From Microvirga zambiensis WSM3693 (GTDB lineage: Bacteria; Pseudomonadota; Alphaproteobacteria; Rhizobiales; Beijerinckiaceae): a stretch of 64,000 bases of DNA. Below the pieces are notes generated by a model. That model had not been told where the DNA came from and did no database searches. It saw only the letters and a program-made list of their open reading frames with translations. Where the stretch lies: NCBI RefSeq assembly GCF_016735695.1, contig NZ_JAERQD010000009.1:62001-126000 (forward strand), read 5' to 3'. The translations under genes and the position numbers were made by a program. This document shows, one piece after another, positions 1 through 64,000 of the stretch (position 1 is its first letter; each line of letters begins with the position of its first letter).

Positions 1-219
1 CGTCAGCTCAGGGCCCTCGAGCTCGTCGATGAGCTGCTTGAACCGGCCATGCAGCTTGACCTCATCGACGGTCAGGTAGCCGGGCTTGTCGATGTCTGGG
101 AAATCCCGTCGCAGGTCATCGATCTTGTCCTGCTTCAGAAGGTTTGCTGCCAGCACATAATCATAAGGTTCGTTCGACCGCTCCGCGTTCCGGACAGCAG
201 TCAGATCGATCAGTTCCAT
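1..219 (-). CDS. Partial gene, N-terminal 73 residues, possibly a 2OG-Fe(II) oxygenase family protein
   Basis: This open frame begins at ATG 219 and runs off the left edge, so only 73 residues are seen, starting MELIDLTAVRN. A purine-rich GGGGGAC lies just before the ATG. The segment around residues 39-72 (DFPDIDKPGY ... LIDELEGPEL) resembles the N-terminal part of bacterial proteins annotated as 2-oxoglutarate/Fe(II) oxygenases, where a phrase like FPxIxxPG precedes LxxELxGPEL. The iron-binding HxD...H residues lie outside the window, so the catalytic assignment cannot be checked. It shares its strand with ppx but is separated from it by 113 bp. The coding frame is convincing; the function is tentative. 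Confidence 0.6.
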   Translation of the reverse strand, partial: MELIDLTAVRNAERSNEPYDYVLAANLLKQDKIDDLRRDFPDIDKPGYLTVDEVKLHGRFKQLIDELEGPELT

Positions 220-332
220 GGGCGTCCCCCGAGGCTAAGCTCTATGGGCGCGCAGGGTAACGAAAAGTCGTCCCCTGTAAATCAGGATCTTCACGGAAAT
301 TTTATCGCACCCGCCGACAGGCAGGCGCGGCC

Positions 333-1853
333 TCAATGGATTTCGATGACCGGCTCCATGTTGAGGAGCTTGCCGAGCCCCCTCAGACGGCTGGCGAGGC
401 GCTCGTTGGCGAGCGGCTCCAGATGCTCCGGCAATTGCAGCACGACCTGATTGCCGCGGGCGAGAAGCGGCGAGCGCGGCAGTACGCCCTCCATGGCGAC
501 CGAGACCGGATAGGCGACCCGCATCAGCGCGGCGAGGAGGCGGGCGCGCTCCAGAAGCCGGGGGCCGGCGAGGGTCTTGATGCGCGAGCTCACCTTGTCG
601 GGCGAAAGCCCCTCGTGCCGGAAGAAGATCGACAGCGCCAGATAGGCGCGTCCCGGATGGTCGAGCCCGGCGAAGGCGCCGTAGGCGATGAGGTTGAGGC
701 TCTGCTCGCCCCGGTAGTCGGGATGGGCGCGCCAGCCGATATCGGCGAGCAGGCAGGCCGCCCGGCGCAGGCGACTGTCATAGACCGTCTCCGGCAGGTT
801 CAGGCTGCGGATGAACGCCTCGGTCCACTGGCACATCTCCTCCCCATGTCGGGGCGAGCGCGAGCGCAGGAGATTGAGGTCGCTCGCCGCCGCGATGAGA
901 GGATCGCGCTCCCGCACCTGCGGGTCGAGCTTGTCGAAGAGCACGCCCTCGCGCACGCCGAAGGCGGAGATCGCCACCTCCTTCGGCTCCCCGAGGCGGA
1001 TGATCTCCTCGAGCACGATGGCGCCGTAGGCGAGCAGCGGCCGGCGGGCTTCGGAGACGCTCTCGATGTCCTTGAGCGTCTTGGAATCCGCTTCCTCGAC
1101 GAGGCGCAGGAAGTCGAGACCGTCGTCGGGATCGATGACGTAGGCGTGCATCACATGGAGCGGATAGTCCCGCGCCGCCTGATGCAGCCGCGCCAAAGCG
1201 CGCCATGTGCCTCCGACCGCATAGAAGGTGCGTCCGTGCAGGTCTTCGAGATATTCCGGAGCCCGTTCAAGGGCTTCGCGCACGATCTTCTGAGCCCGCT
1301 TCAACGAGCCGCCGCTGACATCCTGCAGGGCGAGGCCGCCGAGCGGCATGGTGATTCCCTGCCCGACCTGGGCGCCGTGCACGTCGACCAGCTCCAGGCT
1401 GCCGCCGCCCATGTCGCCGACCATGCCGTCGGGCGCATGGAAGCCGGCGATGACGCCGAGTGCGGAGGCCCGCGCCTCTTCGGCGCCGGAGAGCAGGCTG
1501 ATCGGCTGGCCGCAGGCCTTCTCGGCGGCAGCGAGGAAGGCAGGGCCGTTCGAGGCGTCGCGCGCCGCCGCGGTGGCGAGTACGAAGATATCCGAGACGT
1601 TCATGGTCTCGCAGAGAACGCGGAACCGGGCGAGCGCGCGCAGGGCCCGGTCGACCGCATCGTCGTCGAGGCGGCCGGTGGTCGCGACATGGCGGCCGAG
1701 GCCGCAGAGGACCTTTTCGTTGTAGATCGGCGTGACGGCCCGGGTCAGACCTTCATAGGCCACGAGGCGGACGGAGTTCGAGCCGATATCGATGATGGCG
1801 ACGGGACGGCCGAGCTTGAGCCGTCCGGGAGCATCGAAGCTGAGGGCCGGCAT
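333..1853 (-). CDS. ppx: Exopolyphosphatase, Ppx/GppA family (506 aa)
   Basis: Ppx/GppA phosphatase, which hydrolyses terminal phosphate from inorganic polyphosphate or pppGpp in the cytoplasm. The N-terminal actin-like ATPase fold shows the phosphate-binding loop AIIDIGSNSVRL near the start and the second glycine-rich loop GDMGGGSLELVDV about 130 residues later. The C-terminal half is the HD-like helical extension seen in long-form Ppx. I chose ATG 1853 because the upstream ppk stop codon (1857-1855) is one base away (TGACATG), the usual coupling. A longer frame to 1913 would lie inside ppk. Adjacent ppk makes the polymer this enzyme degrades. Ppx and GppA activities cannot be separated by sequence alone. 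Confidence 0.93.
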   Translation of the reverse strand: MPALSFDAPGRLKLGRPVAIIDIGSNSVRLVAYEGLTRAVTPIYNEKVLCGLGRHVATTGRLDDDAVDRALRALARFRVLCETMNVSDIFVLATAAARDASNGPAFLAAAEKACGQPISLLSGAEEARASALGVIAGFHAPDGMVGDMGGGSLELVDVHGAQVGQGITMPLGGLALQDVSGGSLKRAQKIVREALERAPEYLEDLHGRTFYAVGGTWRALARLHQAARDYPLHVMHAYVIDPDDGLDFLRLVEEADSKTLKDIESVSEARRPLLAYGAIVLEEIIRLGEPKEVAISAFGVREGVLFDKLDPQVRERDPLIAAASDLNLLRSRSPRHGEEMCQWTEAFIRSLNLPETVYDSRLRRAACLLADIGWRAHPDYRGEQSLNLIAYGAFAGLDHPGRAYLALSIFFRHEGLSPDKVSSRIKTLAGPRLLERARLLAALMRVAYPVSVAMEGVLPRSPLLARGNQVVLQLPEHLEPLANERLASRLRGLGKLLNMEPVIEIH

Positions 1854-1854
1854 G

Positions 1855-4173
1855 TCAGCGTTGCCCGCGCTTGGCGAGCGCCTTGGGACTGGAGGTCTTG
1901 AGGGATTTGCCACGGCCCGACAGACTTGGGTTTGTCATGAAATACTTGTGGGCGTTGAAAGGTTCCTCGCCCTTGGCCGGCACGACCCGCTGGCTCGAGC
2001 CGTCGGGAAGGACGTTCCAGCTCTGCTCGTTGTCGAGCAGGTTCGCCAGCATGATCTGATCCAGCACCTGCTGGTGAACCGTCGTATTGACGATCGGCAT
2101 CAGCGCCTCGACCCGACGATCGAGATTGCGCGACATGAGATCGGCGGACGAGATGTAGACATGGGCCTTCTGATTGGGCAGCCCCTGCCCGTTGCCGAAG
2201 GCATAGATCCGCGTGTGCTCCAGGAACCGCCCGACGATGGACTTCACCCGGATGTTCTCCGACAGACCCTTGATGCCCGGACGCAGGCAGCAGATGCCGC
2301 GCACGATGAGGTCGATCTGCACGCCTGCGGAACTCGCATCGTAGAACGCATCGATGATGTCGGCGTCGACGAGGGAATTGCACTTGCACCAGATCGCGCC
2401 GGGCCGCCCGGCCTTGGCGTGCTCCACTTCTTCGGCAATGTGCTGAAGCAGGCGCTTCTTGAGGTTCAGCGGCGAGACCGCCATGCGCTCGAGCTCCGCC
2501 GGCTCCGCATAGCCCGTCACGAAATTGAAGATGCGCGACACGTCCCGCCCGATCACCGGATCGGCGGTGAAATAGGACAGATCGGTATAGATGCGTGCGG
2601 TGATCGGGTGGTAGTTGCCGGTGCCGACATGACAATAGGTGATCAGCTGGCTGCCCTCGCGGCGTACCACCATGGACAGCTTCGCATGGGTCTTCAGCTC
2701 GATGAAGCCGAACACCACCTGCGCGCCCGCGCGCTCGAGATCGCGCGCCCAGCGGATATTGGCCTCCTCGTCGAAGCGGGCCTTCAGCTCCACGAGCGCG
2801 GTGACGGACTTGCCGGCCTCCGCCGCCTCTGCCAGCGCCGCGACGATCGGGGAGTCCGATGAGGTGCGATAGAGCGTCTGCTTGATCGCGACCACGTTCG
2901 GATCGCGCGCGGCCTGGCGCAGGAACTGCACCACCGCGTCGAACGACTCGTAGGGATGATGGACGATGATGTCCTTCTCGCGGATCGCGGCGAAGCAATC
3001 GCCGCTATGCTCGCGGATGCGCTCCGGGAAGCGCGGATTATAAGGCTTGAACTTGAGGTCCGGCCGGTCGAGCGCCACGAGCTGGGACAGGTCCCGCAGG
3101 CCCATCATGCCCTCGACGACGAAGACCTCGTCCTTGGACACTTCCAGTTCCTCGGCCACGAAGAGGCGAAGGTCCTCCGGCATCGCCGCCTCGACCTCGA
3201 GGCGGATCACGCTGCCGCGCCGGCGCTGCTTGAGCGCGGTCTCGAACAGGCGCACCAGATCCTCGGCCTCTTCCTCGACCTCGATATCGGAATCGCGGAT
3301 CACCCGGAAGGCACCCTGCCCCTGCACCTCGTAGCCGGGAAAGAGCCGGCTCGTGTAGAGCACGATCATCTGCTCGAGCGCGATGAAGCGCGTGGCGCCG
3401 GTTTCCGCAAAATCCGGCAGGCGGATGAAGCGCTCCGCCCGCGACGGCAGGCGGATCAGCGCGTTCAGCACCTTGCCGTCGCTCTGACGCACGAGTTTCA
3501 GCGCGATGGACGAGCCGAGATTGGGGATGAACGGGAAGGGGTGCGCCGGGTCGATGGCGAGCGGCGTCAGCACCGGGAACACGTGGCTGAGGAAGTAATC
3601 CTCGAGCCAGGAGGCCTCGGCCTTCGTCAGGCCGGTGCCTTCCGTGAGAACGATCCCCTCCTCCAGCAGCGCGTCGCGCAACTCGCGCCAGCGCCGCTGC
3701 TGATCCGAGGCAAGGTTCGAGACGGCGACGGAAATCTTCGCCAGCTGCTCCTGAGGCGTGAGCCCGTCCTGCGAGAGCGTCGCAACGCCCGAGCGCACCT
3801 GCCCAATCAGGCCGGCGACGCGGACCATGAAGAACTCGTCGAGATTGTCCGCCGAGATAGACAGGAACCGAAGCTGCTCCAGGAGCGGGTGGCTGCGGTT
3901 CGAGGCCTCCTCGAACACCCGCCGGTTGAACTGCAGCCAGGACAGCTCGCGGTTGATGTAGCGCTGCGGGAATTTCCGCAGCACCGCGCCATCGAGCTCG
4001 ATATCCGGCGGCGCCTTCGGCAAGGGCGCCTCGCTGATGGTCTCGACCTCTTTCAGGGCAATCGCGCTGCGCACTTCGATCTCCGCCGCATCCTTCTTCG
4101 GCGTCCGTTTTGCTCTGGGCTTCGTGACGGTTTCACGACGGTTCGACAACAGGGCGTTGGTCTCGGGCTTCAC
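1855..4173 (-). CDS. ppk: Polyphosphate kinase 1 (772 aa)
   Basis: PPK1 reversibly transfers the gamma phosphate of ATP to long-chain polyphosphate. After a basic N-terminal extension of about 60 residues, the conserved start of the N domain reads [15 protein letters not shown]. The phospholipase D-like catalytic half contains KTHAKLS and [11 protein letters not shown], which carry the two conserved histidines of the family, one of which is phosphorylated during the reaction. Length fits PPK1 (about 690-770). The ATG overlaps the hdaA stop as ATGA, and ppx follows after one base, so hdaA-ppk-ppx is translationally coupled. Synthesis and degradation of polyphosphate are therefore co-expressed. 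The family call is very secure. Confidence 0.97.
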
Positions 4174-4862
4174 TCGTTCTCTTCCGTTTCCTGCGCGGCG
4201 CCAAGGATCTCCGCCGCGATCGCGCGCGATACGCGCCGACCACGGCTCAGGGCCTCCCGGTCGAGAAGCGCCACGAGGTCGGATGCCTTCGCCAGCGACC
4301 GTTCGATCCGCAGAGCAATATAGTCGACAACGGAGGTGTCGACCACGAGTTGCCTGTCGACGAACAGCTTCACCAGAACCGCCTTGAGGAGCGCATCGTC
4401 CGGCGCCTCGAGCGATACGCTCGGGGCGAGGCGCAGGCGCGAAAGCAGATCCGGCGTTTTCAGGGACCAGCGGTCGGGCGTCGTCTCGCTCGTGATCAGC
4501 AGGAAGGCCTTCTTCTCCCGGGCGAGGTTGAGCAGGTGGAACAGGGCCGCCTCGTCACGCTCCCCCCGATCCATGTCCTCGATGGCGAGAGCGCCGTTCG
4601 AGACGAGATGCGGGACCTTGTCCTGCGTGATCGACGAGGCGTCGATGGTCCAGGCATGGGCGTTCGTCGCCCAGATCGAGGCGAGATGGCTCTTGCCGCT
4701 GCCGCGCGGACCGATCAGCAGCAGGATCGTATCGGGCCAGTCGGGCCAGCTCTCGATAAGCCCATAGGCCTGCTCGTTCGACGGGCTGACGAGAAAATCC
4801 TCGGCGCCGAAGCGCGGGTCGAGGGGAAGATCGAAGGCAAGCTGCTTGGGCGTCTCACGCAT
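4170..4862 (-). CDS. hdaA: HdaA, DnaA-related replication inactivator (230 aa)
   Basis: Short AAA+ protein homologous to DnaA domain III without the DNA-binding domain IV. It matches Hda/HdaA, which binds the beta clamp and stimulates ATP hydrolysis on DnaA to stop re-initiation. Residues 7-13 (QLAFDLP) fit the clamp-binding motif at the extreme N-terminus. Walker A is [11 protein letters not shown] near residue 51 and Walker B is LAIEDMD. The length is typical. Its start overlaps the permease stop by 8 bases and its end overlaps ppk by 4. The close alternative, DnaA-like Hda without clamp binding, is disfavoured by the N-terminal motif. Confidence 0.92.
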
Positions 4863-5985
4863 CGAGATCGGCCTTGCGGTCGGTCTCGATCTCGATCCGC
4901 GTCACCGGCGGCAGGATCATCGCATCCGTGCCGCGATAGAGGGGGCTTGCCAGATATTGCCGCAGGGCAAAGCGCGCGATCACGCCGATGGCGGCGGCAA
5001 GCGGAACCGCCAGCAGCAGTCCGACGAAGCCGAAAAGCACGCCGAAGGCGAGGAGCGCGAACATCAGCCAGACCGGATGCAGGCCGACGGAATCGCCCAC
5101 CAGCTTCGGCGACAGGATGTTGCCTTCCACGAACTGGCCGAAGACGAAGATGCCGAGCGTCGCCGCGATCATGGTCCAGTCGGGCCAGAACTGCACGATG
5201 GCGACGCCGACGGAGAGAATGAGGCCCGTGAGCGAGCCGACATAGGGGATGAAGCTGAGAAGCCCCGCCGTCATGCCGATGAGCGCCCCGAAATTGAGCC
5301 CGACGAGGGCGAGGCTCACGGCATAGAACGTGCCGAGGATGATGCAGACCAGCGCCTGGCCCCGGACGAAGCCGGCAATCGCCCGGTCGATGTCGCGGGC
5401 GATGGTGCGGATCGTCTCCCGGTGACGCATCGGCATCCAGGAATCGACGGTGCGCACCATGCGGTCCCAGTCGACGAGCATGTAGAAGGCCACCACCGGC
5501 GTCACCACCAGCAGGGAGAAGATGCCGATCAGCGCCTGCCCGCCCGACCACAGGCCCTGGAGGAAGGCGGTGATCCAGGCGATGCCCTGGCTGATGAGGT
5601 TTCCGAGCGAGGTCGGCGCGTTGGGCAGCGCATCCTCGAGGCCGAGCCTGCGCACCAGCGGCCCCAGCTGCTCGCTGCCCAGCTCCTGAAGCCTCGTCAC
5701 GTAGCCCGGCAGCCTCTCCACGAAAGCGCCGACCTGCTGCGCCGCGAAGGGGACCAGGATCATGAGGGAAATGATGAGGACCAGGACGAAGAGAACCAGG
5801 ATCAGCAGGCTGGCCCCGAGGCGGCCGACGCCGACCTTCTGCAGCCGGTCGGCCAGGGGGTCGAGCAGATAGGCCAGCGCGAAGCCGGCCACGAAGGGCA
5901 GCAGGATACCGCGCAGCAGGAACAGCAGCAGCACCACGACGACCAGCGCCGCTATCCAGAACCCGATCTGCCGTTGGACCGTCAT
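4855..5985 (-). CDS. AI-2E family transporter / PerM-like permease (376 aa)
   Basis: Polytopic inner-membrane protein of the AI-2 exporter family (formerly UPF0118, PerM). It shows two N-terminal hydrophobic helices, a soluble segment with EQLGPLVRRLGLEDALP, and the conserved C-terminal hydrophobic block including LSFIPYVGSLTG and FVEGNILSPKLVGDSVGLHP, the family signature. I chose ATG 5985, preceded by GGAG at 5-6 nt, over the TTG at 6003. Relatives have been proposed to export autoinducer-2 or to act as Na+/H+ antiporters; no substrate can be read here. It lies 28 bp after pgsA and overlaps hdaA, inside the pgsA-ppx operon. Confidence 0.9.
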   Translation of the reverse strand: MTVQRQIGFWIAALVVVVLLLFLLRGILLPFVAGFALAYLLDPLADRLQKVGVGRLGASLLILVLFVLVLIISLMILVPFAAQQVGAFVERLPGYVTRLQELGSEQLGPLVRRLGLEDALPNAPTSLGNLISQGIAWITAFLQGLWSGGQALIGIFSLLVVTPVVAFYMLVDWDRMVRTVDSWMPMRHRETIRTIARDIDRAIAGFVRGQALVCIILGTFYAVSLALVGLNFGALIGMTAGLLSFIPYVGSLTGLILSVGVAIVQFWPDWTMIAATLGIFVFGQFVEGNILSPKLVGDSVGLHPVWLMFALLAFGVLFGFVGLLLAVPLAAAIGVIARFALRQYLASPLYRGTDAMILPPVTRIEIETDRKADLDA

Positions 5986-6013
5986 CGGTACTCCATACCC
6001 CAAAATCTGGCCT

Positions 6014-6544
6014 TCAGGTGGTCATGTGCCTCAGCCAGCCCCCGAGATAGGCACCCGCAGAGGCTATGGTCAAGGCAGCGACCAGGAGCATGGCGACGTC
6101 CTCGAGCCCGGCGAGTTGTGCGCCGAAGGCATTGGCGGCGAGCGCGTAGGCCGCGAATGCGATCTGGGCGGCCGTGTTCAGCTTGCTCACGAGGAGCGGC
6201 TTGATCTCGACCGGGCGGCTCATGACCCAGGACAGAAGCACCGCGGCCACGATCATCACGTCACGCGATACGACGATGATGGCGAGCCAGCTCGGGATGG
6301 CGCCGACGATGGCGAGCGTCACGTAGATCGAGACCAGCAGCGCCTTGTCGGCGATGGGGTCGATATAGGCCCCGAACTCGCTCTTCTGGTTGAAATTCCG
6401 GGCGATGAACCCGTCGATCCCGTCCGAGATGCCCGCCACCACGAACAGGATGAAGGCCGTGCTCCACTGCTGCTGCATGATCATGACGATCACGAAGGGC
6501 ACGATGATCAGGCGGCCGATGGTGATGATGTTCGGAATGGTCAT
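6014..6544 (-). CDS. pgsA: CDP-alcohol phosphatidyltransferase, PgsA-like (176 aa)
   Basis: Integral membrane enzyme that condenses CDP-diacylglycerol with an alcohol phosphate; for PgsA the product is phosphatidylglycerophosphate. The family signature D-x2-D-G-x2-A-R-x8-G-x3-D-x3-D is complete in DGIDGFIARNF...GAYIDPIADK, about residues 41-67. Four or five hydrophobic helices follow. I chose ATG 6544 (MTIPNIITIGR), which gives the usual N-terminus of PgsA; a longer frame to 6643 would run through a palindromic repeat and is not credible. It heads the operon continuing into the permease. Phosphatidylglycerol synthesis is the most likely role, but other CDP-alcohol transferases are close. Confidence 0.88.
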   Translation of the reverse strand: MTIPNIITIGRLIIVPFVIVMIMQQQWSTAFILFVVAGISDGIDGFIARNFNQKSEFGAYIDPIADKALLVSIYVTLAIVGAIPSWLAIIVVSRDVMIVAAVLLSWVMSRPVEIKPLLVSKLNTAAQIAFAAYALAANAFGAQLAGLEDVAMLLVAALTIASAGAYLGGWLRHMTT

Positions 6545-6858
6545 CGGCCCGATGATGGCCGGTCGGGGGCCGGAGTTCAATCCGGTCGGCCCGGGGTGGG
6601 GATAACGGTCACAAGAGCGGTCATCCCGGGTGGCCGGGGCCACCCGGGATCGGGGACAGGATGTGGCGCAGGTTCACCTCTCCTGATGAGAGAGGGAGAC
6701 GTGCTGGCTGGCTTACCCATTCACCCAGCCACACCATTCCTGCCTCCCCGCAGGGCAGGGAAATACGATCTGAGTTGGGTGCAGCGAAGAGTGCAGTTCT
6801 CAACATTCAAAGCAGATGCTCTATGTTATAAAGTGAGAACGGCAGGACTAAGCCCTTC
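6545..6858. other. Intergenic region with palindrome and promoter-like AT tract
   Basis: No gene seen. The region holds the inverted repeat at 6623-6650 and, toward its right end, a locally AT-rich stretch (about 6800-6835, containing TATGTTATAAAG) that could supply a -10 element for the plus-strand gene starting at 6859. No convincing -35 is visible. Confidence 0.4.
6623..6650. repeat. Perfect 13-bp inverted repeat
   Basis: The arms ATCCCGGGTGGCC and GGCCACCCGGGAT are separated by two G residues and match perfectly. It lies upstream of pgsA and is reminiscent of half of the larger palindromic elements at 11594, 13987, 18626 and elsewhere in the window. Confidence 0.85.
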
Positions 6859-7488
6859 ATGACCCCTCGACTTGCAATCAAAGCGATCTTCATCCTTTTC
6901 CTTACTCTACCTGCAGTCTCTCCTGCATCGGCATGCAGGGGTGACTGGTTTGACGAGCAAGAATCGGCTCCGCTCGTTCGAGACGTTCCCTTTCCGGATG
7001 TGATTGAAAGCTTACCACGGAGGACTATGCGGATACCCACATCCACATGTGGTCCCTCCAAACATCGGTTTAGTATTTTGTATGGCGATAAGAACGTCGA
7101 ATGGGCAGAAATCATAATCTCCGACCGGCTAGAGATAGCCGACCGGAGTGGCAACTTAACGGCTGCACCTAGAGAGAATCCTCAGGTTCTTTCAGAAATT
7201 GGTCAGAAGCTCGCCAAGATCAAATCTAATTCACAAGAAACAGTAACGCTTTTATCGACAGAGATCGACGGATTTGCCGGGCTTGCTTTTCTTACCCGCA
7301 AGGACGCTGGAGCAGAATTCAAGACATTCTTCCTCCCACTTTCAATACCATTAAAATCTATTAGCATCGAATACAATACTTACGATTTCAACGATGCAGA
7401 AAGCAGAGCTTTAAATTTCAGGAACACCTATATTAATAGAATAATGTCTTTCATTGCGAAAGAGGGCACACCTGCCAGCACCCGCTAA
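6859..7488 (+). CDS. Exported protein of unknown function (209 aa)
   Basis: I do not recognise this family. The first 26 residues form a clear Sec signal peptide (basic MTPRLAIK, hydrophobic IFILFLTLPAV, then SPASA before CRGDW). The mature protein has three cysteines, at CRGDW just after cleavage and at TSTCGPS among others, and no further membrane segment. Base composition is clearly more AT-rich than neighbouring purM or pgsA, and codons ending in A/T are frequent, suggesting acquisition or weak selection. It is a lone gene between divergent housekeeping operons. The frame is convincing by its signal peptide and length; the role is unknown. Confidence 0.65.
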   Translation: MTPRLAIKAIFILFLTLPAVSPASACRGDWFDEQESAPLVRDVPFPDVIESLPRRTMRIPTSTCGPSKHRFSILYGDKNVEWAEIIISDRLEIADRSGNLTAAPRENPQVLSEIGQKLAKIKSNSQETVTLLSTEIDGFAGLAFLTRKDAGAEFKTFFLPLSIPLKSISIEYNTYDFNDAESRALNFRNTYINRIMSFIAKEGTPASTR

Positions 7489-7707
7489 GCCGTTTCTCTG
7501 AAAAGCATGAGTGTTCACATTGGACCTCGCAGTATTCTACCATTAGGTTGCTTCATCGACGCCCTATGTCTTGAATATCTTATTTCAGCTCAAGCTCAGC
7601 ACTCCCGTATCACCCCAAGATGGAGGTGAGATTAGATGGTAAATTGCTGAATCCCCTTGCCTCCCGCCCCCTCCCGCCTTACTCCCCAGCGCAACACGGG
7701 GTGAGCC

Positions 7708-8778
7708 ATGACGACCGAGACGCAGACGAACGGCCTGACCTATGCCCAGGCGGGTGTCGACATCGATGCCGGCAATGCCATGGTCGACCAGATCAAGCCT
7801 CTGGTCCGCTCGACGCGCCGGCCCGGGGCCGATGCGGAGATCGGCGGGTTCGGCGGGCTCTTCGATCTCAAGGCCGCCGGCTTCAAGGACCCGATCCTGG
7901 TCGCGGCCAATGACGGCGTCGGCACCAAGGTGAAGATCGCCATCGACACCGGCATCCACGACACGATCGGCATCGACCTCGTCGCCATGTGCGTGAACGA
8001 CATCATCGTGCAGGGCGCCGAGCCCCTGTTCTTCCTCGATTATTTCGCCACCGGAAAGCTCTCGCCGGAGGTCGGCGTCCATATCGTCAAGGGCATCGCG
8101 GAGGGCTGCCTCCAGGCCGGCTGCGCGCTGATCGGCGGCGAGACGGCGGAGATGCCCGGCCTCTACGCCAAGGGCGATTACGACCTTGCCGGCTTCGCCG
8201 TCGGTGCCGCCGAGCGCGGGACGCTGCTGCCGAAGGACGTGAGCGTCGGCGACGTGCTCATCGGCCTGCCCTCCTCCGGCGTCCATTCCAACGGCTTCTC
8301 CCTGGTGCGCCGGATCGTCGAGCATTCCGGCCTCGCCTGGGATGCGCCCGCTCCCTTCGCTTCCGGCAAAACCCTGGCCCAGGCCCTGCTGGAGCCGACG
8401 CGGATCTACGTGAAGGCGCTGCTCGAGATGATCAGAGGCGGCGAGGGCATCAACGCGCTCTGCCACATCACCGGCGGCGGCTTCCCGGACAACATCCCGC
8501 GCGTCCTGCCCGACGGCGTCGGCGTAAGGCTCGATCTCGACGCCATTGCCGTCCCACCCGTCTTCGGCTGGCTGAGCCGGACAGGCGGCGTGGCGGAGGC
8601 CGAGATGCTGCGCACCTTCAATTGCGGCATCGGCATGATCGTGGTGGCGAGCGCCGACAAGGCGGATGACGTCATGGAGCGTCTGCGCCGGGCTGGCGAG
8701 AGCCCGGTGCGCATCGGCGAGACTATTGCCCATACCGGCGGTGAGCCTGTGCAGACCTCCGGCTCCCTGAAGCTCTGA
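7708..8778 (+). CDS. purM: Phosphoribosylformylglycinamidine cyclo-ligase (356 aa)
   Basis: AIR synthetase: ATP-dependent ring closure of FGAM to aminoimidazole ribotide, the fifth step of purine synthesis. Diagnostic segments are [11 protein letters not shown] (residues 72-82), the loop [21 protein letters not shown], and the C-terminal [15 protein letters not shown]. Length is standard. The ATG is preceded by GGGGTGAG. Its TGA shares a base with the purN ATG (TGATG), so purM and purN are translationally coupled, a common arrangement in alphaproteobacteria. Confidence 0.97.
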
Positions 8779-9425
8779 TGACGCGCCGCCGCGTTGCCAT
8801 CCTGATCTCGGGCCGCGGCTCGAACATGGTCTCCCTGATCGAGGCCGCGAGCCGCCCGGATTTCCCGGCCGGGATCGCCCTCGTCCTGTCGAACCGGCCC
8901 GACGCGGCCGGACTCGAACGGGCAGCGGCGGCCGGCATCGCAACGGCCGTCGTCGATCACAAGGCCCATCCGACCCGCGAGGATTTCGAGCAGGCGATGG
9001 AGGCCGAGCTCAAGGCGCACGATATCGCCTTCATCTGCCTCGCCGGCTTCATGCGCGTGCTGACCGACGGTTTCGTAGAGCGCTGGTCAGGCAGGATGAT
9101 CAACATCCACCCATCCCTCCTGCCGCTCTACCGCGGCACCCAGACTCACCGGCGGGCGCTTGAAGATGGCGTGCTGGTGCATGGCTGCACGGTGCATTTC
9201 GTGGTGCCGGAACTCGATGCCGGCCCGATCATCGCCCAGGCCGCCGTGCCCGTGGTGCCGGGCGACACCGCGGATAGCCTCGCCGCACGGGTGATCGTGC
9301 AGGAGCACGTGCTTTACCCGAAGGCTTTGCGCATGATCTGCGATGGGACCGCGCGGCTCGACAACGGGCGGGTGGCATTCACACGCGGCTGGAATGCCGA
9401 CGGAACGCTGCATTCGCCGGGTTAG
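8778..9425 (+). CDS. purN: Phosphoribosylglycinamide formyltransferase (215 aa)
   Basis: GAR transformylase: transfers a formyl group from 10-formyltetrahydrofolate to glycinamide ribotide, the third step of purine synthesis. The phosphate-binding loop SGRGSNMVSL is near residue 11. The folate/catalytic region INIHPSLLPLYRGTQTH supplies the Asn and His of the active site, and ELDAGPIIAQAAVPV supplies the catalytic Asp. It is coupled to purM by a one-base overlap. Its stop codon overlaps, tail to tail, the stop of the convergent lytic transglycosylase (shared bases 9422-9425). Confidence 0.97.
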   Translation: MTRRRVAILISGRGSNMVSLIEAASRPDFPAGIALVLSNRPDAAGLERAAAAGIATAVVDHKAHPTREDFEQAMEAELKAHDIAFICLAGFMRVLTDGFVERWSGRMINIHPSLLPLYRGTQTHRRALEDGVLVHGCTVHFVVPELDAGPIIAQAAVPVVPGDTADSLAARVIVQEHVLYPKALRMICDGTARLDNGRVAFTRGWNADGTLHSPG

Positions 9426-10693
9426 CGGATCGCCTCGACCAGCGCCGCATCCGGAAAACAGGTCTCGTCACGCCGGCTCTTCGCCTGCCATTGGCCGATG
9501 GCGGTGCGGGTGGCGAAGCCGACGAGGCCGTCCACCTTGCCGACATCGTAGCCCTGCCCCTTCAGCCGCTCCTGCATGGCCTGGATATGGCCGCGCCTCA
9601 GGCTGTCCACCGGCCGCCACTGGCCCGCAAAGGCCGAGGCGCCGCGCATGCGGTCGGCGAGGTGGCCGATGAAGAGCGCGTAGAGATCGGATTCGTTGTA
9701 CTGCTTGAGCACGTAAAAGTTCTCGGAGACCAGGAAGGCCGGTCCGAGGCGGCCCGCAGGCATCACCAGGAAGGCGGTCGCATTGCCGCTCCAATCAGGC
9801 AAGGCGCCGCCGCCGACGGGCGTCACGCCGAGCCGCCGCCATTCCTGCATGGGCCTGCCCTGCCGTGGACCTTCGAGCGTGCAGGAAACGGCCTGCGGCA
9901 GGCTCACCTCGACACCCCAGGGCACATCCGGTTTCCAACCGTGCTCGCGCAGATAATTCGCGATGGAGGCGAGGCTGTCGGGCACCGATTTCCAGACATC
10001 CCGCCGCCCGTCCGCATCCGCATCGACCGCGTAGCGCAGGAATTTCGACGGGAGAAATTGCGGCTGGCCCATGGCGCCGGCCCAGGACGACAGCAGGGTC
10101 TCGCCGGAAAAATGATCCTCTTCGAGGATCACGAGAGCCGCGAGAAGCTCCGGGTAATACAGCGCGCGGCGACGCCCCATGAAGGCCTGCGTGGCCAGAA
10201 CCCGCAGAGCCTGGTGCTGCGGCGCGACGCGGCCGAAATGCGATTCCCGCCCCCAGATCGCGACGACGATTTCCCGCGGCACCCTGTATCGTTTCTCGAT
10301 GCCGTCGAGCGTGTCGGTCCATCGCCGGAGAAGGTCGCGCCCGGTCTTTGCAAGGGAGGCGAGCTGAGCTTCGGCGAAATAGCGCCCCGGTCGCTGGAAT
10401 TCCGCCTGCCGCTGATCGTCGGGCGGAGCCGTCGTGCCGGGCGGCTGAAGTTCCGGGAGGTCCCAGGCGAGCCCGATCGCCGACAGGTTACGTTCAAAGG
10501 TCTCCCGCGAGACGCCCTGCTTCTGCGCATCGGGCCAAACCGTTTGCGCAAGCCAGTCCCGGAATTGCGCCTCGGTGGCTGAGCGCGCGTCCTGTGCGTG
10601 GAGCGTCCAGGCTCCTGGGATCGGCAGGCCACAAGCCACGAGAGCCATGAGAACAGCGGCCACGAAACGGGTGAAACTGTGGGGCAAGGGCAT
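9422..10693 (-). CDS. Lytic murein transglycosylase, MltB type with peptidoglycan-binding domain (423 aa)
   Basis: Periplasmic enzyme that cleaves the MurNAc-GlcNAc bond to give 1,6-anhydromuropeptides. A signal peptide covers about residues 1-34 (VAAVLMALVACGLPIPGAWTLHAQ). The SLT_2/MltB domain contains the catalytic glutamate in IWGRESHFG and the typical AGAMGQPQFLPSKFL and DVWKSVPDSLASIANYL segments. The last 70 residues form a PG_binding_1 domain (MQERLKGQGYDVGKVDGLVG). The domain set and length are typical of the alphaproteobacterial family. No lipobox is visible, so it is probably soluble periplasmic rather than a lipoprotein. Confidence 0.94.
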   Translation of the reverse strand: MPLPHSFTRFVAAVLMALVACGLPIPGAWTLHAQDARSATEAQFRDWLAQTVWPDAQKQGVSRETFERNLSAIGLAWDLPELQPPGTTAPPDDQRQAEFQRPGRYFAEAQLASLAKTGRDLLRRWTDTLDGIEKRYRVPREIVVAIWGRESHFGRVAPQHQALRVLATQAFMGRRRALYYPELLAALVILEEDHFSGETLLSSWAGAMGQPQFLPSKFLRYAVDADADGRRDVWKSVPDSLASIANYLREHGWKPDVPWGVEVSLPQAVSCTLEGPRQGRPMQEWRRLGVTPVGGGALPDWSGNATAFLVMPAGRLGPAFLVSENFYVLKQYNESDLYALFIGHLADRMRGASAFAGQWRPVDSLRRGHIQAMQERLKGQGYDVGKVDGLVGFATRTAIGQWQAKSRRDETCFPDAALVEAIR

Positions 10694-11115
10694 GGCGGAA
10701 ATCTAAAGCATTGGGCTGACCTGGCAAAGCGCCGCCTCGCTCCCGCCCTACTTCGCACGATGACCGAGGATGCCCCCTGAAGGCCGAGCTTCAGATTACC
10801 CTGAGACCCCATCCTGAGGAGGTCACGGAGTGACCGTCTCGAAGGAGGTTCCAGAGAGCACTGGAAACGCCCTCGTCCTTCGAGACGGGTCGCTCCTCAG
10901 AGGCTGGCTCATAAATCTCTCACCTCATCCTGAGGAGCCACGCAGTGGCGTCTCGAAGGATCGTCCAGTGGTCTCTGGAGACGCCCTCGTCCTTCGAGAC
11001 GCCGCCTGCGGCGGCCCTCAGGATGAGGGCTTCGGGGGGCGGAATCCCTTTATGAGCCAGCCTCTCAGGATGAGGGCTAGGGGGAATCCCTTGCCGGCCC
11101 AGCCTCTCGCGAATT
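10694..11115. other. 422-bp intergenic region, mostly repeat array
   Basis: No gene seen. About two thirds is the palindromic repeat array at 10809-11077. The rest (10694-10808) shows no coding signal, RNA gene or terminator that I can defend. Confidence 0.6.
10809..11077. repeat. Array of palindromic repeats (CTCATCCTGAGGAG / TCTCGAAGGA family)
   Basis: Units built from CATCCTGAGGAG ... GTCTCGAAGGA occur at 10809-10846 and 10923-10961. Reverse-complement counterparts CCTTCGAGACG ... CTCAGGATGAGG occur at 10871-10900, 10984-11029 and 11061-11076. Paired units can fold into long stem-loops. Such interspersed palindromes are common between genes of Hyphomicrobiales genomes. Their mobility and function here are unknown. 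Confidence 0.85.
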
Positions 11116-11475
11116 CTACGGGCGCGGGAGCTTGCAGGCGTCGAGCGCGGAGAGGGCCTTGGCGCGGGCGGTGTCGTTGAACACGCCGGTGTCGCGATAG
11201 GCCTGCACCTCCTCGGGGCTGAGCGCGCGCATCGTGCGGCCGGCATAGCAGTCGCAGGGAGACTTCAGGGAAGCCTCGCTGACGCCGCTCCGGCTCCTCG
11301 CCTGGACGACGGTGCAGGCCTGGCTGACGCGGGCGCGCAGTTGGGCCATGCTCTCGGTCTTGAGCGCCGGATCGGGCTGGTACTGCGTCGGCATGTTGGA
11401 AGCGGCAGCGAAGGCTGCGGTCGCACCGACGGACATGGCGGCTGCGGCGAGCACCGCACGGACGGTCGAGATCAT
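11116..11475 (-). CDS. Small exported protein with conserved cysteines (119 aa)
   Basis: A signal peptide is clear in the first 24 residues (VRAVLAAAAMSVGATAAFAA). The mature part has four cysteines, in SQACTVV, SPCDCYAG and DACKLPRP, suggesting two disulfides in the periplasm. GGGGAG precedes the ATG. The arrangement C...CDCYAGRTMRALSPEEVQAYRDTGVFND is of a kind I have seen in rhizobial hypothetical proteins, but I cannot name a function. It stands alone between the repeat array and the molybdopterin oxidoreductase. Confidence 0.7.
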   Translation of the reverse strand: MISTVRAVLAAAAMSVGATAAFAAASNMPTQYQPDPALKTESMAQLRARVSQACTVVQARSRSGVSEASLKSPCDCYAGRTMRALSPEEVQAYRDTGVFNDTARAKALSALDACKLPRP

Positions 11476-11593
11476 GGATAGCTCCCCGAGGAGGAAATCA
11501 CGTTCGGGATTTTAGAATAGGCTTGACCGTTCAGGATCAAGTGGGAGCTGCAGATAGGCTTAAGAAGGTCTGACCGGCGTCGTGATCAGCCTC

Positions 11594-11685
11594 ACGTCAT
11601 CACCGGCCTTGTGCCGGTGATCCCGATCAAGAAAAGCGCAGGGCTTCACATGATCGGGATGGCCGGGACAGGCCCGGCCATGACG
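11594..11685. repeat. Palindromic intergenic element, copy 1
   Basis: About 92 bp with left arm ACGTCATCACCGGC...GTGCCGGTGATCCCGATC, a short centre AAGAAAAGCGCAGGGCTTCA, and right arm TGATCGGGATGGCCGGGACAGGCCCGGCCATGACG. Each arm is itself a hairpin and the outer ends are complementary (ACGTCATG/CATGACGT type). Other copies start near 13987, 18626, 23426, 30479, 30961 and 36211. Confidence 0.85.
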
Positions 11686-11712
11686 GGCAGATATTTACTC
11701 TCCCTCTCAAGA

Positions 11713-13866
11713 TCAGCCGACAAGCGCCTCATCCCGCAGGCGTTTTCGGGCGATTGGGGGCTCAAGTGAGGGATCGAGATCCGCCTTCTCCAGCGCCACC
11801 CGATTGTCGTGGAAAGCCGCGCCGCCATAGGGGGCGACCTGGTCGCCGCCGGTCAGCGTGTTGATGCCGCGCCCGAAGGGGTGGGCGGCGTTGGGCCAGA
11901 TGCCCTCGGCGATGAGCACGCCGCGGCGCACGCCGTCGAACAGCCTGGCGCGCAAAAAGACCTCGCCGCGATGGTTCTTCAGCTTCACCCAATCGCCCGC
12001 GGCGATGCCCTGCGGCTCGGCATCGAGCGGGTGGATCATCACCTCGGGCCGGCGTTCCTTCTCGAGGGATGTCGGCGTCTCGGTGAAGCTGGAATTGAGG
12101 AAGTTGCGGGCCGGGCTAGTGGCGAGGCGGAACGGATGCTCTTCGGTCGCCGCCTCGATCACGCCCCAATGGTCCGGGAAGGCCGGCATGCTCGCCCAGG
12201 GCCCCATGGCGCCGTTGTTGTAGGACGGCACCTTGGTCCAGTCGGGCTTGAAGCGGAACTTGCCGTCGGGATAGCCGAAACCGTTGAGGAAATGCGCCTC
12301 CTCGAAGGGCGGCTGCGCATCGAAATGGACATGCGCTTCGAGGTTCTCGAGCGAGCCCCAGCCGGAATTCCGCAGCGTCCAGTCGATGATCTCGCGCGGC
12401 TCCATGGCAAAGCCGCGATGCTCGGCGCCGATCCGCTCGGCGAGGCCGCGAAACACCTCGTGATTCGAGCGGCATTCGCCAGGCGGGTCGATGAGCTTCG
12501 GCCCGACCTGGAAATGCTGGTGCCCACCGCCGGAATAGAGATCGTCGTGCTCCATGAACATGGTCGCGGGCAGCACGATGTCGGCCATCAGCGCCGTCTC
12601 GGTCATGAACTGCTCGTGGACGCAGACGAAGAGGTCGTCGCGGGCAAATCCCCGCTTCACCTTTTCCTGCTCCGGCGCCACGGAGACCGGGTTGGTGTTC
12701 TGGATCAGCATCGCCTTGACGGGCGGCCCGTCATAGAGCGCCTCAGCGTCGCCGGTGAGAACGCGGCCGATCTGCGACTGGTCGAGGATGCGGATGTTCT
12801 TGTCGATGGCGTCGTGGCCTTCGATCAGCCCCTTGTTCCAGTGGAAGATGCCGCTGTTGGAATGAAACGCACCGCCGCCTTCATGCCGCCATGCCCCCGT
12901 CACCGCCGGGATCGAGGCCGCCGCATGCATGTTGACCACGCCGTTGCGCTGACGCCCGAAGCCGTAGCCGAGACGAAAGTAAGTGCGCTTCGTCGTGCCC
13001 ACGAGCCCGGCGAAGGCCTCGATCTCCTCCACCGGCAGGCCGGTGATGGCGGAAGCCCATTGCGGATCGCGGCTCTTCAGATGCTCCGCGAGTTCGTGCG
13101 GATGGTCGGTATAGCGCTCGAGATAATCCCAATCCGCAAGACCGTCGCGGAAGAGAATGTGCATGACGGCGCAGGCGAGCGCTCCGTCGGTTCCGGGCTT
13201 CACGAGCAGGGCCATGTCGGCCTGCTTCATGGTGGCGTTCTGGTAGATGTCGATGGCGACGATCTTGGCGCCGCGCTCCTTGCGGGCCTTCATCGCGTGG
13301 GTCATCACGTTGACCTGCGTGTGAACCGGATTCGTGCCCCAGATCACGATGCAGTCGGAGACCGCCATCTCGCGCGGATCGGCGCCGCGCAGATGGCCCG
13401 TGCCGGCGACATAGCCGGTCCAGCTCATGGCGGTGCAGATGGTGGAATACTGGCCGGAATATTTCTTCACATGGCGCAGGCGGTTGATGCCGTCGCGCAT
13501 CACGAAGCCCATGGTGCCGGCGTAGTAATAGGGCCAGACGGATTCGGTGCCGAACTCCCTCTCCGCCTCCAGGAACTTTTGGGCCACGATGTCGAGCGCC
13601 TCGTCCCAGGAGATGCGCTCGAACTGGCCCGAGCCCTTCGGGCCGGTGCGCTTCAAGGGGTGGAGCAGCCGGTCTGGGTTGTGGATGCGCTCCGCATAGC
13701 GCGCCACTTTGGCGCAGATCACGCCCGCCGTGTAGCTGTTGGTCTTCGCCCCGTGCACCCGCCCGATGGTTCGCCCGTCGATCACCTCCACATCGAGGGA
13801 GCAGACGGAGGGGCAATCATGCGGGCAGACGGAGGCGCGGCGTTCGATGCGGGGAGCTTGGTTCAT
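11713..13866 (-). CDS. Molybdopterin-dependent oxidoreductase with N-terminal [4Fe-4S] site (717 aa)
   Basis: Member of the DMSO reductase superfamily. C14, C18 and C22 (CPHDCPSVC) plus C51 fit the N-terminal iron-sulfur cluster. The Mo-bis-MGD binding core follows, with SDCIVIWGTNPVHTQ and KIVAIDIYQNATMKQAD, and a molydopterin dinucleotide-binding domain forms the C-terminus (about residues 590-700). I chose ATG 13866 (MNQAPRIERRAS); the longer frame to 14094 would be encoded by a palindromic repeat. There is no Tat signal, so it is probably cytoplasmic. No electron-transfer subunit or cofactor gene is adjacent, so the substrate cannot be inferred; formate dehydrogenase-like or S/N-oxide reductase roles are possible. 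Confidence 0.88.
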   Translation of the reverse strand: MNQAPRIERRASVCPHDCPSVCSLDVEVIDGRTIGRVHGAKTNSYTAGVICAKVARYAERIHNPDRLLHPLKRTGPKGSGQFERISWDEALDIVAQKFLEAEREFGTESVWPYYYAGTMGFVMRDGINRLRHVKKYSGQYSTICTAMSWTGYVAGTGHLRGADPREMAVSDCIVIWGTNPVHTQVNVMTHAMKARKERGAKIVAIDIYQNATMKQADMALLVKPGTDGALACAVMHILFRDGLADWDYLERYTDHPHELAEHLKSRDPQWASAITGLPVEEIEAFAGLVGTTKRTYFRLGYGFGRQRNGVVNMHAAASIPAVTGAWRHEGGGAFHSNSGIFHWNKGLIEGHDAIDKNIRILDQSQIGRVLTGDAEALYDGPPVKAMLIQNTNPVSVAPEQEKVKRGFARDDLFVCVHEQFMTETALMADIVLPATMFMEHDDLYSGGGHQHFQVGPKLIDPPGECRSNHEVFRGLAERIGAEHRGFAMEPREIIDWTLRNSGWGSLENLEAHVHFDAQPPFEEAHFLNGFGYPDGKFRFKPDWTKVPSYNNGAMGPWASMPAFPDHWGVIEAATEEHPFRLATSPARNFLNSSFTETPTSLEKERRPEVMIHPLDAEPQGIAAGDWVKLKNHRGEVFLRARLFDGVRRGVLIAEGIWPNAAHPFGRGINTLTGGDQVAPYGGAAFHDNRVALEKADLDPSLEPPIARKRLRDEALVG

Positions 13867-13986
13867 GGCGGGCGCATGATGGGGGAAAGGGCCGGAAATG
13901 AAAAGGCCGTCAATCTGCCCTCCCCCTCGCGGGGGATCGAAGGCCGGGTCGGACAGTCGGAGCGCCGTGCTTCGCAACGCTCTCGC

Positions 13987-14077
13987 CGTCATCACCGGCC
14001 TCGTGCCGGTGATCCCGATACATGAAGCGCTGCGCTTTTCCTGATCGGGATGGCCGGGACAGGCCCGGCCATGACGT
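13987..14077. repeat. Palindromic intergenic element, copy 2
   Basis: Same family as the element at 11594: GTCATCACCGGCCTCGTGCC...GATCCCGATA, a short centre, then CTGATCGGGATGGCCGGGAC...GGCCATGACGTGG. It lies in the gap between the molybdopterin oxidoreductase and the RTX gene. Confidence 0.85.
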
Positions 14078-14119
14078 GGCACGCGCAGCGGCAATCGCTC
14101 GCCCTGTTGCGCGCGCCTC

Positions 14120-17100
14120 TCAGATGACGAAGAAATCCGCTGCCGTCATCTTGAGGCTCTTCTTCAGGATCGCGATCTCGACCTGCGCTTTGCGGCCCGT
14201 GCCGTCCTCGTCGTAGAACAGCTTTCCGGTCGCCTTGTCGTAGACGATGCGGTCGTCGCGGTCATGGGCCGCCTTGCCGGCATGGAAGAAACCGGCCTTC
14301 ATCTTCACAGGCATCTCCGGCGTGCCCTTGCCGATCGTCTTGAAGACCGCGTTGTCGAGCCAGATCGAATCGTCCTTGACCGAGAAATCCTTGATCGTGT
14401 CGACATTCGTCTTCTTGTTGGGCCTGGTGTCGAACACGAAGACGTCGCGGCCGCCATCGCCGCGCAGAATGTCCTTGCCGAGCCGGCCCGCGAGGATGTC
14501 GGCGCCGGCCCCGCCGGAGAGCACGTCCGCCGCGCTGCCGCCGACGATGCGGTCGTCGGAGCCGCTGCCGGCGGTGCGCTCCGGGTTGACGTCCTCGACA
14601 TTCACCGTGACGACGCGGTCGTTGAAGAGACCGCCCGCATCGGTGGCGCGGATGGTGAAGGTGTAGGAGCGCGTCTGCTCGTAATCGAGCAGGATGCCGT
14701 TCTGCACCACGAGCTGATCGCCGCTGATCGCGAATAAGCCCTGCGGCGCACCGATCAGCGCATAGGTGAGCGTGTCGCCGCCATTGGGATCGCCCGCCGA
14801 GAGCCTTCCGACCGGCGTGCCGGGATCGGACAGCTCCTTCAAGCCGCTGCCGACGAGATCCGGCACGGCCGGGGCGCGGTTGGCGGTGGCAATGTGGACG
14901 GTGAGTGTACCGGGCGTCGTTGCCAAGCCGTCCGACACCGAGATGGCGAAGGTGGTGGACTCCACATCGCCGACCGGATCGCTGCGATCGCGCGCATCGA
15001 ATTGAAGGCCCTTCAGCGCGTCGGTCGCGGCGCCGGCGCTGCCGCTGAAGGTGAAGATTCCCCTCTCGGCATTGTAGCGGCCGCCTTTGGTCGCGACGAG
15101 CACTCCCTTGGCCTTGTCGTCGAGGGTCACGGTCACCGTCAGCGTATGGCCGTTCGCATCGTTTACCGACGCATCGGCAAACAGCGACAAGAGGCCCGTG
15201 TCCACGCCGGTCGGAGCCGGCGGCAGGATCAGAGTCGGCGGCGAGTTCCCGAATTCGACGGTCAAATTCGATGCGCTCGCGCCGCCGCCTGCATTGGCAA
15301 GCGTAATCACGATGTCACGCGGGCGGTTCAGTGACGTCCCGTGATGCTCGTACGTGAGGACATGCAGGAGGGCCTCGACGTGTGCCGCCGTAGCACCCTC
15401 GTCGAAGGCGATTGACAATCCGGCAGGGCCGCCATCGGCTGTGATCGTGCCGATCGCCGCCCCTTCGACCGATACCACGCTGCCGATGGTCACGCCGTTC
15501 GAGAGCGTCACCGGCGAGCCATCGCCGACATCGATGCCGAGACCGTCCTCATCGGCGTCGCGATTGGTGATGATCACGGTCAGCGTGTCGAAACGCCCGG
15601 TGGCGTCCTGTACCGTCGCGTCTCCGCCGCGATCGAGACGCACTCTACCTCCGGCCACCACCGAGACTTCGTCGCCATTGAGTCCACCGACATCGGGCGC
15701 GCCGGACCGGTAAGTGACGCCATCGGCGATGATCACGTCGATGCCCTGGCGGAAGAGCTGCAACCGCTCGTCCTGGCTGAACGCTCCGACCGTGAGCTCG
15801 ACGGTCGTTCCGTCCTGCGTCGCATGCATCAGAAGCGCCATCGGAATCTCGTCGACGAGAACCCTTGCATTTGCCGCACCCAAGACAACGCGCCCGATTT
15901 TTTCGAGGGTCTTGGCCGTGAGGTCATATGATTGGAGGCTGCTGTTCAGTTCGAGCGTGTTCCGGCCGTCCCCGCCGTCGATGAGGGTGAAGCCGGCCAG
16001 GCGTGCTGCATCGCTGACGATCACATCGTCGCCGCTCGAGCCGATCAGCCGCTCGACACTCTCGATGCTGATCGTTGCCGAAAGATCGATGCGGCCGGCC
16101 CGCATCACCTGCATCGTGTCGGTGCCGCCATGCCCGGCGATCACGTCGGAAGCGAGCCCGTCCGGATCGACCTCGAGGATGTCGTCAACCGCCGTGCCGA
16201 TGGCGTATTCCCATGATGAGGAAAGAGCCGTACCTCCGGCCTTCCGGAAGGTGCGCTGTGATATTCCGCTCGACGTGCTGGTATCGGCGTTGTTGTCCTG
16301 CCATGTCACCACCCAGCCATCGGACAAGGCCGCCACGCTGGAATAGCGATTGGTGTTGCTGGCGTTGCGCGTCACGACGCGCAGGTCCGGCCCCATCGTC
16401 TCGCCGGACGCGTTGTAGTAGCGATGCGCGACTTCGGCACCGGTGCTCCACGTGATCACCCAGCCGCCGTCGGCGAGGGCAGCGATGCCGGGCGCCTCTT
16501 GCGTGCCGGTCGTGTATTGCGACACGAGTTCAGCTGGGCCCCGCGCGGTTCCGTTGCTGCTGAACCGCTGCTGATAGATGTCATAACCATTGGCGGCGGT
16601 CCCCGTCTGCCATGTCAGGACGAAGTCGCCGCCGGTGAGCGTGGCCACCTTCGGGCGGTTCTGTTCGACACCATCCCCAGCGCCGATGACCACGGGTGGG
16701 CCGGCGCGGTTGCGTCCGCTGTCGAAGCGCTGAACGATGATGTCCGCCTGGACGTCCCGATCGAAACCCGTACTCCAGGCCACGACCCAGCCGCCGCCGG
16801 TGAGTGTCGCGATGCTGGAATAGTTTTCCCTGCGGTCGAAGGTCTGGTCCAGCGAGGTCACGGTTCCCGGCGTGGCACTTGCCGAGCTGTAGTGCTGCTG
16901 CATGATGTCGACCGGCCAGCCGCCCGACCATGTCACCATCCAGCCGCCGTTCGGCAGGCCTGCGATGGCCAGGTTGGCGAAGCCCGGTGTCACCGGGTTG
17001 GAGCCGTAGACAGGCAACGTCGCTCCGGCGACGCCGTCAAAACTGTAGCGCTGCTGGGTCACCTCGTAGTATTTGAGATCCTGCCAAGCGATCACCCAGC

Positions 17101-17362
17101 CGCCATCCGTGAGCGCAGCAACGACCGGGGGATTTTGCTCGCCCGCCGTAGCGTCGTTCACGGGGATGTCACTGGCGTATAGGCGCGTCCCCTGCGCGTC
17201 GAAGCGCTGCATGTAGATGCCGGTGCCTTCGGAATCCTGGCCCTGCCAGGCCACCACCCAGCCGCCATCGTTCAGCCGGGCGACGCTCGGACGGCTCTGG
17301 TCGCCCGCGGTGATGGTATTGACCCGCGTTTCGGCCCCGGCCCGATAGATGGTGAAAGCCAT
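14120..17362 (-). CDS. Large RTX protein with seven-fold N-terminal repeat and cadherin-like domain (1080 aa)
   Basis: Predicted type I-secreted, calcium-binding surface or extracellular protein with no N-terminal signal peptide. Residues 1-400 carry seven copies of a roughly 50-residue unit ending in (D/N)GGW(V/M)(V/I)(A/T)W(Q/S), which suggests a seven-bladed propeller. A middle region (about 400-860) has beta-rich Ig/cadherin-like segments. A cadherin-like unit with LLDYEQTRSYTFTIRATDAGG lies near residue 900. RTX nonapeptides (GGSAADVLSGGAGADIL...GGRDVF) cover about 928-973, and a 107-residue C-terminal module ends in AADFFVI. AGGGGGA precedes the ATG. The C-module recurs in the proteins at 37168 and 42384. 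No secretion genes are adjacent. Confidence 0.85.
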   Translation of the reverse strand: MAFTIYRAGAETRVNTITAGDQSRPSVARLNDGGWVVAWQGQDSEGTGIYMQRFDAQGTRLYASDIPVNDATAGEQNPPVVAALTDGGWVIAWQDLKYYEVTQQRYSFDGVAGATLPVYGSNPVTPGFANLAIAGLPNGGWMVTWSGGWPVDIMQQHYSSASATPGTVTSLDQTFDRRENYSSIATLTGGGWVVAWSTGFDRDVQADIIVQRFDSGRNRAGPPVVIGAGDGVEQNRPKVATLTGGDFVLTWQTGTAANGYDIYQQRFSSNGTARGPAELVSQYTTGTQEAPGIAALADGGWVITWSTGAEVAHRYYNASGETMGPDLRVVTRNASNTNRYSSVAALSDGWVVTWQDNNADTSTSSGISQRTFRKAGGTALSSSWEYAIGTAVDDILEVDPDGLASDVIAGHGGTDTMQVMRAGRIDLSATISIESVERLIGSSGDDVIVSDAARLAGFTLIDGGDGRNTLELNSSLQSYDLTAKTLEKIGRVVLGAANARVLVDEIPMALLMHATQDGTTVELTVGAFSQDERLQLFRQGIDVIIADGVTYRSGAPDVGGLNGDEVSVVAGGRVRLDRGGDATVQDATGRFDTLTVIITNRDADEDGLGIDVGDGSPVTLSNGVTIGSVVSVEGAAIGTITADGGPAGLSIAFDEGATAAHVEALLHVLTYEHHGTSLNRPRDIVITLANAGGGASASNLTVEFGNSPPTLILPPAPTGVDTGLLSLFADASVNDANGHTLTVTVTLDDKAKGVLVATKGGRYNAERGIFTFSGSAGAATDALKGLQFDARDRSDPVGDVESTTFAISVSDGLATTPGTLTVHIATANRAPAVPDLVGSGLKELSDPGTPVGRLSAGDPNGGDTLTYALIGAPQGLFAISGDQLVVQNGILLDYEQTRSYTFTIRATDAGGLFNDRVVTVNVEDVNPERTAGSGSDDRIVGGSAADVLSGGAGADILAGRLGKDILRGDGGRDVFVFDTRPNKKTNVDTIKDFSVKDDSIWLDNAVFKTIGKGTPEMPVKMKAGFFHAGKAAHDRDDRIVYDKATGKLFYDEDGTGRKAQVEIAILKKSLKMTAADFFVI

Positions 17363-17452
17363 TGATCCCCCTGATGCCCGGGGCAGGCAGCCCCATAAGT
17401 CCGGGAGATCGTTTGCACGCCTACCCGCACGTCATGGGCTCAAATTATTGGA

Positions 17453-17458
17453 ATTATA
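17453..17458 (-). promoter_or_regulatory. Possible -10 element upstream of the RTX gene
   Basis: Minus-strand TATAAT sits in an isolated AT-rich patch (17440-17467) about 90 bp before the RTX start. No good -35 hexamer lies at 17 bp, so this is weak evidence. Confidence 0.3.
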
Positions 17459-17549
17459 TATCATAACAAGCAGTAAGTGGCATCGATCCGGCGGGAGTGC
17501 GCGATTTGACCCCCTGGGGGCGAAAAATGCGGGCGAGGCCTCACAACGG

Positions 17550-17572
17550 AAAAGGCCGCCCGAAGGCGGCCT
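17550..17572 (-). terminator. Rho-independent terminator of ndk
   Basis: On the minus strand, AGGCCGCC-TTCG-GGCGGCCT is a perfect 8-bp stem with a tetraloop, followed by TTTTCC. It lies just beyond the ndk stop. Confidence 0.85.
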
Positions 17573-17603
17573 GAACGCTGGAGGCGATAGGGCCCGAAGG
17601 CGC

Positions 17604-18026
17604 TTACCCGACGATCTCGTTGCCCGAGAAGAACTGGGCGATCTCGATCTTGGCGTTGTCCTGGCTGTCGGAGCCGTGGACCGAGTTCTCGCCGATGGAC
17701 TTGGCGTAGAGCTTGCGGATCGTGCCCTCGGCGGCGCTCTCAGGGTTGGTGGCGCCCATGATCTCGCGGTAGCGCAGGACGGCGTTCTCGCCTTCGAGCA
17801 CCTGCACGACGACCGGAGCGGAGATCATGAAATCCACCAGCTCGCCGAAGAAGGGACGCTCCTTGTGGACCGCGTAGAAGGTCTCGGCCTCGCGGCGGCT
17901 CATCAGGATGCGCTTCTGAGCGACGATGCGCAGGCCAGCCTGCTCGATGACCGCGTTGACGGCGCCGGTGAGGTTACGCTCGGTCGCGTCGGGCTTGATG
18001 ATGGAGAAAGTGCGCTCGATGGCCAT
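17604..18026 (-). CDS. ndk: Nucleoside diphosphate kinase (140 aa)
   Basis: Transfers the terminal phosphate between nucleoside di- and triphosphates through a phosphohistidine. The N-terminus reads [20 protein letters not shown]. The active-site loop [16 protein letters not shown] holds the phosphorylated His, and the family's [12 protein letters not shown] substrate segment is intact. Length 140 is standard. It is a single gene with its own strong terminator downstream at 17550. Confidence 0.98.
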
Positions 18027-18176
18027 GACAGCTCGCTTTGAGGATTATGAGAAATGGTGAAGTGCGGCGCTTATAGCGGCGTGACCCTTAGGCCTCAAGC
18101 GCCTTTTGCCCCGGCTGCTTGGAAAGCTTAACCTGCTCCCCTAGTCTCTTGCCCGGTCGGTCTGGAGGAACGAGAA

Positions 18177-18581
18177 ATGAAGCAAGCGATCCTGGCGGCG
18201 TTCGGACTGATCGCGCTCGCCCTGCCCGCAAAGGCTCAGTCGGCCGATCCGAGCGGCACGTGGCTGACCCAGAGCGGCGATACCCGTGTGCGGATCGCCA
18301 GGTGCGGCACCGTCTATTGCGGCACCATCGTGACCTCCACCTACCAGAAGGACACGAACAATTCGGATCCTGCCTTGCGCGAGCGCCCCATTGTCGGCGT
18401 CCGGATGATCTGGGATGCCAAGCCGGAGGGCGACGGCCTCAGCGGCCAGCTCTACAATCCGCAGGACGGGCGAACCTATACGGGCAAGCTCAAGGTGATG
18501 ACCCCGACCACCCTGCAGCTCTCCGGCTGCGTCCTGGGCGGCCTGATCTGCCGGTCGCAGACCTGGACGAAGGTGAATTGA
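18177..18581 (+). CDS. DUF2147 exported protein (134 aa)
   Basis: Small periplasmic protein. A signal peptide covers residues 1-20 (MKQAILAAFGLIALALPAKA). The mature part begins DPSGTWLTQSGDTRVRIARC and contains GLSGQLYNPQDGRTYTGKLKV, both characteristic of DUF2147, whose members are small lipocalin-like beta-barrel proteins. It has cysteine pairs at CGTVYCG and at GCVLGGLICRS. GGAGG lies 9-10 nt before the ATG. It is monocistronic and divergent from ndk. The biochemical role is unknown. Confidence 0.88.
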   Translation: MKQAILAAFGLIALALPAKAQSADPSGTWLTQSGDTRVRIARCGTVYCGTIVTSTYQKDTNNSDPALRERPIVGVRMIWDAKPEGDGLSGQLYNPQDGRTYTGKLKVMTPTTLQLSGCVLGGLICRSQTWTKVN

Positions 18582-18625
18582 GCATGGGGCTGGAAAGTCG
18601 AGGCACTGCCCCTCATACTGCCTCC

Positions 18626-18720
18626 CACGTCATCACCGGCGTCGTGCCGGTGATCCCGATCCAGAAAAGCGCCGTGCCTCGCAGAATCGGGATGGCCGGC
18701 ACGAGGCCGGCCATGACGTG
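18626..18720. repeat. Palindromic intergenic element, copy 3
   Basis: CACGTCATCACCGGCGTCGTGCC...ATGGCCGGCACGAGGCC...CATGACGTG; the outermost 8 bases are perfectly complementary. Same family as the elements at 11594 and 13987. It separates the convergent DUF2147 and glutathione transferase genes. Confidence 0.88.
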
Positions 18721-18759
18721 AAGGTCTCATTCCGACCTTGCCTACTGACGCGCCGGATC

Positions 18760-19467
18760 CTACCGCGCCCTTTGCCCAAACAGGATCGCCTGGACCTTCG
18801 GGTCCGTCAGGTCGGTCTTCTCCCGCTCCTCCGAGCTCACCTTGATCCCGCGCTGGACCGCCGGGCGGGCGAGAACGGTTTCGAGCCACCGCTTGGCATG
18901 GGGAAACTCGTCGATGTTCTGGCCCTGGCGCTCCCAGAGCTTCGCCCAGGGGGCAATGGCCATGTCGGCGATGGAATACTCGCCCGCCACGAATTCCCGG
19001 TCGGCCAGGCGCTTGTTCAGCACCCCATAGAGGCGATTGGTCTCGTTGGTGTAGCGGTCGATGGCGTAGTCCACCTTCTCCGGCGCGTAGATGCGGAAAT
19101 GGTGGGCCTGTCCGAGCATGGGGCCGAAGCCGCCCATCTGCCAGAACAGCCACTGGTCGACCTCGACGCGCCCTCGTTCGTCCTGCGGATAGAACTTGCC
19201 GGTCTTGCGGCCGAGATATTGCAGGATCGCACCCGACTCGAAGACCGAGATCGGCTCGCCACCCGGTCCGTCATGATCGACGATGGCCGGCATCTTGTTG
19301 TTGGGCGAGATCGCCAGGAAGTCCGGCTTGAACTGATCGCCCTTGCCGATATTGACGGGCAGGACGGTGTAGGGCAGCCCGCATTCCTCGAGCATGATGG
19401 TGATCTTCCATCCGTTCGGGGTCGGCCAGTAATAAAGCTCGATCGGCTGCTGCGGGGAAACCGCCAT
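18760..19467 (-). CDS. Glutathione S-transferase, nu-class/YfcG-like (235 aa)
   Basis: Thioredoxin-like N-domain with YYWPTPNGWKITIMLEE, the TPNG signature of YfcG/YghU-type enzymes that have disulfide-bond reductase activity. It continues with SPNNKMPAIVD (cis-Pro) and ESGAILQYLG (glutathione-binding Glu-Ser), then an all-alpha C-domain. I chose ATG 19467 (MAVSPQQP); the frame to 19557 adds a basic leader without homology. The substrate is unknown. It is a lone gene. Confidence 0.9.
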   Translation of the reverse strand: MAVSPQQPIELYYWPTPNGWKITIMLEECGLPYTVLPVNIGKGDQFKPDFLAISPNNKMPAIVDHDGPGGEPISVFESGAILQYLGRKTGKFYPQDERGRVEVDQWLFWQMGGFGPMLGQAHHFRIYAPEKVDYAIDRYTNETNRLYGVLNKRLADREFVAGEYSIADMAIAPWAKLWERQGQNIDEFPHAKRWLETVLARPAVQRGIKVSSEEREKTDLTDPKVQAILFGQRAR

Positions 19468-19698
19468 GGAACGCCTCTCCTTCGATGTCGCTACGGGGCT
19501 GCGCTGAGACGTTAGCGCATCGCGCAGAAAAATGGAGCCGGTTTTTCGCAGACGCAAAATGACAGCCCACTCCCGGCGGGGCGATGCTCAACGCATGAGC
19601 ACCCAGGTGAAGCCGCTCCAGGGGCAGGAAGCACTTGTTCCTATGTTTCGGACAGGTTATCTTATAACGATAAAATCGGGTCTGTGGGGGATCAGTTC

Positions 19699-19950
19699 AT
19701 GAACCGCGTTGTGAGTTCGGCTATCGCCGTGGCGATGGCCCTTTCCATGGCCGGCACCGTCGAGGCCGCCGGCGATACGAAACCGAAGCGGGAACCGACT
19801 CCCGCCCAGACCGCCGCGCGCGAGCGCATGGCCAGGTGCAGCCTCGAATGGAAGGACGCCAAGGCCAGCGGCAAGCTCGAGAAAGACGCCAACTGGCCGA
19901 AGTTCTGGAGCGCCTGCAACACCCGGCTCAAGTCCGAGACGAAGGCCTAG
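19699..19950 (+). CDS. Small exported protein, PsiF-like pattern (83 aa)
   Basis: Signal peptide MNRVVSSAIAVAMALSMAGTVEAA, then a charged mature domain of about 60 residues: ARERMARCSLEWKDAKASGK followed by WPKFWSACNTRLK. The pattern RxxxCxxEWKxxKAxGK...WPxFxxxC is widespread in small rhizobial proteins and recalls the PsiF repeat. The two cysteines may form one disulfide. GGGGGATC lies 5' of the ATG. An AT-rich run TTATCTTATAACGATAAAA (about 19660-19678) is a possible promoter. Function is unknown. Confidence 0.75.
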   Translation: MNRVVSSAIAVAMALSMAGTVEAAGDTKPKREPTPAQTAARERMARCSLEWKDAKASGKLEKDANWPKFWSACNTRLKSETKA

Positions 19951-20017
19951 AGGCCCACCCTTCCTCTCATCCGGGGCCGCGCAGCGGAGTGACAGCCGAT
20001 ATCGGGCTCGCTGGCGC

Positions 20018-20476
20018 TCAAAGCTTCTTCTTGAAGCCCTCGTGGCTGCGGGCGAAGTCCAGGCGCTCGTAAAAGCGATGTGCGTCCTTGCGGGTCTTGT
20101 TCGAGGTCAGTTCCATCGCTCTGGCCCCCTGCTCGCGGGCGTAGCCTTCGGCGAAGGCGATCATCCGGGCGCCGATGCCTCCCGAGCGCCGCACTGCCTT
20201 CACCTTCACGCTCTCGACCTTGACCCGCAACGCTCCGCGTCCGGTGAGGTTGGGGATGAAGGTGAGCTGAAAGGTGCCGACGATCTCGTCGCCGTCGAGC
20301 GCGACGAAGAGCCGGTTTTCGGGACTGCGCGCGATGGCGGCGAAAGCGGCCTCGTAGGCCGGCCGCGTTTCCTCCGACCACAGGTCGCCGTGCGAACCCA
20401 GTTCATCCTCCTCGTGCAGGCGGATGATCGCTTCGAGGTCGCTTGCCCGGGCCTCGCGGATCGAGAGGTCGGTCAT
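20018..20476 (-). CDS. GNAT-family N-acetyltransferase (152 aa)
   Basis: GNAT fold: IREARASDLEAIIRLHEED at the N-terminus, beta4-beta5 region SVKVKAVRRSGGIGARMIAFAEGYAREQG with the acetyl-CoA pyrophosphate loop RRSGGIG, and the C-terminal LTSNKTRKDAHRFYERLDF that is common in this subfamily. The acceptor substrate cannot be predicted. Its ATG overlaps the stop of the upstream glutathione transferase (ATGA), so the two are co-translated. Confidence 0.9.
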   Translation of the reverse strand: MTDLSIREARASDLEAIIRLHEEDELGSHGDLWSEETRPAYEAAFAAIARSPENRLFVALDGDEIVGTFQLTFIPNLTGRGALRVKVESVKVKAVRRSGGIGARMIAFAEGYAREQGARAMELTSNKTRKDAHRFYERLDFARSHEGFKKKL

Positions 20477-21114
20477 GCCGCCGCCCGCGATTCCATCGGC
20501 AGCAGCTCCGCCCTGGCCTTGAAGCCGGGAGGTGCCTCGATGCGCTGCGTGAAAGCCTGGATCTGGGGATAATCGGCAAGGTCGATGCCGGCTTCACCCG
20601 CGAAAGTCACGACCCCATAAACGTCGATATCGGCGATGGTCAGGCCCTCCCCGACCAGCCATTCGCGGCCGGCGAGATGGGTCTCAAGAACGCTGAGACC
20701 GGCCTTCGCAGCCTGGATGCAATCCTCGGCCACCTCGGGCGACGCCTTGCGGAAGCCCAGCTTGATCACGCGTGCCTTGTACAGCGGCGCCGCGAGGCGG
20801 TCGAAATCCCAGTAGAGCCATTCGCGCACCTGCAGCCGCTCATCGAGATTGGCGCCGCCGAACTTGCCGGTCATGTCGGCGAGATATTCCAGGATCGCCG
20901 CCGACTGGCACAGGTGACGGCCGTTGTTCCGGTCGAGCAGAAGGGGCACCTGGCCGTAGCGCTGCCGGGAGAGATGGGGCGGCTGCTTATGCTCGCCCGC
21001 CATCATGTTCACGTGCACGTAGTCGAAGGCCTCGCCCATCAGCGACAGGGTGAGCGCGACCTTGTAGGTCGGGCCCGAATAGGCAAACCCGTGCAGTTCG
21101 AACCGTGCCGTCAT
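20473..21114 (-). CDS. Glutathione S-transferase family protein (213 aa)
   Basis: Thioredoxin-like N-domain beginning MTARFELHGFAYSGPTYKVA, followed by QRYGQVPLLLDRNNGRHLCQSAAILEYLAD, which contains the cis-Pro (VP) and the Ser-Ala of the glutathione site. The C-domain includes WLVGEGLTIADIDVYG, the helix-capping motif of GSTs. I chose ATG 21114; the frame to 21129 adds five residues. It is coupled to the GNAT gene by ATGA. The substrate is unknown, and there is no sequence relation beyond family level to the GST at 18760. Confidence 0.9.
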   Translation of the reverse strand: MTARFELHGFAYSGPTYKVALTLSLMGEAFDYVHVNMMAGEHKQPPHLSRQRYGQVPLLLDRNNGRHLCQSAAILEYLADMTGKFGGANLDERLQVREWLYWDFDRLAAPLYKARVIKLGFRKASPEVAEDCIQAAKAGLSVLETHLAGREWLVGEGLTIADIDVYGVVTFAGEAGIDLADYPQIQAFTQRIEAPPGFKARAELLPMESRAAA

Positions 21115-21278
21115 GATGCGCCCCTCCATGAGAAAATTCTGTGGCCCGGGAAGCTAGTCGATTGTGTCGGCTCCTGGAAGGAGCAAAATCCAGCATATGG
21201 TGCGGACTTCCGGCTCCGCGCCGAACGATGCGCCAGCCTAGGGATGAGCATCGACAACCGATGCTTCAGGGGGATGTC

Positions 21279-21692
21279 ATGCCCAGCATGGAACGCGAGC
21301 GAAAACTGCTGCAGCAGAGCGTGGCTATCGTCGCCGCCATCCCCGTCGCGACGGGGCTATACGGGGTGTTGTTCGGGCAGGCGCTCACGGGCGATGCGGT
21401 GTCGATCTCCGCCGAGAGCCATTTCCGGTTCCTGTCCGGCCTTCTCCTCGGCATCGGCCTGTGCTTCTGGAGCACCCTGCCCTCCATCGAGATCAGGACG
21501 GGCCGCTTCCGGATTCTGACCCTGCTCGTCGTCATCGGCGGCTTAAGCCGGCTGATCGGTCTCGCACTCACCGGATTGCCGTCCTTCTTCATGGTCGGCG
21601 GCCTGGTCGTCGAACTTTTCGTCGCTCCCGTTCTCTGCCTGTGGCAGACCCGCGTCGCCAACCGCTACGCCGAGGAATACGGGGTTGCATAA
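21279..21692 (+). CDS. DUF4345 membrane protein (137 aa)
   Basis: Four predicted membrane helices: about residues 14-32, 48-64, 76-94 and 100-120. The pattern LYGVLFG...SHFRFLSGLLLGIGLCFW...RLIGL matches DUF4345-type inner-membrane proteins. AGGGGGA lies before ATG 21279; an upstream in-frame extension to 21141 has no support. No function is known for the family. It is monocistronic. Confidence 0.82.
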   Translation: MPSMERERKLLQQSVAIVAAIPVATGLYGVLFGQALTGDAVSISAESHFRFLSGLLLGIGLCFWSTLPSIEIRTGRFRILTLLVVIGGLSRLIGLALTGLPSFFMVGGLVVELFVAPVLCLWQTRVANRYAEEYGVA

Positions 21693-22007
21693 GCGCCTGC
21701 TCGATCAAGACCGCGTCGAAAGGCCATCACTTTATCGGAAGCCCGTACCTCGACAAACATAGGATACCTCCTTGTCCAGCGACATCGCCCCTCAGGGCCT
21801 TTGGAAGCTCGGCCTTTTCGCCTGACGACGCATTTCGAGGGCCCGAACGCAGAGCCCACCTTTCGAGCCGATACTCTAGAAGAACGTGCCTCGCCGCGCT
21901 GGTTTTGCTATCATAGCCGTCCTTTATCGGACGTAAGGGCCCGAAGGCCCGTGCCGTGGTCTGCTGAAATCCCCATGGCCTGACAGCGCCTCGAAGGAGG
22001 CCCCATC
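21693..22007. other. 315-bp leader of the adenylate cyclase gene, no gene seen
   Basis: No coding frame with a plausible start and no RNA gene seen. A short GC hairpin GGGCCCGAAGGCCC (21937-21950) lies about 60 bp before the cyclase, and AGGAGG precedes its ATG. Confidence 0.5.
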
Positions 22008-23414
22008 ATGAGCGAAGACCAGAAACTCCTCGCCGTCCTGCGCCAATCCGCCGACGCCGAGATCGTCGACGCCATCGAAACGCTGATCCGTGACGCGCCC
22101 GATCATGAGCTGAACCGGATCAATGCGCTCTCCTTCGCCAGGAAGCGCGGGCTCGATGAGGATCGCGTCATCGCGGCGTTTCTCCATGCCGCCCGGCTCG
22201 GCCTGTTCGAGATGTCCTGGAATGTGCTCTGCCCCGGATGCGGCGGCGTGCTCGAGGCCGGGATGAGCCTGAAATCCGTCAACCAGAGCGAATATTGCTG
22301 CTCCCTCTGCGCGGCGGGCTACGAGCCGACCCTCGACGAAATGGTCGAGGTCACGTTCACGGTCAGCCCGCGGGTGCGCAAGATCGCGGCGCACGACCCG
22401 GATTCGCTGCCGATGCACGAATATATGCGCCAAATCTTCTGGGGTTCGGGCATCGACCTGCCGGAGGATTTCGATCGGATGATCGAGGAGATCGTGCTCG
22501 ACGCGGTCGAGCTCCCGCCGGGAGAGCGCGCGATCCTGTCCCTGCAGCTGCCGGCGGCATTCGTGATCATCTTCGAGCCTGTCACCCATGCGGCGCAGTT
22601 CATCGACGTGAAGGGCGAACCGACCCGCGAGCGGCAGAGCCTGTCGCTCGTGCTCAACGAGACGCACCCGCAGAACCAGACCCTGACCATGCAGCCCGGA
22701 CCTCTGCGGATCTCGCTCGAAAACCGTACGAACCGCCGTGTCCTTCCGGCGGTGTGGGTGGCCAGCGACGAGCTGCATCACATGATGAAGCAGCGCCGCC
22801 AGTTCCTGACCGCAAAGCGTCTTCTGACCAACCAGACTTTCCGCGACCTCTATCGCACCGATACGCTCGACATCGACCAGCGCCTGAAGATCACGAGCCT
22901 GACCTTCCTCTTCACGGACCTGAAGGGCTCGACGGAACTCTACGAGCGCGTCGGCGATCTCGTGGCCTACGACCTCGTGCGCGAGCATTTTCGCGTGCTC
23001 CAGGACATCGTCGCCTCCGAGACCGGCGCCGTGGTGAAGACCATCGGCGATGCGGTCATGGCGACATTCCCCACGCCGGACCACGGAATCTCCGCCGCCC
23101 TGCGCATGCGCGAGGCCATGCGAAGCCTCAACGACCAGCGCGGCCAGGAAGACCTGCTCTTGAAGATCGGCATCCACGAAGGGCCATGCCTCGCCGTCAC
23201 CCTGAACGACCGGCAGGATTATTTCGGCCAGACGGTGAACATCGCATCGCGGGTGCAAGGCCTTGCCATGTCGCGCTCGATCTTCGCGACCGATTCCGTG
23301 GTCGAGCATCCGGAGGCGTCCCAGATCATCGAGACGCGGGGCCTGCAGCCTACCCTGCAAAAGACCGCTTTGCGCGGCCTCAACGACGAATATCTGGTTT
23401 ATGAGATTCCGTGA
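22008..23414 (+). CDS. Class III adenylate cyclase with zinc-ribbon-like DUF5939 N-terminus (468 aa)
   Basis: Cytoplasmic cyclase predicted to make cAMP. The N-terminal 290 residues resemble DUF5939 and include C75, C78, C97/C98 and C101 (CPGCGG...CCSLC), a probable zinc site. The catalytic domain begins near residue 296. Its metal aspartates are D304 in FLFTDLKGSTELYERVG and D348 in TIGDAVMATF. K344 and the Asp-Tyr of DYFGQTVNIASRVQG supply adenine selection and the transition-state Asn/Arg, so all catalytic positions look intact. AGGAGG lies before the ATG. It has no membrane helix, so the N-domain is presumably the sensor. The cue is unknown. Confidence 0.9.
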   Translation: MSEDQKLLAVLRQSADAEIVDAIETLIRDAPDHELNRINALSFARKRGLDEDRVIAAFLHAARLGLFEMSWNVLCPGCGGVLEAGMSLKSVNQSEYCCSLCAAGYEPTLDEMVEVTFTVSPRVRKIAAHDPDSLPMHEYMRQIFWGSGIDLPEDFDRMIEEIVLDAVELPPGERAILSLQLPAAFVIIFEPVTHAAQFIDVKGEPTRERQSLSLVLNETHPQNQTLTMQPGPLRISLENRTNRRVLPAVWVASDELHHMMKQRRQFLTAKRLLTNQTFRDLYRTDTLDIDQRLKITSLTFLFTDLKGSTELYERVGDLVAYDLVREHFRVLQDIVASETGAVVKTIGDAVMATFPTPDHGISAALRMREAMRSLNDQRGQEDLLLKIGIHEGPCLAVTLNDRQDYFGQTVNIASRVQGLAMSRSIFATDSVVEHPEASQIIETRGLQPTLQKTALRGLNDEYLVYEIP

Positions 23415-23425
23415 GGGAACAACTT

Positions 23426-23508
23426 CGTCATCCCCGGCCTCGTGCCGGGGGTCCATGCCTTCATGGCGTTAAAGGCGTGGGTGGCCGGGACAGGCCCGGC
23501 CATGACGT
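23426..23508. repeat. Palindromic intergenic element, copy 4 (variant)
   Basis: CGTCATCCCCGGCCTCGTGCCGGGG...GGCCGGGACAGGCCCGGCCATGACG. The left hairpin differs in sequence from copies 1-3 but has the same architecture. It separates the convergent cyclase and GNAT genes. Confidence 0.8.
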
Positions 23509-23514
23509 AGAAAA

Positions 23515-24030
23515 TTACAGCACCTTCTCGAAACGATACTCCACCGACTGCGAAATATCCCCGAGCTGACGCTGCCCGTCGATCTGCACATATCCCAGGC
23601 GGCTGTAGAGCCTGTGCGCGGTGGTGAAGCGGGTGTCGGACCACAGGATCAAGCGCGAGGCGCCGCGCATGCGGGCGTGGGTTTCAGCCCTCTGAACGAG
23701 ACGCGAACCCAATCCCTGTCCGCGCTGGCCGGGACGGACATAGAGCCGGTGCAGTTCAGCAACGCCCGCTTCCGGAAAATCGACGGCGACGCAGGCGCAG
23801 ATCCGTCCGCGCTCATCCTCGACGGCCCAGAAGGCGCCGCCGGAAGCGGCATAGGAGATGCTCGGCGCGCGCAAGTCCGGCAGGTCGTCATGCGGATCGA
23901 CGAAGCAGCCGGGATATTCCGCGTAGCAGATCGCGATCAGGCCGAAGATATCCTGCGCATCGGCGTCGACGACGGAGCGGATGATCGGGGCGGAGGAAGC
24001 CATTGCAAGGGATGGCGCAGGTTGGGACAT
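23515..24030 (-). CDS. GNAT-family N-acetyltransferase (171 aa)
   Basis: Acetyl-CoA-dependent acyltransferase fold. IIRSVVDADAQDIFGLI is the first strand-helix, AELHRLYVRPGQRGQGLGSRLVQ contains the Q/R-x-x-G-x-G/A CoA loop (RGQGLG), and the C-terminal segment RLYSRLGYVQID is typical. The start is uncertain: ATG 24030 and ATG 24003 are both possible and neither has a clear Shine-Dalgarno; 24003 would still contain the whole fold. The substrate is unknown. Confidence 0.85.
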   Translation of the reverse strand: MSQPAPSLAMASSAPIIRSVVDADAQDIFGLIAICYAEYPGCFVDPHDDLPDLRAPSISYAASGGAFWAVEDERGRICACVAVDFPEAGVAELHRLYVRPGQRGQGLGSRLVQRAETHARMRGASRLILWSDTRFTTAHRLYSRLGYVQIDGQRQLGDISQSVEYRFEKVL

Positions 24031-24068
24031 GGTTGCGGGCAATCGATCTGTTGGCGGGGCGCGGGCGT

Positions 24069-25247
24069 TTAAATGGGTTTCGGGAGCACGGATGTCGTGG
24101 CTCTACGCCCAAGAAGGAGATCGCGGACGGCTTCGGTGCGGCGCTCGGTGAGGAGGGCGAACGCAAAGGCCGCGACGATTGCTCCGAGTACGAGACCAGC
24201 AAAAGCAGCATAGGCAGATGCGCTCGGAGGAACCAGAAGCGAGGGCCATCCGTACCACTCAAGAAGGCCGCCGAGGAAAACGGTGACCGGTACATGGATG
24301 AGATAAAGCGAATAGGAAAAATCCGCTCCGATGCGAACCGGGCCAGCGAGCGGGCACCAGGACAGCAAACGCCCGTTTGCGATGGCAAGCGCGGTTCCCA
24401 ATCCGACCATGAGATCGGTCCCGTAGGGCGGCAGGATCTGCAGGCGCGAGACGACGAAGCCGCATACCACCGCGGCCAATCCGATCAGGCCGACGATAAG
24501 CGGCAGATGGCGCTCTCTGACGACCTGGGCTGCCAGCGTTCCTGCGACCCAGATAAGAAACCAGGGCATCCAGCTCAGAAAACCGCCCGCCAGAGTGGAG
24601 ATCCCTAAGAACAGCAGCGCGACGGCACAGAGCTTGAGCACTTTCGGGAACGTCGCAAGACAAAGACCGAACAGAATGGGGGCGAGAAGATAGAACACCC
24701 ATTCATAGCCGAGCGACCAGAGCGGCGGATTGAGACCGAGCGGCCTGCAGAAAATCCCCTGCACCGCCGCGACGTTGCAGGCAAGCTGCCCCCAGGTCCA
24801 GTCCGAAGTGAGGCCCATGGGCATCAGGGGCCGCTCGCCGAAGAAGCGCGTCTCGATCAGGGTGGATCGCCCGATCCAGTCGAGCAGGAATGTCAGCGCC
24901 AATGCCGGCAGAAGGACGATATAGATGCGGGCAAAGCGGCTGGCGAAATAAGTCTTCGCATCGAACCTCTTCCTTTGCAGTGACCGCCAGACGCCACCGC
25001 CGACCAGGAAGCCGCTGACCGCGAAGAAGATCGCCACGCCTTCCCGATGAATGCCCGTCAGGAAATAGAAAGCCTTGGTTCCCAATCCCGCCTGCGGGAT
25101 ATCCTGGAAACTGACGAAGAGCAGCCCGCGGGTATGCCCGAAGAGCACCAGCAACGCCGCACCCAGGCGCAGAAGGTCGAGAAACGGCCAATGCGCGCCG
25201 CTTGGCGACGCGGCTGAATTAAAGACGGGCTGACTGGCCGCGCTCAT
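24069..25247 (-). CDS. Acyltransferase-3 family membrane protein (392 aa)
   Basis: Integral-membrane O-acyltransferase of the OafA/NodX family with about ten helices. The N-terminal segment FLDLLRLGAALLVLFGHTRG carries the conserved His, and FFAVSGFLVGGGVWRSLQRKRFDAKTYFASRFARIY is the signature of the family (SGF, then RxxRIYP-like). These enzymes acylate cell-surface or secreted sugars. The upstream SGNH hydrolase overlaps it by 29 bp, and acyltransferase-3 domains often act with an SGNH domain, here as separate proteins. The substrate is not predictable. Confidence 0.9.
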   Translation of the reverse strand: MSAASQPVFNSAASPSGAHWPFLDLLRLGAALLVLFGHTRGLLFVSFQDIPQAGLGTKAFYFLTGIHREGVAIFFAVSGFLVGGGVWRSLQRKRFDAKTYFASRFARIYIVLLPALALTFLLDWIGRSTLIETRFFGERPLMPMGLTSDWTWGQLACNVAAVQGIFCRPLGLNPPLWSLGYEWVFYLLAPILFGLCLATFPKVLKLCAVALLFLGISTLAGGFLSWMPWFLIWVAGTLAAQVVRERHLPLIVGLIGLAAVVCGFVVSRLQILPPYGTDLMVGLGTALAIANGRLLSWCPLAGPVRIGADFSYSLYLIHVPVTVFLGGLLEWYGWPSLLVPPSASAYAAFAGLVLGAIVAAFAFALLTERRTEAVRDLLLGRRATTSVLPKPI

Positions 25248-25878
25248 GGCCCCTCCACGCCGTCACTGCGGCAATCGTTGTCTCAAGCATGTCGTGCAGC
25301 AGGCGGTAGGCCTCCGCAGACAGATGGATGCCGTCGGTGGTGATCCCAGCCCGCGCGGCGCCGTCGGGATCGGCGAAATCCTTCTGCAGATCGAGGATCG
25401 CTGCAGCACGGCCGTCGACGATCCGCAGGATGCGACGGCTCAAGGACTCCATGGAATCGGCCAGGTAGAAATTGGAGAGCCTCTTGGAGGGCTCGATCGG
25501 CGGCGGCGTCACCGCGACGAAGGGCACGCCTGCATCCTCGAAATGCCGCACGACGCGCTCGAAATGCTCGGCGGCGGCGGCGATGCTTTCCTCGGAGCTG
25601 CCCTTCTTGGCGTCGTTCGTGCCGACGAGCAGCACGCCGATGCTCGGCTGCGCCGATTTCAGCAGGCGCGCCACCTTCGGCTCCAGCTCTTCCGTCCAGA
25701 TGCCGAAATAGCCGGCGTTGAGCACCGGAAGGCCGCCGAGGCTGCTCCAGTAGAAACCCTCGACCAGCGAGTCGCCCAGAAAGAGCAGCCCGCCGGGGCC
25801 GACAAGCGTCCGGTGCGTCGCGATCGTGATGTCGCGGATCAACCAATGCGGTGCGAAGGGATTGGGCTGCTGGGTCAC
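25219..25878 (-). CDS. SGNH/GDSL hydrolase (219 aa)
   Basis: Single-domain esterase or acetyltransferase of the SGNH fold. Block I is LFLGDSLVEGF with the nucleophilic Ser, block III is LLVGTNDAKK with the Asn, and block V is TTDGIHLSAEAYRLL with the Asp and His. The start is GTG 25878. There is no signal peptide. Its 3' end overlaps the acyltransferase start by 29 bp, so the two are co-expressed. Together they suggest acetyl-group transfer or removal on a surface glycan. Confidence 0.88.
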   Translation of the reverse strand: MTQQPNPFAPHWLIRDITIATHRTLVGPGGLLFLGDSLVEGFYWSSLGGLPVLNAGYFGIWTEELEPKVARLLKSAQPSIGVLLVGTNDAKKGSSEESIAAAAEHFERVVRHFEDAGVPFVAVTPPPIEPSKRLSNFYLADSMESLSRRILRIVDGRAAAILDLQKDFADPDGAARAGITTDGIHLSAEAYRLLHDMLETTIAAVTAWRGHERGQSARL

Positions 25879-25939
25879 GAGATCAGCACCTGCAAAAGCC
25901 CGACGGAAACGATTGCTTCCGCCGGTGGGCCGACGAGAC

Positions 25940-27415
25940 TTACTCGATCCCGAGCTTCTGCTTCAAGATCTCGTTGAGGGCTTGCGGGTTGGCCTTGCCG
26001 CCGGTGGCCTTCATGGTCTGGCCGACGAACCAGCCGAGCAGGGTCGGCTTCGCCTTCGCCTGCTCCACCTTGTCCGGGTTCGCGGCGATGATCTCGTCGA
26101 CGGCCTTCTCGATGGCGCCCGTGTCGGTCACCTGCTTCATGCCGCGCTTTTCCACGATCTCGCGCGGATCGCCACCCTCGGTGAAGACGATCTCGAACAG
26201 ATCCTTGGCGATCTTGCCGGAGATCACGTTCTCGCCGATGAGCTCGATGATGGCGCCGAGCTGCGCGGCCGAGACCGGCGTTTCCGTGAGATCCTTGCCG
26301 TCCTTGTTGAGGCGGCCGAAGAGCTCGTTGATCACCCAGTTCGCGGCCGCCTTGCCGTCACGACCCTTTGCGACGTCCTCATAGAAGTCGGCGGAGACGC
26401 GCTCGGCCACGAGCACGCCGGCGTCGTAGGGAGGCAGCCCGTAGGACGCCATGAAGCGGGCCTTCTTCTCGTCCGGCAGTTCCGGCAGGTGCCGGGCGAG
26501 ATCGTCCACATAGGCCTGGTCGAATTCGAGCGGCAGCAGGTCCGGATCGGGGAAGTAGCGGTAATCGTGCGCCTCTTCCTTCGAGCGCATGGAGCGGGTC
26601 TCGCCCTTGCCGGGATCGTAGAGGCGGGTCTCCTGGTCGATCGTGCCGCCGTCCTCCAGGATGGCGATCTGGCGCCGCGCCTCGACCTCGATGGCCTGGC
26701 CGATGAAGCGGATCGAATTGACGTTCTTGATCTCGCAGCGGGTGCCGAGTTCTTCGCCGGGGCGGCGGACGGAGACGTTCACGTCGGCACGAAGGTTGCC
26801 CTTCTCCATGTCGCCGTCGCAGGTGCCGAGATAGCGCAGGATGGTGCGCAGCTTGGTCACGTAGGCGCGCGCCTCGTCGGCCGAGCGCAGGTCGGGCTTC
26901 GACACGATCTCCATCAGGGCGACGCCCGAACGGTTGAGGTCGACGAAGCTCAAGGTGGGGTGCAGGTCGTGGATGGACTTGCCGGCATCCTGCTCGAGAT
27001 GCAGCCGCTCGATGCGCACGGTGATGGTCTCGCCGCTTTCCGGCACATCGACGATCACCTCGCCCTCGCCCACGATCGGGCTCTTGTACTGGCTGATCTG
27101 GTAGCCCTGCGGCAGGTCCGGGTAGAAGTAGTTCTTGCGGTCGAAAGTGCTCTTCAGGTTGATCTCGGCCCTGAGGCCAAGCCCCGTGCGGATCGCCTGA
27201 CGCACGCATTCTTCGTTGATCACCGGCAGCATGCCGGGCATGGCCGCGTCGACCAGGGAAACGTGGCTGTTCGGATCGCCGCCGAAGGCGGTCGAGGCGC
27301 CGGAGAACAGCTTGGCCTGGCTCGTCACCTGGGCATGAATCTCCATGCCGACGACGATTTCCCAATCGCCTGTCGCGCCTTTGATGAGCTTCTTAGGGTT
27401 GACCGGAGCGTTCAT
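25940..27415 (-). CDS. gatB: Asp-tRNA(Asn)/Glu-tRNA(Gln) amidotransferase subunit B (491 aa)
   Basis: Kinase and tRNA-binding subunit of the GatCAB complex, which converts mischarged Glu-tRNA(Gln) and Asp-tRNA(Asn). The cradle domain starts [22 protein letters not shown] and continues with [19 protein letters not shown]. The helical and YqeY-like tail ends in [20 protein letters not shown] chose ATG 27415 (MNAPVNPKK); the longer frame is unsupported. gatA and gatC lie 1.5 kb upstream on the same strand, with two small genes between, so this is a split locus. A tRNA-Gln gene is at 38106. Confidence 0.97.
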
Positions 27416-27636
27416 GAGCCTTGCGCCTTTAATTCTCGCCTTATCCTGCCCGGAGTACGAGCGGCGTCGGAGCCGGTCAACCCCTTTCAAGATGAACGGA
27501 CGTTCAGGTTGGTGAACCAATCGTTAAGATAATCGGAAATTTATGCACAGTTTTCAAAAATAATTGCCACGCTGCGATGAAACCGCTCTCCACATTCAGC
27601 GTTGTTCGGGAGGTAAAACGGTCAAGGAGTTTCAAA

Positions 27637-27963
27637 ATGGCTATGGATCCTATGGATCGCGAACCCAATGTCTACAATCGCGAAACCAACGTCTACGATA
27701 ACACCGGGCGTGGTTCGAACACTCTTGCCTACGTGATCGGTGGTCTTGTTGTCGCGCTTGGCCTGCTGGCCTTCCTCTTCTATGACGGCGGCAGCAACGA
27801 GCCGAGCACCACGGGCAGCACGGCGCCGACCACCCAGTCCTCGCCGAGCACCGCTCCGAACGCTCCAGCGAGCCCGATGACCCCGGCTGCTCCGTCGGCC
27901 CCCGCGGCCCCGGCGACGCCGTCTTCCCCGGCCGCTCCGTCGGCTCCGGCCAATCCGCAGTAA
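27637..27963 (+). CDS. Small membrane-anchored protein with Pro/Ala/Ser-rich tail (108 aa)
   Basis: Not a family I can name. A short polar N-terminus with a near-repeat (EPNVYNRETNVYD) is followed by one membrane helix (NTLAYVIGGLVVALGLLAFLFY). A low-complexity tail of about 55 residues, rich in P, A, S and T, would face the periplasm. AAGGAG precedes ATG 27637. A strong terminator follows at 27992. The tail codons are uniformly GC-rich. It is divergent from gatB. Confidence 0.75.
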   Translation: MAMDPMDREPNVYNRETNVYDNTGRGSNTLAYVIGGLVVALGLLAFLFYDGGSNEPSTTGSTAPTTQSSPSTAPNAPASPMTPAAPSAPAAPATPSSPAAPSAPANPQ

Positions 27964-27991
27964 CCCCACGTCCCGCGTAACGCTGCGCATG

Positions 27992-28024
27992 ATGGGTCTG
28001 ACCTTCGGGTCAGACCCATTTTTC
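27992..28024 (+). terminator. Rho-independent terminator
   Basis: ATGGGTCTGACC-TTCG-GGTCAGACCCAT is a perfect 12-bp stem with a TTCG tetraloop followed by TTTTT. It ends the small membrane-protein transcript. Confidence 0.92.
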
Positions 28025-28114
28025 GTTTCACCTTCCAACCTGTCGGAACCAACCGGAATTGGGAGCGGTTACGCTTGAAAACGTTCGAGCGGGCAGCCTC
28101 TCAGGAGCAAAGCG

Positions 28115-28642
28115 ATGGCCAGCAAGTCGACTTTCACCCCAGAGGAATGGTCCCGCATCGTCGCGAGCCCTGTGGTCGCCAGCATGGCGATCACGGCTGC
28201 GGATCCGGGCGGGCTCTGGAGCCTGCTGCAGGAATCCATGGCGAGCGGCTGGGCCCTGCTCGAAGCCAAACAGGACGCCCAGGCGACGCCTCTGGTAAAG
28301 GCGGTCGCCGACGACATTGCCGACACCAACACCCGCAACGCCGTCCGCGAGGGCTTCCAGGCCCAGTTCAAGGGCAGCCAGTTCGCCGACATCAAGAACA
28401 AGGCCATCGCGGAGCTGCATGCGGTCTCGAGCCTGCTCGACGCCAAGGCGCCCGAAGATGCGGTTGCCTTCAAATCCTGGCTGTGGAGCGTCGCGCAGAA
28501 ATCGGCCGAGGCCGGCAAGGAAGGTGGGTTCCTGGGCTTTGGGGGCGTCGCCGTCAGCGATGCCGAGAAGGCCACGCTGGGAGAGATCGCCACGGCGCTC
28601 GGCAACCCGGCTGGATCCGGCGCAGGGCTCGCCGAAACCTAG
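28115..28642 (+). CDS. Conserved hypothetical soluble protein (175 aa)
   Basis: I recognise the general type, a helical cytoplasmic protein seen in rhizobial genomes, but no function. It starts MASKSTFTPEEWSRIVASP. It has no signal peptide or membrane helix, is alanine-rich and probably all-alpha, and has a glycine stretch GGFLGFGGVAVSDAEKATL near residue 140. The phrase TFTPEEWxxIxxSPxxA at the N-terminus suggests a conserved helix start. It converges with the membrane protein at 28639, overlapping it by four bases at the stops. Confidence 0.7.
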   Translation: MASKSTFTPEEWSRIVASPVVASMAITAADPGGLWSLLQESMASGWALLEAKQDAQATPLVKAVADDIADTNTRNAVREGFQAQFKGSQFADIKNKAIAELHAVSSLLDAKAPEDAVAFKSWLWSVAQKSAEAGKEGGFLGFGGVAVSDAEKATLGEIATALGNPAGSGAGLAET

Positions 28643-28956
28643 CGGTTCGCCACCCGCCGGGCGAGATAGGCACCGCTGGCCCAGAGAAGGGCCGCGACGA
28701 ACCGCACCGGAAACAGGGTCAGCGCGTCGGACCGAACCGGGGCGATCCAGGGTATTCCTAAGCTGCTGATCACCCAGGACACGAGCACCGACACGGCCAG
28801 CGCGATCATGCCGACGATCAGCACCTTGCCGAACTGGTCGGCCTTCCAGCCGAGCCAGAGAGCGATGACGACCAGAACCGGATCGAAGGCGGCGGGCAGC
28901 CAATCCCAGAGATGGACGACGGGAACGGTGGGATGCACGTGTTTTAAGCCCACCAC
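28639..28956 (-). CDS. Small inner-membrane protein downstream of gatA (105 aa)
   Basis: Three probable helices: about residues 23-40, 45-66 and 80-97. No family recognised. The start is a GTG (28956, or 28953), within the last codons of gatA, so it overlaps gatA by 13 bp and is probably translated by coupling. It ends tail to tail with the plus-strand gene at 28115. Function is unknown. Confidence 0.6.
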
Positions 28957-30458
28957 GCCTGCGGCAGCTTGATGCGGCCGGCCGCATCCTCGATCGCCTG
29001 CGCGGTGGCGAAGAGCGTCTCTTCGTCGAAGGCGCGCCCGATGAGCTGCAGGCCGAGGGGCAGCCCTTGCGAATCGAGCCCGGCCGGCACGGCGATGCCC
29101 GGCAGGCCCGCCATGTTTACCGTCACGGTGAAGATGTCGTTGAGATACATCTCGACCGGATCGCCCGAGCCCTTCTCGCCGATGCCGAAGGCGGCGGACG
29201 GGGTCGCGGGGGTCAGGATCGCGTGCACGCCCTGAGCATAGACCTCCTCGAAGTCGCGCTTGATCAGGGTGCGCAGCTTCTGCGCGCGGACGTAATAGGC
29301 GTCGTAATAGCCCGCCGAGAGCACATAGGTGCCGATCATGATGCGGCGCTTGACCTCGCGGCCGAAGCCGGCGGCGCGGGTCTTCTCGTAGAGATCGACG
29401 ATGTCCTTGCCGTTCTCGCGTAGGCCGTAGCGGACGCCGTCATAGCGGGCGAGGTTCGAAGACGCCTCGGCGGGAGCGACGATATAATAGGCAGGCAGCG
29501 CATATTTGGTGTGAGGCAGGGAAACCTCGACCACCTCGGCGCCGGCGGCGCGCAGCCATTCGGCGCCCTGGTGCCAGAGCTGCTCGATCTCGGGCGACAT
29601 GCCGTCGACCCGGTATTCCTTCGGAATGCCGATCTTGAGGCCCTTCACGCCGCGAGAGATGGCCGCCTCGAAATCCGGCACCGGTAGGTCGGCGCAGGTG
29701 GTGTCCTTTGCGTCCGGACCGGCCATGGAGCGCAGCATGATCGCCGCGTCGCGCACCGTCCGGGCGATCGGGCCGGCCTGGTCGAGGGACGAGGCGAAGG
29801 CCACAGTGCCCCAGCGGGACACGCGGCCATAGGTCGGCTTGATGCCGACCGTGCCGGTGAAGGCAGCCGGCTGGCGGATCGAGCCGCCGGTGTCGGTGGC
29901 GGTGGCGCCGAGGCAGAGATGAGCGGCAACGGCGGCCGCGGAGCCACCCGAAGAGCCGCCGGGCACCAGATGGTTGCCCTCGATGGCGCCGGAAGTGCCG
30001 GCGCCCACGTTCGACCCCTCGCGCCGCCAGGGCGACACCACGGGACCGAAGGCGCTGGTCTCGTTGGAGGAGCCCATGGCGAACTCGTCCAGGTTGAGCT
30101 TGCCGAGCATGACCGCGCCGTCGTTCCAGAGGTTTCGGGTGACGGTGGATTCATAAGGCGGGTGGAAGTTGCCGAGGATCTTGGAGCCCGCGGTCGTGGT
30201 CGTGCCGTCGGTGCAGAACAGGTCCTTGATGCCGAGCGGAATGCCCTCGAGCGCCCCGCCCTCACCCTTTGCGATCCTGTCGTCCGAGGCCTTGGCCATG
30301 GCGAGCGCCTTTTCCGGCGTCTCGAGCACATAGGCATTGAGCGCCCTCGCCTTCTCGATGGCGGCGATATGGGCCATGGCGAGCTCCGATGCCGAGAAGC
30401 TCTTGGCCTTCAGGCCGTCGCGGGCTTCGGCAATGGTGAGATGGGTCAGTTCGGTCAC
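28944..30458 (-). CDS. gatA: Asp-tRNA(Asn)/Glu-tRNA(Gln) amidotransferase subunit A (504 aa)
   Basis: Amidase subunit that releases ammonia from glutamine for the GatCAB reaction. The Ser-cisSer-Lys triad is visible: Lys in [10 protein letters not shown], the cis-Ser in [12 protein letters not shown], and the nucleophile region [14 protein letters not shown]. Length fits. I chose GTG 30458 ([15 protein letters not shown]); the frame to 30542 would be encoded by a palindromic repeat. gatC lies upstream with about 125 bp between, containing that repeat and a 14-bp inverted repeat. Confidence 0.96.
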
Positions 30459-30478
30459 GGGACTGGATCTCTGTTTTA

Positions 30479-30562
30479 ACGTCATGGCCGGGCTTGTCCC
30501 GGCCATCCACGCCTTATTCTGCGGGAGATCCCCGGGTCGCACCGCGTTTGCCCGGGGATGAT
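30479..30562. repeat. Palindromic intergenic element, copy 5, between gatC and gatA
   Basis: ACGTCATGGCCGGGCTTGTCCCGGCCAT...ATCCCCGGGTCGC...TTTGCCCGGGGATGA. It has the same two-hairpin architecture as the other copies, but the right half is variant. It sits inside the gatC-gatA operon. Confidence 0.75.
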
Positions 30563-30592
30563 CGAGTAAGGGCAGAGCGCCCTTACTCGATC
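30560..30592. repeat. Perfect 14-bp inverted repeat spanning the gatC stop codon
   Basis: GATCGAGTAAGGGC (30560-30573) and GCCCTTACTCGATC (30579-30592) are perfectly complementary around a 5-nt loop. On the minus strand the right arm encodes the last codons of gatC plus its TAA. There is no U-tract, so it may be an RNA processing or stability hairpin rather than a terminator. Confidence 0.8.
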
Positions 30593-30870
30593 ACTTTCGG
30601 CACGAGGAAGAAGTTGTCCTCGGTGGCCGGGGCATTTTGGACGATCTTCTCGGCATAGCCGCCATCGGTCACGCCGTCCTCGCGCTTCTTCATGATCATG
30701 GGGGTGACGGAGGTCATCGGCTCCACGCCCTCCACATCGACCTCGTTGAGCTGCTCGACGAAGGAGAGAATCGCGTTGAGCTCGCCCTGGAGATGCGGCA
30801 CCTCCGCATCCGTCACGGCAATGCGCGCCAGATGGGCGATGCGGCGGACCGTTTTCTCATCGACCGACAT
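30583..30870 (-). CDS. gatC: Asp-tRNA(Asn)/Glu-tRNA(Gln) amidotransferase subunit C (95 aa)
   Basis: Small stabilising subunit of GatCAB. It starts [19 protein letters not shown], contains [22 protein letters not shown], and ends [10 protein letters not shown], all characteristic of GatC. I chose ATG 30870; the frame to 30963 is not homologous. It is the first gene of gatC-gatA. The stop codon lies in the inverted repeat at 30560. Confidence 0.96.
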
Positions 30871-30960
30871 GAATGGCCTAACCTCTTGGAAATCTGCTGG
30901 CCGGCCTATAGCACCCGCCCGCCTCGGGGGGCAATGTTCGATGTGGGGAATGACACCCAC

Positions 30961-31055
30961 CACGTCATGGCCGGGCTTGTCCCGGCCATCCCGCTCCTGA
31001 AAGGCACAGCGCTCGACCGCATCGGGATCACCGGCACAAGGCCGGTGATGACGTG
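30961..31055. repeat. Palindromic intergenic element, copy 6 (inverted orientation)
   Basis: CACGTCATGGCCGGGCTTGTCCC...GGGATCACCGGCACAAGGCC...GATGACGTG, the reverse-orientation counterpart of copies 1-3, with complementary 8-bp ends. It lies between gatC and the metal-dependent hydrolase. Confidence 0.86.
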
Positions 31056-31066
31056 GGGGATTATTA

Positions 31067-31768
31067 TCAAACCGTCACGCCCACCGTCTTGTGCGGCACC
31101 ACCACCTGGACGCCCTTGCCGTCGAGCGCCGCGACGAAGCGGTCGGCGTTGGGCACCAGCGGCGGGAAGGAGGCATAGTGGCAGGGGATGGCGGCCCTGG
31201 CGCCGCCGAAATAGCGCTCGACGGCGAGCGCCGCGACCTCGGGACCCATGGTGAAGCGGTCGCCGATGGGGACGATCACCACGTCCGGCTTATGGATCTC
31301 GGCGATCAGGGCCATATCGCCAAAAATATCCGTGTCGCCCATGTGGTAGATCGTCGGCTCGCCCGGCGCCTTCACGATAATGCCGTTGGCGTTGCCGAGA
31401 GGATAGTTCACGTCCATTTCCACGAGGCCGGCGGAATGGTCCGCCCGCACGAGGGTGACCGTGAAGCCGTCCTGGTCCGTGGTGCCGCCCGTGTTCATGG
31501 GATCGATATTCTGAACGCCCTGCTTGGACAGATGCATGCAGAGCTCGAAATTCGTGACCACCTTGGCGCCCGTCTTCTTCGCGATGTCGACGGTATCACC
31601 CACATGATCGCCGTGGCCGTGGGTGAGCAGGATGTGCGAGATGCCCTCCGAAATCTTCGCCTTGTCGCCCTCGAAGGCTGGATTGCCGGTGAAGAACGGA
31701 TCGATGAGCACGGCCTTGCCGGCGAAATCGAGCCGGAAGGCGGAATGACCGAACCATGTGATTTTCAT
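31067..31768 (-). CDS. UPF0173 metal-dependent hydrolase, metallo-beta-lactamase fold (233 aa)
   Basis: Metallo-beta-lactamase superfamily. The N-terminus [15 protein letters not shown] is typical of UPF0173, and HGHGDHVGD (the HxHxDH motif) supplies most of the metal ligands. Later ligands are in [13 protein letters not shown] and [10 protein letters not shown]. Length fits. No substrate is established for the family. It is monocistronic, divergent from the sugar transporter, with a palindromic element just beyond its stop. Confidence 0.92.
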
Positions 31769-31898
31769 GAGAGCACCCTCGTTTTCGGCAACATCAGATG
31801 GGGCACAAGCGGCCCCGGACCACGTTTCACAGGAACAAAACGCTCATTGCGGCTTTTAGAAGCTAAGCCATAAAACTCAAGCCTGCAGGAGGAGAGTC

Positions 31899-33164
31899 AT
31901 GTCCCGCCTCATCGCCAGCTTCGCCGCGGCCGCCGGAATCCTTGCATCCACCAGCGCATTCGCCGTCGAGATTTCGATCTCGTGCAGCGCTCTCGGCAAG
32001 GAATACGAGATCTGCAAGCAGGGCGTCGATGCCTGGGCACAGCGCACCGGCAACACGGTCAAGATCGTCTCGACACCCAATTCCGCCACCGAGCGCCTCG
32101 CCCTGTATCAACAATTGCTCGCGGCAGGTGCCGGCGACATCGACGTGTTTCAGATCGACGTGGTCTGGACCGGCACCCTCGGCAATCATCTGCTCGACCT
32201 GACCTCGAAGGCGCAGAACATCATCGGCGACCATCTCCCCGCCATGGTCGAGACCAGCCGGGTCGATGGCAAACTCATGGCCGTGCCGTGGTTCGCCGAT
32301 GCGGGTCTGCTCTATTACCGCAAGGACCTTTTGGACAAATACAAGCGCCCCGTGCCGCAGACCTGGGCGGACCTCACCGAGACCGCGCGCCTCGTTCAGG
32401 AGGGCGAGCGCAAGGAGGGCAGGAACGAGTTCTGGGGCTATACCTGGCAGGGCCGCGCCTATGAGGGCCTGACCACCAATGCCCTCGAATGGATCGCTTC
32501 CAACAACGGCGGCACCATCGTCGATGAAAAGGGCGAGGTCACCATCGAGAACCCGAAGGCCATCGAGGCGCTGAAGACGGCCACCGGCTGGGTCGGCACG
32601 ATCACGCCGGAAGGCGTGCTCAACTACACCGAAGAGGAAGCGCGCGGCGTCTTCCAGGCGGGCAATGCCCTCTTCATGCGCAACTGGCCCTATGCCTGGG
32701 CGCTTGCGCAAGGCCCCGACAGCACGATCAAGGACAAGGTCGGCATCGCGCCGCTGCCCAAGGGCGGCGCCGACGGGCGCCACGCGGGCACGCTCGGCGG
32801 CCAGCTCCTCGCCGTGTCGAAATATTCCAAGAACGCGGCGGCGGCGACTGATCTCGTCCTGTACCTGACGAGCGAATCCGAGCAGAAGCGCCGCGCGGTG
32901 CAAGGATCCTTCAATCCGACCATCGTCACGCTCTACGGCGATGCCGACATCGCCAAGGCGAACCCCTTCATCGGCGATCTGGTCGACGTGTTCAGCAATG
33001 CGGTGGCCCGCCCCGCCACCGTGACGGGCCAGAACTACAACAAGGTCTCGACCGAGTTCTTCAACGCGGTGCATCAGGCCCTTTCCAAGCGCGCCGAGCC
33101 TGCGCAGGCGTTGAACCGCCTCGACCGTGACCTGAAGCGGATCAAGCGCAACGGCTGGCAATGA
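31899..33164 (+). CDS. thuE: Sugar ABC transporter substrate-binding protein, ThuE-like (421 aa)
   Basis: Periplasmic solute-binding protein (family 1, MalE-type). The signal peptide is residues 1-22 (MSRLIASFAAAAGILASTSAFA). The segment STPNSATERLALYQQLLAAG followed by DIDVFQIDVVW is typical of the rhizobial trehalose/maltose receptor ThuE and its close relatives, and SEQKRRAVQGSFNPTIV is another conserved part. It is the first gene of a four-gene operon with ATGA coupling to thuF. The substrate (trehalose, maltose or sucrose) is inferred from family only; no catabolic thuAB genes are adjacent. Confidence 0.87.
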   Translation: MSRLIASFAAAAGILASTSAFAVEISISCSALGKEYEICKQGVDAWAQRTGNTVKIVSTPNSATERLALYQQLLAAGAGDIDVFQIDVVWTGTLGNHLLDLTSKAQNIIGDHLPAMVETSRVDGKLMAVPWFADAGLLYYRKDLLDKYKRPVPQTWADLTETARLVQEGERKEGRNEFWGYTWQGRAYEGLTTNALEWIASNNGGTIVDEKGEVTIENPKAIEALKTATGWVGTITPEGVLNYTEEEARGVFQAGNALFMRNWPYAWALAQGPDSTIKDKVGIAPLPKGGADGRHAGTLGGQLLAVSKYSKNAAAATDLVLYLTSESEQKRRAVQGSFNPTIVTLYGDADIAKANPFIGDLVDVFSNAVARPATVTGQNYNKVSTEFFNAVHQALSKRAEPAQALNRLDRDLKRIKRNGWQ

Positions 33165-34138
33165 TCATGAGCGGCGCCGTCGCCGAGGCTGAAATCCCCG
33201 TGCGGACAACCGCACGGGGAAAGCGCTCCTCGCTGACACGCTCGCGCATCCGGGCGGCTTGGGCTTTCATCGCGCCGAGCCTGATCGTACTTGCGCTGAT
33301 CGCAGGCTGGCCGTTGCTGAGGACGATCTGGTTCAGTTTCACCGACGCCAATCTCAACGACTTGAGCGACTACAAGATCATCGGCTTCGAGAACTATCTC
33401 GCCAAATATGACGACGAGTGGTTCGGCGTGCTGACGGAGCCCGACTGGTGGCGCTCGGTGTGGAACACCGTGTGGTTCACCCTCGTCTCGGTATCCATCG
33501 AGACGATGCTCGGCATCGTCGTGGCGCTGATCCTCAACGCGGCGTTTCCCGGCCGCGGTCTCATGCGCGCCATCATCCTCATCCCCTGGGCGATCCCGAC
33601 CATCGTCTCCGCCAAGATGTGGAACTGGATGCTGCACGACCAGTTCGGCGTGATCAACGACATGCTTCTGCGCATCGGCCTGATCGCGGCGCCGATCACC
33701 TGGACGGCCAATCCGGACACGGCCCTGTGGACCGCCGTGATGGTGGATGTCTGGAAACATACCTCCTTCATGGCGCTCCTCATCCTGGCGGCTCTCCAGA
33801 TGCTTCCGCAGGATATCTACGAGGCGGCAAAAGTCGACGGCGTCTCGCCGGTCCGCGTCTTCTTCCGCGTGACCCTGCCGCTGATCAAGCCGGCTCTGCT
33901 GGTCGCGGTGATCTTCCGTTCCCTCGATGCCTTACGGGTGTTCGATCTCATCTACGTCCTGACCTCGAACTCGAAAGACACGGCCTCCATGTCGGTCTAT
34001 GCGCGCCAGCAGCTCGTCGATTTCCAGGAGGTGGGTTTGGGCTCCGCCGCCTCGACGCTGATCTTCCTGATCATTGCGCTGCTCGTCGTCATCACGCTCG
34101 CCGCCGGACGCGTACGGCTCGGAGAGGATCCCCGATGA
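33161..34138 (+). CDS. thuF: Sugar ABC transporter permease, ThuF-like (325 aa)
   Basis: MalF-type inner-membrane subunit with six or seven helices. The EAA loop that contacts the ATPase reads EAAKVDGVSPVRVFFRVTLP. An N-terminal basic extension of about 30 residues precedes the first helix. ATG 33161 overlaps the thuE stop (ATGA); an internal ATG at 33167 is possible. Its stop overlaps thuG in the same manner. Confidence 0.9.
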   Translation: MIMSGAVAEAEIPVRTTARGKRSSLTRSRIRAAWAFIAPSLIVLALIAGWPLLRTIWFSFTDANLNDLSDYKIIGFENYLAKYDDEWFGVLTEPDWWRSVWNTVWFTLVSVSIETMLGIVVALILNAAFPGRGLMRAIILIPWAIPTIVSAKMWNWMLHDQFGVINDMLLRIGLIAAPITWTANPDTALWTAVMVDVWKHTSFMALLILAALQMLPQDIYEAAKVDGVSPVRVFFRVTLPLIKPALLVAVIFRSLDALRVFDLIYVLTSNSKDTASMSVYARQQLVDFQEVGLGSAASTLIFLIIALLVVITLAAGRVRLGEDPR

Positions 34139-34959
34139 CGATCCTCGCCCGCATCGGCTTCTGGCTCCTCGTGATCGTCATCGCCGTCTTCGCGCTGTTC
34201 CCGTTCTATTACGCGATCATCTCCTCGTTCCGCTCCGGGAGCGCCCTGTTCTCCGTGGCCTATCTGCCGGAAAGCTTCGATCTCTCGAATTATTTCGCCG
34301 TCTTCGAGCGCCAGCCCTTCGGCTGGAACATCCTGAACTCGATTATCGTGTCAGGCTGCGTGGTCGCCATCTCCCTCGCGCTCGGCATCACGGCGGCCTA
34401 CGCCTTCGGGCGCATCGCCTTTCGCGGCCGCTCGCTTTTGCTCATGACCATCCTCGCCGTCTCGATGTTTCCGCAGGTCGCGGTCCTCTCGGGCATGTTC
34501 GAGCTGATCCGCGCCTTCGGCCTCTACAACACCCTGCCCGGCCTCATCCTCGCCAATCTCATGCTGACCCTGCCCTTCACGGTGTGGGTGCTCACCACCT
34601 TCATGCGTGAGCTGCCGAAGGAGATCGAGGAGGCGGCCTTCGTCGACGGCGCGACACCCTGGATCGTCGTGCGGCGCGTGTTCCTGCCGCTGATGGCGCC
34701 GGCTGCCGTGACCACGGGGCTTCTCGCCTTCATCGTCTCGTGGAACGAGTTTCTCTTCGCGCTGACCTTCACGCTCACAAACGAGCGGCGCACCGTGCCG
34801 CCGGCGATCGCGCTGATGAGCGGCTCGACGGCCTATGAGCTGCCCTGGGGCACGATCATGGCCGGTTCCGTCATCGTCACCATTCCGATCATCGCCCTGG
34901 TGCTCGTGTTCCAGCGCAAGATCGTGGCCGGCCTCACGGCCGGTGCCGTGAAAGGATAG
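34135..34959 (+). CDS. thuG: Sugar ABC transporter permease, ThuG-like (274 aa)
   Basis: MalG-type permease partner with six helices. The EAA loop [20 protein letters not shown] is intact. The N-terminus [19 protein letters not shown] leads into the family's [17 protein letters not shown]. It starts at ATG 34135, overlapping the thuF stop; a much longer frame upstream lies in thuF and is not real. thuK follows after 16 bp. Confidence 0.9.
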
Positions 34960-34975
34960 TCCAGGGTGTTCTGCA

Positions 34976-36112
<1,137 letters not shown>

Positions 36113-36138
36113 AGCAGTATCATCCCGGCCGAAGCGCA

Positions 36139-36171
36139 GCGGAGGGGAAGGGAATCTATTTGCCCCTCCGC
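36139..36171 (+). terminator. Possible terminator after the sugar transporter operon
   Basis: GCGGAGGGG (36139-36147) and CCCCTCCGC (36163-36171) form a perfect 9-bp stem with a 15-nt loop, 26 nt after the thuK stop. No T-tract follows, so it may only be a 3' stabilising hairpin. Confidence 0.4.
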
Positions 36172-36210
36172 GCCATGGATCTCCTTCCCTCGCCAGGGTG
36201 ACACCCTCAT

Positions 36211-36301
36211 ACGTCATCCCCGGACTTGCTCCGGCCACCCACGTTTTGGGAACCGCAATGCTGCCAAGACGTGGGTCCCCGGACCAAGTCCGGGGATGAC
36301 G
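36211..36301. repeat. Palindromic intergenic element, copy 7
   Basis: ACGTCATCCCCGGACTTGCTCCGGCCACCCACG, a centre, then ACGTGGGTCCCCGGACCAAGTCCGGGGATGACG. Same architecture as copies 1-6, closest to copy 4. With the hairpin at 36139 it fills most of the 314-bp gap between thuK and ruvX. Confidence 0.82.
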
Positions 36302-36426
36302 GCGGCGGAGGGCATGAACGGGAAGTGATGACGGCGAGGGAGGTAGAGAAGACCTCGAACTCCCGTCTCGACGCCGCTCCACTTCCTCTATACTGGCTGT
36401 AAGCCGGCAGAACGAGGAGGCCGCCC

Positions 36427-36987
36427 ATGATCTCGCGGGACGACGAACTGGTCGGGTTCATCGACGGGCTGGCGCCGCGCGCGCGTCTCATGGGTCTCGA
36501 TCTCGGCACCAAGACCATCGGCCTTGCCCTGTCCGACGTGGAGCGGCGGATCGCGACGCCGCTCGAGACGATCAAGCGGGTGAAATTCACGCCCGATGTC
36601 GAGCGCATCAAGGACCTCGTCGCGCGCTATGAGGTCGGCGGCCTCGTCTTCGGCCTGCCCCTCAACATGGACGGCACTGAAGGCCCGCGCTCGCAGGCGA
36701 CCCGTGCGTTCGTGCGCAACCTGAAACCGTTGCTGCCTCTGCCCGTCTTATACTGGGACGAGCGCATGTCGACCATGGTGGTGACCCGCACTCTCCTCGA
36801 TGCGGATGCCTCGCGCGCCAAGCGGGCCGACGCCGTCGACAAGATGGCCGCAGCCTACATCCTGCAAGGTGCCCTCGACCGCTACGAACGCATCGCCGCC
36901 GACGCGCAAGACGCTCAGGACGAGGCAGACCTGCGCGCCGAGCTCGACATGGATACGCCGCCGGGAGGCGGCGCATTGGATGAGTGA
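36427..36987 (+). CDS. ruvX: Putative Holliday junction resolvase RuvX/YqgF (186 aa)
   Basis: RNase H-fold nuclease implicated in 16S/pre-rRNA maturation and Holliday junction cleavage. The first strand carries the catalytic Asp in [16 protein letters not shown], the second acidic region is [18 protein letters not shown], and the third is YWDERMSTM. The C-terminal [17 protein letters not shown] carries the last Asp. A 20-residue N-terminal and a 30-residue acidic C-terminal extension are longer than in E. coli. GAGGAGG precedes the ATG. Confidence 0.93.
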
Positions 36988-37032
36988 TGCAAGGTTCGGC
37001 CACGTTCCTCACGGATTCGGCGCTGCCGCGAA

Positions 37033-37171
37033 CTAGAGCATAGGACCCAAAAGTGGACCCACTTTTGGGATCCAATCCGTTGCTCCACTCTAAAGAGAGC
37101 GCATCGTTGAACGCAGAAAACCGGGTCCACTTTTCGCTGACGCGGCCCTCTGGGTCTGCACGATGCGCTAG
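37033..37171. repeat. Palindromic repeat family 2, copy 1 (CCCAAAAGTGG/CCACTTTTGGG)
   Basis: GAGCATAGGACCCAAAAGTGGACCCACTTTTGGGATCC..., then AGCGCATCG...GTCCACTTTTCGC...CGATGCGCTAG. A core palindrome is flanked by GCATCG/CGATGC ends. Related copies are at 40211 and 44328. Confidence 0.8.
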
Positions 37172-37722
37172 AAAATAATGAAGTCCTTGTGAGTGAGATT
37201 CAGGTTCGCATCGAGCTGAGCGAATTGCACGGCCGCTTTCGCTCCCGTCCCATCGGGATCGTAATAGAGACTTCCCGTCGCCTTGTCGTAGATGAGCCGA
37301 TCATCGGCGTCGTGAGCGCTGGAACCGGTCCAGAACGCGCCTTCCTTGATTGCGCCCTTGGGGTTGGCGGAAACCTTGAAGATCTTCTTGTAAAGCGCGA
37401 TCGTATCGGCCTTGACGTTGAAATCATCGATCACATCGACGTTGCTGCTCGACAGCTTGGTGTCGAATCCGAAATAGTCGGAACCAGCGCCTCCGATGAG
37501 GGTGTCCCGCCCCAGACCGCCACTGAGGAGGTCGTCACCGCTGTCACCGTAGAGCTTGTCGTTGCCGATCCCACCGTCGATGGCATCCGTGGCGCCCCGC
37601 CCGCGGAGGGTATCGTTGCCGCCCCCACCGAGCAGGACGTTAGCGCGGCTGTCCCCCAAAACGGTATCGTTGCCGGATTTCCCGACTGCGAGACCATCCT
37701 TATTGGCCTTGATAGTAGCCAT
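37168..37722 (-). CDS. Minimal RTX protein (184 aa)
   Basis: Small calcium-binding protein made almost only of an RTX secretion module. Nonapeptides GKSGNDTVLGDSRANVLLGG through GGLGRDTLIGGAGSDYF cover residues 14-83. A C-terminal module follows (VDVIDDFNVKADTIALYKKIF...DRLIYDKATGSLYYDPDGTG) ending in KDFIIF. I chose ATG 37722 (MATIKANKDG), preceded by GGGGA; the frame to 37818 adds an unsupported leader. The C-module is homologous to those of the proteins at 14120 and 42384. There is no effector domain. Its end abuts the palindromic repeat. Confidence 0.83.
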   Translation of the reverse strand: MATIKANKDGLAVGKSGNDTVLGDSRANVLLGGGGNDTLRGRGATDAIDGGIGNDKLYGDSGDDLLSGGLGRDTLIGGAGSDYFGFDTKLSSSNVDVIDDFNVKADTIALYKKIFKVSANPKGAIKEGAFWTGSSAHDADDRLIYDKATGSLYYDPDGTGAKAAVQFAQLDANLNLTHKDFIIF

Positions 37723-38105
37723 TGACGCATTCCCCGATATTTCGCCTGACACAAAGTAAGCGCTGCCCGAATCTGCAATAGAATCCGCCCATTCGAAATG
37801 CAACGCTGTAATGACCAACCTCTACTTATTTGTCGAGGAGATCAATTTCTCACGGTGCCGAGCCTCTTCGATTCCCGATCTTTCAGAAGTGTGGCCACGC
37901 ACATGGGAGACTTTTCCAGGCAAGAAAGCTTAGCCGAACCGGCAAAACCTGCTGGAGCCCGGGGCGAAACTCGCAGCTGGCCCTCCATTTCAAGGCTTGA
38001 CGAGGCGTAAAAAGCCTCCTATCTCAGCGCCAACCGCGACGCCGGCCCCGAATTCCCGCCCCGGATTGAATCAATCTGAATAGGCGAAGGATTTCATTGG
38101 CTTAG
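37723..38105. other. 383-bp gap upstream of tRNA-Gln, no gene seen
   Basis: I see no coding frame with a credible start. The stretch GAGGCGTAAAAAGCCTC (about 38001-38017) is a short hairpin. The tRNA promoter should lie at the right end, but I cannot assign its hexamers. Confidence 0.5.
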
Positions 38106-38179
38106 TGGGGGATAGTTTAATGGTAGAACAGCGGACTCTGACTCCGCTAGTCTTGGTTCGAATCCAGGTCCCCCAGCCA
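38106..38179 (+). tRNA. tRNA-Gln (anticodon CTG)
   Basis: A 74-nt cloverleaf with encoded CCA. The acceptor TGGGGGA pairs with TCCCCCA, with discriminator G. The D arm contains AGTTTAATGGTAGAAC, the anticodon stem GCGGA/TCCGC encloses the loop CTCTGAC (anticodon CTG at positions 34-36), and the T arm is TTGGTTCGAATCCAG. U1-A72 and G73 fit glutamine identity. It reads CAG codons. This species depends on GatCAB (genes in this window) if GlnRS is absent, as is usual in this order. Confidence 0.95.
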
Positions 38180-38663
38180 TTTGATTTCATTATGAAATTC
38201 TGATTTGCGCATTTAGAACGGCTAGGTCGTAACTGTGCTATTCCGTTGCGGATTCGGTATCTCTCCAATGCCTCGACCTATCGCGCGGACAGCTGATGCC
38301 AACGCCGCACTCAAGTTGCTTACCCGCGTCACGAATGACCACCTTGACCTAAAGATCAGCGTCTAGCCGTAACTCTCCCCCTGACCTCCCACGACACTGC
38401 CATCTCCGAGCTTAGCGGATCGAATGCGACGTCTGAACGCAGACGAGAGATTGGAGAACTGTCGGATCGATGACAGATGGGGATCGCTGAATCGATTACG
38501 GGATGAAGACCGAAACCGTTTCTGCCCCTACGGTCGGATCCTAAAAGCGCCCACTCTTTCGAGGGGCGCTTTCTTTTTACTGACGGTGTCCGCCATGCAG
38601 AAGCCTGAGGACGCCTGTAACCGCTTAGATCATCTGGCCTGACCCGCGACGCTCTGGGCTGGG
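38180..38663. other. 484-bp region after tRNA-Gln, no confirmed gene
   Basis: No gene that I would defend. It contains a short frame at 38268-38366 (32 codons, no Shine-Dalgarno) and an orphan intrinsic terminator at 38543-38578. The stretch 38400-38578 could be the end of a small RNA, but there is no other evidence. The position immediately 3' of a tRNA would suit an integration site. Confidence 0.45.
38543..38578 (+). terminator. Orphan Rho-independent terminator
   Basis: AAAGCGCC...GGGGCGCTTT followed by CTTTTT forms a GC-rich stem with a T-rich tail, reading on the plus strand. The only annotated plus-strand element upstream is tRNA-Gln, 360 nt away, so it may end an unannotated transcript. 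Confidence 0.75.
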
Positions 38664-38981
38664 TTACCAGAAGTCCAGAGGTTCGTTGGGGCCAGGGGGG
38701 ACTTCGCCGTAGGCGGGAACGATGACGGGACCCTCACCCGAACCGGGGGGCGTTCCACAAAACGGAGGTTCGCCGCTGCCGTGGCCACCGTCGCGAGGGA
38801 ACCAGGATGACAAATCCTCCAACAGGTGTGACAACGGGTTGTCGCCGTATAGCGGACCCACATCACCGCCCGGTCCGCCGTTCGGTTCCACGGGTATGGG
38901 TTCTCCCGGATTAGGTTCTCCCACAGCAATCGCGGGCGATTCTTTGCCGCTCGAATCGTAGGGTATGTTGTAGCCGTTCAT
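38664..38981 (-). CDS. Gly/Pro-rich small protein of unknown function (105 aa)
   Basis: I do not recognise it. Composition is extreme: Gly, Pro and Glu dominate (for example GEPNPGEPIPVEPNGGPGGD), with little predicted fold, one Cys and an aromatic C-terminus PLDFW. There is no signal peptide, but the acidic, low-complexity sequence ending in a hydrophobic tail resembles unconventional secreted proteins. GAAAGGACG precedes the ATG. It lies in the accessory region next to the tRNA. Both existence and function are moderately uncertain. Confidence 0.5.
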   Translation of the reverse strand: MNGYNIPYDSSGKESPAIAVGEPNPGEPIPVEPNGGPGGDVGPLYGDNPLSHLLEDLSSWFPRDGGHGSGEPPFCGTPPGSGEGPVIVPAYGEVPPGPNEPLDFW

Positions 38982-39173
38982 GAGACGTCCTTTCCAGTAA
39001 GGCTGCTCGCTTCCGCCGAGGATGTTCTCCGACGGCGAACGGTCACTCTTGCCTACTTCGCAAGGACCGATCTGTGAGATGCCTCACAGGAATTCAAAGA
39101 CTTCGGTATTTGACGCGAAAACGCCCGCTCGCTACCCTCCCGAAAAAATACGCAATGAATTCGAGGAGGAATC

Positions 39174-40157
39174 ATGTCCACGTGGAAAATTGCGCTCGCG
39201 TCCGCAACTCTGCTAACGGTCGGCAGCTTCCAGGCTCTCGCGCAACAGAGCTTCCCCAGCCGCTACATCACCATGGTCGTGCCCTTCGCAGCAGGAGGAC
39301 CGACAGACATTGTCGGCCGTATCGTCGCTGATCATATGTCACGCACGCTCGGGCAGCAGGTGGTGATCGAGAATGTCGCCGGTGTAGCCGGAACGATCGG
39401 CGCGGCGCGTGTCGCCAAGGCGGAACCGGATGGCCACACCCTCTTGGTCGGGCCGATGAGCACGATGAGCTTTTCGCCAGCCCTCTATCCAAAACTCGCC
39501 TTCAATCCGCTCACCGATTTCGAGCCGATCGGCATCGCCGCCTCGGCGCCGATCATGCTCGTCACCAACAATACGATTCCCGCCACCAAGCTCTCGGAAT
39601 TCACCGACTACATGAAGGAGAACCCGGCTAAGCTAACCAACGGCAATGCCGGTGTCGGCTCCACCTCTCATCTTGCCTGCCTGCTTCTCAACAACCGTGC
39701 CGGCGCGTCGGTCACTCTCGTCCCCTATCGCGGCACTGGACCGGCCTTGACGGATGTCGTCTCAGGGCAGGTCGGCTATCTCTGCGACCAGGTCACGAGC
39801 TTGATGTCCCAGGTCCAGGCCAAGACGGTCAAGCCGCTTGCCGTGCTCGCGCCGACGCGCTCTCCTGTCCTGCCCGATGTGCCTACGGCAAGCGAAGCCG
39901 GCATGAGCGGCATCGACATGGTGGTGTGGAACGCACTGTTTGCGCCCAAAGGAACCCCGCCTGAGATTGTCGAGAAGCTGAACGCTGCTTTGCAAAAGGC
40001 CATCACAGATCCGGCGTCGCGCGAGAAGTTCCTGCAGCTCGGTGCCGAGCCGCCACCGGAGAGCCAGCGCTCGCCGCAGGCTCTGCGTCAGATCCATGCC
40101 GCTGACGTGACGAAGTGGGGTGAGGTCATCCGAGGCGCCAACATCAAGGTTGAATGA
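39174..40157 (+). CDS. Tripartite tricarboxylate transporter (Bug/TctC) solute-binding protein (327 aa)
   Basis: Periplasmic receptor. Signal peptide 1-23 ends in SFQALA. The mature N-terminus FPSRYITMVVPFAAGGPTDIVGRI and the segment RVAKAEPDGHTLLVG are the hallmarks of the Bug family, which binds carboxylates or amides for TctAB membrane complexes. The family's VVIENVAGVAGTIGA loop is intact. GAGGAGG precedes the ATG. No tctA or tctB gene is nearby, so it is an orphan receptor, like the one at 44528. Confidence 0.9.
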   Translation: MSTWKIALASATLLTVGSFQALAQQSFPSRYITMVVPFAAGGPTDIVGRIVADHMSRTLGQQVVIENVAGVAGTIGAARVAKAEPDGHTLLVGPMSTMSFSPALYPKLAFNPLTDFEPIGIAASAPIMLVTNNTIPATKLSEFTDYMKENPAKLTNGNAGVGSTSHLACLLLNNRAGASVTLVPYRGTGPALTDVVSGQVGYLCDQVTSLMSQVQAKTVKPLAVLAPTRSPVLPDVPTASEAGMSGIDMVVWNALFAPKGTPPEIVEKLNAALQKAITDPASREKFLQLGAEPPPESQRSPQALRQIHAADVTKWGEVIRGANIKVE

Positions 40158-40719
40158 GCCGGCGCCGAAAGTCTCACAGGACAGAGCCTCTCGCGTATGC
40201 AATCTCTACAGCGCATCGCGCGGCCCCAGAGGGTCGCGCGATGCGCCAGCCAAGAAAAGGGAGCATCGGAATTGCCCCAAAAGCGGGTCCACTATTGAGT
40301 CAATTCCGATGCTCTCGTCGCCGAATGCCGGCAAGTTACCCTCCAATCATGCCGGCAGGCAGATAAGCGGGTGCCACCACAAGGATATTTGCCGCCTTGC
40401 GAAGGTTTGTGCCTATCTTAAGTGTTCAAGCCTAAACCGCCCCTCTGCTCAGCTGGCGACAGCAATTTTATCATAAGATTCCTATTATAAATAATTTGCC
40501 TAGATTAACGTGCGCGATTATTATCCACCCTCGCAATTAATCACGCTTTGCCAGTTAATCAACTCCGTACTACCCCTTTTGAAGCAGAAATATAACAGAT
40601 TTGGCTGACATATACGTCGTCAATCTGCCAAAAGTACTTTTTTTGTCATCTATAATACTGGAGCTTAAAATAATAACTCCTCTGATAGATCGTTCCTTAT
40701 GCACGAAAAGGAGGAAACG
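40158..40719. other. 562-bp gap with repeat and long AT-rich leader
   Basis: No gene seen. The left part holds palindromic repeat family 2, copy 2 (40211-40315). From about 40460 to 40700 the DNA is strikingly AT-rich for this genome (ATCATAAGATTCCTATTATA, then a further AT-rich tract) and probably contains the promoter of the VCBS gene. Confidence 0.55.
40211..40315. repeat. Palindromic repeat family 2, copy 2
   Basis: GCGCATCGCGCGGCCCC...GGGTCGCGCGATGCGC, then GAGCATCGGAATTGCCCCAAAAGCGGGTCC...CAATTCCGATGCTC: two adjacent hairpins. It shares the GCCAAGAAAAGG spacer with the copy at 44328. Confidence 0.82.
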
Positions 40720-42063
40720 ATGGCAAAAGATAAAGAAAAACCGGATAAATTACTGATTTCCGACAGTAACGTGAACGACAATATAGTTCCCGAGGGATCT
40801 GCAACCGGCACGGAGGTGGGTCTCACCGTCCTGGGGACACTCAAAAACGCCAAGGGTCCGATCACTTACAGCCTGACGAATAGTGCTTCAGGTGCATTCG
40901 CCATCGATCCTTCTACTGGGGTCGTCAAAGTGGCCAATGGTGCCCTGCTCGACTACGAGGTTGCGCAGAGTCACACCATCACTGTCAGTGCGACGGATGG
41001 AAAAACCACTGCGTCGCAGAGCTTCCAAATCGGTGTGCAGAATGTACTGGACATCTACGGGACAGGCGGCGGTCCGACTGACGTTCATATCGCCGACCTT
41101 AATGGCGACGGAAAAATGGACTTTGTTGCCTCAACCGGTGCAGGAGCGTCAGTCTCACTCGGCAACGGGAACGGCACTTTTCAAGCTAGCACCCAATACC
41201 CTGCCGCTGCTGGCGATGATGTTGTTATTGCCGACTTCAACGGTGACGGTCATTTGGACCTTGCGGCTTCCCAGCAGTCAAACGGCGGCCAAGTTGCTGT
41301 TTTGCTTGGAGTAGGAGATGGCACTTTCCTGTTTGGAGGGTCATATGCTGCCGGATCCGGATCTAACGGGCTCGCGGCTGGCGACTTGAACAATGATCAA
41401 AAAGCAGATGTCGTCGTCGCAAATGAGCACGGTGGTGTGATAGTACTGCTTGGCAATGGAGATGGCACCCTGAACTCGGGCACAACTTACGCTGCAGGGT
41501 CTGTCCCAAATGAGGTGGAGCTTGCCGATTTGAATGGCGATGGTGACCTCGACATCGCTGCCAGCAATCTTTTTGGGAACAGCATTTCCATTCTGATTGG
41601 TAACGGTGATGGCACCTTCCAGACTCATGTCGATTATGCAGCTGGTGCAAGATCATCGAACCTCGCCATCGGGGATCTCAATGGCGACGGCGTTGCCGAT
41701 GTTGTTTCGATCGACCAGGATGCTGATACCGTGTCCATTCTGCTCAATAATGGGGATGGCACATTTCAACCAAGGACGGCCTACACAGTCGGGGACTTTC
41801 CCAGCTCAGCCTCGATTGGAGACGTGAACGGCGATGGTGTGGCTGATCTCGCTGTGACCAATCAGGGAAGCAACAACATCTCTGTACTTCTCGGCAATGG
41901 CGACGGGACGTTCAATTTGCATGAGACACACGCTTCTGGAATGCTTCCATGGGAGTCCGACCTAGGCGATCTCAATGGCGACGGAAAATTGGACCTCTTA
42001 GTCGCCGCTTATGGCAGCAACGGCGTGGCTGTGTTCCTCAACCAATATGACTTCATGGTATAA
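40720..42063 (+). CDS. Seven-repeat FG-GAP/VCBS protein with cadherin-like domain (447 aa)
   Basis: Probable extracellular beta-propeller protein. After a charged N-terminus, a cadherin-like domain (about residues 25-105) contains SGAFAIDPSTGVVKVANGAL and LLDYEVAQSHTITVSATDG. Seven calcium-binding repeats follow with the core DLNGDGxxD(L/V) (DLNGDGKMD, DFNGDGHLD, DLNNDQKAD, DLNGDGDLD, DLNGDGVAD, DVNGDGVAD, DLNGDGKLD), matching seven propeller blades. There is no signal peptide; the end NQYDFMV resembles type I secretion tails (acidic residue, then hydrophobics). GGAGG precedes ATG 40720. Base composition is lower in GC than neighbouring genes. Confidence 0.85.
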   Translation: MAKDKEKPDKLLISDSNVNDNIVPEGSATGTEVGLTVLGTLKNAKGPITYSLTNSASGAFAIDPSTGVVKVANGALLDYEVAQSHTITVSATDGKTTASQSFQIGVQNVLDIYGTGGGPTDVHIADLNGDGKMDFVASTGAGASVSLGNGNGTFQASTQYPAAAGDDVVIADFNGDGHLDLAASQQSNGGQVAVLLGVGDGTFLFGGSYAAGSGSNGLAAGDLNNDQKADVVVANEHGGVIVLLGNGDGTLNSGTTYAAGSVPNEVELADLNGDGDLDIAASNLFGNSISILIGNGDGTFQTHVDYAAGARSSNLAIGDLNGDGVADVVSIDQDADTVSILLNNGDGTFQPRTAYTVGDFPSSASIGDVNGDGVADLAVTNQGSNNISVLLGNGDGTFNLHETHASGMLPWESDLGDLNGDGKLDLLVAAYGSNGVAVFLNQYDFMV

Positions 42064-42383
42064 GACCGCGCCAAACGGGCACAAACGTCCCGCGCATCAA
42101 AAAGCACACACGTTAGGGCATGGTGCGATTGCCGTGCCCTAATGTGGTTAGACGACTCTATAGCTGGCTCCCCAGACGGCATTCACGAAAGTTCCAGCAG
42201 TCCGGCGAAATTTTTAACGACCGGGCAGAAGCTTGAAGGTGTCTGCAGTTGCCTCGACCAAAATCCGAGCCCAGGGTTCTGGATGAACTCTACGCCTGTA
42301 CAATCGCGTTTCAGACAAACCGGGTGGCGCCTGCCATGACTGGGAGGGCCTAGCGAACGAACATCTCTGCGGAGTAAAAATCG
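42064..42383. other. 320-bp convergent gap with a hairpin
   Basis: No gene seen. TTAGGGCA (42113-42120) and TGCCCTAA (42135-42142) form an 8-bp stem without a T-tract, possibly the 3' end of the VCBS transcript. The rest shows nothing defensible. Confidence 0.5.
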
Positions 42384-43760
42384 TTAAACGACGAAAAGGT
42401 CTTTGTAGGTCAGGTTGAGGTTCTTCGATACCAGGGCAAACTCCACCGCGGCTTTGGAGCCCGAGCCGTCGACGTCATACGACAGCACGCCCGTTTTCTT
42501 GTTGTAGATGATGTAATCGTTGGAATCGCGGGCCTTGGTGAGGCGAAAATGCCCACTCTTCAACTGCGCCGGATCTGAACTGTCCCCTGCACTGCCGAGC
42601 TTCTTGAACATGGCATTGTCCAGCCAAATCGCATCGTCATGGACATTGAAGTCGGAGATCCGGTCTCTGTTGGCGCTCTTGCTCGGCTTCGTGTGAAACA
42701 CGAATAGATCCATCCCTGCGCCTCCGTAAAGGACATCGTTGCCCGCCCCACCGTTGATATAGTCGTCGCCGTCATATCCGCGCAGGGTATTCGAAAGCTG
42801 GTTTCCGAAGATTTCGTCGGCAAAGTTACTGCCCCGCACATACTCCATGTTACCTTCGAGCCAAACCATGGTTCGCGGGGACGAAGTGCCGACATCCGCG
42901 ACAGGCAGAGCCCAGCCGAACTTCTCGGTGACAATGTTGGAGAACTGCCAATATGGCAGCACGATGCGCCAACCTTCGGATGAGCCCTGGGCAGTTACCG
43001 TATCGCGGCCACCTGCGTCCCATATGGTCTGATAAAGGCTGTCGACCGAAAGGTTGTAGGTCGAGTCTCCTGCATTCGTTCTGCGATTGATGCCATACAA
43101 TGCCTGGAGTCCGATGACATCGAGCGCCATCGGCGTCGCCGGGTCGAATTCGGTGAAATTCAATTGATAATCATCCTCGTAGGACATCACCGAGAACCAG
43201 TCTTTGTCCCAGTTCGGAATACCCAGGTACTGCAATGTCGGACGCCCGGTACCGCCACCGTCATGCGTGTGCTTCAGACCAAGGGCATGCCCGAATTCAT
43301 GCAACAGCAAAAACCAACCTTGCGAACCCGCAGCGTAGGAAGGAAGCCTCACGGCCTCGCTGTTGACATTGAGAAAGACGTCTCCGGCACCGCCGGTATG
43401 CATCTCCATTTGTGTGGAAGGGAATCCGCCGATGGCCCAGCCCGACGGGTCGGAGAAGATTGCCGAACTTCCGCTCAGAGAAATGTTGAGATCTGAGCCC
43501 GAGTAGTATGAAGCCGAAGGATCTGCGTAATATCCATTGAACCTGAATCCAATGTTGGCGTATTGCGAGAATGTGTTCAGGACTTCATACGCAACCTGCG
43601 CGATCGCGGTTGGATCCGCCCAAGTCTCTCCCTGAAAACCATGCGACACGCCCCAAGTGAGCGTCCTCGTCCCGTCCATGACCCAATAGCTGCCGTTCGT
43701 GATGGCGTCGACGGCGGCATCGGCGGTGTAGGGGAACAATTGCCAAGTTGGGTAAGCCAT
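42384..43760 (-). CDS. Serralysin-type (M10) zinc metalloprotease with RTX domain (458 aa)
   Basis: Secreted metzincin protease. The zinc site HEFGHALGLKH gives H154, E155, H158 and H164, and the Met-turn SVMSY follows at 190-194 with M192 and the Tyr ligand. RTX nonapeptides are near residues 345-380 (NTLRGYDGDDYINGGAGNDVLYGG). The C-module (SDFNVHDDAIWLDNAMFKK...DYIIYNKKTGVLSYD) ends KDLFVV. I chose ATG 43760 (MAYPTWQLFP), preceded by GGAGG. There is no signal peptide and no short propeptide with a cysteine switch. It should use type I secretion; no inhibitor or transporter genes are adjacent. Confidence 0.9.
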   Translation of the reverse strand: MAYPTWQLFPYTADAAVDAITNGSYWVMDGTRTLTWGVSHGFQGETWADPTAIAQVAYEVLNTFSQYANIGFRFNGYYADPSASYYSGSDLNISLSGSSAIFSDPSGWAIGGFPSTQMEMHTGGAGDVFLNVNSEAVRLPSYAAGSQGWFLLLHEFGHALGLKHTHDGGGTGRPTLQYLGIPNWDKDWFSVMSYEDDYQLNFTEFDPATPMALDVIGLQALYGINRRTNAGDSTYNLSVDSLYQTIWDAGGRDTVTAQGSSEGWRIVLPYWQFSNIVTEKFGWALPVADVGTSSPRTMVWLEGNMEYVRGSNFADEIFGNQLSNTLRGYDGDDYINGGAGNDVLYGGAGMDLFVFHTKPSKSANRDRISDFNVHDDAIWLDNAMFKKLGSAGDSSDPAQLKSGHFRLTKARDSNDYIIYNKKTGVLSYDVDGSGSKAAVEFALVSKNLNLTYKDLFVV

Positions 43761-44003
43761 TGAACTGCCTCCAGCGAGGTTTCGCAAAAAGCATTCGATT
43801 CAATTGGATTATTGACGCTGTGAGCTTTGCCTGCCGCGCATATCGCATCGCGACGCGACGGCTATCACTGCCCACACCTGTACTTGCAAATCTATATAAA
43901 TACGACTACAGATGGAAGAATAGCTTAGCCGACAGCCTTCGCCTTACAAGAGCGAGATACTGGCTATTTCGGATAAGGCATCGGTCCGCGGCGGGGCCGC
44001 AAC

Positions 44004-44300
44004 TCAACGCCTTCTGGCAGCAGCTGCCTGGGTCTCTTTGAGGGTCGTCTCGACCTTGTCGAGCTTGGTCTCGATTTTGTCGAGCTTCGCCAGAATCTGA
44101 TAGAGGAGATCCGGGACGACGCGGGCGTGGTCGACGTTCTCGCGGGATGCTTTTGCGATCGCCTGCGTCGCCTCGATGAGTTCTCGCATTTCCGTCCGGC
44201 TTCCCGTCACGGCGCCGTTTGCCGGCGCCGGGGTGGTTTGGGCCGTCACCTGGCCGGTCAATCCGATTGTCAGAACTGCAGCGATCGCCACATTGCGCAT
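44004..44300 (-). CDS. Small exported coiled-coil protein (98 aa)
   Basis: Signal peptide MRNVAIAAVLTIGLTGQVTAQ. The mature protein is helical, with heptad-like ILAKLDKIETKLDKVETTLKETQ near the C-terminus suggesting a coiled coil. No family recognised. It lies between the serralysin gene and a repeat element, and the repeat begins just upstream of its start. Function is unknown. Confidence 0.6.
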   Translation of the reverse strand: MRNVAIAAVLTIGLTGQVTAQTTPAPANGAVTGSRTEMRELIEATQAIAKASRENVDHARVVPDLLYQILAKLDKIETKLDKVETTLKETQAAAARRR

Positions 44301-44327
44301 GTTTCAGGCTCCCAAGAGAACATACCT

Positions 44328-44438
44328 CGCGCATCGTGCGGACCCGGAGGGCCGCGCCCAACAATGCGCAAGCCAAGAGAAGAGACATCGGATAGACCCC
44401 AAAAGTGGAATCCACTTTTGAGTCCGATGCTTTAGACA
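44328..44438. repeat. Palindromic repeat family 2, copy 3
   Basis: CGCGCATCGTGCGGACCCGGAGGGCCGCGC...AATGCGC, then GACATCGGATAGACCCCAAAAGTGGAATCCACTTTTGAGTCCGATGC. It is a close relative of copy 2 (40211), including the GCCAAGAGAAGAG spacer. Confidence 0.82.
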
Positions 44439-44474
44439 TCTCAGGACGCCGACGGCAAAGCAAAGCTTTTTTGC

Positions 44475-44505
44475 ATCTTCCGGCGAGGAGCACTCGCCGG
44501 AAGAT
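44475..44505. repeat. Perfect 13-bp inverted repeat
   Basis: ATCTTCCGGCGAG and CTCGCCGGAAGAT flank a 5-nt loop, 22 bp past the stop of the TTT receptor gene. The T-run TTTTTT is on the left of the hairpin, which is the wrong side for a minus-strand terminator. Confidence 0.8.
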
Positions 44506-44527
44506 CCGCTAGATCCAGGAAATGAGG

Positions 44528-45517
44528 TCAGTCGATCTGAACCCCCGCCTCCTTCACCACGGGTGTCCACTTGGCGATCTCGGTCTTGACGTGCTCGCCG
44601 AGGGCCTCCGGCGTCGAGCCGACCACGGTGGCGCTGAAGGTCTTGAGCCGCTCCTGCACGGCCGGGTCCTTCACGGCCTTGAGGGCCTCGGCGTTCAGCC
44701 GATCGATGACTGCCTTCGGAGTGTTCGGCGGCGCGAACAGGGCATTCCAGGTATAGGTCTCATAGCCGGCAAGTCCGCCCTCGGCGATGGTCGGCATGTC
44801 CGGGAAGGACGGCGCACGCTCCTTGGTCGTCACTGCGATGCCGCGCAGCGTGCCCGCCCGGATGAACTCGGAGGCCGAGGGCAGATTGTCGAACATGATC
44901 GGCACCTGGCCCGCCACCACATCGTTGAGCGCAGGCCCTGCACCGCGATAGGCGATGTGCTGCATCGACACCTTGGCCATGCTCTTGAAGAGTTCGCCGG
45001 AGAGATGCAGGGGCGTGCCGACGCCGGAGGACGCGTAATTGTACTTGGCCGGATCGGCCTTCAGCAGCGCGATCAATTCCGGCACCGTCTTCACCGGCAG
45101 GCTGGGATTGACCACCAGCACGTTGGGCACGATCACCAGCAGCGACACGGGAGCGAAATCCGTCAACGCGTCATAGGGCTTGCGCTTGAGCATCAGCGGG
45201 TTGAGCGCATGCGTCGCGACGGTTCCCATCAGGATCGTGTAGCCGTCGGGCTCGGCCTTGGCGACACGGGCCGCGCCCGTGCTGCCGCCGGCTCCCGCGA
45301 CGTTCTCGATGATGACCGACTGCCCGAGGCCTTCGGACATCTTCTGAGCGATGATGCGGGCGACCACATCGGTGGAGCCGCCGGCGGCGAAGGGCACGAC
45401 CATGGTGATCGGACGGCTGGGATAGGTCTGGGCCGAGGCTGGCGCAAGGCCCAGGACTGCCCCGGCCAGAATGGCGCCACCGGCGAGGAGGGTCCGGCGT
45501 CGGGTTGCTTTGATCAC
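44528..45517 (-). CDS. Tripartite tricarboxylate transporter (Bug/TctC) solute-binding protein (329 aa)
   Basis: Second Bug-family receptor in the window. A signal peptide with an RRRTLLAGGAILAGAV start suggests possible Tat or Sec export. The mature segment begins TYPSRPITMVVPFAAGGSTDVVARI, with IIENVAGAGGSTGAARVAKAEPDGYTILMG. The start is GTG 45517, preceded by GGAGAAAAG. Again no tctA or tctB is adjacent. The ligand is unknown. It shares the Bug fold with 39174 but is not a recent tandem copy. Confidence 0.9.
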   Translation of the reverse strand: MIKATRRRTLLAGGAILAGAVLGLAPASAQTYPSRPITMVVPFAAGGSTDVVARIIAQKMSEGLGQSVIIENVAGAGGSTGAARVAKAEPDGYTILMGTVATHALNPLMLKRKPYDALTDFAPVSLLVIVPNVLVVNPSLPVKTVPELIALLKADPAKYNYASSGVGTPLHLSGELFKSMAKVSMQHIAYRGAGPALNDVVAGQVPIMFDNLPSASEFIRAGTLRGIAVTTKERAPSFPDMPTIAEGGLAGYETYTWNALFAPPNTPKAVIDRLNAEALKAVKDPAVQERLKTFSATVVGSTPEALGEHVKTEIAKWTPVVKEAGVQID

Positions 45518-45851
45518 GATCTTTTCTCCATGTTGAGCGATAGGCAGAAAGGGTGCCGCGCTTGGCTCTCACATAGCCGCCAGGAGAGCGATGTCCATGA
45601 CACAGGAACCTGTGCGGTGTTGAACTCTGCTTGATCGATCGGCCGGTCGCGAGCGCGCCAGGGATCGATGGCGCCGCCAAGGTCGCCGATTTCCCGGCAC
45701 ACCTCCACCTCAGTGGTTTACCCCGCCCGTCTCAGGTGTTTCCCCGATTTTTGATTTCGAACGGTCCGTCTAAGCTCTCGTTTGCAAAGAACGGATTTTC
45801 TTGAGCCATTCTTCAACGGCTCACCGCCTCGAAACCAGAGGGAGCTCCGTC
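45518..45851. other. 334-bp divergent promoter region of the Bat/FGE operon
   Basis: No gene I would defend (a 64-codon minus frame at 45514-45708 has no support). The region must hold promoters for the TTT receptor (left) and for the secreted protein-MoxR operon (right). I cannot assign hexamers confidently. Confidence 0.5.
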
Positions 45852-46292
45852 ATGAAGATCGCCACTTTTGGCGCAGCCTTTCTTCTTGCCGTTCCAACGC
45901 TGCTGTCGCTGCCTGCGCAGGCAGGGCCGCTCCCCGGAATCGGTGTCCTTGCCGACACGAATCTTGCTCCCATCGAGACGGTACAATATCGCCGGGGCGG
46001 CTTCGTCGCCCGCGGTCCGCGTGGCGGGGTCGTTGCCGGTCGAGGCGTCGCGGTCGGGCGTCCAGCCTATCGCCCCGTCGGCCCGGTGCCCGTCCGGCCC
46101 GTCGGTCCATGGGTCCGGCCACCGAATTATTGGTGGCGTCCCGGCGCGGCCGTGGCAGCAGGAGCAGCCGTCGGTTTCGTGACCGCGGCTGCAGCCACCG
46201 CCTATGTCAGGACGCCGGCGCCTGCGCCCGGCTATTGCTGGTATTATACGAACACGCAGCGGACGCAGGGCTTCTGGGACGCCTGTCCGTGA
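45852..46292 (+). CDS. Small secreted Arg/Gly/Pro-rich protein (146 aa)
   Basis: Signal peptide about 1-24 (MKIATFGAAFLLAVPTLLSLPAQA). The mature part has an RGG/RGPRGG-rich segment (YRRGGFVARGPRGGVVAGRG), a proline-rich PVGPVPVRPVGPW run, a hydrophobic AVAAGAAVGFVTAAAATAYV stretch and a conserved C-terminus GYCWYYTNTQRTQGFWDACP of a kind common in rhizobial exported proteins. AGAGGGAG precedes the ATG. Its TGA overlaps the moxR ATG (TGATG), so it is the first gene of the Bat/FGE operon. Confidence 0.8.
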   Translation: MKIATFGAAFLLAVPTLLSLPAQAGPLPGIGVLADTNLAPIETVQYRRGGFVARGPRGGVVAGRGVAVGRPAYRPVGPVPVRPVGPWVRPPNYWWRPGAAVAAGAAVGFVTAAAATAYVRTPAPAPGYCWYYTNTQRTQGFWDACP

Positions 46293-47311
46293 TGGGCGCC
46301 TATCGCGCCGATTCCGATAACAGCGCCAGACCGGCCCTCCCGGCGCGTGAGGCCGTTCTCGATCTTCAAACGCGGGTGAACCAGGCGGTCATCGGGCAGG
46401 AACGGGTCGTCGAGCGGCTCATCATCGCCCTCCTTGCCAACGGCAACGTGCTGATCGAGGGCCTGCCCGGCCTCGCCAAAACCCGGGCGATCAAGAGCCT
46501 CGCTCAGAATCTCGAGGCGGATTTCAGCCGCATCCAGTTCACGCCCGATCTCCTGCCCTCCGACGTGACGGGCGGCGAGATCTATCGCAGCGACGGACAG
46601 GGCGGCGGCACGTTCGAATTCCGGCAAGGTCCGGTCTTCGGCAATCTCGTTCTCGCCGACGAAATCAACCGCGCTCCGGCGAAAGTCCAGTCCGCCCTGC
46701 TCGAGGCCATGGAGGAGCGGCAGGTGACGGTGGCCGGCAAGCGCTACAAGCTGCCCGACCTGTTCATGGTGCTGGCCACCGAAAATCCTATCGAGCAGGA
46801 AGGCACCTACCCCCTGCCGGAAGCGCAGATGGACCGCTTCCTGATGCATGTTCATATCGACTATCCGAGCGATGCCGACGAGGTGAAGGTGCTGCGCCTC
46901 GTGCGCGAGGAGAACGCGGGCGGGAGCACCACCGCTGCGCCGCCGAAGATTCCGCAGCAGGCGATCTTCGATGCGCGCAAGGAGATCGACCGCATCACCT
47001 CCACTGACGCCATCGAGACCTACATGGTCGGCCTGATCGCGGCGACACGCCGTCCGTCGGAATATGGGGACAAGCTCAAGCAATGGATCGCCATCGGCGC
47101 CAGCCCGCGCGGCTCGCTCGCCCTCGACCGGACGTCACGGGTGCAGGCCTGGCTTCAGGGACGCGACTATGTGGTGCCGGAGGATGTGCAGGCCATCGCC
47201 CATGACTGCCTGCGCCATCGCATCACCTTGAGCTATGAGGCGACCGCCGACGGCATCAGGGTCGACGATGTGATCGACGAGATCATCCGTCAGGTGGCCG
47301 TCGCCGCGTGA
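46292..47311 (+). CDS. moxR: MoxR-family AAA+ ATPase (339 aa)
   Basis: AAA+ chaperone-like ATPase of the MoxR group. Walker A is GLPGLAKT (residues 57-64), Walker B is LVLADEINRAP, sensor 1 is VLATENPIEQEGTYPLPEAQ(M)DRF and sensor 2 is GASPRGSLAL, all canonical. MoxR proteins act with VWA-domain partners to mature or activate complexes. The start ATG 46292 is coupled to the secreted protein gene; a long upstream frame is not real. It is followed by DUF58, DUF4381 and two VWA genes, the standard Bat order. Confidence 0.95.
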   Translation: MGAYRADSDNSARPALPAREAVLDLQTRVNQAVIGQERVVERLIIALLANGNVLIEGLPGLAKTRAIKSLAQNLEADFSRIQFTPDLLPSDVTGGEIYRSDGQGGGTFEFRQGPVFGNLVLADEINRAPAKVQSALLEAMEERQVTVAGKRYKLPDLFMVLATENPIEQEGTYPLPEAQMDRFLMHVHIDYPSDADEVKVLRLVREENAGGSTTAAPPKIPQQAIFDARKEIDRITSTDAIETYMVGLIAATRRPSEYGDKLKQWIAIGASPRGSLALDRTSRVQAWLQGRDYVVPEDVQAIAHDCLRHRITLSYEATADGIRVDDVIDEIIRQVAVAA

Positions 47312-47329
47312 CGAGGCAGGAGGTGACGG

Positions 47330-48313
47330 TTGGCCCCAATTGAAACCGCGCGCTCCCCCACCGATGGCCAGGGCCGGATAACGGTGACGACGGATGAACT
47401 CGCCCGCCTGCGCCACAAGGCAAGGGGCTTCAGCTTCCTGCCGCGCCAGCCCGTGCACAGCATTCTCACCGGGCGCCATGCCTCGCGGCTTCGCGGGCGC
47501 GGCCTGAACTTCGAGGAGCTGCGCCCCTATTATCCCGGCGACGACACCCGCACCATCGACTGGAACGCAACCGCGCGCCTGCGTGACCCGTTCATCCGCG
47601 TCTATACCGAGGAACGCGACCGGGCCGTCGTCCTGCTCGTCGACCAGCGCCTGTCGATGTTCTTCGGCAGCCGGCGCGCGACGAAATCGGTGGTCGCCGC
47701 CGAGGTCGCGGCGGCTTCTGCCTGGCGCGTGACATCGCTCGGCGACCGGATCGGCGCCGTCGTGTTCTCGGATGAGGCCGTCGAGACGGTGAAGCCGCAG
47801 GCGCGCGACGCGGGAGCACTGGCCGTGATCGATGCGGTCGTGCGCGCGAACCGCAAACTGCCGGACAACATCCGCGCGGCCTCGCGGCCGGCGGCGTTCA
47901 ACACAGCGCTTCAGCATGCCGCCGCCTTTCTGAAGCATGATGGCCTTCTCTGCCTGATCACGGATGCGGCCGGGGCCGACGACGAGACCGTGGAGCGCAT
48001 CACGACCATCACCGCCCATAACGACGTGCTGAGCATCTTCATCTACGACCCGATCGAGGCGGGCCTCCCGCAGATCGGCCCGGCGGTCGTGGCCGAGGCG
48101 GAGGGGCAGATCGAGGTCGATACGAACTCATCGGGACTGAGGCGCGACTTCGCGCAAGCGTTCGAGGAGCGGCGCGCCCAGATCGAAAAGTTTTCGCGCA
48201 AGCGCTCGATTCCGGTGCTGCCGATCAGGGCGGATCTCGACCCTATCGATCAGCTGCGCGAATTGCTCGGCCGCAAGGTCGCGCATTCCGTTCGCGAGGC
48301 GCCACCCTCATGA
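47330..48313 (+). CDS. DUF58 protein, Bat operon (327 aa)
   Basis: DUF58 proteins are VWA-like partners of MoxR. Signature LRGRGLNFEELRPYYPGDDTRTIDWNATAR lies near residue 55. The VWA-like domain has VVLLVDQRLSMFFG, where a MIDAS-like Asp is present but the DxSxS motif is incomplete, as is normal for DUF58. The start is probably TTG 47330 with GGAGG 6 nt upstream. The end overlaps DUF4381 by 4 bases. There is no membrane helix. Confidence 0.9.
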   Translation: MAPIETARSPTDGQGRITVTTDELARLRHKARGFSFLPRQPVHSILTGRHASRLRGRGLNFEELRPYYPGDDTRTIDWNATARLRDPFIRVYTEERDRAVVLLVDQRLSMFFGSRRATKSVVAAEVAAASAWRVTSLGDRIGAVVFSDEAVETVKPQARDAGALAVIDAVVRANRKLPDNIRAASRPAAFNTALQHAAAFLKHDGLLCLITDAAGADDETVERITTITAHNDVLSIFIYDPIEAGLPQIGPAVVAEAEGQIEVDTNSSGLRRDFAQAFEERRAQIEKFSRKRSIPVLPIRADLDPIDQLRELLGRKVAHSVREAPPS

Positions 48314-48774
48314 ACGGCGATCCGGCCGACCTCGCCAACCTGCGCGACATCGTTCTTCCATCGACGATCCCATGGTGGCCGCTGGCGCCAGGCCTGTGGA
48401 TCCTTCTGCTCGGCCTGCTCGCGACCATCCTCGTGGCATCCTTTCATGCCTTCCGACGGTACAAGGCCAATGCCTATCGGCGCGAGGCCATCCGCGAGCT
48501 CGATGGCCTGACCGACATGACCGGCATCATGCCGCTGCTCAAGCGGGCGGCGATGGTCGCCTATGGGCGCGAGGCTGTCGCTTCCTTAAGCGGCAATGCG
48601 TTTCTGGCTTTCCTCGACCGGACGGGCGGCACGAGCGTCTTCACCTCCGGCCCCGCCCGGCTTCTCCCGAGCCTCGCCTATTCAAAGCGCACCGGCCCGA
48701 CGTCCGGAGACCTCGACAGGGCCGTCGCGGATGCGCGGCGATGGTTGCGCAAACATCGCGCTCAGGGTGAGTAG
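48310..48774 (+). CDS. DUF4381 membrane protein, Bat operon (154 aa)
   Basis: One membrane helix (about residues 26-46, LWILLLGLLATILVASF) preceded by the family's IVLPSTIPWWPLAPG. A cytoplasmic domain follows, with YRREAIRELDGL and LLKRAAMVAYGREAVASLSG, typical of DUF4381 and Bat accessory proteins. It sits between DUF58 and the VWA genes, overlapping the former by 4 bases. One base separates it from the next ATG. Confidence 0.85.
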   Translation: MNGDPADLANLRDIVLPSTIPWWPLAPGLWILLLGLLATILVASFHAFRRYKANAYRREAIRELDGLTDMTGIMPLLKRAAMVAYGREAVASLSGNAFLAFLDRTGGTSVFTSGPARLLPSLAYSKRTGPTSGDLDRAVADARRWLRKHRAQGE

Positions 48775-48775
48775 C

Positions 48776-49783
48776 ATGCTCACCTTCGCCTATCCCTGGC
48801 TCGCGCTGCTGCTCCCCCTGCCCTGGCTCGTTGACCGGTTCGTGCCGCCGCATGCGCAACCCCGCGCCGGCATACGCGTGCCCTTCTTCGGAACGCTCGT
48901 GTCCCTCACCGGACAGGTGCCTGAGAGCGGCACGATCACGGCCCGCAGAGGTGCGGGCCGCATGGTGATCCTCATCCTCTGCTGGGTGCTGTCGCTTGCG
49001 GCGCTGATGCGGCCGCAATGGATCGAACCACCGCTCCATCGCGACCTGCCCACCCGCGACATGCTGCTGCTGGTCGACCTCTCCGCATCCATGGATACGA
49101 AGGACTTCGTGAACGCGCAGGGCCAGACAATCGACCGGCTCACGGCGCTGAAAGCGGTGCTCGACGATTTCGTGGCGCGTCGCCAGGGCGACCGGATCGG
49201 CGTGGTGGTTTTCGGCGATGCGCCGTTCACGCTGGTGCCGTTCACCACCGACCTGACATTGACGCGACAGCTCGTGCAGGACACCGCCGTCGGCATGGCG
49301 GGTCCGCGCACCGCGTTCGGCGACGCCATCGGGCTCGGCATCTCCCTCTTCGATTCATCGACAGTGAAGACGAAAACGATGATCGCGCTGACCGACGGCA
49401 ACGACACGGCGAGCAAGGTGCCGCCGGGCGAGGCGGCCGGCATCGCCAAGGATCGCGGCATCGTCATCCACACGATCGCCATCGGCGATCCGACCGCCGC
49501 CGGCGAGGAGAAGCTCGACGAGGCCGCCCTCAGGGACGTGGCGGAGCGAACCGGCGGCGGCTTCTACCGCGCGCTCGACCGCGAACAGCTCGAAGGCATC
49601 TACCGCCGCCTCGACGAGATCGAGACGCGGCGCATCGAGACGATCTCCTATCGGCCGAAGCGAGACCTCTATTGGATGCCGCTCGCCGCCGCTCTCCTTC
49701 TCGGCATGGGCGCGGCAGCTGTCATCCTCCTGCGCGGCCGGCGCTCGGCGCCGGCATCCCCGCGCCAGGAGGCTCTCTCATGA
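48776..49783 (+). CDS. batA: VWA-domain membrane protein, BatA-like (335 aa)
   Basis: Two N-terminal helices (about 6-22, 62-80) and one C-terminal helix (about 302-322) flank a periplasmic or cytoplasmic VWA domain. The MIDAS motif DLSAS (D101-S103-S105) is intact, with TDGND as the later MIDAS loop (ALTDGNDTAS). ATG 48776 lies just after the DUF4381 stop; its end overlaps the next gene as ATGA. Bat proteins act in envelope stress resistance in known systems; the exact substrate is unknown. Confidence 0.9.
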   Translation: MLTFAYPWLALLLPLPWLVDRFVPPHAQPRAGIRVPFFGTLVSLTGQVPESGTITARRGAGRMVILILCWVLSLAALMRPQWIEPPLHRDLPTRDMLLLVDLSASMDTKDFVNAQGQTIDRLTALKAVLDDFVARRQGDRIGVVVFGDAPFTLVPFTTDLTLTRQLVQDTAVGMAGPRTAFGDAIGLGISLFDSSTVKTKTMIALTDGNDTASKVPPGEAAGIAKDRGIVIHTIAIGDPTAAGEEKLDEAALRDVAERTGGGFYRALDREQLEGIYRRLDEIETRRIETISYRPKRDLYWMPLAAALLLGMGAAAVILLRGRRSAPASPRQEALS

Positions 49784-50718
49784 GCAGCGCTCTCGCCTCC
49801 TTTCACTTCCTGCGTCCCTGGTGGCTGGTGCTGCTCCTGCCGGCGGCCTTCCTGTGGTGGCATCTTCGGCGCCGATCCGACGCGGGCGCCCGATGGGCGA
49901 GCGTGATCGATCCCGCGATCCTTCGTGCGCTGACCATCGGCGGCGACGGCAAGGCCCGCTTCATGCCGCACGACGTGCTTCTGCTGGCCTGGGGCCTCGG
50001 CATTCTCGCGGTCGCCGGGCCGACCTGGACGCGAGAGCCCTCCCCCTTTGCCGATGCGCGACCGCCGGCGATGGTCGTCGTCAAGGTGGCACCGTCCATG
50101 AAGACGGAAGATCTGGCGCCGAGCCGCCTCGTGCGCTCAGTGCAGAAGCTCTCCGATCTCCTCGCCGCGCGGGAAGGCGCTTCGACGGGGCTTGTCGCCT
50201 ACGCCGGATCGGTCCACCTTGTCCTGCCGCCGACACCGGACAAGGATGTGGTGGTCGCCATGGCCCAGGCCCTGTCACCCGAAATCATGCCCGTGCCGGG
50301 CGACAGCCTGGCGCAGGCCGTTCGCCTCGCCGCGGGCGTACTGCGCGATGCCGGCAAGGGCGGTTCGATCCTCGTCATGGCGGACAGCGTTGCACCGGAA
50401 CAGGTGGCGCTTCTGCAGAATGCCGCACATGACCCCGTTCGGTTCGAGACCACCCTGTGGACCGCGGTTCCGCCCTCCCGTCTCGACGCCGAGGCGAGCC
50501 TGCAATCGGCGGCTTCCGCGATGGACGCCACGCTCGTTTCGATGACGCCCGACCGAACCGATGTGGAAAGCGTCGCCGCACGGCTCGACCGCGCGACGGT
50601 CGTGAGCGATGTCGCGGGAGAAGGCGAGCGCTGGCAGGAGGCGGGCTATTGGCTGACGCCGCTGATCGCCCTCCTCGCCCTCGCCTGGTTCCGGCGCGGC
50701 TGGGTCTTGGGGGGCTGA
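49780..50718 (+). CDS. batB: VWA-domain membrane protein, BatB-like, degenerate MIDAS (312 aa)
   Basis: Same architecture as its neighbour: helices near 13-28 and 65-82 and at the C-terminus (YWLTPLIALLALAWF). At the metal-binding position the sequence is VVVKVAPSM instead of DxSxS: Asp is Lys102, the first Ser is Ala104, and only Ser106 remains. So it probably cannot bind a MIDAS metal. It overlaps BatA by 4 bases and is followed by the TPR protein 4 bp later. It may act as a structural partner of BatA. Confidence 0.87.
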   Translation: MSSALASFHFLRPWWLVLLLPAAFLWWHLRRRSDAGARWASVIDPAILRALTIGGDGKARFMPHDVLLLAWGLGILAVAGPTWTREPSPFADARPPAMVVVKVAPSMKTEDLAPSRLVRSVQKLSDLLAAREGASTGLVAYAGSVHLVLPPTPDKDVVVAMAQALSPEIMPVPGDSLAQAVRLAAGVLRDAGKGGSILVMADSVAPEQVALLQNAAHDPVRFETTLWTAVPPSRLDAEASLQSAASAMDATLVSMTPDRTDVESVAARLDRATVVSDVAGEGERWQEAGYWLTPLIALLALAWFRRGWVLGG

Positions 50719-50722
50719 CGCC

Positions 50723-51391
50723 ATGCACCAGATCCATCGCCTCTTCTCGCTCCTGGCCCGCCACGCCTATGCGGCAATCGCCTGCGCCGTGGCGGTCGCG
50801 CTCATCGTGCTCGGCTTCCTGACCGGCTGGCGGAACATGCTGCTGACACCCGATCAGCGCGGCGCCTGGGACATGCGCCAGGAGCGCTACAAAGAGGCCG
50901 CGGATGCCTTCGCGGATCCCCTATGGCGCGGTGTCGCCCTGTTCCGGGCAGGCGATTTCAAGGATGCGGCGCAGGCCTTGGCGGCCATCGAGACGGCGGA
51001 GGCGGCCTACGATCAGGGCAACGCACTCGTGATGCTCGGCCAGTATGACAACGCAGTCGGTCGCTACGACGTCGCGCTCGAATTTCGCCCGGGCTGGGCG
51101 GAGGCGGAGGCCAACCGGAATCTGGCGAAGCTGCGCGCCGAGCGCATGAAGACGACCGGCGGCGACATGGGCGACACGGACTCGAAGCCGGACGAGGTCG
51201 TCTTCGATGCGAGCAAGCCGAAGGGCGAGGGCAAGGACGATCAGGTGGCCGGCGGCGAGCCGATGTCCGACGCGGCCGTGCGGGCGCTATGGCTGCGCGG
51301 CGTCCAGACGAGGCCTGCCGATTTCCTGCGCTCGAAATTCGCCTACCAGCTCCAGAACCAATCATCTCCCAACGCGGTGCCCCGCCCATGA
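50723..51391 (+). CDS. batC: TPR-containing membrane protein, BatC-like (222 aa)
   Basis: N-terminal helix (about 12-34, HAYAAIACAVAVALIVLGFLT). A short TPR array follows (WRGVALFRAGDFKDAAQALAA, ANRNLAKLRAERMK and neighbours), then an acidic linker (GGDMGDTDSKPDEVV...KPKGEGKDD). The C-terminal PADFLRSKFAYQLQNQ closely resembles the ends of BatC-type proteins, which read RRRFxYQxxQ. It overlaps FGE by 4 bases (ATGA), linking the Bat machine to sulfatase maturation. Confidence 0.87.
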   Translation: MHQIHRLFSLLARHAYAAIACAVAVALIVLGFLTGWRNMLLTPDQRGAWDMRQERYKEAADAFADPLWRGVALFRAGDFKDAAQALAAIETAEAAYDQGNALVMLGQYDNAVGRYDVALEFRPGWAEAEANRNLAKLRAERMKTTGGDMGDTDSKPDEVVFDASKPKGEGKDDQVAGGEPMSDAAVRALWLRGVQTRPADFLRSKFAYQLQNQSSPNAVPRP

Positions 51392-52383
51392 AGCATTCCG
51401 TCGTTTCCCCCAAACCATCGACGACCGGCAGCGGCATGGTCTGGATCCCCGGAGGCACGTTCGCCATGGGGTCGAACCATCACTATCCCGAGGAGGCGCC
51501 CGTTCATCGCGTCACTGTCGACGGGTTCTGGATGGATGCGACGCCGGTGACGAACCGCCAGTTCAAGGCTTTCGTTCTGGCAACGGGCCACGTCACCACC
51601 GCCGAGATCGTCCCCGATGCGAAGGATTATCCCGGCGCCAAGCGCGAGATGCTGCGCGCCGGCTCCCTGCTCTTCACGCCGCCGCCCCATCCCGTCGATC
51701 TGCGCGACTGGAGCCAGTGGTGGACCTTCGCCTTCGGCGTCACGTGGAAGCGGCCTTACGGACCGAACGGCAATCTCAAGGGGCTGGAAGATCATCCCGT
51801 CGTTCATGTCAGCTACACCGACGCCCTCGCCTATGCGCGCTGGGCCGGAAAGGACCTGCCCTCCGAGGCCGAGTGGGAATTCGCCGCGCGCGGCGGGCTC
51901 GAGGGAACCGAGTTCGCCTGGGGCGACGAATTCGCGCCCGGCGACCGGCAGATGGCGAATACATGGCAGGGGCAGTTCCCATTCCAGAACACCATGCTCG
52001 ACGGCTACGAGCGCACGTCGCCCGTCGGCACATTCCCGCCGAACGGCTATGGCCTGTCGGACATGATCGGCAATGTCTGGGAATGGACGAACGACTGGTA
52101 CGCGCCGAAGCACCCGGAGGATGCGCCGAAGGCTTGCTGCATCCCCGAGAACCCGCGCGGCGGGCGCGAGGGGAGCAGCTACGATCCGCGCCAGCCGGAG
52201 ATCAGGATTCCGCGGAAGGTCGTGAAGGGCGGCTCACATCTCTGCGCGCCCAATTACTGCCGCCGCTACCGCCCGGCTGCCCGCCACCCGCATCCGATCG
52301 ACACGTCGACGAGCCACATCGGATTTCGGTGCGTGCGGCGCGACATCGGCGAGGGAGACCGTCAGAGCACGAGTGGCAGGTAG
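51388..52383 (+). CDS. Formylglycine-generating enzyme / sulfatase-modifying factor (331 aa)
   Basis: Copper-dependent oxidase that converts the sulfatase active-site Cys to formylglycine. FGE-sulfatase fold: N-terminal MVWIPGGTFAMGS, then DATPVTNRQFKAF and SEAEWEFAARGG. C286 and C291 in GGSHLCAPNYCRRYRPAAR match the two active-site cysteines of characterised FGEs (human C336/C341), so the enzyme appears catalytically complete. The C-terminal STSHIGFRCVRR is canonical. It has no signal peptide. It closes the Bat operon, 4-bp overlapped with BatC. The nearest likely substrate is the arylsulfatase at 53883. Confidence 0.95.
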   Translation: MKHSVVSPKPSTTGSGMVWIPGGTFAMGSNHHYPEEAPVHRVTVDGFWMDATPVTNRQFKAFVLATGHVTTAEIVPDAKDYPGAKREMLRAGSLLFTPPPHPVDLRDWSQWWTFAFGVTWKRPYGPNGNLKGLEDHPVVHVSYTDALAYARWAGKDLPSEAEWEFAARGGLEGTEFAWGDEFAPGDRQMANTWQGQFPFQNTMLDGYERTSPVGTFPPNGYGLSDMIGNVWEWTNDWYAPKHPEDAPKACCIPENPRGGREGSSYDPRQPEIRIPRKVVKGGSHLCAPNYCRRYRPAARHPHPIDTSTSHIGFRCVRRDIGEGDRQSTSGR

Positions 52384-52475
52384 AGCGCGCCGAGCGCAAC
52401 GGTAATTGCGAGCACCGCCGTGGCAGTGGCCCAAAATGAGCTTCTGTTGTCTGAGCCGTCCGTAACCTGTCTCAT
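52362..52475 (-). CDS. Possible 37-residue membrane peptide
   Basis: MRQVTDGSDNRSSFWATATA then a hydrophobic VLAITVALGALYLPLVL. It overlaps the FGE 3' end. There is no good Shine-Dalgarno. It may be chance; a longer frame to 52547 also exists. Confidence 0.25.
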   Translation of the reverse strand: MRQVTDGSDNRSSFWATATAVLAITVALGALYLPLVL

Positions 52476-52687
52476 AACCTGTATCCGTCGCGTCCTCTTG
52501 GCCGAGTGAAACCCGGCCCCCGCCCATATGCCGGCGGCTGCAGTCATCAGCAGGCTGGGAGACCGTTGGAATCAGGAATCACGCCCGCCCCTCTGGATCA
52601 TCATGCAGCAGGAGGCGGAGGGTCTCTGTGCCTTGCCGCACATGGGGGCGCGTTCATGCGGCCGGTCGGTGCAGCGCGGTGAGCACT
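52384..52687. other. 304-bp convergent gap between the FGE and channel genes
   Basis: Apart from the doubtful 37-codon frame ending at 52362 I see no gene, repeat or terminator here. Confidence 0.5.
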
Positions 52688-53689
52688 TCAGTATTTCGCG
52701 ACAACCGGACGCACCGGCTCAGGCGGGGCGCTTACGCCTAAGGGGAAGGCCACCGTGAACAGGCCGATGGTCCCTTCGGGGCGGTTCTCCACATCGACCT
52801 CGCGCAAAACCTTGATGCGCGTCGTCACCGGCGTGCCGGCAACGGTGAAGTCGTAGCCGACGGTGCCGCCGACGGCGGCCACCCGCCCCTTGAACGGCCC
52901 GATGCGATTGCCCGCGCCGCTGTCGCCGGAGAGCTGGTCGTAATAGCCGCCAAGCAGCCCAATCGAGAGTTCCTTGGTCAGGTATTTGCTGATGGAAACA
53001 TCCAGGTGGAATGCATTGCCGCTGTCGTAGTCGGTATCGGGATTCTCGCCGTTGAATTCAAATCCGGCCGTGCCGGAGATATCGATGCCCAAATCGGTGT
53101 TGAGCCAGGTCATGGAGCCGGAGATGTCGCCGATCCAGCGGTTGAACGACATGTTGGAGAGTTCGCCCTCCTGATACGTTCCGGACGGGATGTTGACCGA
53201 GCCGCTGACGTTCCAGTGGAAATTTCCCGAGTGCCAGCCGACGATTGCCGTCGCGATCGGATCGCCCATGTTGAAGGTGGCATCCCGGCTGCTGAAGGCG
53301 AAAACCCGGCCGAGGCGCGGCGCCGCGATCACCGCGCCTGCGCTGACCCGGGGAACGCCGAAGGGCAGGCTCAAACCGAAGGCCAGGCTGCCGCCGAAGA
53401 TCTCGGCCGGCGTGACCCAGGTTCCCGTCAGAAAATCGGCCCGCACCTCGACCTTCACGTTCGCCAGCACGGCGCCGCCGATCTGGATCTGGCGCCCGCC
53501 GCTGAGCTCGCCGGAATAGGTGTAGAAGTCGTTCTCGAAATAGAAGCCCGGCGGCGGAACGATGCCGGCTCCTGGACCGTGAAAGCCGGGAACATAGAGA
53601 CCGGCGCCACCTTCCGTCGCCAGTGCCGCGTCTGCCAGAAGGCTGCCGCAGCCCACAGCCAGTGCGGTCGTCATCGAGCGCCAATTCAT
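52688..53689 (-). CDS. Outer-membrane channel-like protein, phenol MetA-pathway/SphA family (333 aa)
   Basis: Predicted outer-membrane beta-barrel of the family annotated 'transporter' or 'MetA-pathway of phenol degradation'. The signal peptide is in the first 24 residues (MNWRSMTTALAVGCGSLLADAALA). The mature start is TEGGAGLYVPGFHGPGAGIVPPPGFYFENDFYTYSGE, typical of the family, and alternating beta strands follow to the C-terminal VVAKY (Tyr end). I chose ATG 53689, with GGGAGC upstream. It is 193 bp downstream of the sulfatase on the same strand. The transported compound is unknown. Confidence 0.8.
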   Translation of the reverse strand: MNWRSMTTALAVGCGSLLADAALATEGGAGLYVPGFHGPGAGIVPPPGFYFENDFYTYSGELSGGRQIQIGGAVLANVKVEVRADFLTGTWVTPAEIFGGSLAFGLSLPFGVPRVSAGAVIAAPRLGRVFAFSSRDATFNMGDPIATAIVGWHSGNFHWNVSGSVNIPSGTYQEGELSNMSFNRWIGDISGSMTWLNTDLGIDISGTAGFEFNGENPDTDYDSGNAFHLDVSISKYLTKELSIGLLGGYYDQLSGDSGAGNRIGPFKGRVAAVGGTVGYDFTVAGTPVTTRIKVLREVDVENRPEGTIGLFTVAFPLGVSAPPEPVRPVVAKY

Positions 53690-53882
53690 GAAGCAGCTCC
53701 CACGCTGATCGTCCGAGGGCAGCATGGCGCGATGCATGTGCGAGATAAATCGCGTTTTTGCTACTCCGTCCCAATCTCCCTATGTGTTGCCGAAGTGTCT
53801 CAGAATGTCTCATTCGACGCATCGAACAGCCGGCGTTCCGGGAAGGCGGAGCGCCTGCCACCAGGCGCTCCGCACGCGCGGC

Positions 53883-55511
53883 CTATTTACTGCTTCCCGG
53901 CTGTGAGAGCTTCGCCATCACCTCGTCGAGATTGAAGCTCGCCGGCTTCTGCCTGATCGGGAATTCCTGGAAACTCGACAGCCACTGGGCCACAACGGCT
54001 TGCGACGGCACCACCACGAAGGCCCGGTCGAAGAACCATTTCTCGTATTCGATCGACTCGTCGCCACGTTCAAATGGATCCGCCCGCAGATTGAACAGCA
54101 AGGGCGCGCGAAGATTGGTGAACTCGCGCCTCCAGACGCCGATGCCTGTGCTCTCCTGCGCCTTGAAGACCACCTTCCAGTCCATGACCCGAATCGCGAC
54201 GAGTTCGCCGTCATCGTTCCAGTAGAGGAAGTCGCGCCTGGGCGATTCCTTTGAGCTCCCCGTGAAGAAAGGCATGAGATTGTAGCCGTCGAGATGCACC
54301 TTGAAGGTCTTCCCGTTGGCCTGATGGCCTCTCAGGCATTTGGCCACGACGTCCGGCTCGCCGCCGGCGGCGCAGAAGGTTGGAATCAGGTCATAGTGCG
54401 AGAAAACCTCGTTGTGGATCGTGTTGGGACGGATCACGCCGGGCCAGCGGATCAGCGTCGGCACTCGGTAGCCGCCCTCCCAGTTCGTCGCCTTCTCGCC
54501 TCTGAACGGCGTATTGCCGCCATCCGGCCACGTCATCACCTCGGCGCCGTTATCGGTCGTGTAGACGACGATGGTGTTCTGGGTGACGCCGAGATCGTCG
54601 AGCTTCTTCAAGAGTTGGCCGACATGGCCGTCATGTTCGACCATGCCGTCGGGATAGAGGCCCTTGCCTGTCTTGCCGTCGGATTCGGGCTTCAGATGGG
54701 TGTTGACGTGCATGCGGGTCGAGTTGAAGTAGCAGAACCAGGGCTTGCTGGCGCGGTGCTGGCGATCGATGAAATCGAGTGCCGCGGCGCAGGTCTCGTC
54801 GTCGATGGTCTCCATGCGCTTGCGTGTCAGCGGCCCCGTATCCTCGATCTTGCCGTCGGCGCTCGAGCGGATGACGCCGCGCGGACCGAAACGCCGGCGG
54901 AAATTCGGATCCTTGGGATAGTCGGGGTTCTCCGGCTCCTCTTCGGCATTGAGGTGATAGAGGTTGCCAAAGAACTCATCGAAGCCGTGCGCCGTCGGCA
55001 GGAACTCGTCCTTGTCGCCGAGATGGTTCTTGCCGAACTGGCCCGAGACATAGCCGAGTGGCTTCAGCAGCTCGGCGACCGTGGGATCCTCCGCCCGAAG
55101 GCCGATATCGGCGCCTGGCAGGCCGACCTTGGTGAGGCCCGTGCGGATCGGCGATTGTCCCGTGATGAAGGCGGCGCGCCCCGCGGTGCAGCTCTGCTCG
55201 CCGTACCAATCGGTGAACAACGCGCCCTCGTTGCCGATGCGGTCGATGTTGGGCGTGCGGTAGCCCATGATGCCGCGATGATAGATGCTCGGGTTGAACC
55301 AGCCGATATCGTCGCCCATGATCATCAGGATATTGGGCTTCTGACCGGAAGCGGGGGCTGGTGCGGCCTGCGGCTGGGTCTGGGCCTGGGCGGAGGTTGC
55401 CGCGACCGTGGCGAGCACGGTGGCCGTTCCCGACAGCAGCAGGTCGCGCCGATTGACGCTCGTCTTGGTGGCATCCTTCTCGTCATCCGGTCGGCGATGA
55501 TGATCACTCAT
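53883..55511 (-). CDS. Tat-exported arylsulfatase with CTAGR active site (542 aa)
   Basis: Type I sulfatase. A twin-arginine signal (NRRDLLLSGTATVLATVAAT) directs export after folding. The metal aspartates are in IMGDDIGWFNP (D67-D68). The catalytic Cys is C108 in SCTAGRAAFITGQ, giving the motif C-x-A-x-R (the more usual form is C-x-P-x-R), to be oxidised to formylglycine by FGE. TDNGAE supplies later metal ligands. A 70-residue C-terminal region follows. The HAD gene lies 57 bp upstream. The substrate sulfate ester is unknown. Confidence 0.93.
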   Translation of the reverse strand: MSDHHRRPDDEKDATKTSVNRRDLLLSGTATVLATVAATSAQAQTQPQAAPAPASGQKPNILMIMGDDIGWFNPSIYHRGIMGYRTPNIDRIGNEGALFTDWYGEQSCTAGRAAFITGQSPIRTGLTKVGLPGADIGLRAEDPTVAELLKPLGYVSGQFGKNHLGDKDEFLPTAHGFDEFFGNLYHLNAEEEPENPDYPKDPNFRRRFGPRGVIRSSADGKIEDTGPLTRKRMETIDDETCAAALDFIDRQHRASKPWFCYFNSTRMHVNTHLKPESDGKTGKGLYPDGMVEHDGHVGQLLKKLDDLGVTQNTIVVYTTDNGAEVMTWPDGGNTPFRGEKATNWEGGYRVPTLIRWPGVIRPNTIHNEVFSHYDLIPTFCAAGGEPDVVAKCLRGHQANGKTFKVHLDGYNLMPFFTGSSKESPRRDFLYWNDDGELVAIRVMDWKVVFKAQESTGIGVWRREFTNLRAPLLFNLRADPFERGDESIEYEKWFFDRAFVVVPSQAVVAQWLSSFQEFPIRQKPASFNLDEVMAKLSQPGSSK

Positions 55512-55568
55512 GGTCCGCTCCTTCGTTGCTTCAGGAATGCGACATGGCCGCTCGGCGGCTGTTCTTAG

Positions 55569-56576
55569 TCATGGCTTGAAGATCGTCTTCCAGTCGTTCT
55601 TCATGTCGACGACGAGCCATCCGCGCTTCGGTGCCTCGTCGAGAGCCTTGTCGAGCTTTCCGACATGCGATTGCCGGTCGTAGGCGTATTCGCGCTCCGC
55701 GTCGGTGTGGTGGACGATGAGGGCGAAGCGCGGACCCGTATTCAGCGTCGTCCATTGCAGCATCTGCAGGTCGCCGTCCGAATTGCCGGCCGCGAAGACA
55801 GGGCGGCGCCCGATGAAGCGGTTGATGCCGACAGGCTTGCCCGGCCCGTCGTCCACGAACTCGACGCTCGGAAGTTTTTCGATCACCGGCGTATCGCCTT
55901 CGAGACGGTACGCGGTCTTGCCGCTCGAGCCGACCACCTGCTCGGGCGGGATGCCGTAGGCCTTCTCCGTCCAGGGACGCATGAACTCGACGCCGCCGCC
56001 GGAGACGATGAAGGTCTTGAACCCGTTGGCGCGCAGATAGGCCAGCAGCTCGATCATCGGCTGGTAGACGAGATCCGTGTAGGGCCGGTTGAAGCGCGGA
56101 TGCCGCGCGGTTTCGAGCCAGTCGCTCACCATCTTGTCGAATGCGGCCGTGGTCATGCCGCTATGGGTCGAGATCACGAGTTCGGTGAGGCCTTGTTCGC
56201 CCAGAGCGGCGAGCGCAGCGTGGTCAGACGTCAGGATCGCCTTGAAGGGTTGCCTGTTCGCCAGTTCCGGGTTGGATTGAGCGAGCACCTTGGCGCGATC
56301 GAGCACGAACGCCGCCTGCACGTACATCGGCTGCTCAATCCACAGCGTGCCGTCATTGTCGAAGGTGGCGATGCGCTCCTCGACCGGCACGAAATCCGGC
56401 CCGCCCTGTCGCGTCACTCGTTCGACGAAAGCGGTGATGGAGGATTTGGCACCGCCGTCGTTCCACGACGGAAGAGGATCGGTCTGCGCCTGCGGCACAC
56501 TCGCCGTGAATGCCAGGGCAAGGAAGGCGGCAGCGGCGATGAATCCGCGCCGCGTTCGACGGGCGATACCATTCAT
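55569..56576 (-). CDS. Exported HAD-superfamily phosphatase (335 aa)
   Basis: Haloacid dehalogenase-like hydrolase. Motif I is ATFDNDGTLW (D73 nucleophile, D75 acid/base), motif II is FIVSGGG, and the late acidic motif is AAGNSDGDLQM. An Arg-rich leader (MNGIARRTRRGFIAAAAFLALAF) looks like an export signal, perhaps Tat, cleaved near PQAQ. I chose ATG 56576, with GGAGGACC upstream. It sits between the BatD-like gene and the sulfatase on one strand. The substrate is unknown; a phosphatase serving the sulfatase pathway is plausible. Confidence 0.87.
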   Translation of the reverse strand: MNGIARRTRRGFIAAAAFLALAFTASVPQAQTDPLPSWNDGGAKSSITAFVERVTRQGGPDFVPVEERIATFDNDGTLWIEQPMYVQAAFVLDRAKVLAQSNPELANRQPFKAILTSDHAALAALGEQGLTELVISTHSGMTTAAFDKMVSDWLETARHPRFNRPYTDLVYQPMIELLAYLRANGFKTFIVSGGGVEFMRPWTEKAYGIPPEQVVGSSGKTAYRLEGDTPVIEKLPSVEFVDDGPGKPVGINRFIGRRPVFAAGNSDGDLQMLQWTTLNTGPRFALIVHHTDAEREYAYDRQSHVGKLDKALDEAPKRGWLVVDMKNDWKTIFKP

Positions 56577-56613
56577 GGCGAGGTCCTCCGAAAGGGCTGT
56601 ACGACGCTGCATC

Positions 56614-57891
56614 TCATGATCCGGCAACCGGATTGAGCGGAGGCAGCGCCGAGCCGTGTGCCGCGCGCGGCGTGCGCTTGGGAATGGACGACACGGCATG
56701 TGCCAGTTGCCGTCCGAGGTCAGGCGTCCATTCTCCGCCGTGGCCGAAGAGCGAGCGCTCCAACTGCATCGTCAAGGCACGCAGCGGCTCGTGACCCGCG
56801 ACCTCCTCGGCGTCGGACAGCGACATCCTCGACCGCCACACGCCGAGCGCGCGATAGGTCGCAGCCGCATCGCCCGTTCGGGCGGCGCGGCACAGATCGC
56901 GCCGTGCCGCATGCTCGGAGCCGGCTCGGCGACGCTGCCATGCGAGCCATGCTTCGTGCGCCCACGGCCAGCCATAGCGAACGATCATGGCGATGCCCGC
57001 GATGAAGGCCGCCAGGATCGCAGCCGCCGTCAGCCACGCGCGCGTGTTCCAAGGGCCCGCAGCCGGAGATGCGGCCGAATCCGGCGCGGCGGCAATCGTC
57101 ACCGTCGCGCCAGTGAGAGGAACGGATTGCACCGATTTCGTGCCGAGATCCCACCAGGGCTGCGACAATGCCGGAAGCTCGAAGGCCCCGGCGCGTTCGA
57201 ACACATAAGTGACCTTGTCCGTGCGATGCCCCGTAATGGCGCCCCGGTTGGCGCGGTCTTCGCTGACGGGCGGGTCGACATAGGCACGTACGCCGTCCGG
57301 CGCCACGAAACGGAGTTCGGGCATGCCGAGCGCCGGCACATCCGCCGCCTCGCGCGTGATCGTCCTGACGACGGCGCCGCCGGGCGCGAGGCGCGTCCTG
57401 GGATCGGGCGTCCAGCTTTGCACGGCCGTGACGCGAGTCGAGGCGATCACGGGCCCGGACGCGTCGACGCCCTGCGGCACGGTTACATTCAACGTTACCG
57501 GATTGCCCTTGGCCGATCCGGTAACGTCGCCGGCCGCGTTGAGCAGGGTGACTTCCGCCGGCGGGAGCGCCAGCGCCCCGCCGCGGCGGGGAAAGATGTC
57601 GAAGGTGAAACGCTGACCGACGTAAGTCTGCCCGCCCGTATTCTCGGTGAGCGTTACGCCCTGGCTCTCGAAGCGCATGACCTGGACGCCCTGCGCGTCC
57701 GGGATCTTCACCCTCGGCGGCCGCGGCATCGTGTCGGGAAAGAGCACGTCCACATAAAGGCTGACGGATTGGCCGATAACGGCTCCCTGCGCGGGGTCGA
57801 GCACTTCCCGCACCACAACCCCTGGGGTCTGGGCCCCGACGGGCAGGGCGAAGGCGATGAAACCGACCGCGAGAGCACCCCGTACAGCCAT
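56614..57891 (-). CDS. batD: BatD-like protein (425 aa)
   Basis: Signal peptide about 1-20 from ATG 57891 (a TTG at 57906 would add five residues). The exported part contains Ig-like beta-rich segments with TPGVVVREVLDPAQGAVIGQ and RFTFDIFPRRGGALALPPAEVTLL, characteristic of BatD ('oxygen tolerance') proteins. A single helix near 285-305 (ILAAFIAGIAMIVR) and a cytoplasmic C-terminal tail of about 115 residues (LCRAARTGDAAATYRAL) follow. It completes the Bat set, though on the strand opposite to batABC. The HAD and sulfatase genes follow it. Confidence 0.85.
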   Translation of the reverse strand: MAVRGALAVGFIAFALPVGAQTPGVVVREVLDPAQGAVIGQSVSLYVDVLFPDTMPRPPRVKIPDAQGVQVMRFESQGVTLTENTGGQTYVGQRFTFDIFPRRGGALALPPAEVTLLNAAGDVTGSAKGNPVTLNVTVPQGVDASGPVIASTRVTAVQSWTPDPRTRLAPGGAVVRTITREAADVPALGMPELRFVAPDGVRAYVDPPVSEDRANRGAITGHRTDKVTYVFERAGAFELPALSQPWWDLGTKSVQSVPLTGATVTIAAAPDSAASPAAGPWNTRAWLTAAAILAAFIAGIAMIVRYGWPWAHEAWLAWQRRRAGSEHAARRDLCRAARTGDAAATYRALGVWRSRMSLSDAEEVAGHEPLRALTMQLERSLFGHGGEWTPDLGRQLAHAVSSIPKRTPRAAHGSALPPLNPVAGS

Positions 57892-57936
57892 CGCCAAGTC
57901 TCTCAACCTAATCCCGTGCCGTGATGAATCATCGCC

Positions 57937-58119
57937 TCAGCGGCCTCCCTCGCCGGTTTCCTTGCCGTCCTCGTCACCGACGATCTGGCTCTGGCGCGGA
58001 ACGCGCGTCACCTTCGGTGGATCGCTGGCCGGGAAGGTATCGGCGAGTTGCTCGTCCAACTCGCGATCGGCCTCCACATCGTCGGGCTCCGAGGACGGCT
58101 TCGATGGCTCTTTCGGCAT
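57937..58119 (-). CDS. Small acidic protein with TFPASDPP motif (60 aa)
   Basis: Start MPKEPSKPS at ATG 58119 with GGAG upstream; longer starts at 58173 and 58311 lack support. It contains DRELDEQLADTFPASDPPKV, a phrase common in small rhizobial proteins. No signal peptide, hydrophilic, probably unfolded. It lies 45 bp upstream of batD on the same strand and may be co-transcribed. Function is unknown. Confidence 0.7.
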   Translation of the reverse strand: MPKEPSKPSSEPDDVEADRELDEQLADTFPASDPPKVTRVPRQSQIVGDEDGKETGEGGR

Positions 58120-58331
58120 TCCATTCTCCGCATTCCTGTCATCAGGCCGTGAATTGGATCGTCGTGCCGCCATGCGCTCGCGCAACGGGGGCGTTATCGC
58201 GAGCCCTGGTCCGTCGAAAGCATCTTTCCTCCTAGGATGAGAAGCAACCCCGCCACGGCGGGAATAAACCCTCGCCTCTGCTGAAAGAAACCCTGACACG
58301 ACCTCCCGCAAAACCCTGATCGCGCGTCGCC

Positions 58332-58964
58332 TTACGGTTCGACGAGCTTGTTGCGGATGGCGTAGCGGACGAGCGTTGCGGTGGAGTTGGCGTTGACCTT
58401 GCGCATCGCCGAGGAGCGGTGGCTCTCCACCGTCTTCAGGTTCAGGCCCAAGATCTGCGCCGTCTCCTTGTTCGAATGCCCCTCGGCGATCAGCTGCACC
58501 ACCCGCCGCTCGCGCGCGGTCAGCACCCCGTCGCCGGTATGGCCCTGGGCCAGATAGGCATTGAGCAGCGTCTCCGACACGCGGCCCGTGAAGAACGGCT
58601 TGTGCCGGGCAAGCGATTCCACCGCCGCGATCAGGAAGCGGCGCGCGTCCGATTTCAGCAGATAGCCGCGCGCCCCCGCCTCGAGCAGCTCGCGCACCAG
58701 AGGCTCGCTCTCGTGCATGGTGAAGATCAGCACTTCCGTCTGCGGCTGCACGGCGCGGATCTCGCGCGTCGCGTCGACCCCGTTCATCGACGGCAGCTGG
58801 TAGTCGAGGATGGCCACGTCCGGCTTGGTCTCGGCGGCAAGCTGCACCGCCTGGCGCCCGTCCTCGGCCTCCGCCACCACCTCCCAGCCCGGCTGACCGC
58901 CCAGGATCGTGCTCAAGCCAGAGCGCACAACATCATGGTCGTCGGCAATCAGGATACGCGTCAT
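58332..58964 (-). CDS. Two-component response regulator, NarL/FixJ (LuxR) type (210 aa)
   Basis: Receiver domain (residues 1-120) with the acidic pocket ILIADDHDVVRSG, phospho-acceptor Asp in VAILDYQLPSMNG and Lys in YLLKSDARR. A LuxR-type helix-turn-helix follows in LTARERRVVQLIAEGHSNKETAQILGLNLKTVESHRSS. No sensor kinase is adjacent. It is a lone gene, so the cognate kinase and target genes cannot be inferred. Confidence 0.95.
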   Translation of the reverse strand: MTRILIADDHDVVRSGLSTILGGQPGWEVVAEAEDGRQAVQLAAETKPDVAILDYQLPSMNGVDATREIRAVQPQTEVLIFTMHESEPLVRELLEAGARGYLLKSDARRFLIAAVESLARHKPFFTGRVSETLLNAYLAQGHTGDGVLTARERRVVQLIAEGHSNKETAQILGLNLKTVESHRSSAMRKVNANSTATLVRYAIRNKLVEP

Positions 58965-59317
58965 GGGCCCGCATGCCTCCGCGAGCTTCTTCTATACCGT
59001 GAAAGCTCGACTGCAGCACTTAGGGAAAACCCTGAAACGGCTTCGGGAAAATCCGCTCCCGCAATGTTATGAAATTATCCGTCGAAAGTTCGATAGGCTC
59101 TTGCCGGTCTTCTGCGCGCGGGGACATTGAATCCGGTCAAGCCCGCCACAGGTAGAGGAACCAACCTCATGCCTGCGAGCGAGCCATGTTTTGATCAAGC
59201 GGTTGTTCGATCGCGTCACCCTGCCGGAGCATCTCGTCGACAGAGGGCTCATCGCCGCAGCGATGACCGCTGCCGTGGCGGCCGTTCTCCTATGCGGGCA
59301 ACTTCCCTGAGCGAAAG
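58965..59317. other. 353-bp gap with one doubtful small frame
   Basis: No confident gene. The only candidate is the 39-codon frame at 59191-59310. The divergent promoter for the response regulator should lie at the left; no sites assigned. Confidence 0.45.
59191..59310 (+). CDS. Possible 39-residue single-helix peptide
   Basis: Frame from TTG 59191: IKRLFDRVTLPEHLVDRGLI followed by a hydrophobic helix AAAMTAAVAAVLLCGQLP and TGA. Composition looks natural, but no Shine-Dalgarno and no ATG support it. Confidence 0.3.
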   Translation: MIKRLFDRVTLPEHLVDRGLIAAAMTAAVAAVLLCGQLP

Positions 59318-59563
59318 TCAGTCGCCGGTGGTCGTCCTGATATCCGAGCAGGGAATGACCAGGACCGGACGAAGATCCTCGCCAACGATCTCGATCATGA
59401 TGTCGCTGCTGTAATCCGGCGGCATCGCGGCCCAGCCCTTCAGGAGCTTCTCCGCGACCTTCAAGGCTTCCATCCGTGCGGCGGCGACGTCGGGCAGCTC
59501 GATGCCGCTTGGATCTTCGTTGATGCCGAAATGGCTTCTGACATCGATATAGTAGCGCGGCAC
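59318..59563 (-). CDS. DUF6894-like small protein (81 aa)
   Basis: Start GTG 59563: the translated product MPRYYIDVRSHFGINEDPSG continues with IELPDVAAARMEALKVAEKLL, matching the small DUF6894-like proteins common in Methylobacterium and Microvirga (PRYxxDxRxG...D..G.ELPD...A..EA). GAGG lies about 10 nt upstream. The longer frame to 59740 adds no homologous residues. Function is unknown; soluble, mixed alpha/beta. Confidence 0.72.
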   Translation of the reverse strand: MPRYYIDVRSHFGINEDPSGIELPDVAAARMEALKVAEKLLKGWAAMPPDYSSDIMIEIVGEDLRPVLVIPCSDIRTTTGD

Positions 59564-59806
59564 GATCGTTGGCCTCGGGAACTCTGCACCGACGGCGGAT
59601 CTTTCCGCCATCTTATCGATTGATGGTAGTCCACATCCTGAATCGGGAAAATTCACCCTGAATCCCCCAAGCCCTATTCGAAAGGAGCGCCCCAGGAGAG
59701 GCTTCATGACGCGGGGCCAACCTGCGCGCGATGCCGTCATTCCCTCCGCCTTGGTGCGATCGTGTGATAGAGCTTGGGAGTTACCTAACCACCACCCGGA
59801 GTTTCG

Positions 59807-60067
59807 ATGATCTTGCCATGGATGAAACTGGCGACCGACACCACGATGCTCGCATTGGAGGCTCAGTCGGTAATCTGGACCCGCGTCTCTCGCGCCGCCA
59901 TGGGCCAGGGCTCACCCGCTGAAAACCTGCTGATGGTCACCGAGAAGGTCACGGCCCTCGCCGAGGCGGCCGTCACCATCGCGACGGGTGGGTCGCCCCA
60001 TAAGGTCGTCAGAGGATACCGTCGCAAGGTGCGCGCCAACGTGAAGCGGCTGAAGCGGCGCCCTTAG
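59807..60067 (+). CDS. Conserved small helical protein (86 aa)
   Basis: MILPWMKLATDTTMLALEAQ then VTALAEAAVTIATGGSP and a basic end (RGYRRKVRANVKRLKRRP). I have seen this pattern in rhizobial genomes without a known role; it is somewhat phasin-like in composition but too short to claim that. GGAG precedes ATG 59807. Its C-terminus is strongly basic and might bind nucleic acid. Confidence 0.65.
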   Translation: MILPWMKLATDTTMLALEAQSVIWTRVSRAAMGQGSPAENLLMVTEKVTALAEAAVTIATGGSPHKVVRGYRRKVRANVKRLKRRP

Positions 60068-60399
60068 GACTATATGCGGCAAATCGTCTTTTCTCGACAA
60101 GTATTCCTGAGCAATTCCAAGCGATCAACCGCTTGCAGGATAACGGAAATCACAACAATTCCAGATTTGCGACGTCCCGCGAGCGAAGCCCTCCCAAGCT
60201 TGGCCGTGAGAAATACGTATTTCCCGCTATTTCGCTTCGCAATAAATCTGCCTATAGAATGCAATTATTGATGTGCGAAAATTAAAGACAACGCTCACCA
60301 AAGATATAATTGAAAAACACTGCCGTGTTTCGGGGCTGAGCACGGTCACAGGCCGCGAAGTCGATCGGAAGATCGCTCGCGGCTTTTCTTTTGTGTGGT
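60068..60399. other. 332-bp gap with terminator
   Basis: No gene seen. The AT-rich left part (60068-60300) shows no coding frame. A terminator hairpin lies at 60352-60388. I see no cobalamin riboswitch here, though cob genes follow. Confidence 0.5.
60352..60388 (+). terminator. Rho-independent terminator
   Basis: GCCGCGA (60352-60358) and TCGCGGC (60377-60383), with an inner CGATC-GGAA-GATCG stem, followed by TTTTCTT. It reads on the plus strand and could end the transcript of the small gene at 59807. Confidence 0.7.
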
Positions 60400-61404
60400 T
60401 TACATGGCGAGGAAAGCATCGAGCGCCTGTTCGAGACGCTGCCAGGCCGCCTCATTCCCAGGCAGGCCGAACCGCAGGAGCCTGGGATCGTGCTGGAAGC
60501 GGCGCAGCCAGATGCCGCGATGCGCCAGATGGACGAACAGTTCGGGAGCCCGCCGGCTTTCCATGAGACGGTAGAGGCTCGTGCCGCGAGGCGCCCCATC
60601 CGCGAGCGGCGCAAGCAATCTGTCGAGCCGGGCAGCATCCTCCGCCCGCGCCCTGCCCGCCGCCTGTCGCCATGCGCGATCCCGCAACGCCTGTCGCCCG
60701 ATGTCGATGGCCGGCCCTGAAACCGCCCATGGGCCCATCGTCATCCGCAGCCGCTCCGTCATGCCGGCCGAGGCCACCGCGAAACCGAGCCGAATCCCGG
60801 CGAGCCCGTAGGTCTTGCCGAAGGAGCGCAGGACGATGGCGTTCTCCGGCAGAACCGGCACAAGCGTCTCGCCCGGATCGAAATCAGCAAAGGCCTCATC
60901 GACCACGAGCCAGCCACCGCGCCGACGAAGACGGTCTGCCTCTTCGATCAAGGCCGGACGCTCGAGCGTCCTGCCGTCGGGGTTGTTCGGGTTGACGAGG
61001 ACGACAATGCCGGCCTCGCGAGCCGCTTCAAACGCGGTCAATTCATCAACGTCATGCCCTGCTCCGCGCCAGGCCCGGGCGTGCTCCGCATAGGTCGGGC
61101 CCAGCACGGCAACGCGAGAGCGCGGCCACAGGGACGGCAGCAGGCTGATCAGGATCTGCGTCCCGGGCGCGGCCACCACCTGCGCGGGATCCGTCGCGCC
61201 ATAGGCCTCGGCAGCGGCGGCCTCGAGATCCCGGTGATCGGCGGGCGACGGCAGCCGCTCGAACGAGGAGGCTGGCAAGGCGGGCATGGGATAAGCTATG
61301 GGATTGATCCCCGTCGACAGGTCGATCCACGGCTCGGGCGCGTGCGGACAGAGCCGCCGGGCCTCGTCGAGATCGCCCCCATGCCAGATCCGCGCCTCAC
61401 CCAT
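60400..61404 (-). CDS. cobC: Threonine-phosphate decarboxylase for cobalamin (334 aa)
   Basis: PLP enzyme (P. denitrificans CobC, Salmonella CobD) that decarboxylates L-threonine O-3-phosphate to the aminopropanol phosphate arm of cobalamin. Conserved parts: WIDLSTGINPIAYP near the start, LVNPNNPDGRTL (cofactor ring binding), LVVDEAFADFDP and SFGKTYGLAGIRLGF with the PLP Lys. ATG 61404 is used; a GTG at 61413 is an alternative. It is divergent from cbiB with only about a dozen bases between starts. Confidence 0.93.
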   Translation of the reverse strand: MGEARIWHGGDLDEARRLCPHAPEPWIDLSTGINPIAYPMPALPASSFERLPSPADHRDLEAAAAEAYGATDPAQVVAAPGTQILISLLPSLWPRSRVAVLGPTYAEHARAWRGAGHDVDELTAFEAAREAGIVVLVNPNNPDGRTLERPALIEEADRLRRRGGWLVVDEAFADFDPGETLVPVLPENAIVLRSFGKTYGLAGIRLGFAVASAGMTERLRMTMGPWAVSGPAIDIGRQALRDRAWRQAAGRARAEDAARLDRLLAPLADGAPRGTSLYRLMESRRAPELFVHLAHRGIWLRRFQHDPRLLRFGLPGNEAAWQRLEQALDAFLAM

Positions 61405-61415
61405 TCGATGCACCC

Positions 61416-62402
61416 ATGGTTCTTCCCGACAGCCTCCTGATCCTGCCCCTCGCTCTCGCGGCAGAGGCGGCCATCGGCTATCCGGATGGCCTTTACACGC
61501 GGATCGGCCATCCCGTCACCTGGATCGGTCGGCTGATCAAGGGGCTCGACCGAGTCCTCAACCGGGATGAGTGGTCTTTCGGCCGCCGTCGCGCCGCCGG
61601 GATCCTGGCTCTCCTGATCCTTCTGGCCATCACGGGCGCGGCGGCCTGGGCTCTGCAAGCTCTCCTCCTGCCGCTCCGCGTGATCGGCATCGCGGTTCTG
61701 GCGATCCTCGCGAGCAGCCTCATCGCGCAGCGCAGCCTGCATGAGCACGTGGCGGCGGTGTCGAACGGACTGCGCGAGGGCGGGATCGCGGGCGGACGCA
61801 AGGCCGTGTCGATGATCGTCGGCAGAAACCCGCAGAGCCTGGACGAGGCGGGCGTGTCGCGCGCCGCGATCGAAAGCCTTGCCGAAAACTTTTCCGACGG
61901 CATCGTCGCGCCGGCCTTCTGGCTCGGGCTCGGCGGCTTGCCGGGCGCCGTGCTCTACAAGGCCGCCAACACCGCCGACAGCATGATCGGCCACCGCACG
62001 CCGCGGCACGAGGCCTTCGGCTGGGCGGCGGCAAGGTTCGACGATCTCGTGAATCTCCCCGCCTCGCGCCTCACCGCGCTTCTGCTCGTTGCGGCCGCTT
62101 GCCTGCATCGGGAAACCTCACCGCGAGGCGCGTGGCGCGCCCTCCGGCGCGACGCTTCCCACCATCGCTCGCCCAATGCCGGCTGGCCCGAAGCCGCGAT
62201 GGCGGGAGCGCTGGGCCTTCGGCTTGCCGGACCGCGCGTCTATGGCGACGTGCGTGTCGAGGATCGCTGGATGGGCGACGGACGCGCCGAGGCGAATGCG
62301 GACGATATCGACCGGGCGCTCGCGCTCTACCGGACGGCGTGCGGATTGCTGTTCGCACTGGCGGCAGGAGCGGCGCTGAGCGCGTGGACTATCTTGCGCT
62401 GA
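61416..62402 (+). CDS. cobD: Adenosylcobinamide-phosphate synthase CbiB/CobD (328 aa)
   Basis: Membrane enzyme that joins the aminopropanol (phosphate) arm to adenosylcobyric acid. The N-terminus [32 protein letters not shown] is typical, as is [26 protein letters not shown]-like [20 protein letters not shown] is the most diagnostic segment. Named cobD in the P. denitrificans scheme (CbiB elsewhere). No Shine-Dalgarno is visible before ATG 61416. It converges with cobQ, overlapping 14 bp at the ends. Confidence 0.94.
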
Positions 62403-63846
62403 GGGCGAAGAGGCGCTCGCAGTCGAGATGCCTTTCCAGGTGATCGGCAAAGCGGTCGAGGATGTCGTCGACGAGCGCCTCATAGGCGAGATCGCTCGTC
62501 TCGGCTCCGAGCATCTGCAGCCATCGCGATCGCTGCCCGTCGTTTGAGAACAGGCCATGGACATAGGTTCCGGTCACGCGCCCATCCGCTGAGACCGCAC
62601 CGTCGCATTGCCCATTCGCCAGTCGTGAGAAGGGACGTGCCGAAGCATCGGGCCCCGATGTCTCGCCGATATGCATCTCGTATCCGGAAAGCGGCGTGTC
62701 ATCGGCGAGCGTCTTTCCCGTCACCGACTCCAACCGCTTCCTCGCGGTGAGCGTGGTCGTGACGTGGAGCAGGCCCAGTCCCTCGATGGAGCGGCCGGCC
62801 TCGCCCTCGATGCCGAGGGGATCCTCGATGCGCATCCCCAGCATCTGGTAGCCGCCGCAGAGACCGAGCACGTGCCCGCCCCGGCGCATATGGGCTTTCA
62901 GGTCGATGTCCCAGCCCTGCTGCCGGATGAAGAGAAGATCGTCGATGGTGGTCTTCGAACCGGGCAGCAGGACAAGCGCCGCCTGCGCCGGAAGCGGCTG
63001 ACCGGGCTCGACCAGCATCACCTTCACGCCGGCTTCTTCGCGCAGAGGATCGAGATCGTCGAAATTGGAGATCCAGGGCGTCACCGGCACCGCGATGACG
63101 ATCGAACCTTTGCGCCCTTCACGGCGGAGCCCGAGACCATCCTCCGCCGGCAGGCGTGCGGCGTCGGAAAAATGCGGCACGAGGCCCAATGCCGGCCAGC
63201 CGGTGCGCTCGGAAACGAAGCGCATGCCGCCGTCGAACAGGGCCGGATCGCCACGGAAGCGGTTGACGATGAAGCCCTTGATCATTGCGGCATCGGCCTC
63301 GTCGAGCACCGCCTTCGTGCCGACGAGGCTTGCGATCACGCCGCCCCGGTCGATATCGCCGACGAGCACCACGGGCACGTTCGCGGCGCGGGCAAATCCC
63401 ATATTGGCGATGTCGCCTGCCCTGAGATTCACCTCCGAGGCCGAGCCCGCGCCTTCGACGAGCACGAGATCGGCCTCTTCGGAAAGCCTGGAAAAGCTGT
63501 CGAGCACCGCCTCCATGAGGCGCGGCTTCCAGGATTGATATTCGCGCGCCTTCGCCGAGCCGACGACCCGTCCCTGCACGACGACCTGCGAGCCGATCTC
63601 GCTCTGGGGCTTGAGCAGCACCGGGTTCATGTGGACGCTGGGCGCGACGCCCGCCGCCCTTGCCTGCAGCGCCTGGGCGCGGCCGATCTCGCCGCCATCG
63701 ACCGTCACGGCGGCATTGTTCGACATGTTCTGCGGCTTGAAGGGGCGTACCTTCATGCCCCTGCGCGCGAAGACCCGGCACAGGCCCGCCACCAGGAGCG
63801 ACTTGCCCACGTTGGAGCCGGTGCCCTGCACCATCAGGGCGCGCAT
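62389..63846 (-). CDS. cobQ: Cobyric acid synthase CobQ (485 aa)
   Basis: Glutamine-dependent amidase that adds four amides to adenosylcobyrinic acid a,c-diamide. The N-terminal P-loop-like ATPase reads [25 protein letters not shown]-like [10 protein letters not shown] segment follows, then [14 protein letters not shown]. The C-terminal class I glutamine amidotransferase-like domain has the catalytic Cys in [12 protein letters not shown] and the His-containing [12 protein letters not shown]. The start abuts the cobO stop directly (TAGATG). Confidence 0.96.
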
Positions 63847-64000
63847 CTAAAACTCCACGCCTTCCTGCGCCTTCACGCCGGCGGCGAAATGGTGCTTCAC
63901 CAGATTCATCTCGGTCACGAGGTCCGCGGCCTCGATCAGTTCCGGCTTCGCGTTGCGACCGGTAACGACCACATGGAGATTCGGCCGGCGCTGCCGCAGG
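63847..64000 (-). CDS. cobO: Corrinoid adenosyltransferase CobO/BtuR, C-terminal 51 residues only
   Basis: The frame runs off the right edge, so only the end is seen: HVVVTGRNAKPELIEAADLV, TEMNLVKHHFAAGVKAQEG and VEF before TAG. This C-terminus is typical of CobO/BtuR, which transfers 5'-deoxyadenosine from ATP to the cobalt. Its stop is followed directly by the cobQ ATG, so cobO and cobQ are translationally coupled. Confidence 0.9.
   Translation of the reverse strand, partial: LRQRRPNLHVVVTGRNAKPELIEAADLVTEMNLVKHHFAAGVKAQEGVEF

Follow-up and report, generated by a model that had tools for sequence, protein, structure and literature searches.

Genes at the locus

The window, meaning the whole 64,000-nucleotide stretch of Microvirga zambiensis WSM3693 DNA that we analyzed, carries a set of Bat/MoxR genes beside the gene for an exported sulfatase (Table 1). 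On the forward strand, the MoxR, DUF58, DUF4381, VWA1, VWA2, TPR and formylglycine-generating enzyme (FGE) genes form one tight operon, with overlaps of 1 to 4 bp and gaps of at most 18 bp, behind a first gene for a small secreted protein (SEC). SEC and MoxR overlap by 1 bp (TGATG at 46290), 18 bp separate MoxR from DUF58, DUF58 overlaps DUF4381 by 4 bp, and the remaining junctions are a 1-bp gap (DUF4381/VWA1), a 4-bp overlap (VWA1/VWA2), a 4-bp gap (VWA2/TPR) and a 4-bp overlap (TPR/FGE). The reverse strand, convergent with the MoxR operon, carries the BatD-like, HAD, sulfatase and PF13557 barrel genes in order of transcription. A sequence-only reading of this DNA had described the same tight operon and convergent BatD, HAD and sulfatase genes, and our gene calls and family assignments agree with it.

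Table 1. Positions and identifying features of the genes at the window's Bat/MoxR and sulfatase locus
Gene product	Position	Strand	Features
SEC, small secreted Gly/Arg/Pro-rich protein, 146 aa	45852..46292	+	Operon's first gene; ORF and leader
MoxR AAA+ ATPase, 339 aa	46292..47311	+	Pfam AAA_3, AAA_lid_2; Walker A and B intact
DUF58 protein	47330..48313	+	Pfam PF01882; TTG start; DQRLS at MIDAS position
DUF4381 protein	48310..48774	+	Pfam PF14316 (2.5e-36); one membrane helix, read from sequence
VWA1 (BatA-like)	48776..49783	+	Pfam VWA, scanned with a longer start; MIDAS DLSAS intact
VWA2 (BatB-like)	49780..50718	+	Pfam VWA_2; degenerate MIDAS KVAPS
TPR protein (BatC-like)	50723..51391	+	Pfam TPR_2
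FGE	51388..52383	+	PF03781 (5.9e-82); no leader; Cys pair CAPNYC
Outer-membrane beta-barrel type protein	52688..53737	-	PF13557; "transporter" in annotated relatives
Tat-type exported type I sulfatase	53883..55511	-	PF00884 (1.4e-48); CTAGR; metal ligands GDD and TDN
Exported HAD phosphatase-like protein	55569..56582 (TTG 56582, ATG 56576)	-	Pfam PF12710; FDNDGT intact
BatD-like protein	56614..57906 (TTG 57906, ATG 57891)	-	Signal peptide; DUF7939 above and BatD below Pfam cut-off

The locus has the makeup of a Bat/MoxR cluster: a MoxR AAA+ ATPase stands beside a DUF58 protein and a BatA-type VWA protein with a MIDAS, and a second VWA protein, a TPR protein and a BatD are all present. The closest copies of the MoxR are found in two Microvirga genomes, at 88-89% identity. 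VWA1 matched the NCBIfam BatA_Lepto model below its cut-off and the PDB entries 4rck and 3ibs BatB; judging from charges, it probably has three membrane helices and a periplasmic VWA domain. Relatives of the BatD-like protein are annotated "BatD family protein." SEC had no NCBIfam match, and its relatives detected by tblastn, which adjoin FGE in L007, L018, L028, L036, L075 and L184 and HAD in L143, are weak evidence given the low-complexity sequence.

The sulfatase has the C/S-x-A/P-x-R motif and the metal ligands D, D, D and N of a type I (S1) sulfatase, matches the arylsulfatase 7aj0 in the PDB, and starts with a leader containing NRRDLLLSG. The FGE combines its family match with two active-site cysteines, C286 and C291 of the 331-aa protein, both aligned with those of the PDB FGE 6muj (3e-70). 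The CTAGR, GDD and TDN of the sulfatase, the HAD motif, both MoxR Walker motifs and the VWA1 MIDAS are all intact. We rejected phosphorylcholine phosphatase as an identity for the HAD protein and assign it no substrate, since its sole PDB sequence hit at E<=0.01 was 4ovy, which matches over about 300 residues and is labelled just HAD hydrolase. Relatives of the barrel annotated "transporter" lie close to an arylsulfatase or HAD in L212, L213, L220 and L226.

Sulfatase genes beside related MoxR clusters

We compared loci that span about 10 kb on each side, so that "no partner" denotes none within that reach. Forty regions were taken for their stronger DUF4381 matches, leaving out half-length and weaker ones. 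Another 20 comprised 18 top-ranking places (skipping G825 and second copies, the latter added later) and two lower-ranking regions, in G738 and G805, whose family had already been seen linked. The genomes of L177-L184 were chosen for having the FGE family, and of 108 plasmid records we examined 20, selected to be diverse. Before the 104-locus MoxR tree was built, we dropped L155 and L156 (repeats of L108 and L115), L093, L001 (the window), the distant L095 and L096, and L185, which shares a genome with L048.

An unrooted branch of this tree splits 61 loci on the window's side from 43 others. FastTree (support 100) puts every locus on its expected side, and IQ-TREE (support 99) all but the distant L094 and L228; the trees are quick ones, and supports are SH-aLRT or FastTree values. 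The root is unsure: with L094 as root, the linked loci formed one clade in the first tree and the ordinary loci did so in the 104-locus tree, while in a further rooted tree the ordinary loci were not one clade. The unrooted split held.

When co-occurrence was checked against ordinary bat clusters, as the sequence-only reading had suggested, a sulfatase of the window family lay within 12 kb of MoxR in 55/61 loci on the window's side and in 0/43 of the other Bat/MoxR clusters. The count was 49/55 once six loci recruited by the FGE query were dropped, and the first MoxR tree gave 37/41 within a support-100 clade and 0/35 outside it. A sulfatase, FGE or HAD was nearby in 58/61 loci on the window's side. 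L160, L167 and L142 on that side, as well as L240, which groups with the window MoxR branch, had no partner within the locus; L142 is split over contigs, L160 comes from a fragmented assembly, and in L167's genome two sulfatases adjoin another cluster, L237. The other MoxR of G710 (L238) sits on an uninformative 6.8-kb contig. All 55 linked sulfatases have intact metal ligands. At the DUF58 MIDAS position, among the 8 commonest forms listed for each group, DQR accounts for at least 48/59 linked loci and DFR for at least 14/42 ordinary ones.

We also counted genomes with queries blind to the sulfatase. A sulfatase of the window family is adjacent in 30 of the 34 genomes with a window-type MoxR, compared with a chance expectation of 0.34 from sulfatase number and genome size; these genomes are related, and the nominal probability is not to be read literally. 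All 34 encode the family at E<=1e-60, and in 16 of the 17 with a single match that sulfatase stands beside the machine. Eight genomes contain an ordinary cluster as well, and no sulfatase, FGE or HAD lies near any of these. The pairing recurs in Alphaproteobacteria, Gammaproteobacteria and one Bacteroidota with varying gene order and strand, and the HAD protein and the outer-membrane barrel are recurrent neighbors of linked clusters; that sulfate-stripped products pass to these two, as the sequence-only reading had proposed, is a mere possibility. Chance or a one-genome arrangement is ruled out by this recurrence and by the excess over expectation, and we conclude that the sulfatase link is not accidental. 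The proposed coupling of the Bat/MoxR machine to an envelope sulfatase is thus supported, the association being recurrent, shuffled and missing from the ordinary clusters examined. The linked sulfatases are not one clade, however: the sulfatase tree shows 12 label changes, and we reject the idea that the machine co-evolved one-to-one with a single clade of sulfatases.

Maturases and the probable role of the machine

The place given to FGE in the sequence-only reading did not stand. FGE adjoins the cluster in 22/51 loci, fewer than half. In Microvirga rosea (L178) the gene order is the same as in the window, so that FGE next to batC is not peculiar to this genome; elsewhere FGE follows BatD or precedes HAD, the latter on plasmid p4 of Azospirillum argentinense, which reads FGE-HAD-MoxR-...-BatD-arylsulfatase. 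On two Pantoea plasmids, where the order is arylsulfatase (STAGR)-anSME-MoxR-...-HAD and several junctions overlap by 1 bp, a Ser-type sulfatase and the anaerobic maturase anSME stand in FGE's place, as if the maturase had switched along with the Cys-to-Ser change and the machine had stayed. We did not find an FGE with the active-site Cys pair in 13 of the 34 genomes with a window-type MoxR. Two of these had no PF03781 match at E<=1e-5, and in the other 11 none of 18 FGE-superfamily proteins had both cysteines, compared with 5/5 controls, as judged by multiple alignment (a motif scan found few proteins, and local alignments often ended before the cysteines). We therefore rejected a constant partnership with FGE. 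Both HAD and FGE are present in some loci and absent from others while the sulfatase is mostly retained, and thus the machine's constant client would appear to be the sulfatase. Conversely, a window-type MoxR is absent from 34 of the 48 genomes that carry the FGE family. Such sulfatases therefore do not generally need the machine, and since the linked ones are also scattered over the sulfatase tree, the fold itself cannot depend on it.

Taken together, the comparison shows a distinct MoxR-DUF58-DUF4381-VWA-VWA/TPR-BatD branch that adjoins one exported type I sulfatase family. Its frequent companions are a periplasmic HAD phosphatase, an outer-membrane barrel and, as formylglycine maturase, either FGE or, where the sulfatase is of the Ser type, anSME. 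We consider it very likely that the machine serves the sulfatase and, with less assurance, favor the view that the window carries one version of a sulfatase-dedicated Bat/MoxR machine that would finish the exported enzyme after export. The maturase would make formylglycine in the cytosol, and the sulfatase would then be exported, via Tat in the window and Sec elsewhere. With MoxR and DUF58 predicted in the cytosol and the VWA, TPR and BatD parts facing the periplasm, the membrane machine would spend ATP to finish the exported sulfatase. The most likely step would be active-site Ca2+ loading and/or the completion of folding, with the VWA1 MIDAS as a candidate client-binding or metal-handling site, and the HAD protein would hydrolyze a phosphate ester in the same pathway. 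Ca2+ loading in particular is a tentative suggestion, modeled on mxaRSACKL, a set of MoxR/VWA genes linked to the insertion of Ca2+ into methanol dehydrogenase in the periplasm.

Alternatively, the machine and the sulfatase may share a pathway without direct contact. The machine would then remodel or protect the envelope, the sulfatase, HAD and barrel would scavenge a substrate bearing both sulfate and phosphate, and the genes would stay together because the same condition calls for them. The other neighbors are hydrolases and a barrel, as this would have it, and a PF01663 phosphodiesterase separates the sulfatase from MoxR in L108 and L150 and one sulfatase from another in L121; the mixed phylogeny of the linked sulfatases fits as well. 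Yet only one Bat branch is involved, single-copy sulfatases are nearly always adjacent, the ordinary clusters of the same genomes go without, and it is the sulfatase that is kept as HAD and FGE vary, so we regard this explanation as rather unlikely. That accident or the hitch-hiking of sulfatase islands through gene transfer brought the genes together with no functional tie is hardly credible: sulfatase partners do change and several copies lie on plasmids, such as p4 of Azospirillum argentinense and pSymB of Sinorhizobium meliloti, but the excess over chance, the shuffled order and the replacement of the maturase in place speak against it.

The genomes without a Cys-pair FGE raise a further possibility, namely that where both FGE and anSME are lacking, the sulfatase leaves the cytosol by Sec and its Cys is then converted by the Bat machine, in some cases together with an octahaem cytochrome c. 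An anSME above the model cut-off occurs in just one of the 13. The 12 linked sulfatases found in 11 of them keep C-T-A-x-R, and the 75-residue stretch ahead of the sulfatase core showed no twin-Arg motif, a search that may miss Tat in L159, L161, L175 and L176. An octahaem cytochrome+TPR protein occurs in 7/13 such loci, as opposed to 4/22 others and none of the ordinary clusters then sampled, although the cytochrome and Tat patterns may follow phylogeny. However, the machine is also found with FGE in the same operon, as in the window, and with anSME, and it has no component that is plainly a Cys oxidase. In four of the 13 genomes, G409, G574, G577 and G644, radical-SAM proteins match the anSME model but fall short of the cut-off, and G461, with one Cys, is 76% complete. 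We thus think such a conversion improbable. Equally doubtful is its extension, that this Bat branch is a third route to active formylglycine sulfatase, periplasmic and VWA/BatD-driven, with a dedicated octahaem cytochrome c as electron acceptor in some lineages; the FGE or anSME of window-type operons would then be a cytosolic version of the same step.

Returning to a machine that serves the sulfatase, its genes nearly always adjoin one kind of sulfatase gene in the bacteria compared, and it probably helps to activate that sulfatase outside the inner membrane. To our knowledge, few clients of MoxR/VWA (Bat) machines have been identified. A Bat branch that pairs almost one-to-one with one enzyme family offers a defined client with a simple colored or fluorescent assay, and the effect of these machines on a client can therefore be tested directly in ordinary rhizobia and azospirilla. 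The pairing also draws attention to Cys-type sulfatases whose genomes showed no recognizable formylglycine maturase.

Comparison with known systems

Bat (Bacteroides aerotolerance)/MoxR operons such as the Leptospira bat genes have MoxR, DUF58, two VWA proteins, a TPR protein and BatD in common with the window. Those sampled here as ordinary clusters have no sulfatase, HAD or FGE/anSME (0/43), whereas the window's branch is tied to the sulfatase. In other genomes, such as that of L015, VWA2 and the TPR protein are fused, like the batB-batC fusion described for L. biflexa (PMC3557215).

Described sulfatase maturation shares with our loci a Cys-pair FGE by a CTAGR sulfatase, or an anSME by a STAGR sulfatase as in Pantoea. 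We know of no AAA+/VWA machine in described FGE/anSME maturation, and our literature search found no paper describing a Bat/MoxR-sulfatase link.

The MoxR-vWA-beta-propeller (VMAP) ternary conflict systems also combine MoxR and VWA, and their account names an FGE-fold effector domain, FGS, mostly in cyanobacterial systems (PMC7159879). FGS is an effector there, whereas here FGE keeps its Cys pair and neighbors sulfatase and Bat proteins. No VMAP beta-propeller protein or effector domain was found in the 19 Pfam-scanned ORFs at about 39-64 kb, and the window MoxR is a much stronger match to AAA_3 (4.8e-62) than to bpMoxR (1.3e-14). With no VMAP-type parts and one marginal PADLOC match among 8 proteins (MoxR to DolB, E 0.0008), we rejected an anti-phage or conflict system.

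The closest analog for the proposed Ca2+ step is the mxa system, in which MxaR is MoxR, MxaS is DUF58 and the defect of mxa mutants is relieved by added Ca2+. In the Methylosinus mxaRSACKL genes, the ATPase MxaR, MxaS and two VWA proteins, MxaC and MxaL, accompany a periplasmic Ca2+ enzyme, and Ca2+ insertion is named among the functions of mxa genes downstream of mxaI (PMC3615186). None of the 19 scanned ORFs encodes a PQQ methanol dehydrogenase. Among our loci, the MoxR/DUF58/VWA/BatD cluster of Paracoccus alcaliphilus (L214) is the only one seen beside a PQQ methanol dehydrogenase, and it groups with the ordinary clusters. The likeness between the two systems is drawn from gene descriptions, and they differ in client, which is a PQQ dehydrogenase for mxaRSACKL and would be a sulfatase for the machine in the window.

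The sulfatase cluster and its genome

Gene calls and family assignments confirmed the sequence-only reading's description of the 12 genes in the cluster, including the tightness of its forward-strand operon, whose junctions are overlaps of 1-4 bp or gaps of 1, 4 and 18 bp. The reverse-strand genes run towards a gene for a PF13557 barrel, an outer-membrane type protein, which is itself on the reverse strand and convergent with the formylglycine-generating enzyme (FGE) gene. Those catalytic letters that were checked in the window proteins were intact. The window MoxR is 88-89% identical to those of Microvirga rosea and M. subterranea genomes, making a Microvirga relative the probable host. The window's genome (7.36 Mb, 257 contigs) contains eight PF00884 matches, one further strong MoxR match (L094), and a second Cys-pair FGE adjoining another sulfatase-like gene (L002). 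The window's LuxR-type response regulator is 60-68% identical to ones near five FGE or Bat loci (L139, L007, L009, L023, L029), possibly as a regulator in common with those loci or through mere synteny.

Locations of the cluster and of features mentioned in the text
Location	Strand	Feature
window 45,852-57,906	+	small secreted protein, MoxR, DUF58, DUF4381, VWA1, VWA2, TPR, FGE
window 45,852-57,906	-	BatD-like, HAD phosphatase-like, sulfatase, PF13557 barrel
window 58332-58964		LuxR-type response regulator
window 40699-43787	opposite strands	FG-GAP/cadherin repeat protein beside RTX/M10-type metalloprotease-like protein
G000:C175:71787-73034 (window's genome)		sulfatase match interrupted by a single TGA stop, which may mark a decayed gene
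L158 6744-8975; L144 15333-17279		octahaem cytochrome c (nine other loci besides)
L180 5567-7782		paired DUF2950 and DUF3300
L213 8633-9523 (Paracoccus yeei)		HAD tblastn match overlapping the gene at the DUF58 position
L214 13405-15210 (Paracoccus alcaliphilus)		MoxR-DUF58-VWA-BatD beside cytochrome c and PQQ methanol dehydrogenase

Linkage of the Bat/MoxR machine to sulfatases

We sampled the linkage in both directions. In the forward test, an FGE query against genome contigs returned 80 loci, among which FGE adjoining sulfatase and HAD was common; the machine's MoxR genes were present, in a different order, in six (L015, L020, L038, L048, L070 and L081, with L020 and L081 truncated by the locus end). 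For the reverse test, we chose queries that were blind to the sulfatase: DUF4381 against 387 class and 150 order genomes, and MoxR (E<=1e-98) against 398 phylum and 397 order genomes. Neighborhoods were taken for part of these matches and typed by tblastn with the window's proteins.

In a first MoxR tree, 37 members of a clade of 41 (support 100) had a sulfatase, compared to 0/35 outside it. The association of machine and sulfatase proposed from the window was borne out against ordinary Bat clusters in a larger tree, where a sulfatase lay within 12 kb at 55/61 loci on the window's side (the linked side) and 0/43 elsewhere; sulfatase, FGE or HAD was present at 58/61 versus 0/43. Leaving out the six FGE-found loci gave 49/55. 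The unrooted branch parting linked from ordinary loci had a FastTree support of 100 with none misplaced, and IQ-TREE recovered the same split at 99 with only L094 and L228 misplaced.

The linked-side exceptions were varied. L160 is in a fragmented assembly with its sulfatase on a different contig, L142 is spread across contigs, and the genome of L167 has two sulfatases at a further cluster, L237. L154 has HAD only and appears decayed, L177 has FGE only, and L210, from the betaproteobacterium Cupriavidus metallidurans CH34, has FGE and HAD only, with no sulfatase within about 10 kb. The tblastn matches to MoxR and DUF58 in L210 lie downstream of DUF4381-VWA-VWA-TPR-BatD-FGE-HAD, and therefore this cluster seems to be reordered.

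Among 34 genomes of the blind set, we observed 30 sulfatase neighbors versus 0.34 expected from sulfatase number and genome size, the exceptions being G461, G710, G741 and G1065. Half of these genomes (17/34) had a single sulfatase-family match (E<=1e-60), which was machine-adjacent in 16/17. As a within-genome control, we examined further Bat clusters (L229-L236) of G819, G725, G843, G577, G574, G644, G679 and G741; all fell on the ordinary side of the MoxR split, and sulfatase, FGE or HAD was near 0/8. Ordinary clusters without sulfatase were also found in eight other plasmid records examined (L214, L217-L219, L223-L225, L228). The MoxRs of L237 (G741), L239 (G675) and L240 (G734) are more divergent (51-53% identity), yet group with the linked branch; two sulfatases flank the cluster in L237 and in L239, and L240 has none. 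G741 carries three Bat clusters and three anaerobic sulfatase maturases (anSMEs).

The machine was seldom seen without a sulfatase. Of the genomes with the FGE family, 34/48 were without window-type MoxR, so such sulfatase systems can dispense with the machine. Since, in addition, the linked sulfatases are not a single clade, the machine looks like an accessory used by several sulfatases of this family.

Gene order, neighbors and maturases

Deposited annotation gives the order FGE-HAD-MoxR-DUF58-DUF4381-VWA-VWA-hypothetical (TPR)-BatD-arylsulfatase on Azospirillum argentinense p4 and arylsulfatase-MoxR-...-BatD-FGE-HAD on Agrobacterium, Rhizobium leguminosarum and R. rhizogenes plasmids. The set is also annotated on plasmids of Paracoccus yeei and of Persicobacter (Bacteroidota), and occurs with a convergent sulfatase in Sinorhizobium medicae (annotation) and on S. 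meliloti pSymB (tblastn). Two plasmids of Pantoea carry the series outer-membrane protein-arylsulfatase-anaerobic sulfatase maturase-MoxR-DUF58-DUF4381-VWA-VWA-oxygen tolerance domain protein-HAD, and both sulfatases have STAGR in place of CTAGR; thus, chemistry and maturase switched together while the machine was kept.

Across 51 loci (L185 being from the same genome as L048), neighbors included sulfatase (45), HAD (23), FGE (22) and an octahaem cytochrome c carrying TPR repeats at its C terminus (11; eight CxxCH in 11/11, Pfam run on two). Two further families, with scanned representatives DUF3300 and DUF2950, occurred in 6 and 4 loci, and a PF01663 phosphodiesterase in L108, L121 and L150. 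Both DUF families, paired in L180, also lie near linked clusters L070, L149 and L179.

FGE was found at E<=1e-50 in 21/34 genomes, and the Cys pair was present in 28/28 FGEs from linked loci. Among the 13 FGE-less genomes, G725 and G880 had zero PF03781 matches at E<=1e-5, and in the other 11 both Cys were present in 0/18 aligned FGE-superfamily proteins (controls 5/5); L189 (G461, 76% complete) had one. Only G741 had an anSME above the cut-off, with weaker matches in G409, G574, G577 and G644. The 12 linked sulfatases found in 11 of the 13 genomes retained C-T-A-x-R. A twin-Arg motif was in none of these 12, compared to 10/23 linked sulfatases of FGE genomes (L147 doubtful), and the octahaem cytochrome was in 7/13 FGE-less loci versus 4/22 others, the window included; these are raw counts that ignore kinship between genomes, and the pattern is suggestive only. 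In seven genomes with a Cys-type sulfatase (CTAGR/CTAAR), namely G880, G725, G843, G205, G401, G988 and G819, neither a Cys-pair FGE nor an anSME match (E<=1e-20) was found, a possible sign of a novel formylglycine route.

Proposed working and known systems

Judging from the charges around its helices, the VWA1 domain should be on the periplasmic side, as are the sulfatase, HAD and BatD; MoxR and DUF58 have no leader. The divalent metal of type I sulfatases is in bacteria usually Ca2+, and the sulfatase metal ligands were intact in 55/55. An idea cited in PMC3557215 is that MoxR acts upon the MIDAS metal of Bat proteins. Our search of open-licence literature, at the level of listings and some passages, found no description of a MoxR/Bat-sulfatase link, and we read the cluster as a Bat/MoxR variant with a defined client, the sulfatase.

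The closest functional model is mxaRSACKL, which encodes an ATPase together with MxaS and a pair of VWA proteins; PMC3615186 names Ca2+ insertion among the functions of this gene block. In Paracoccus alcaliphilus, a MoxR/DUF58/VWA/BatD cluster (L214) similarly adjoins another periplasmic metal enzyme, PQQ methanol dehydrogenase, although it falls with the ordinary clusters, outside the sulfatase branch.
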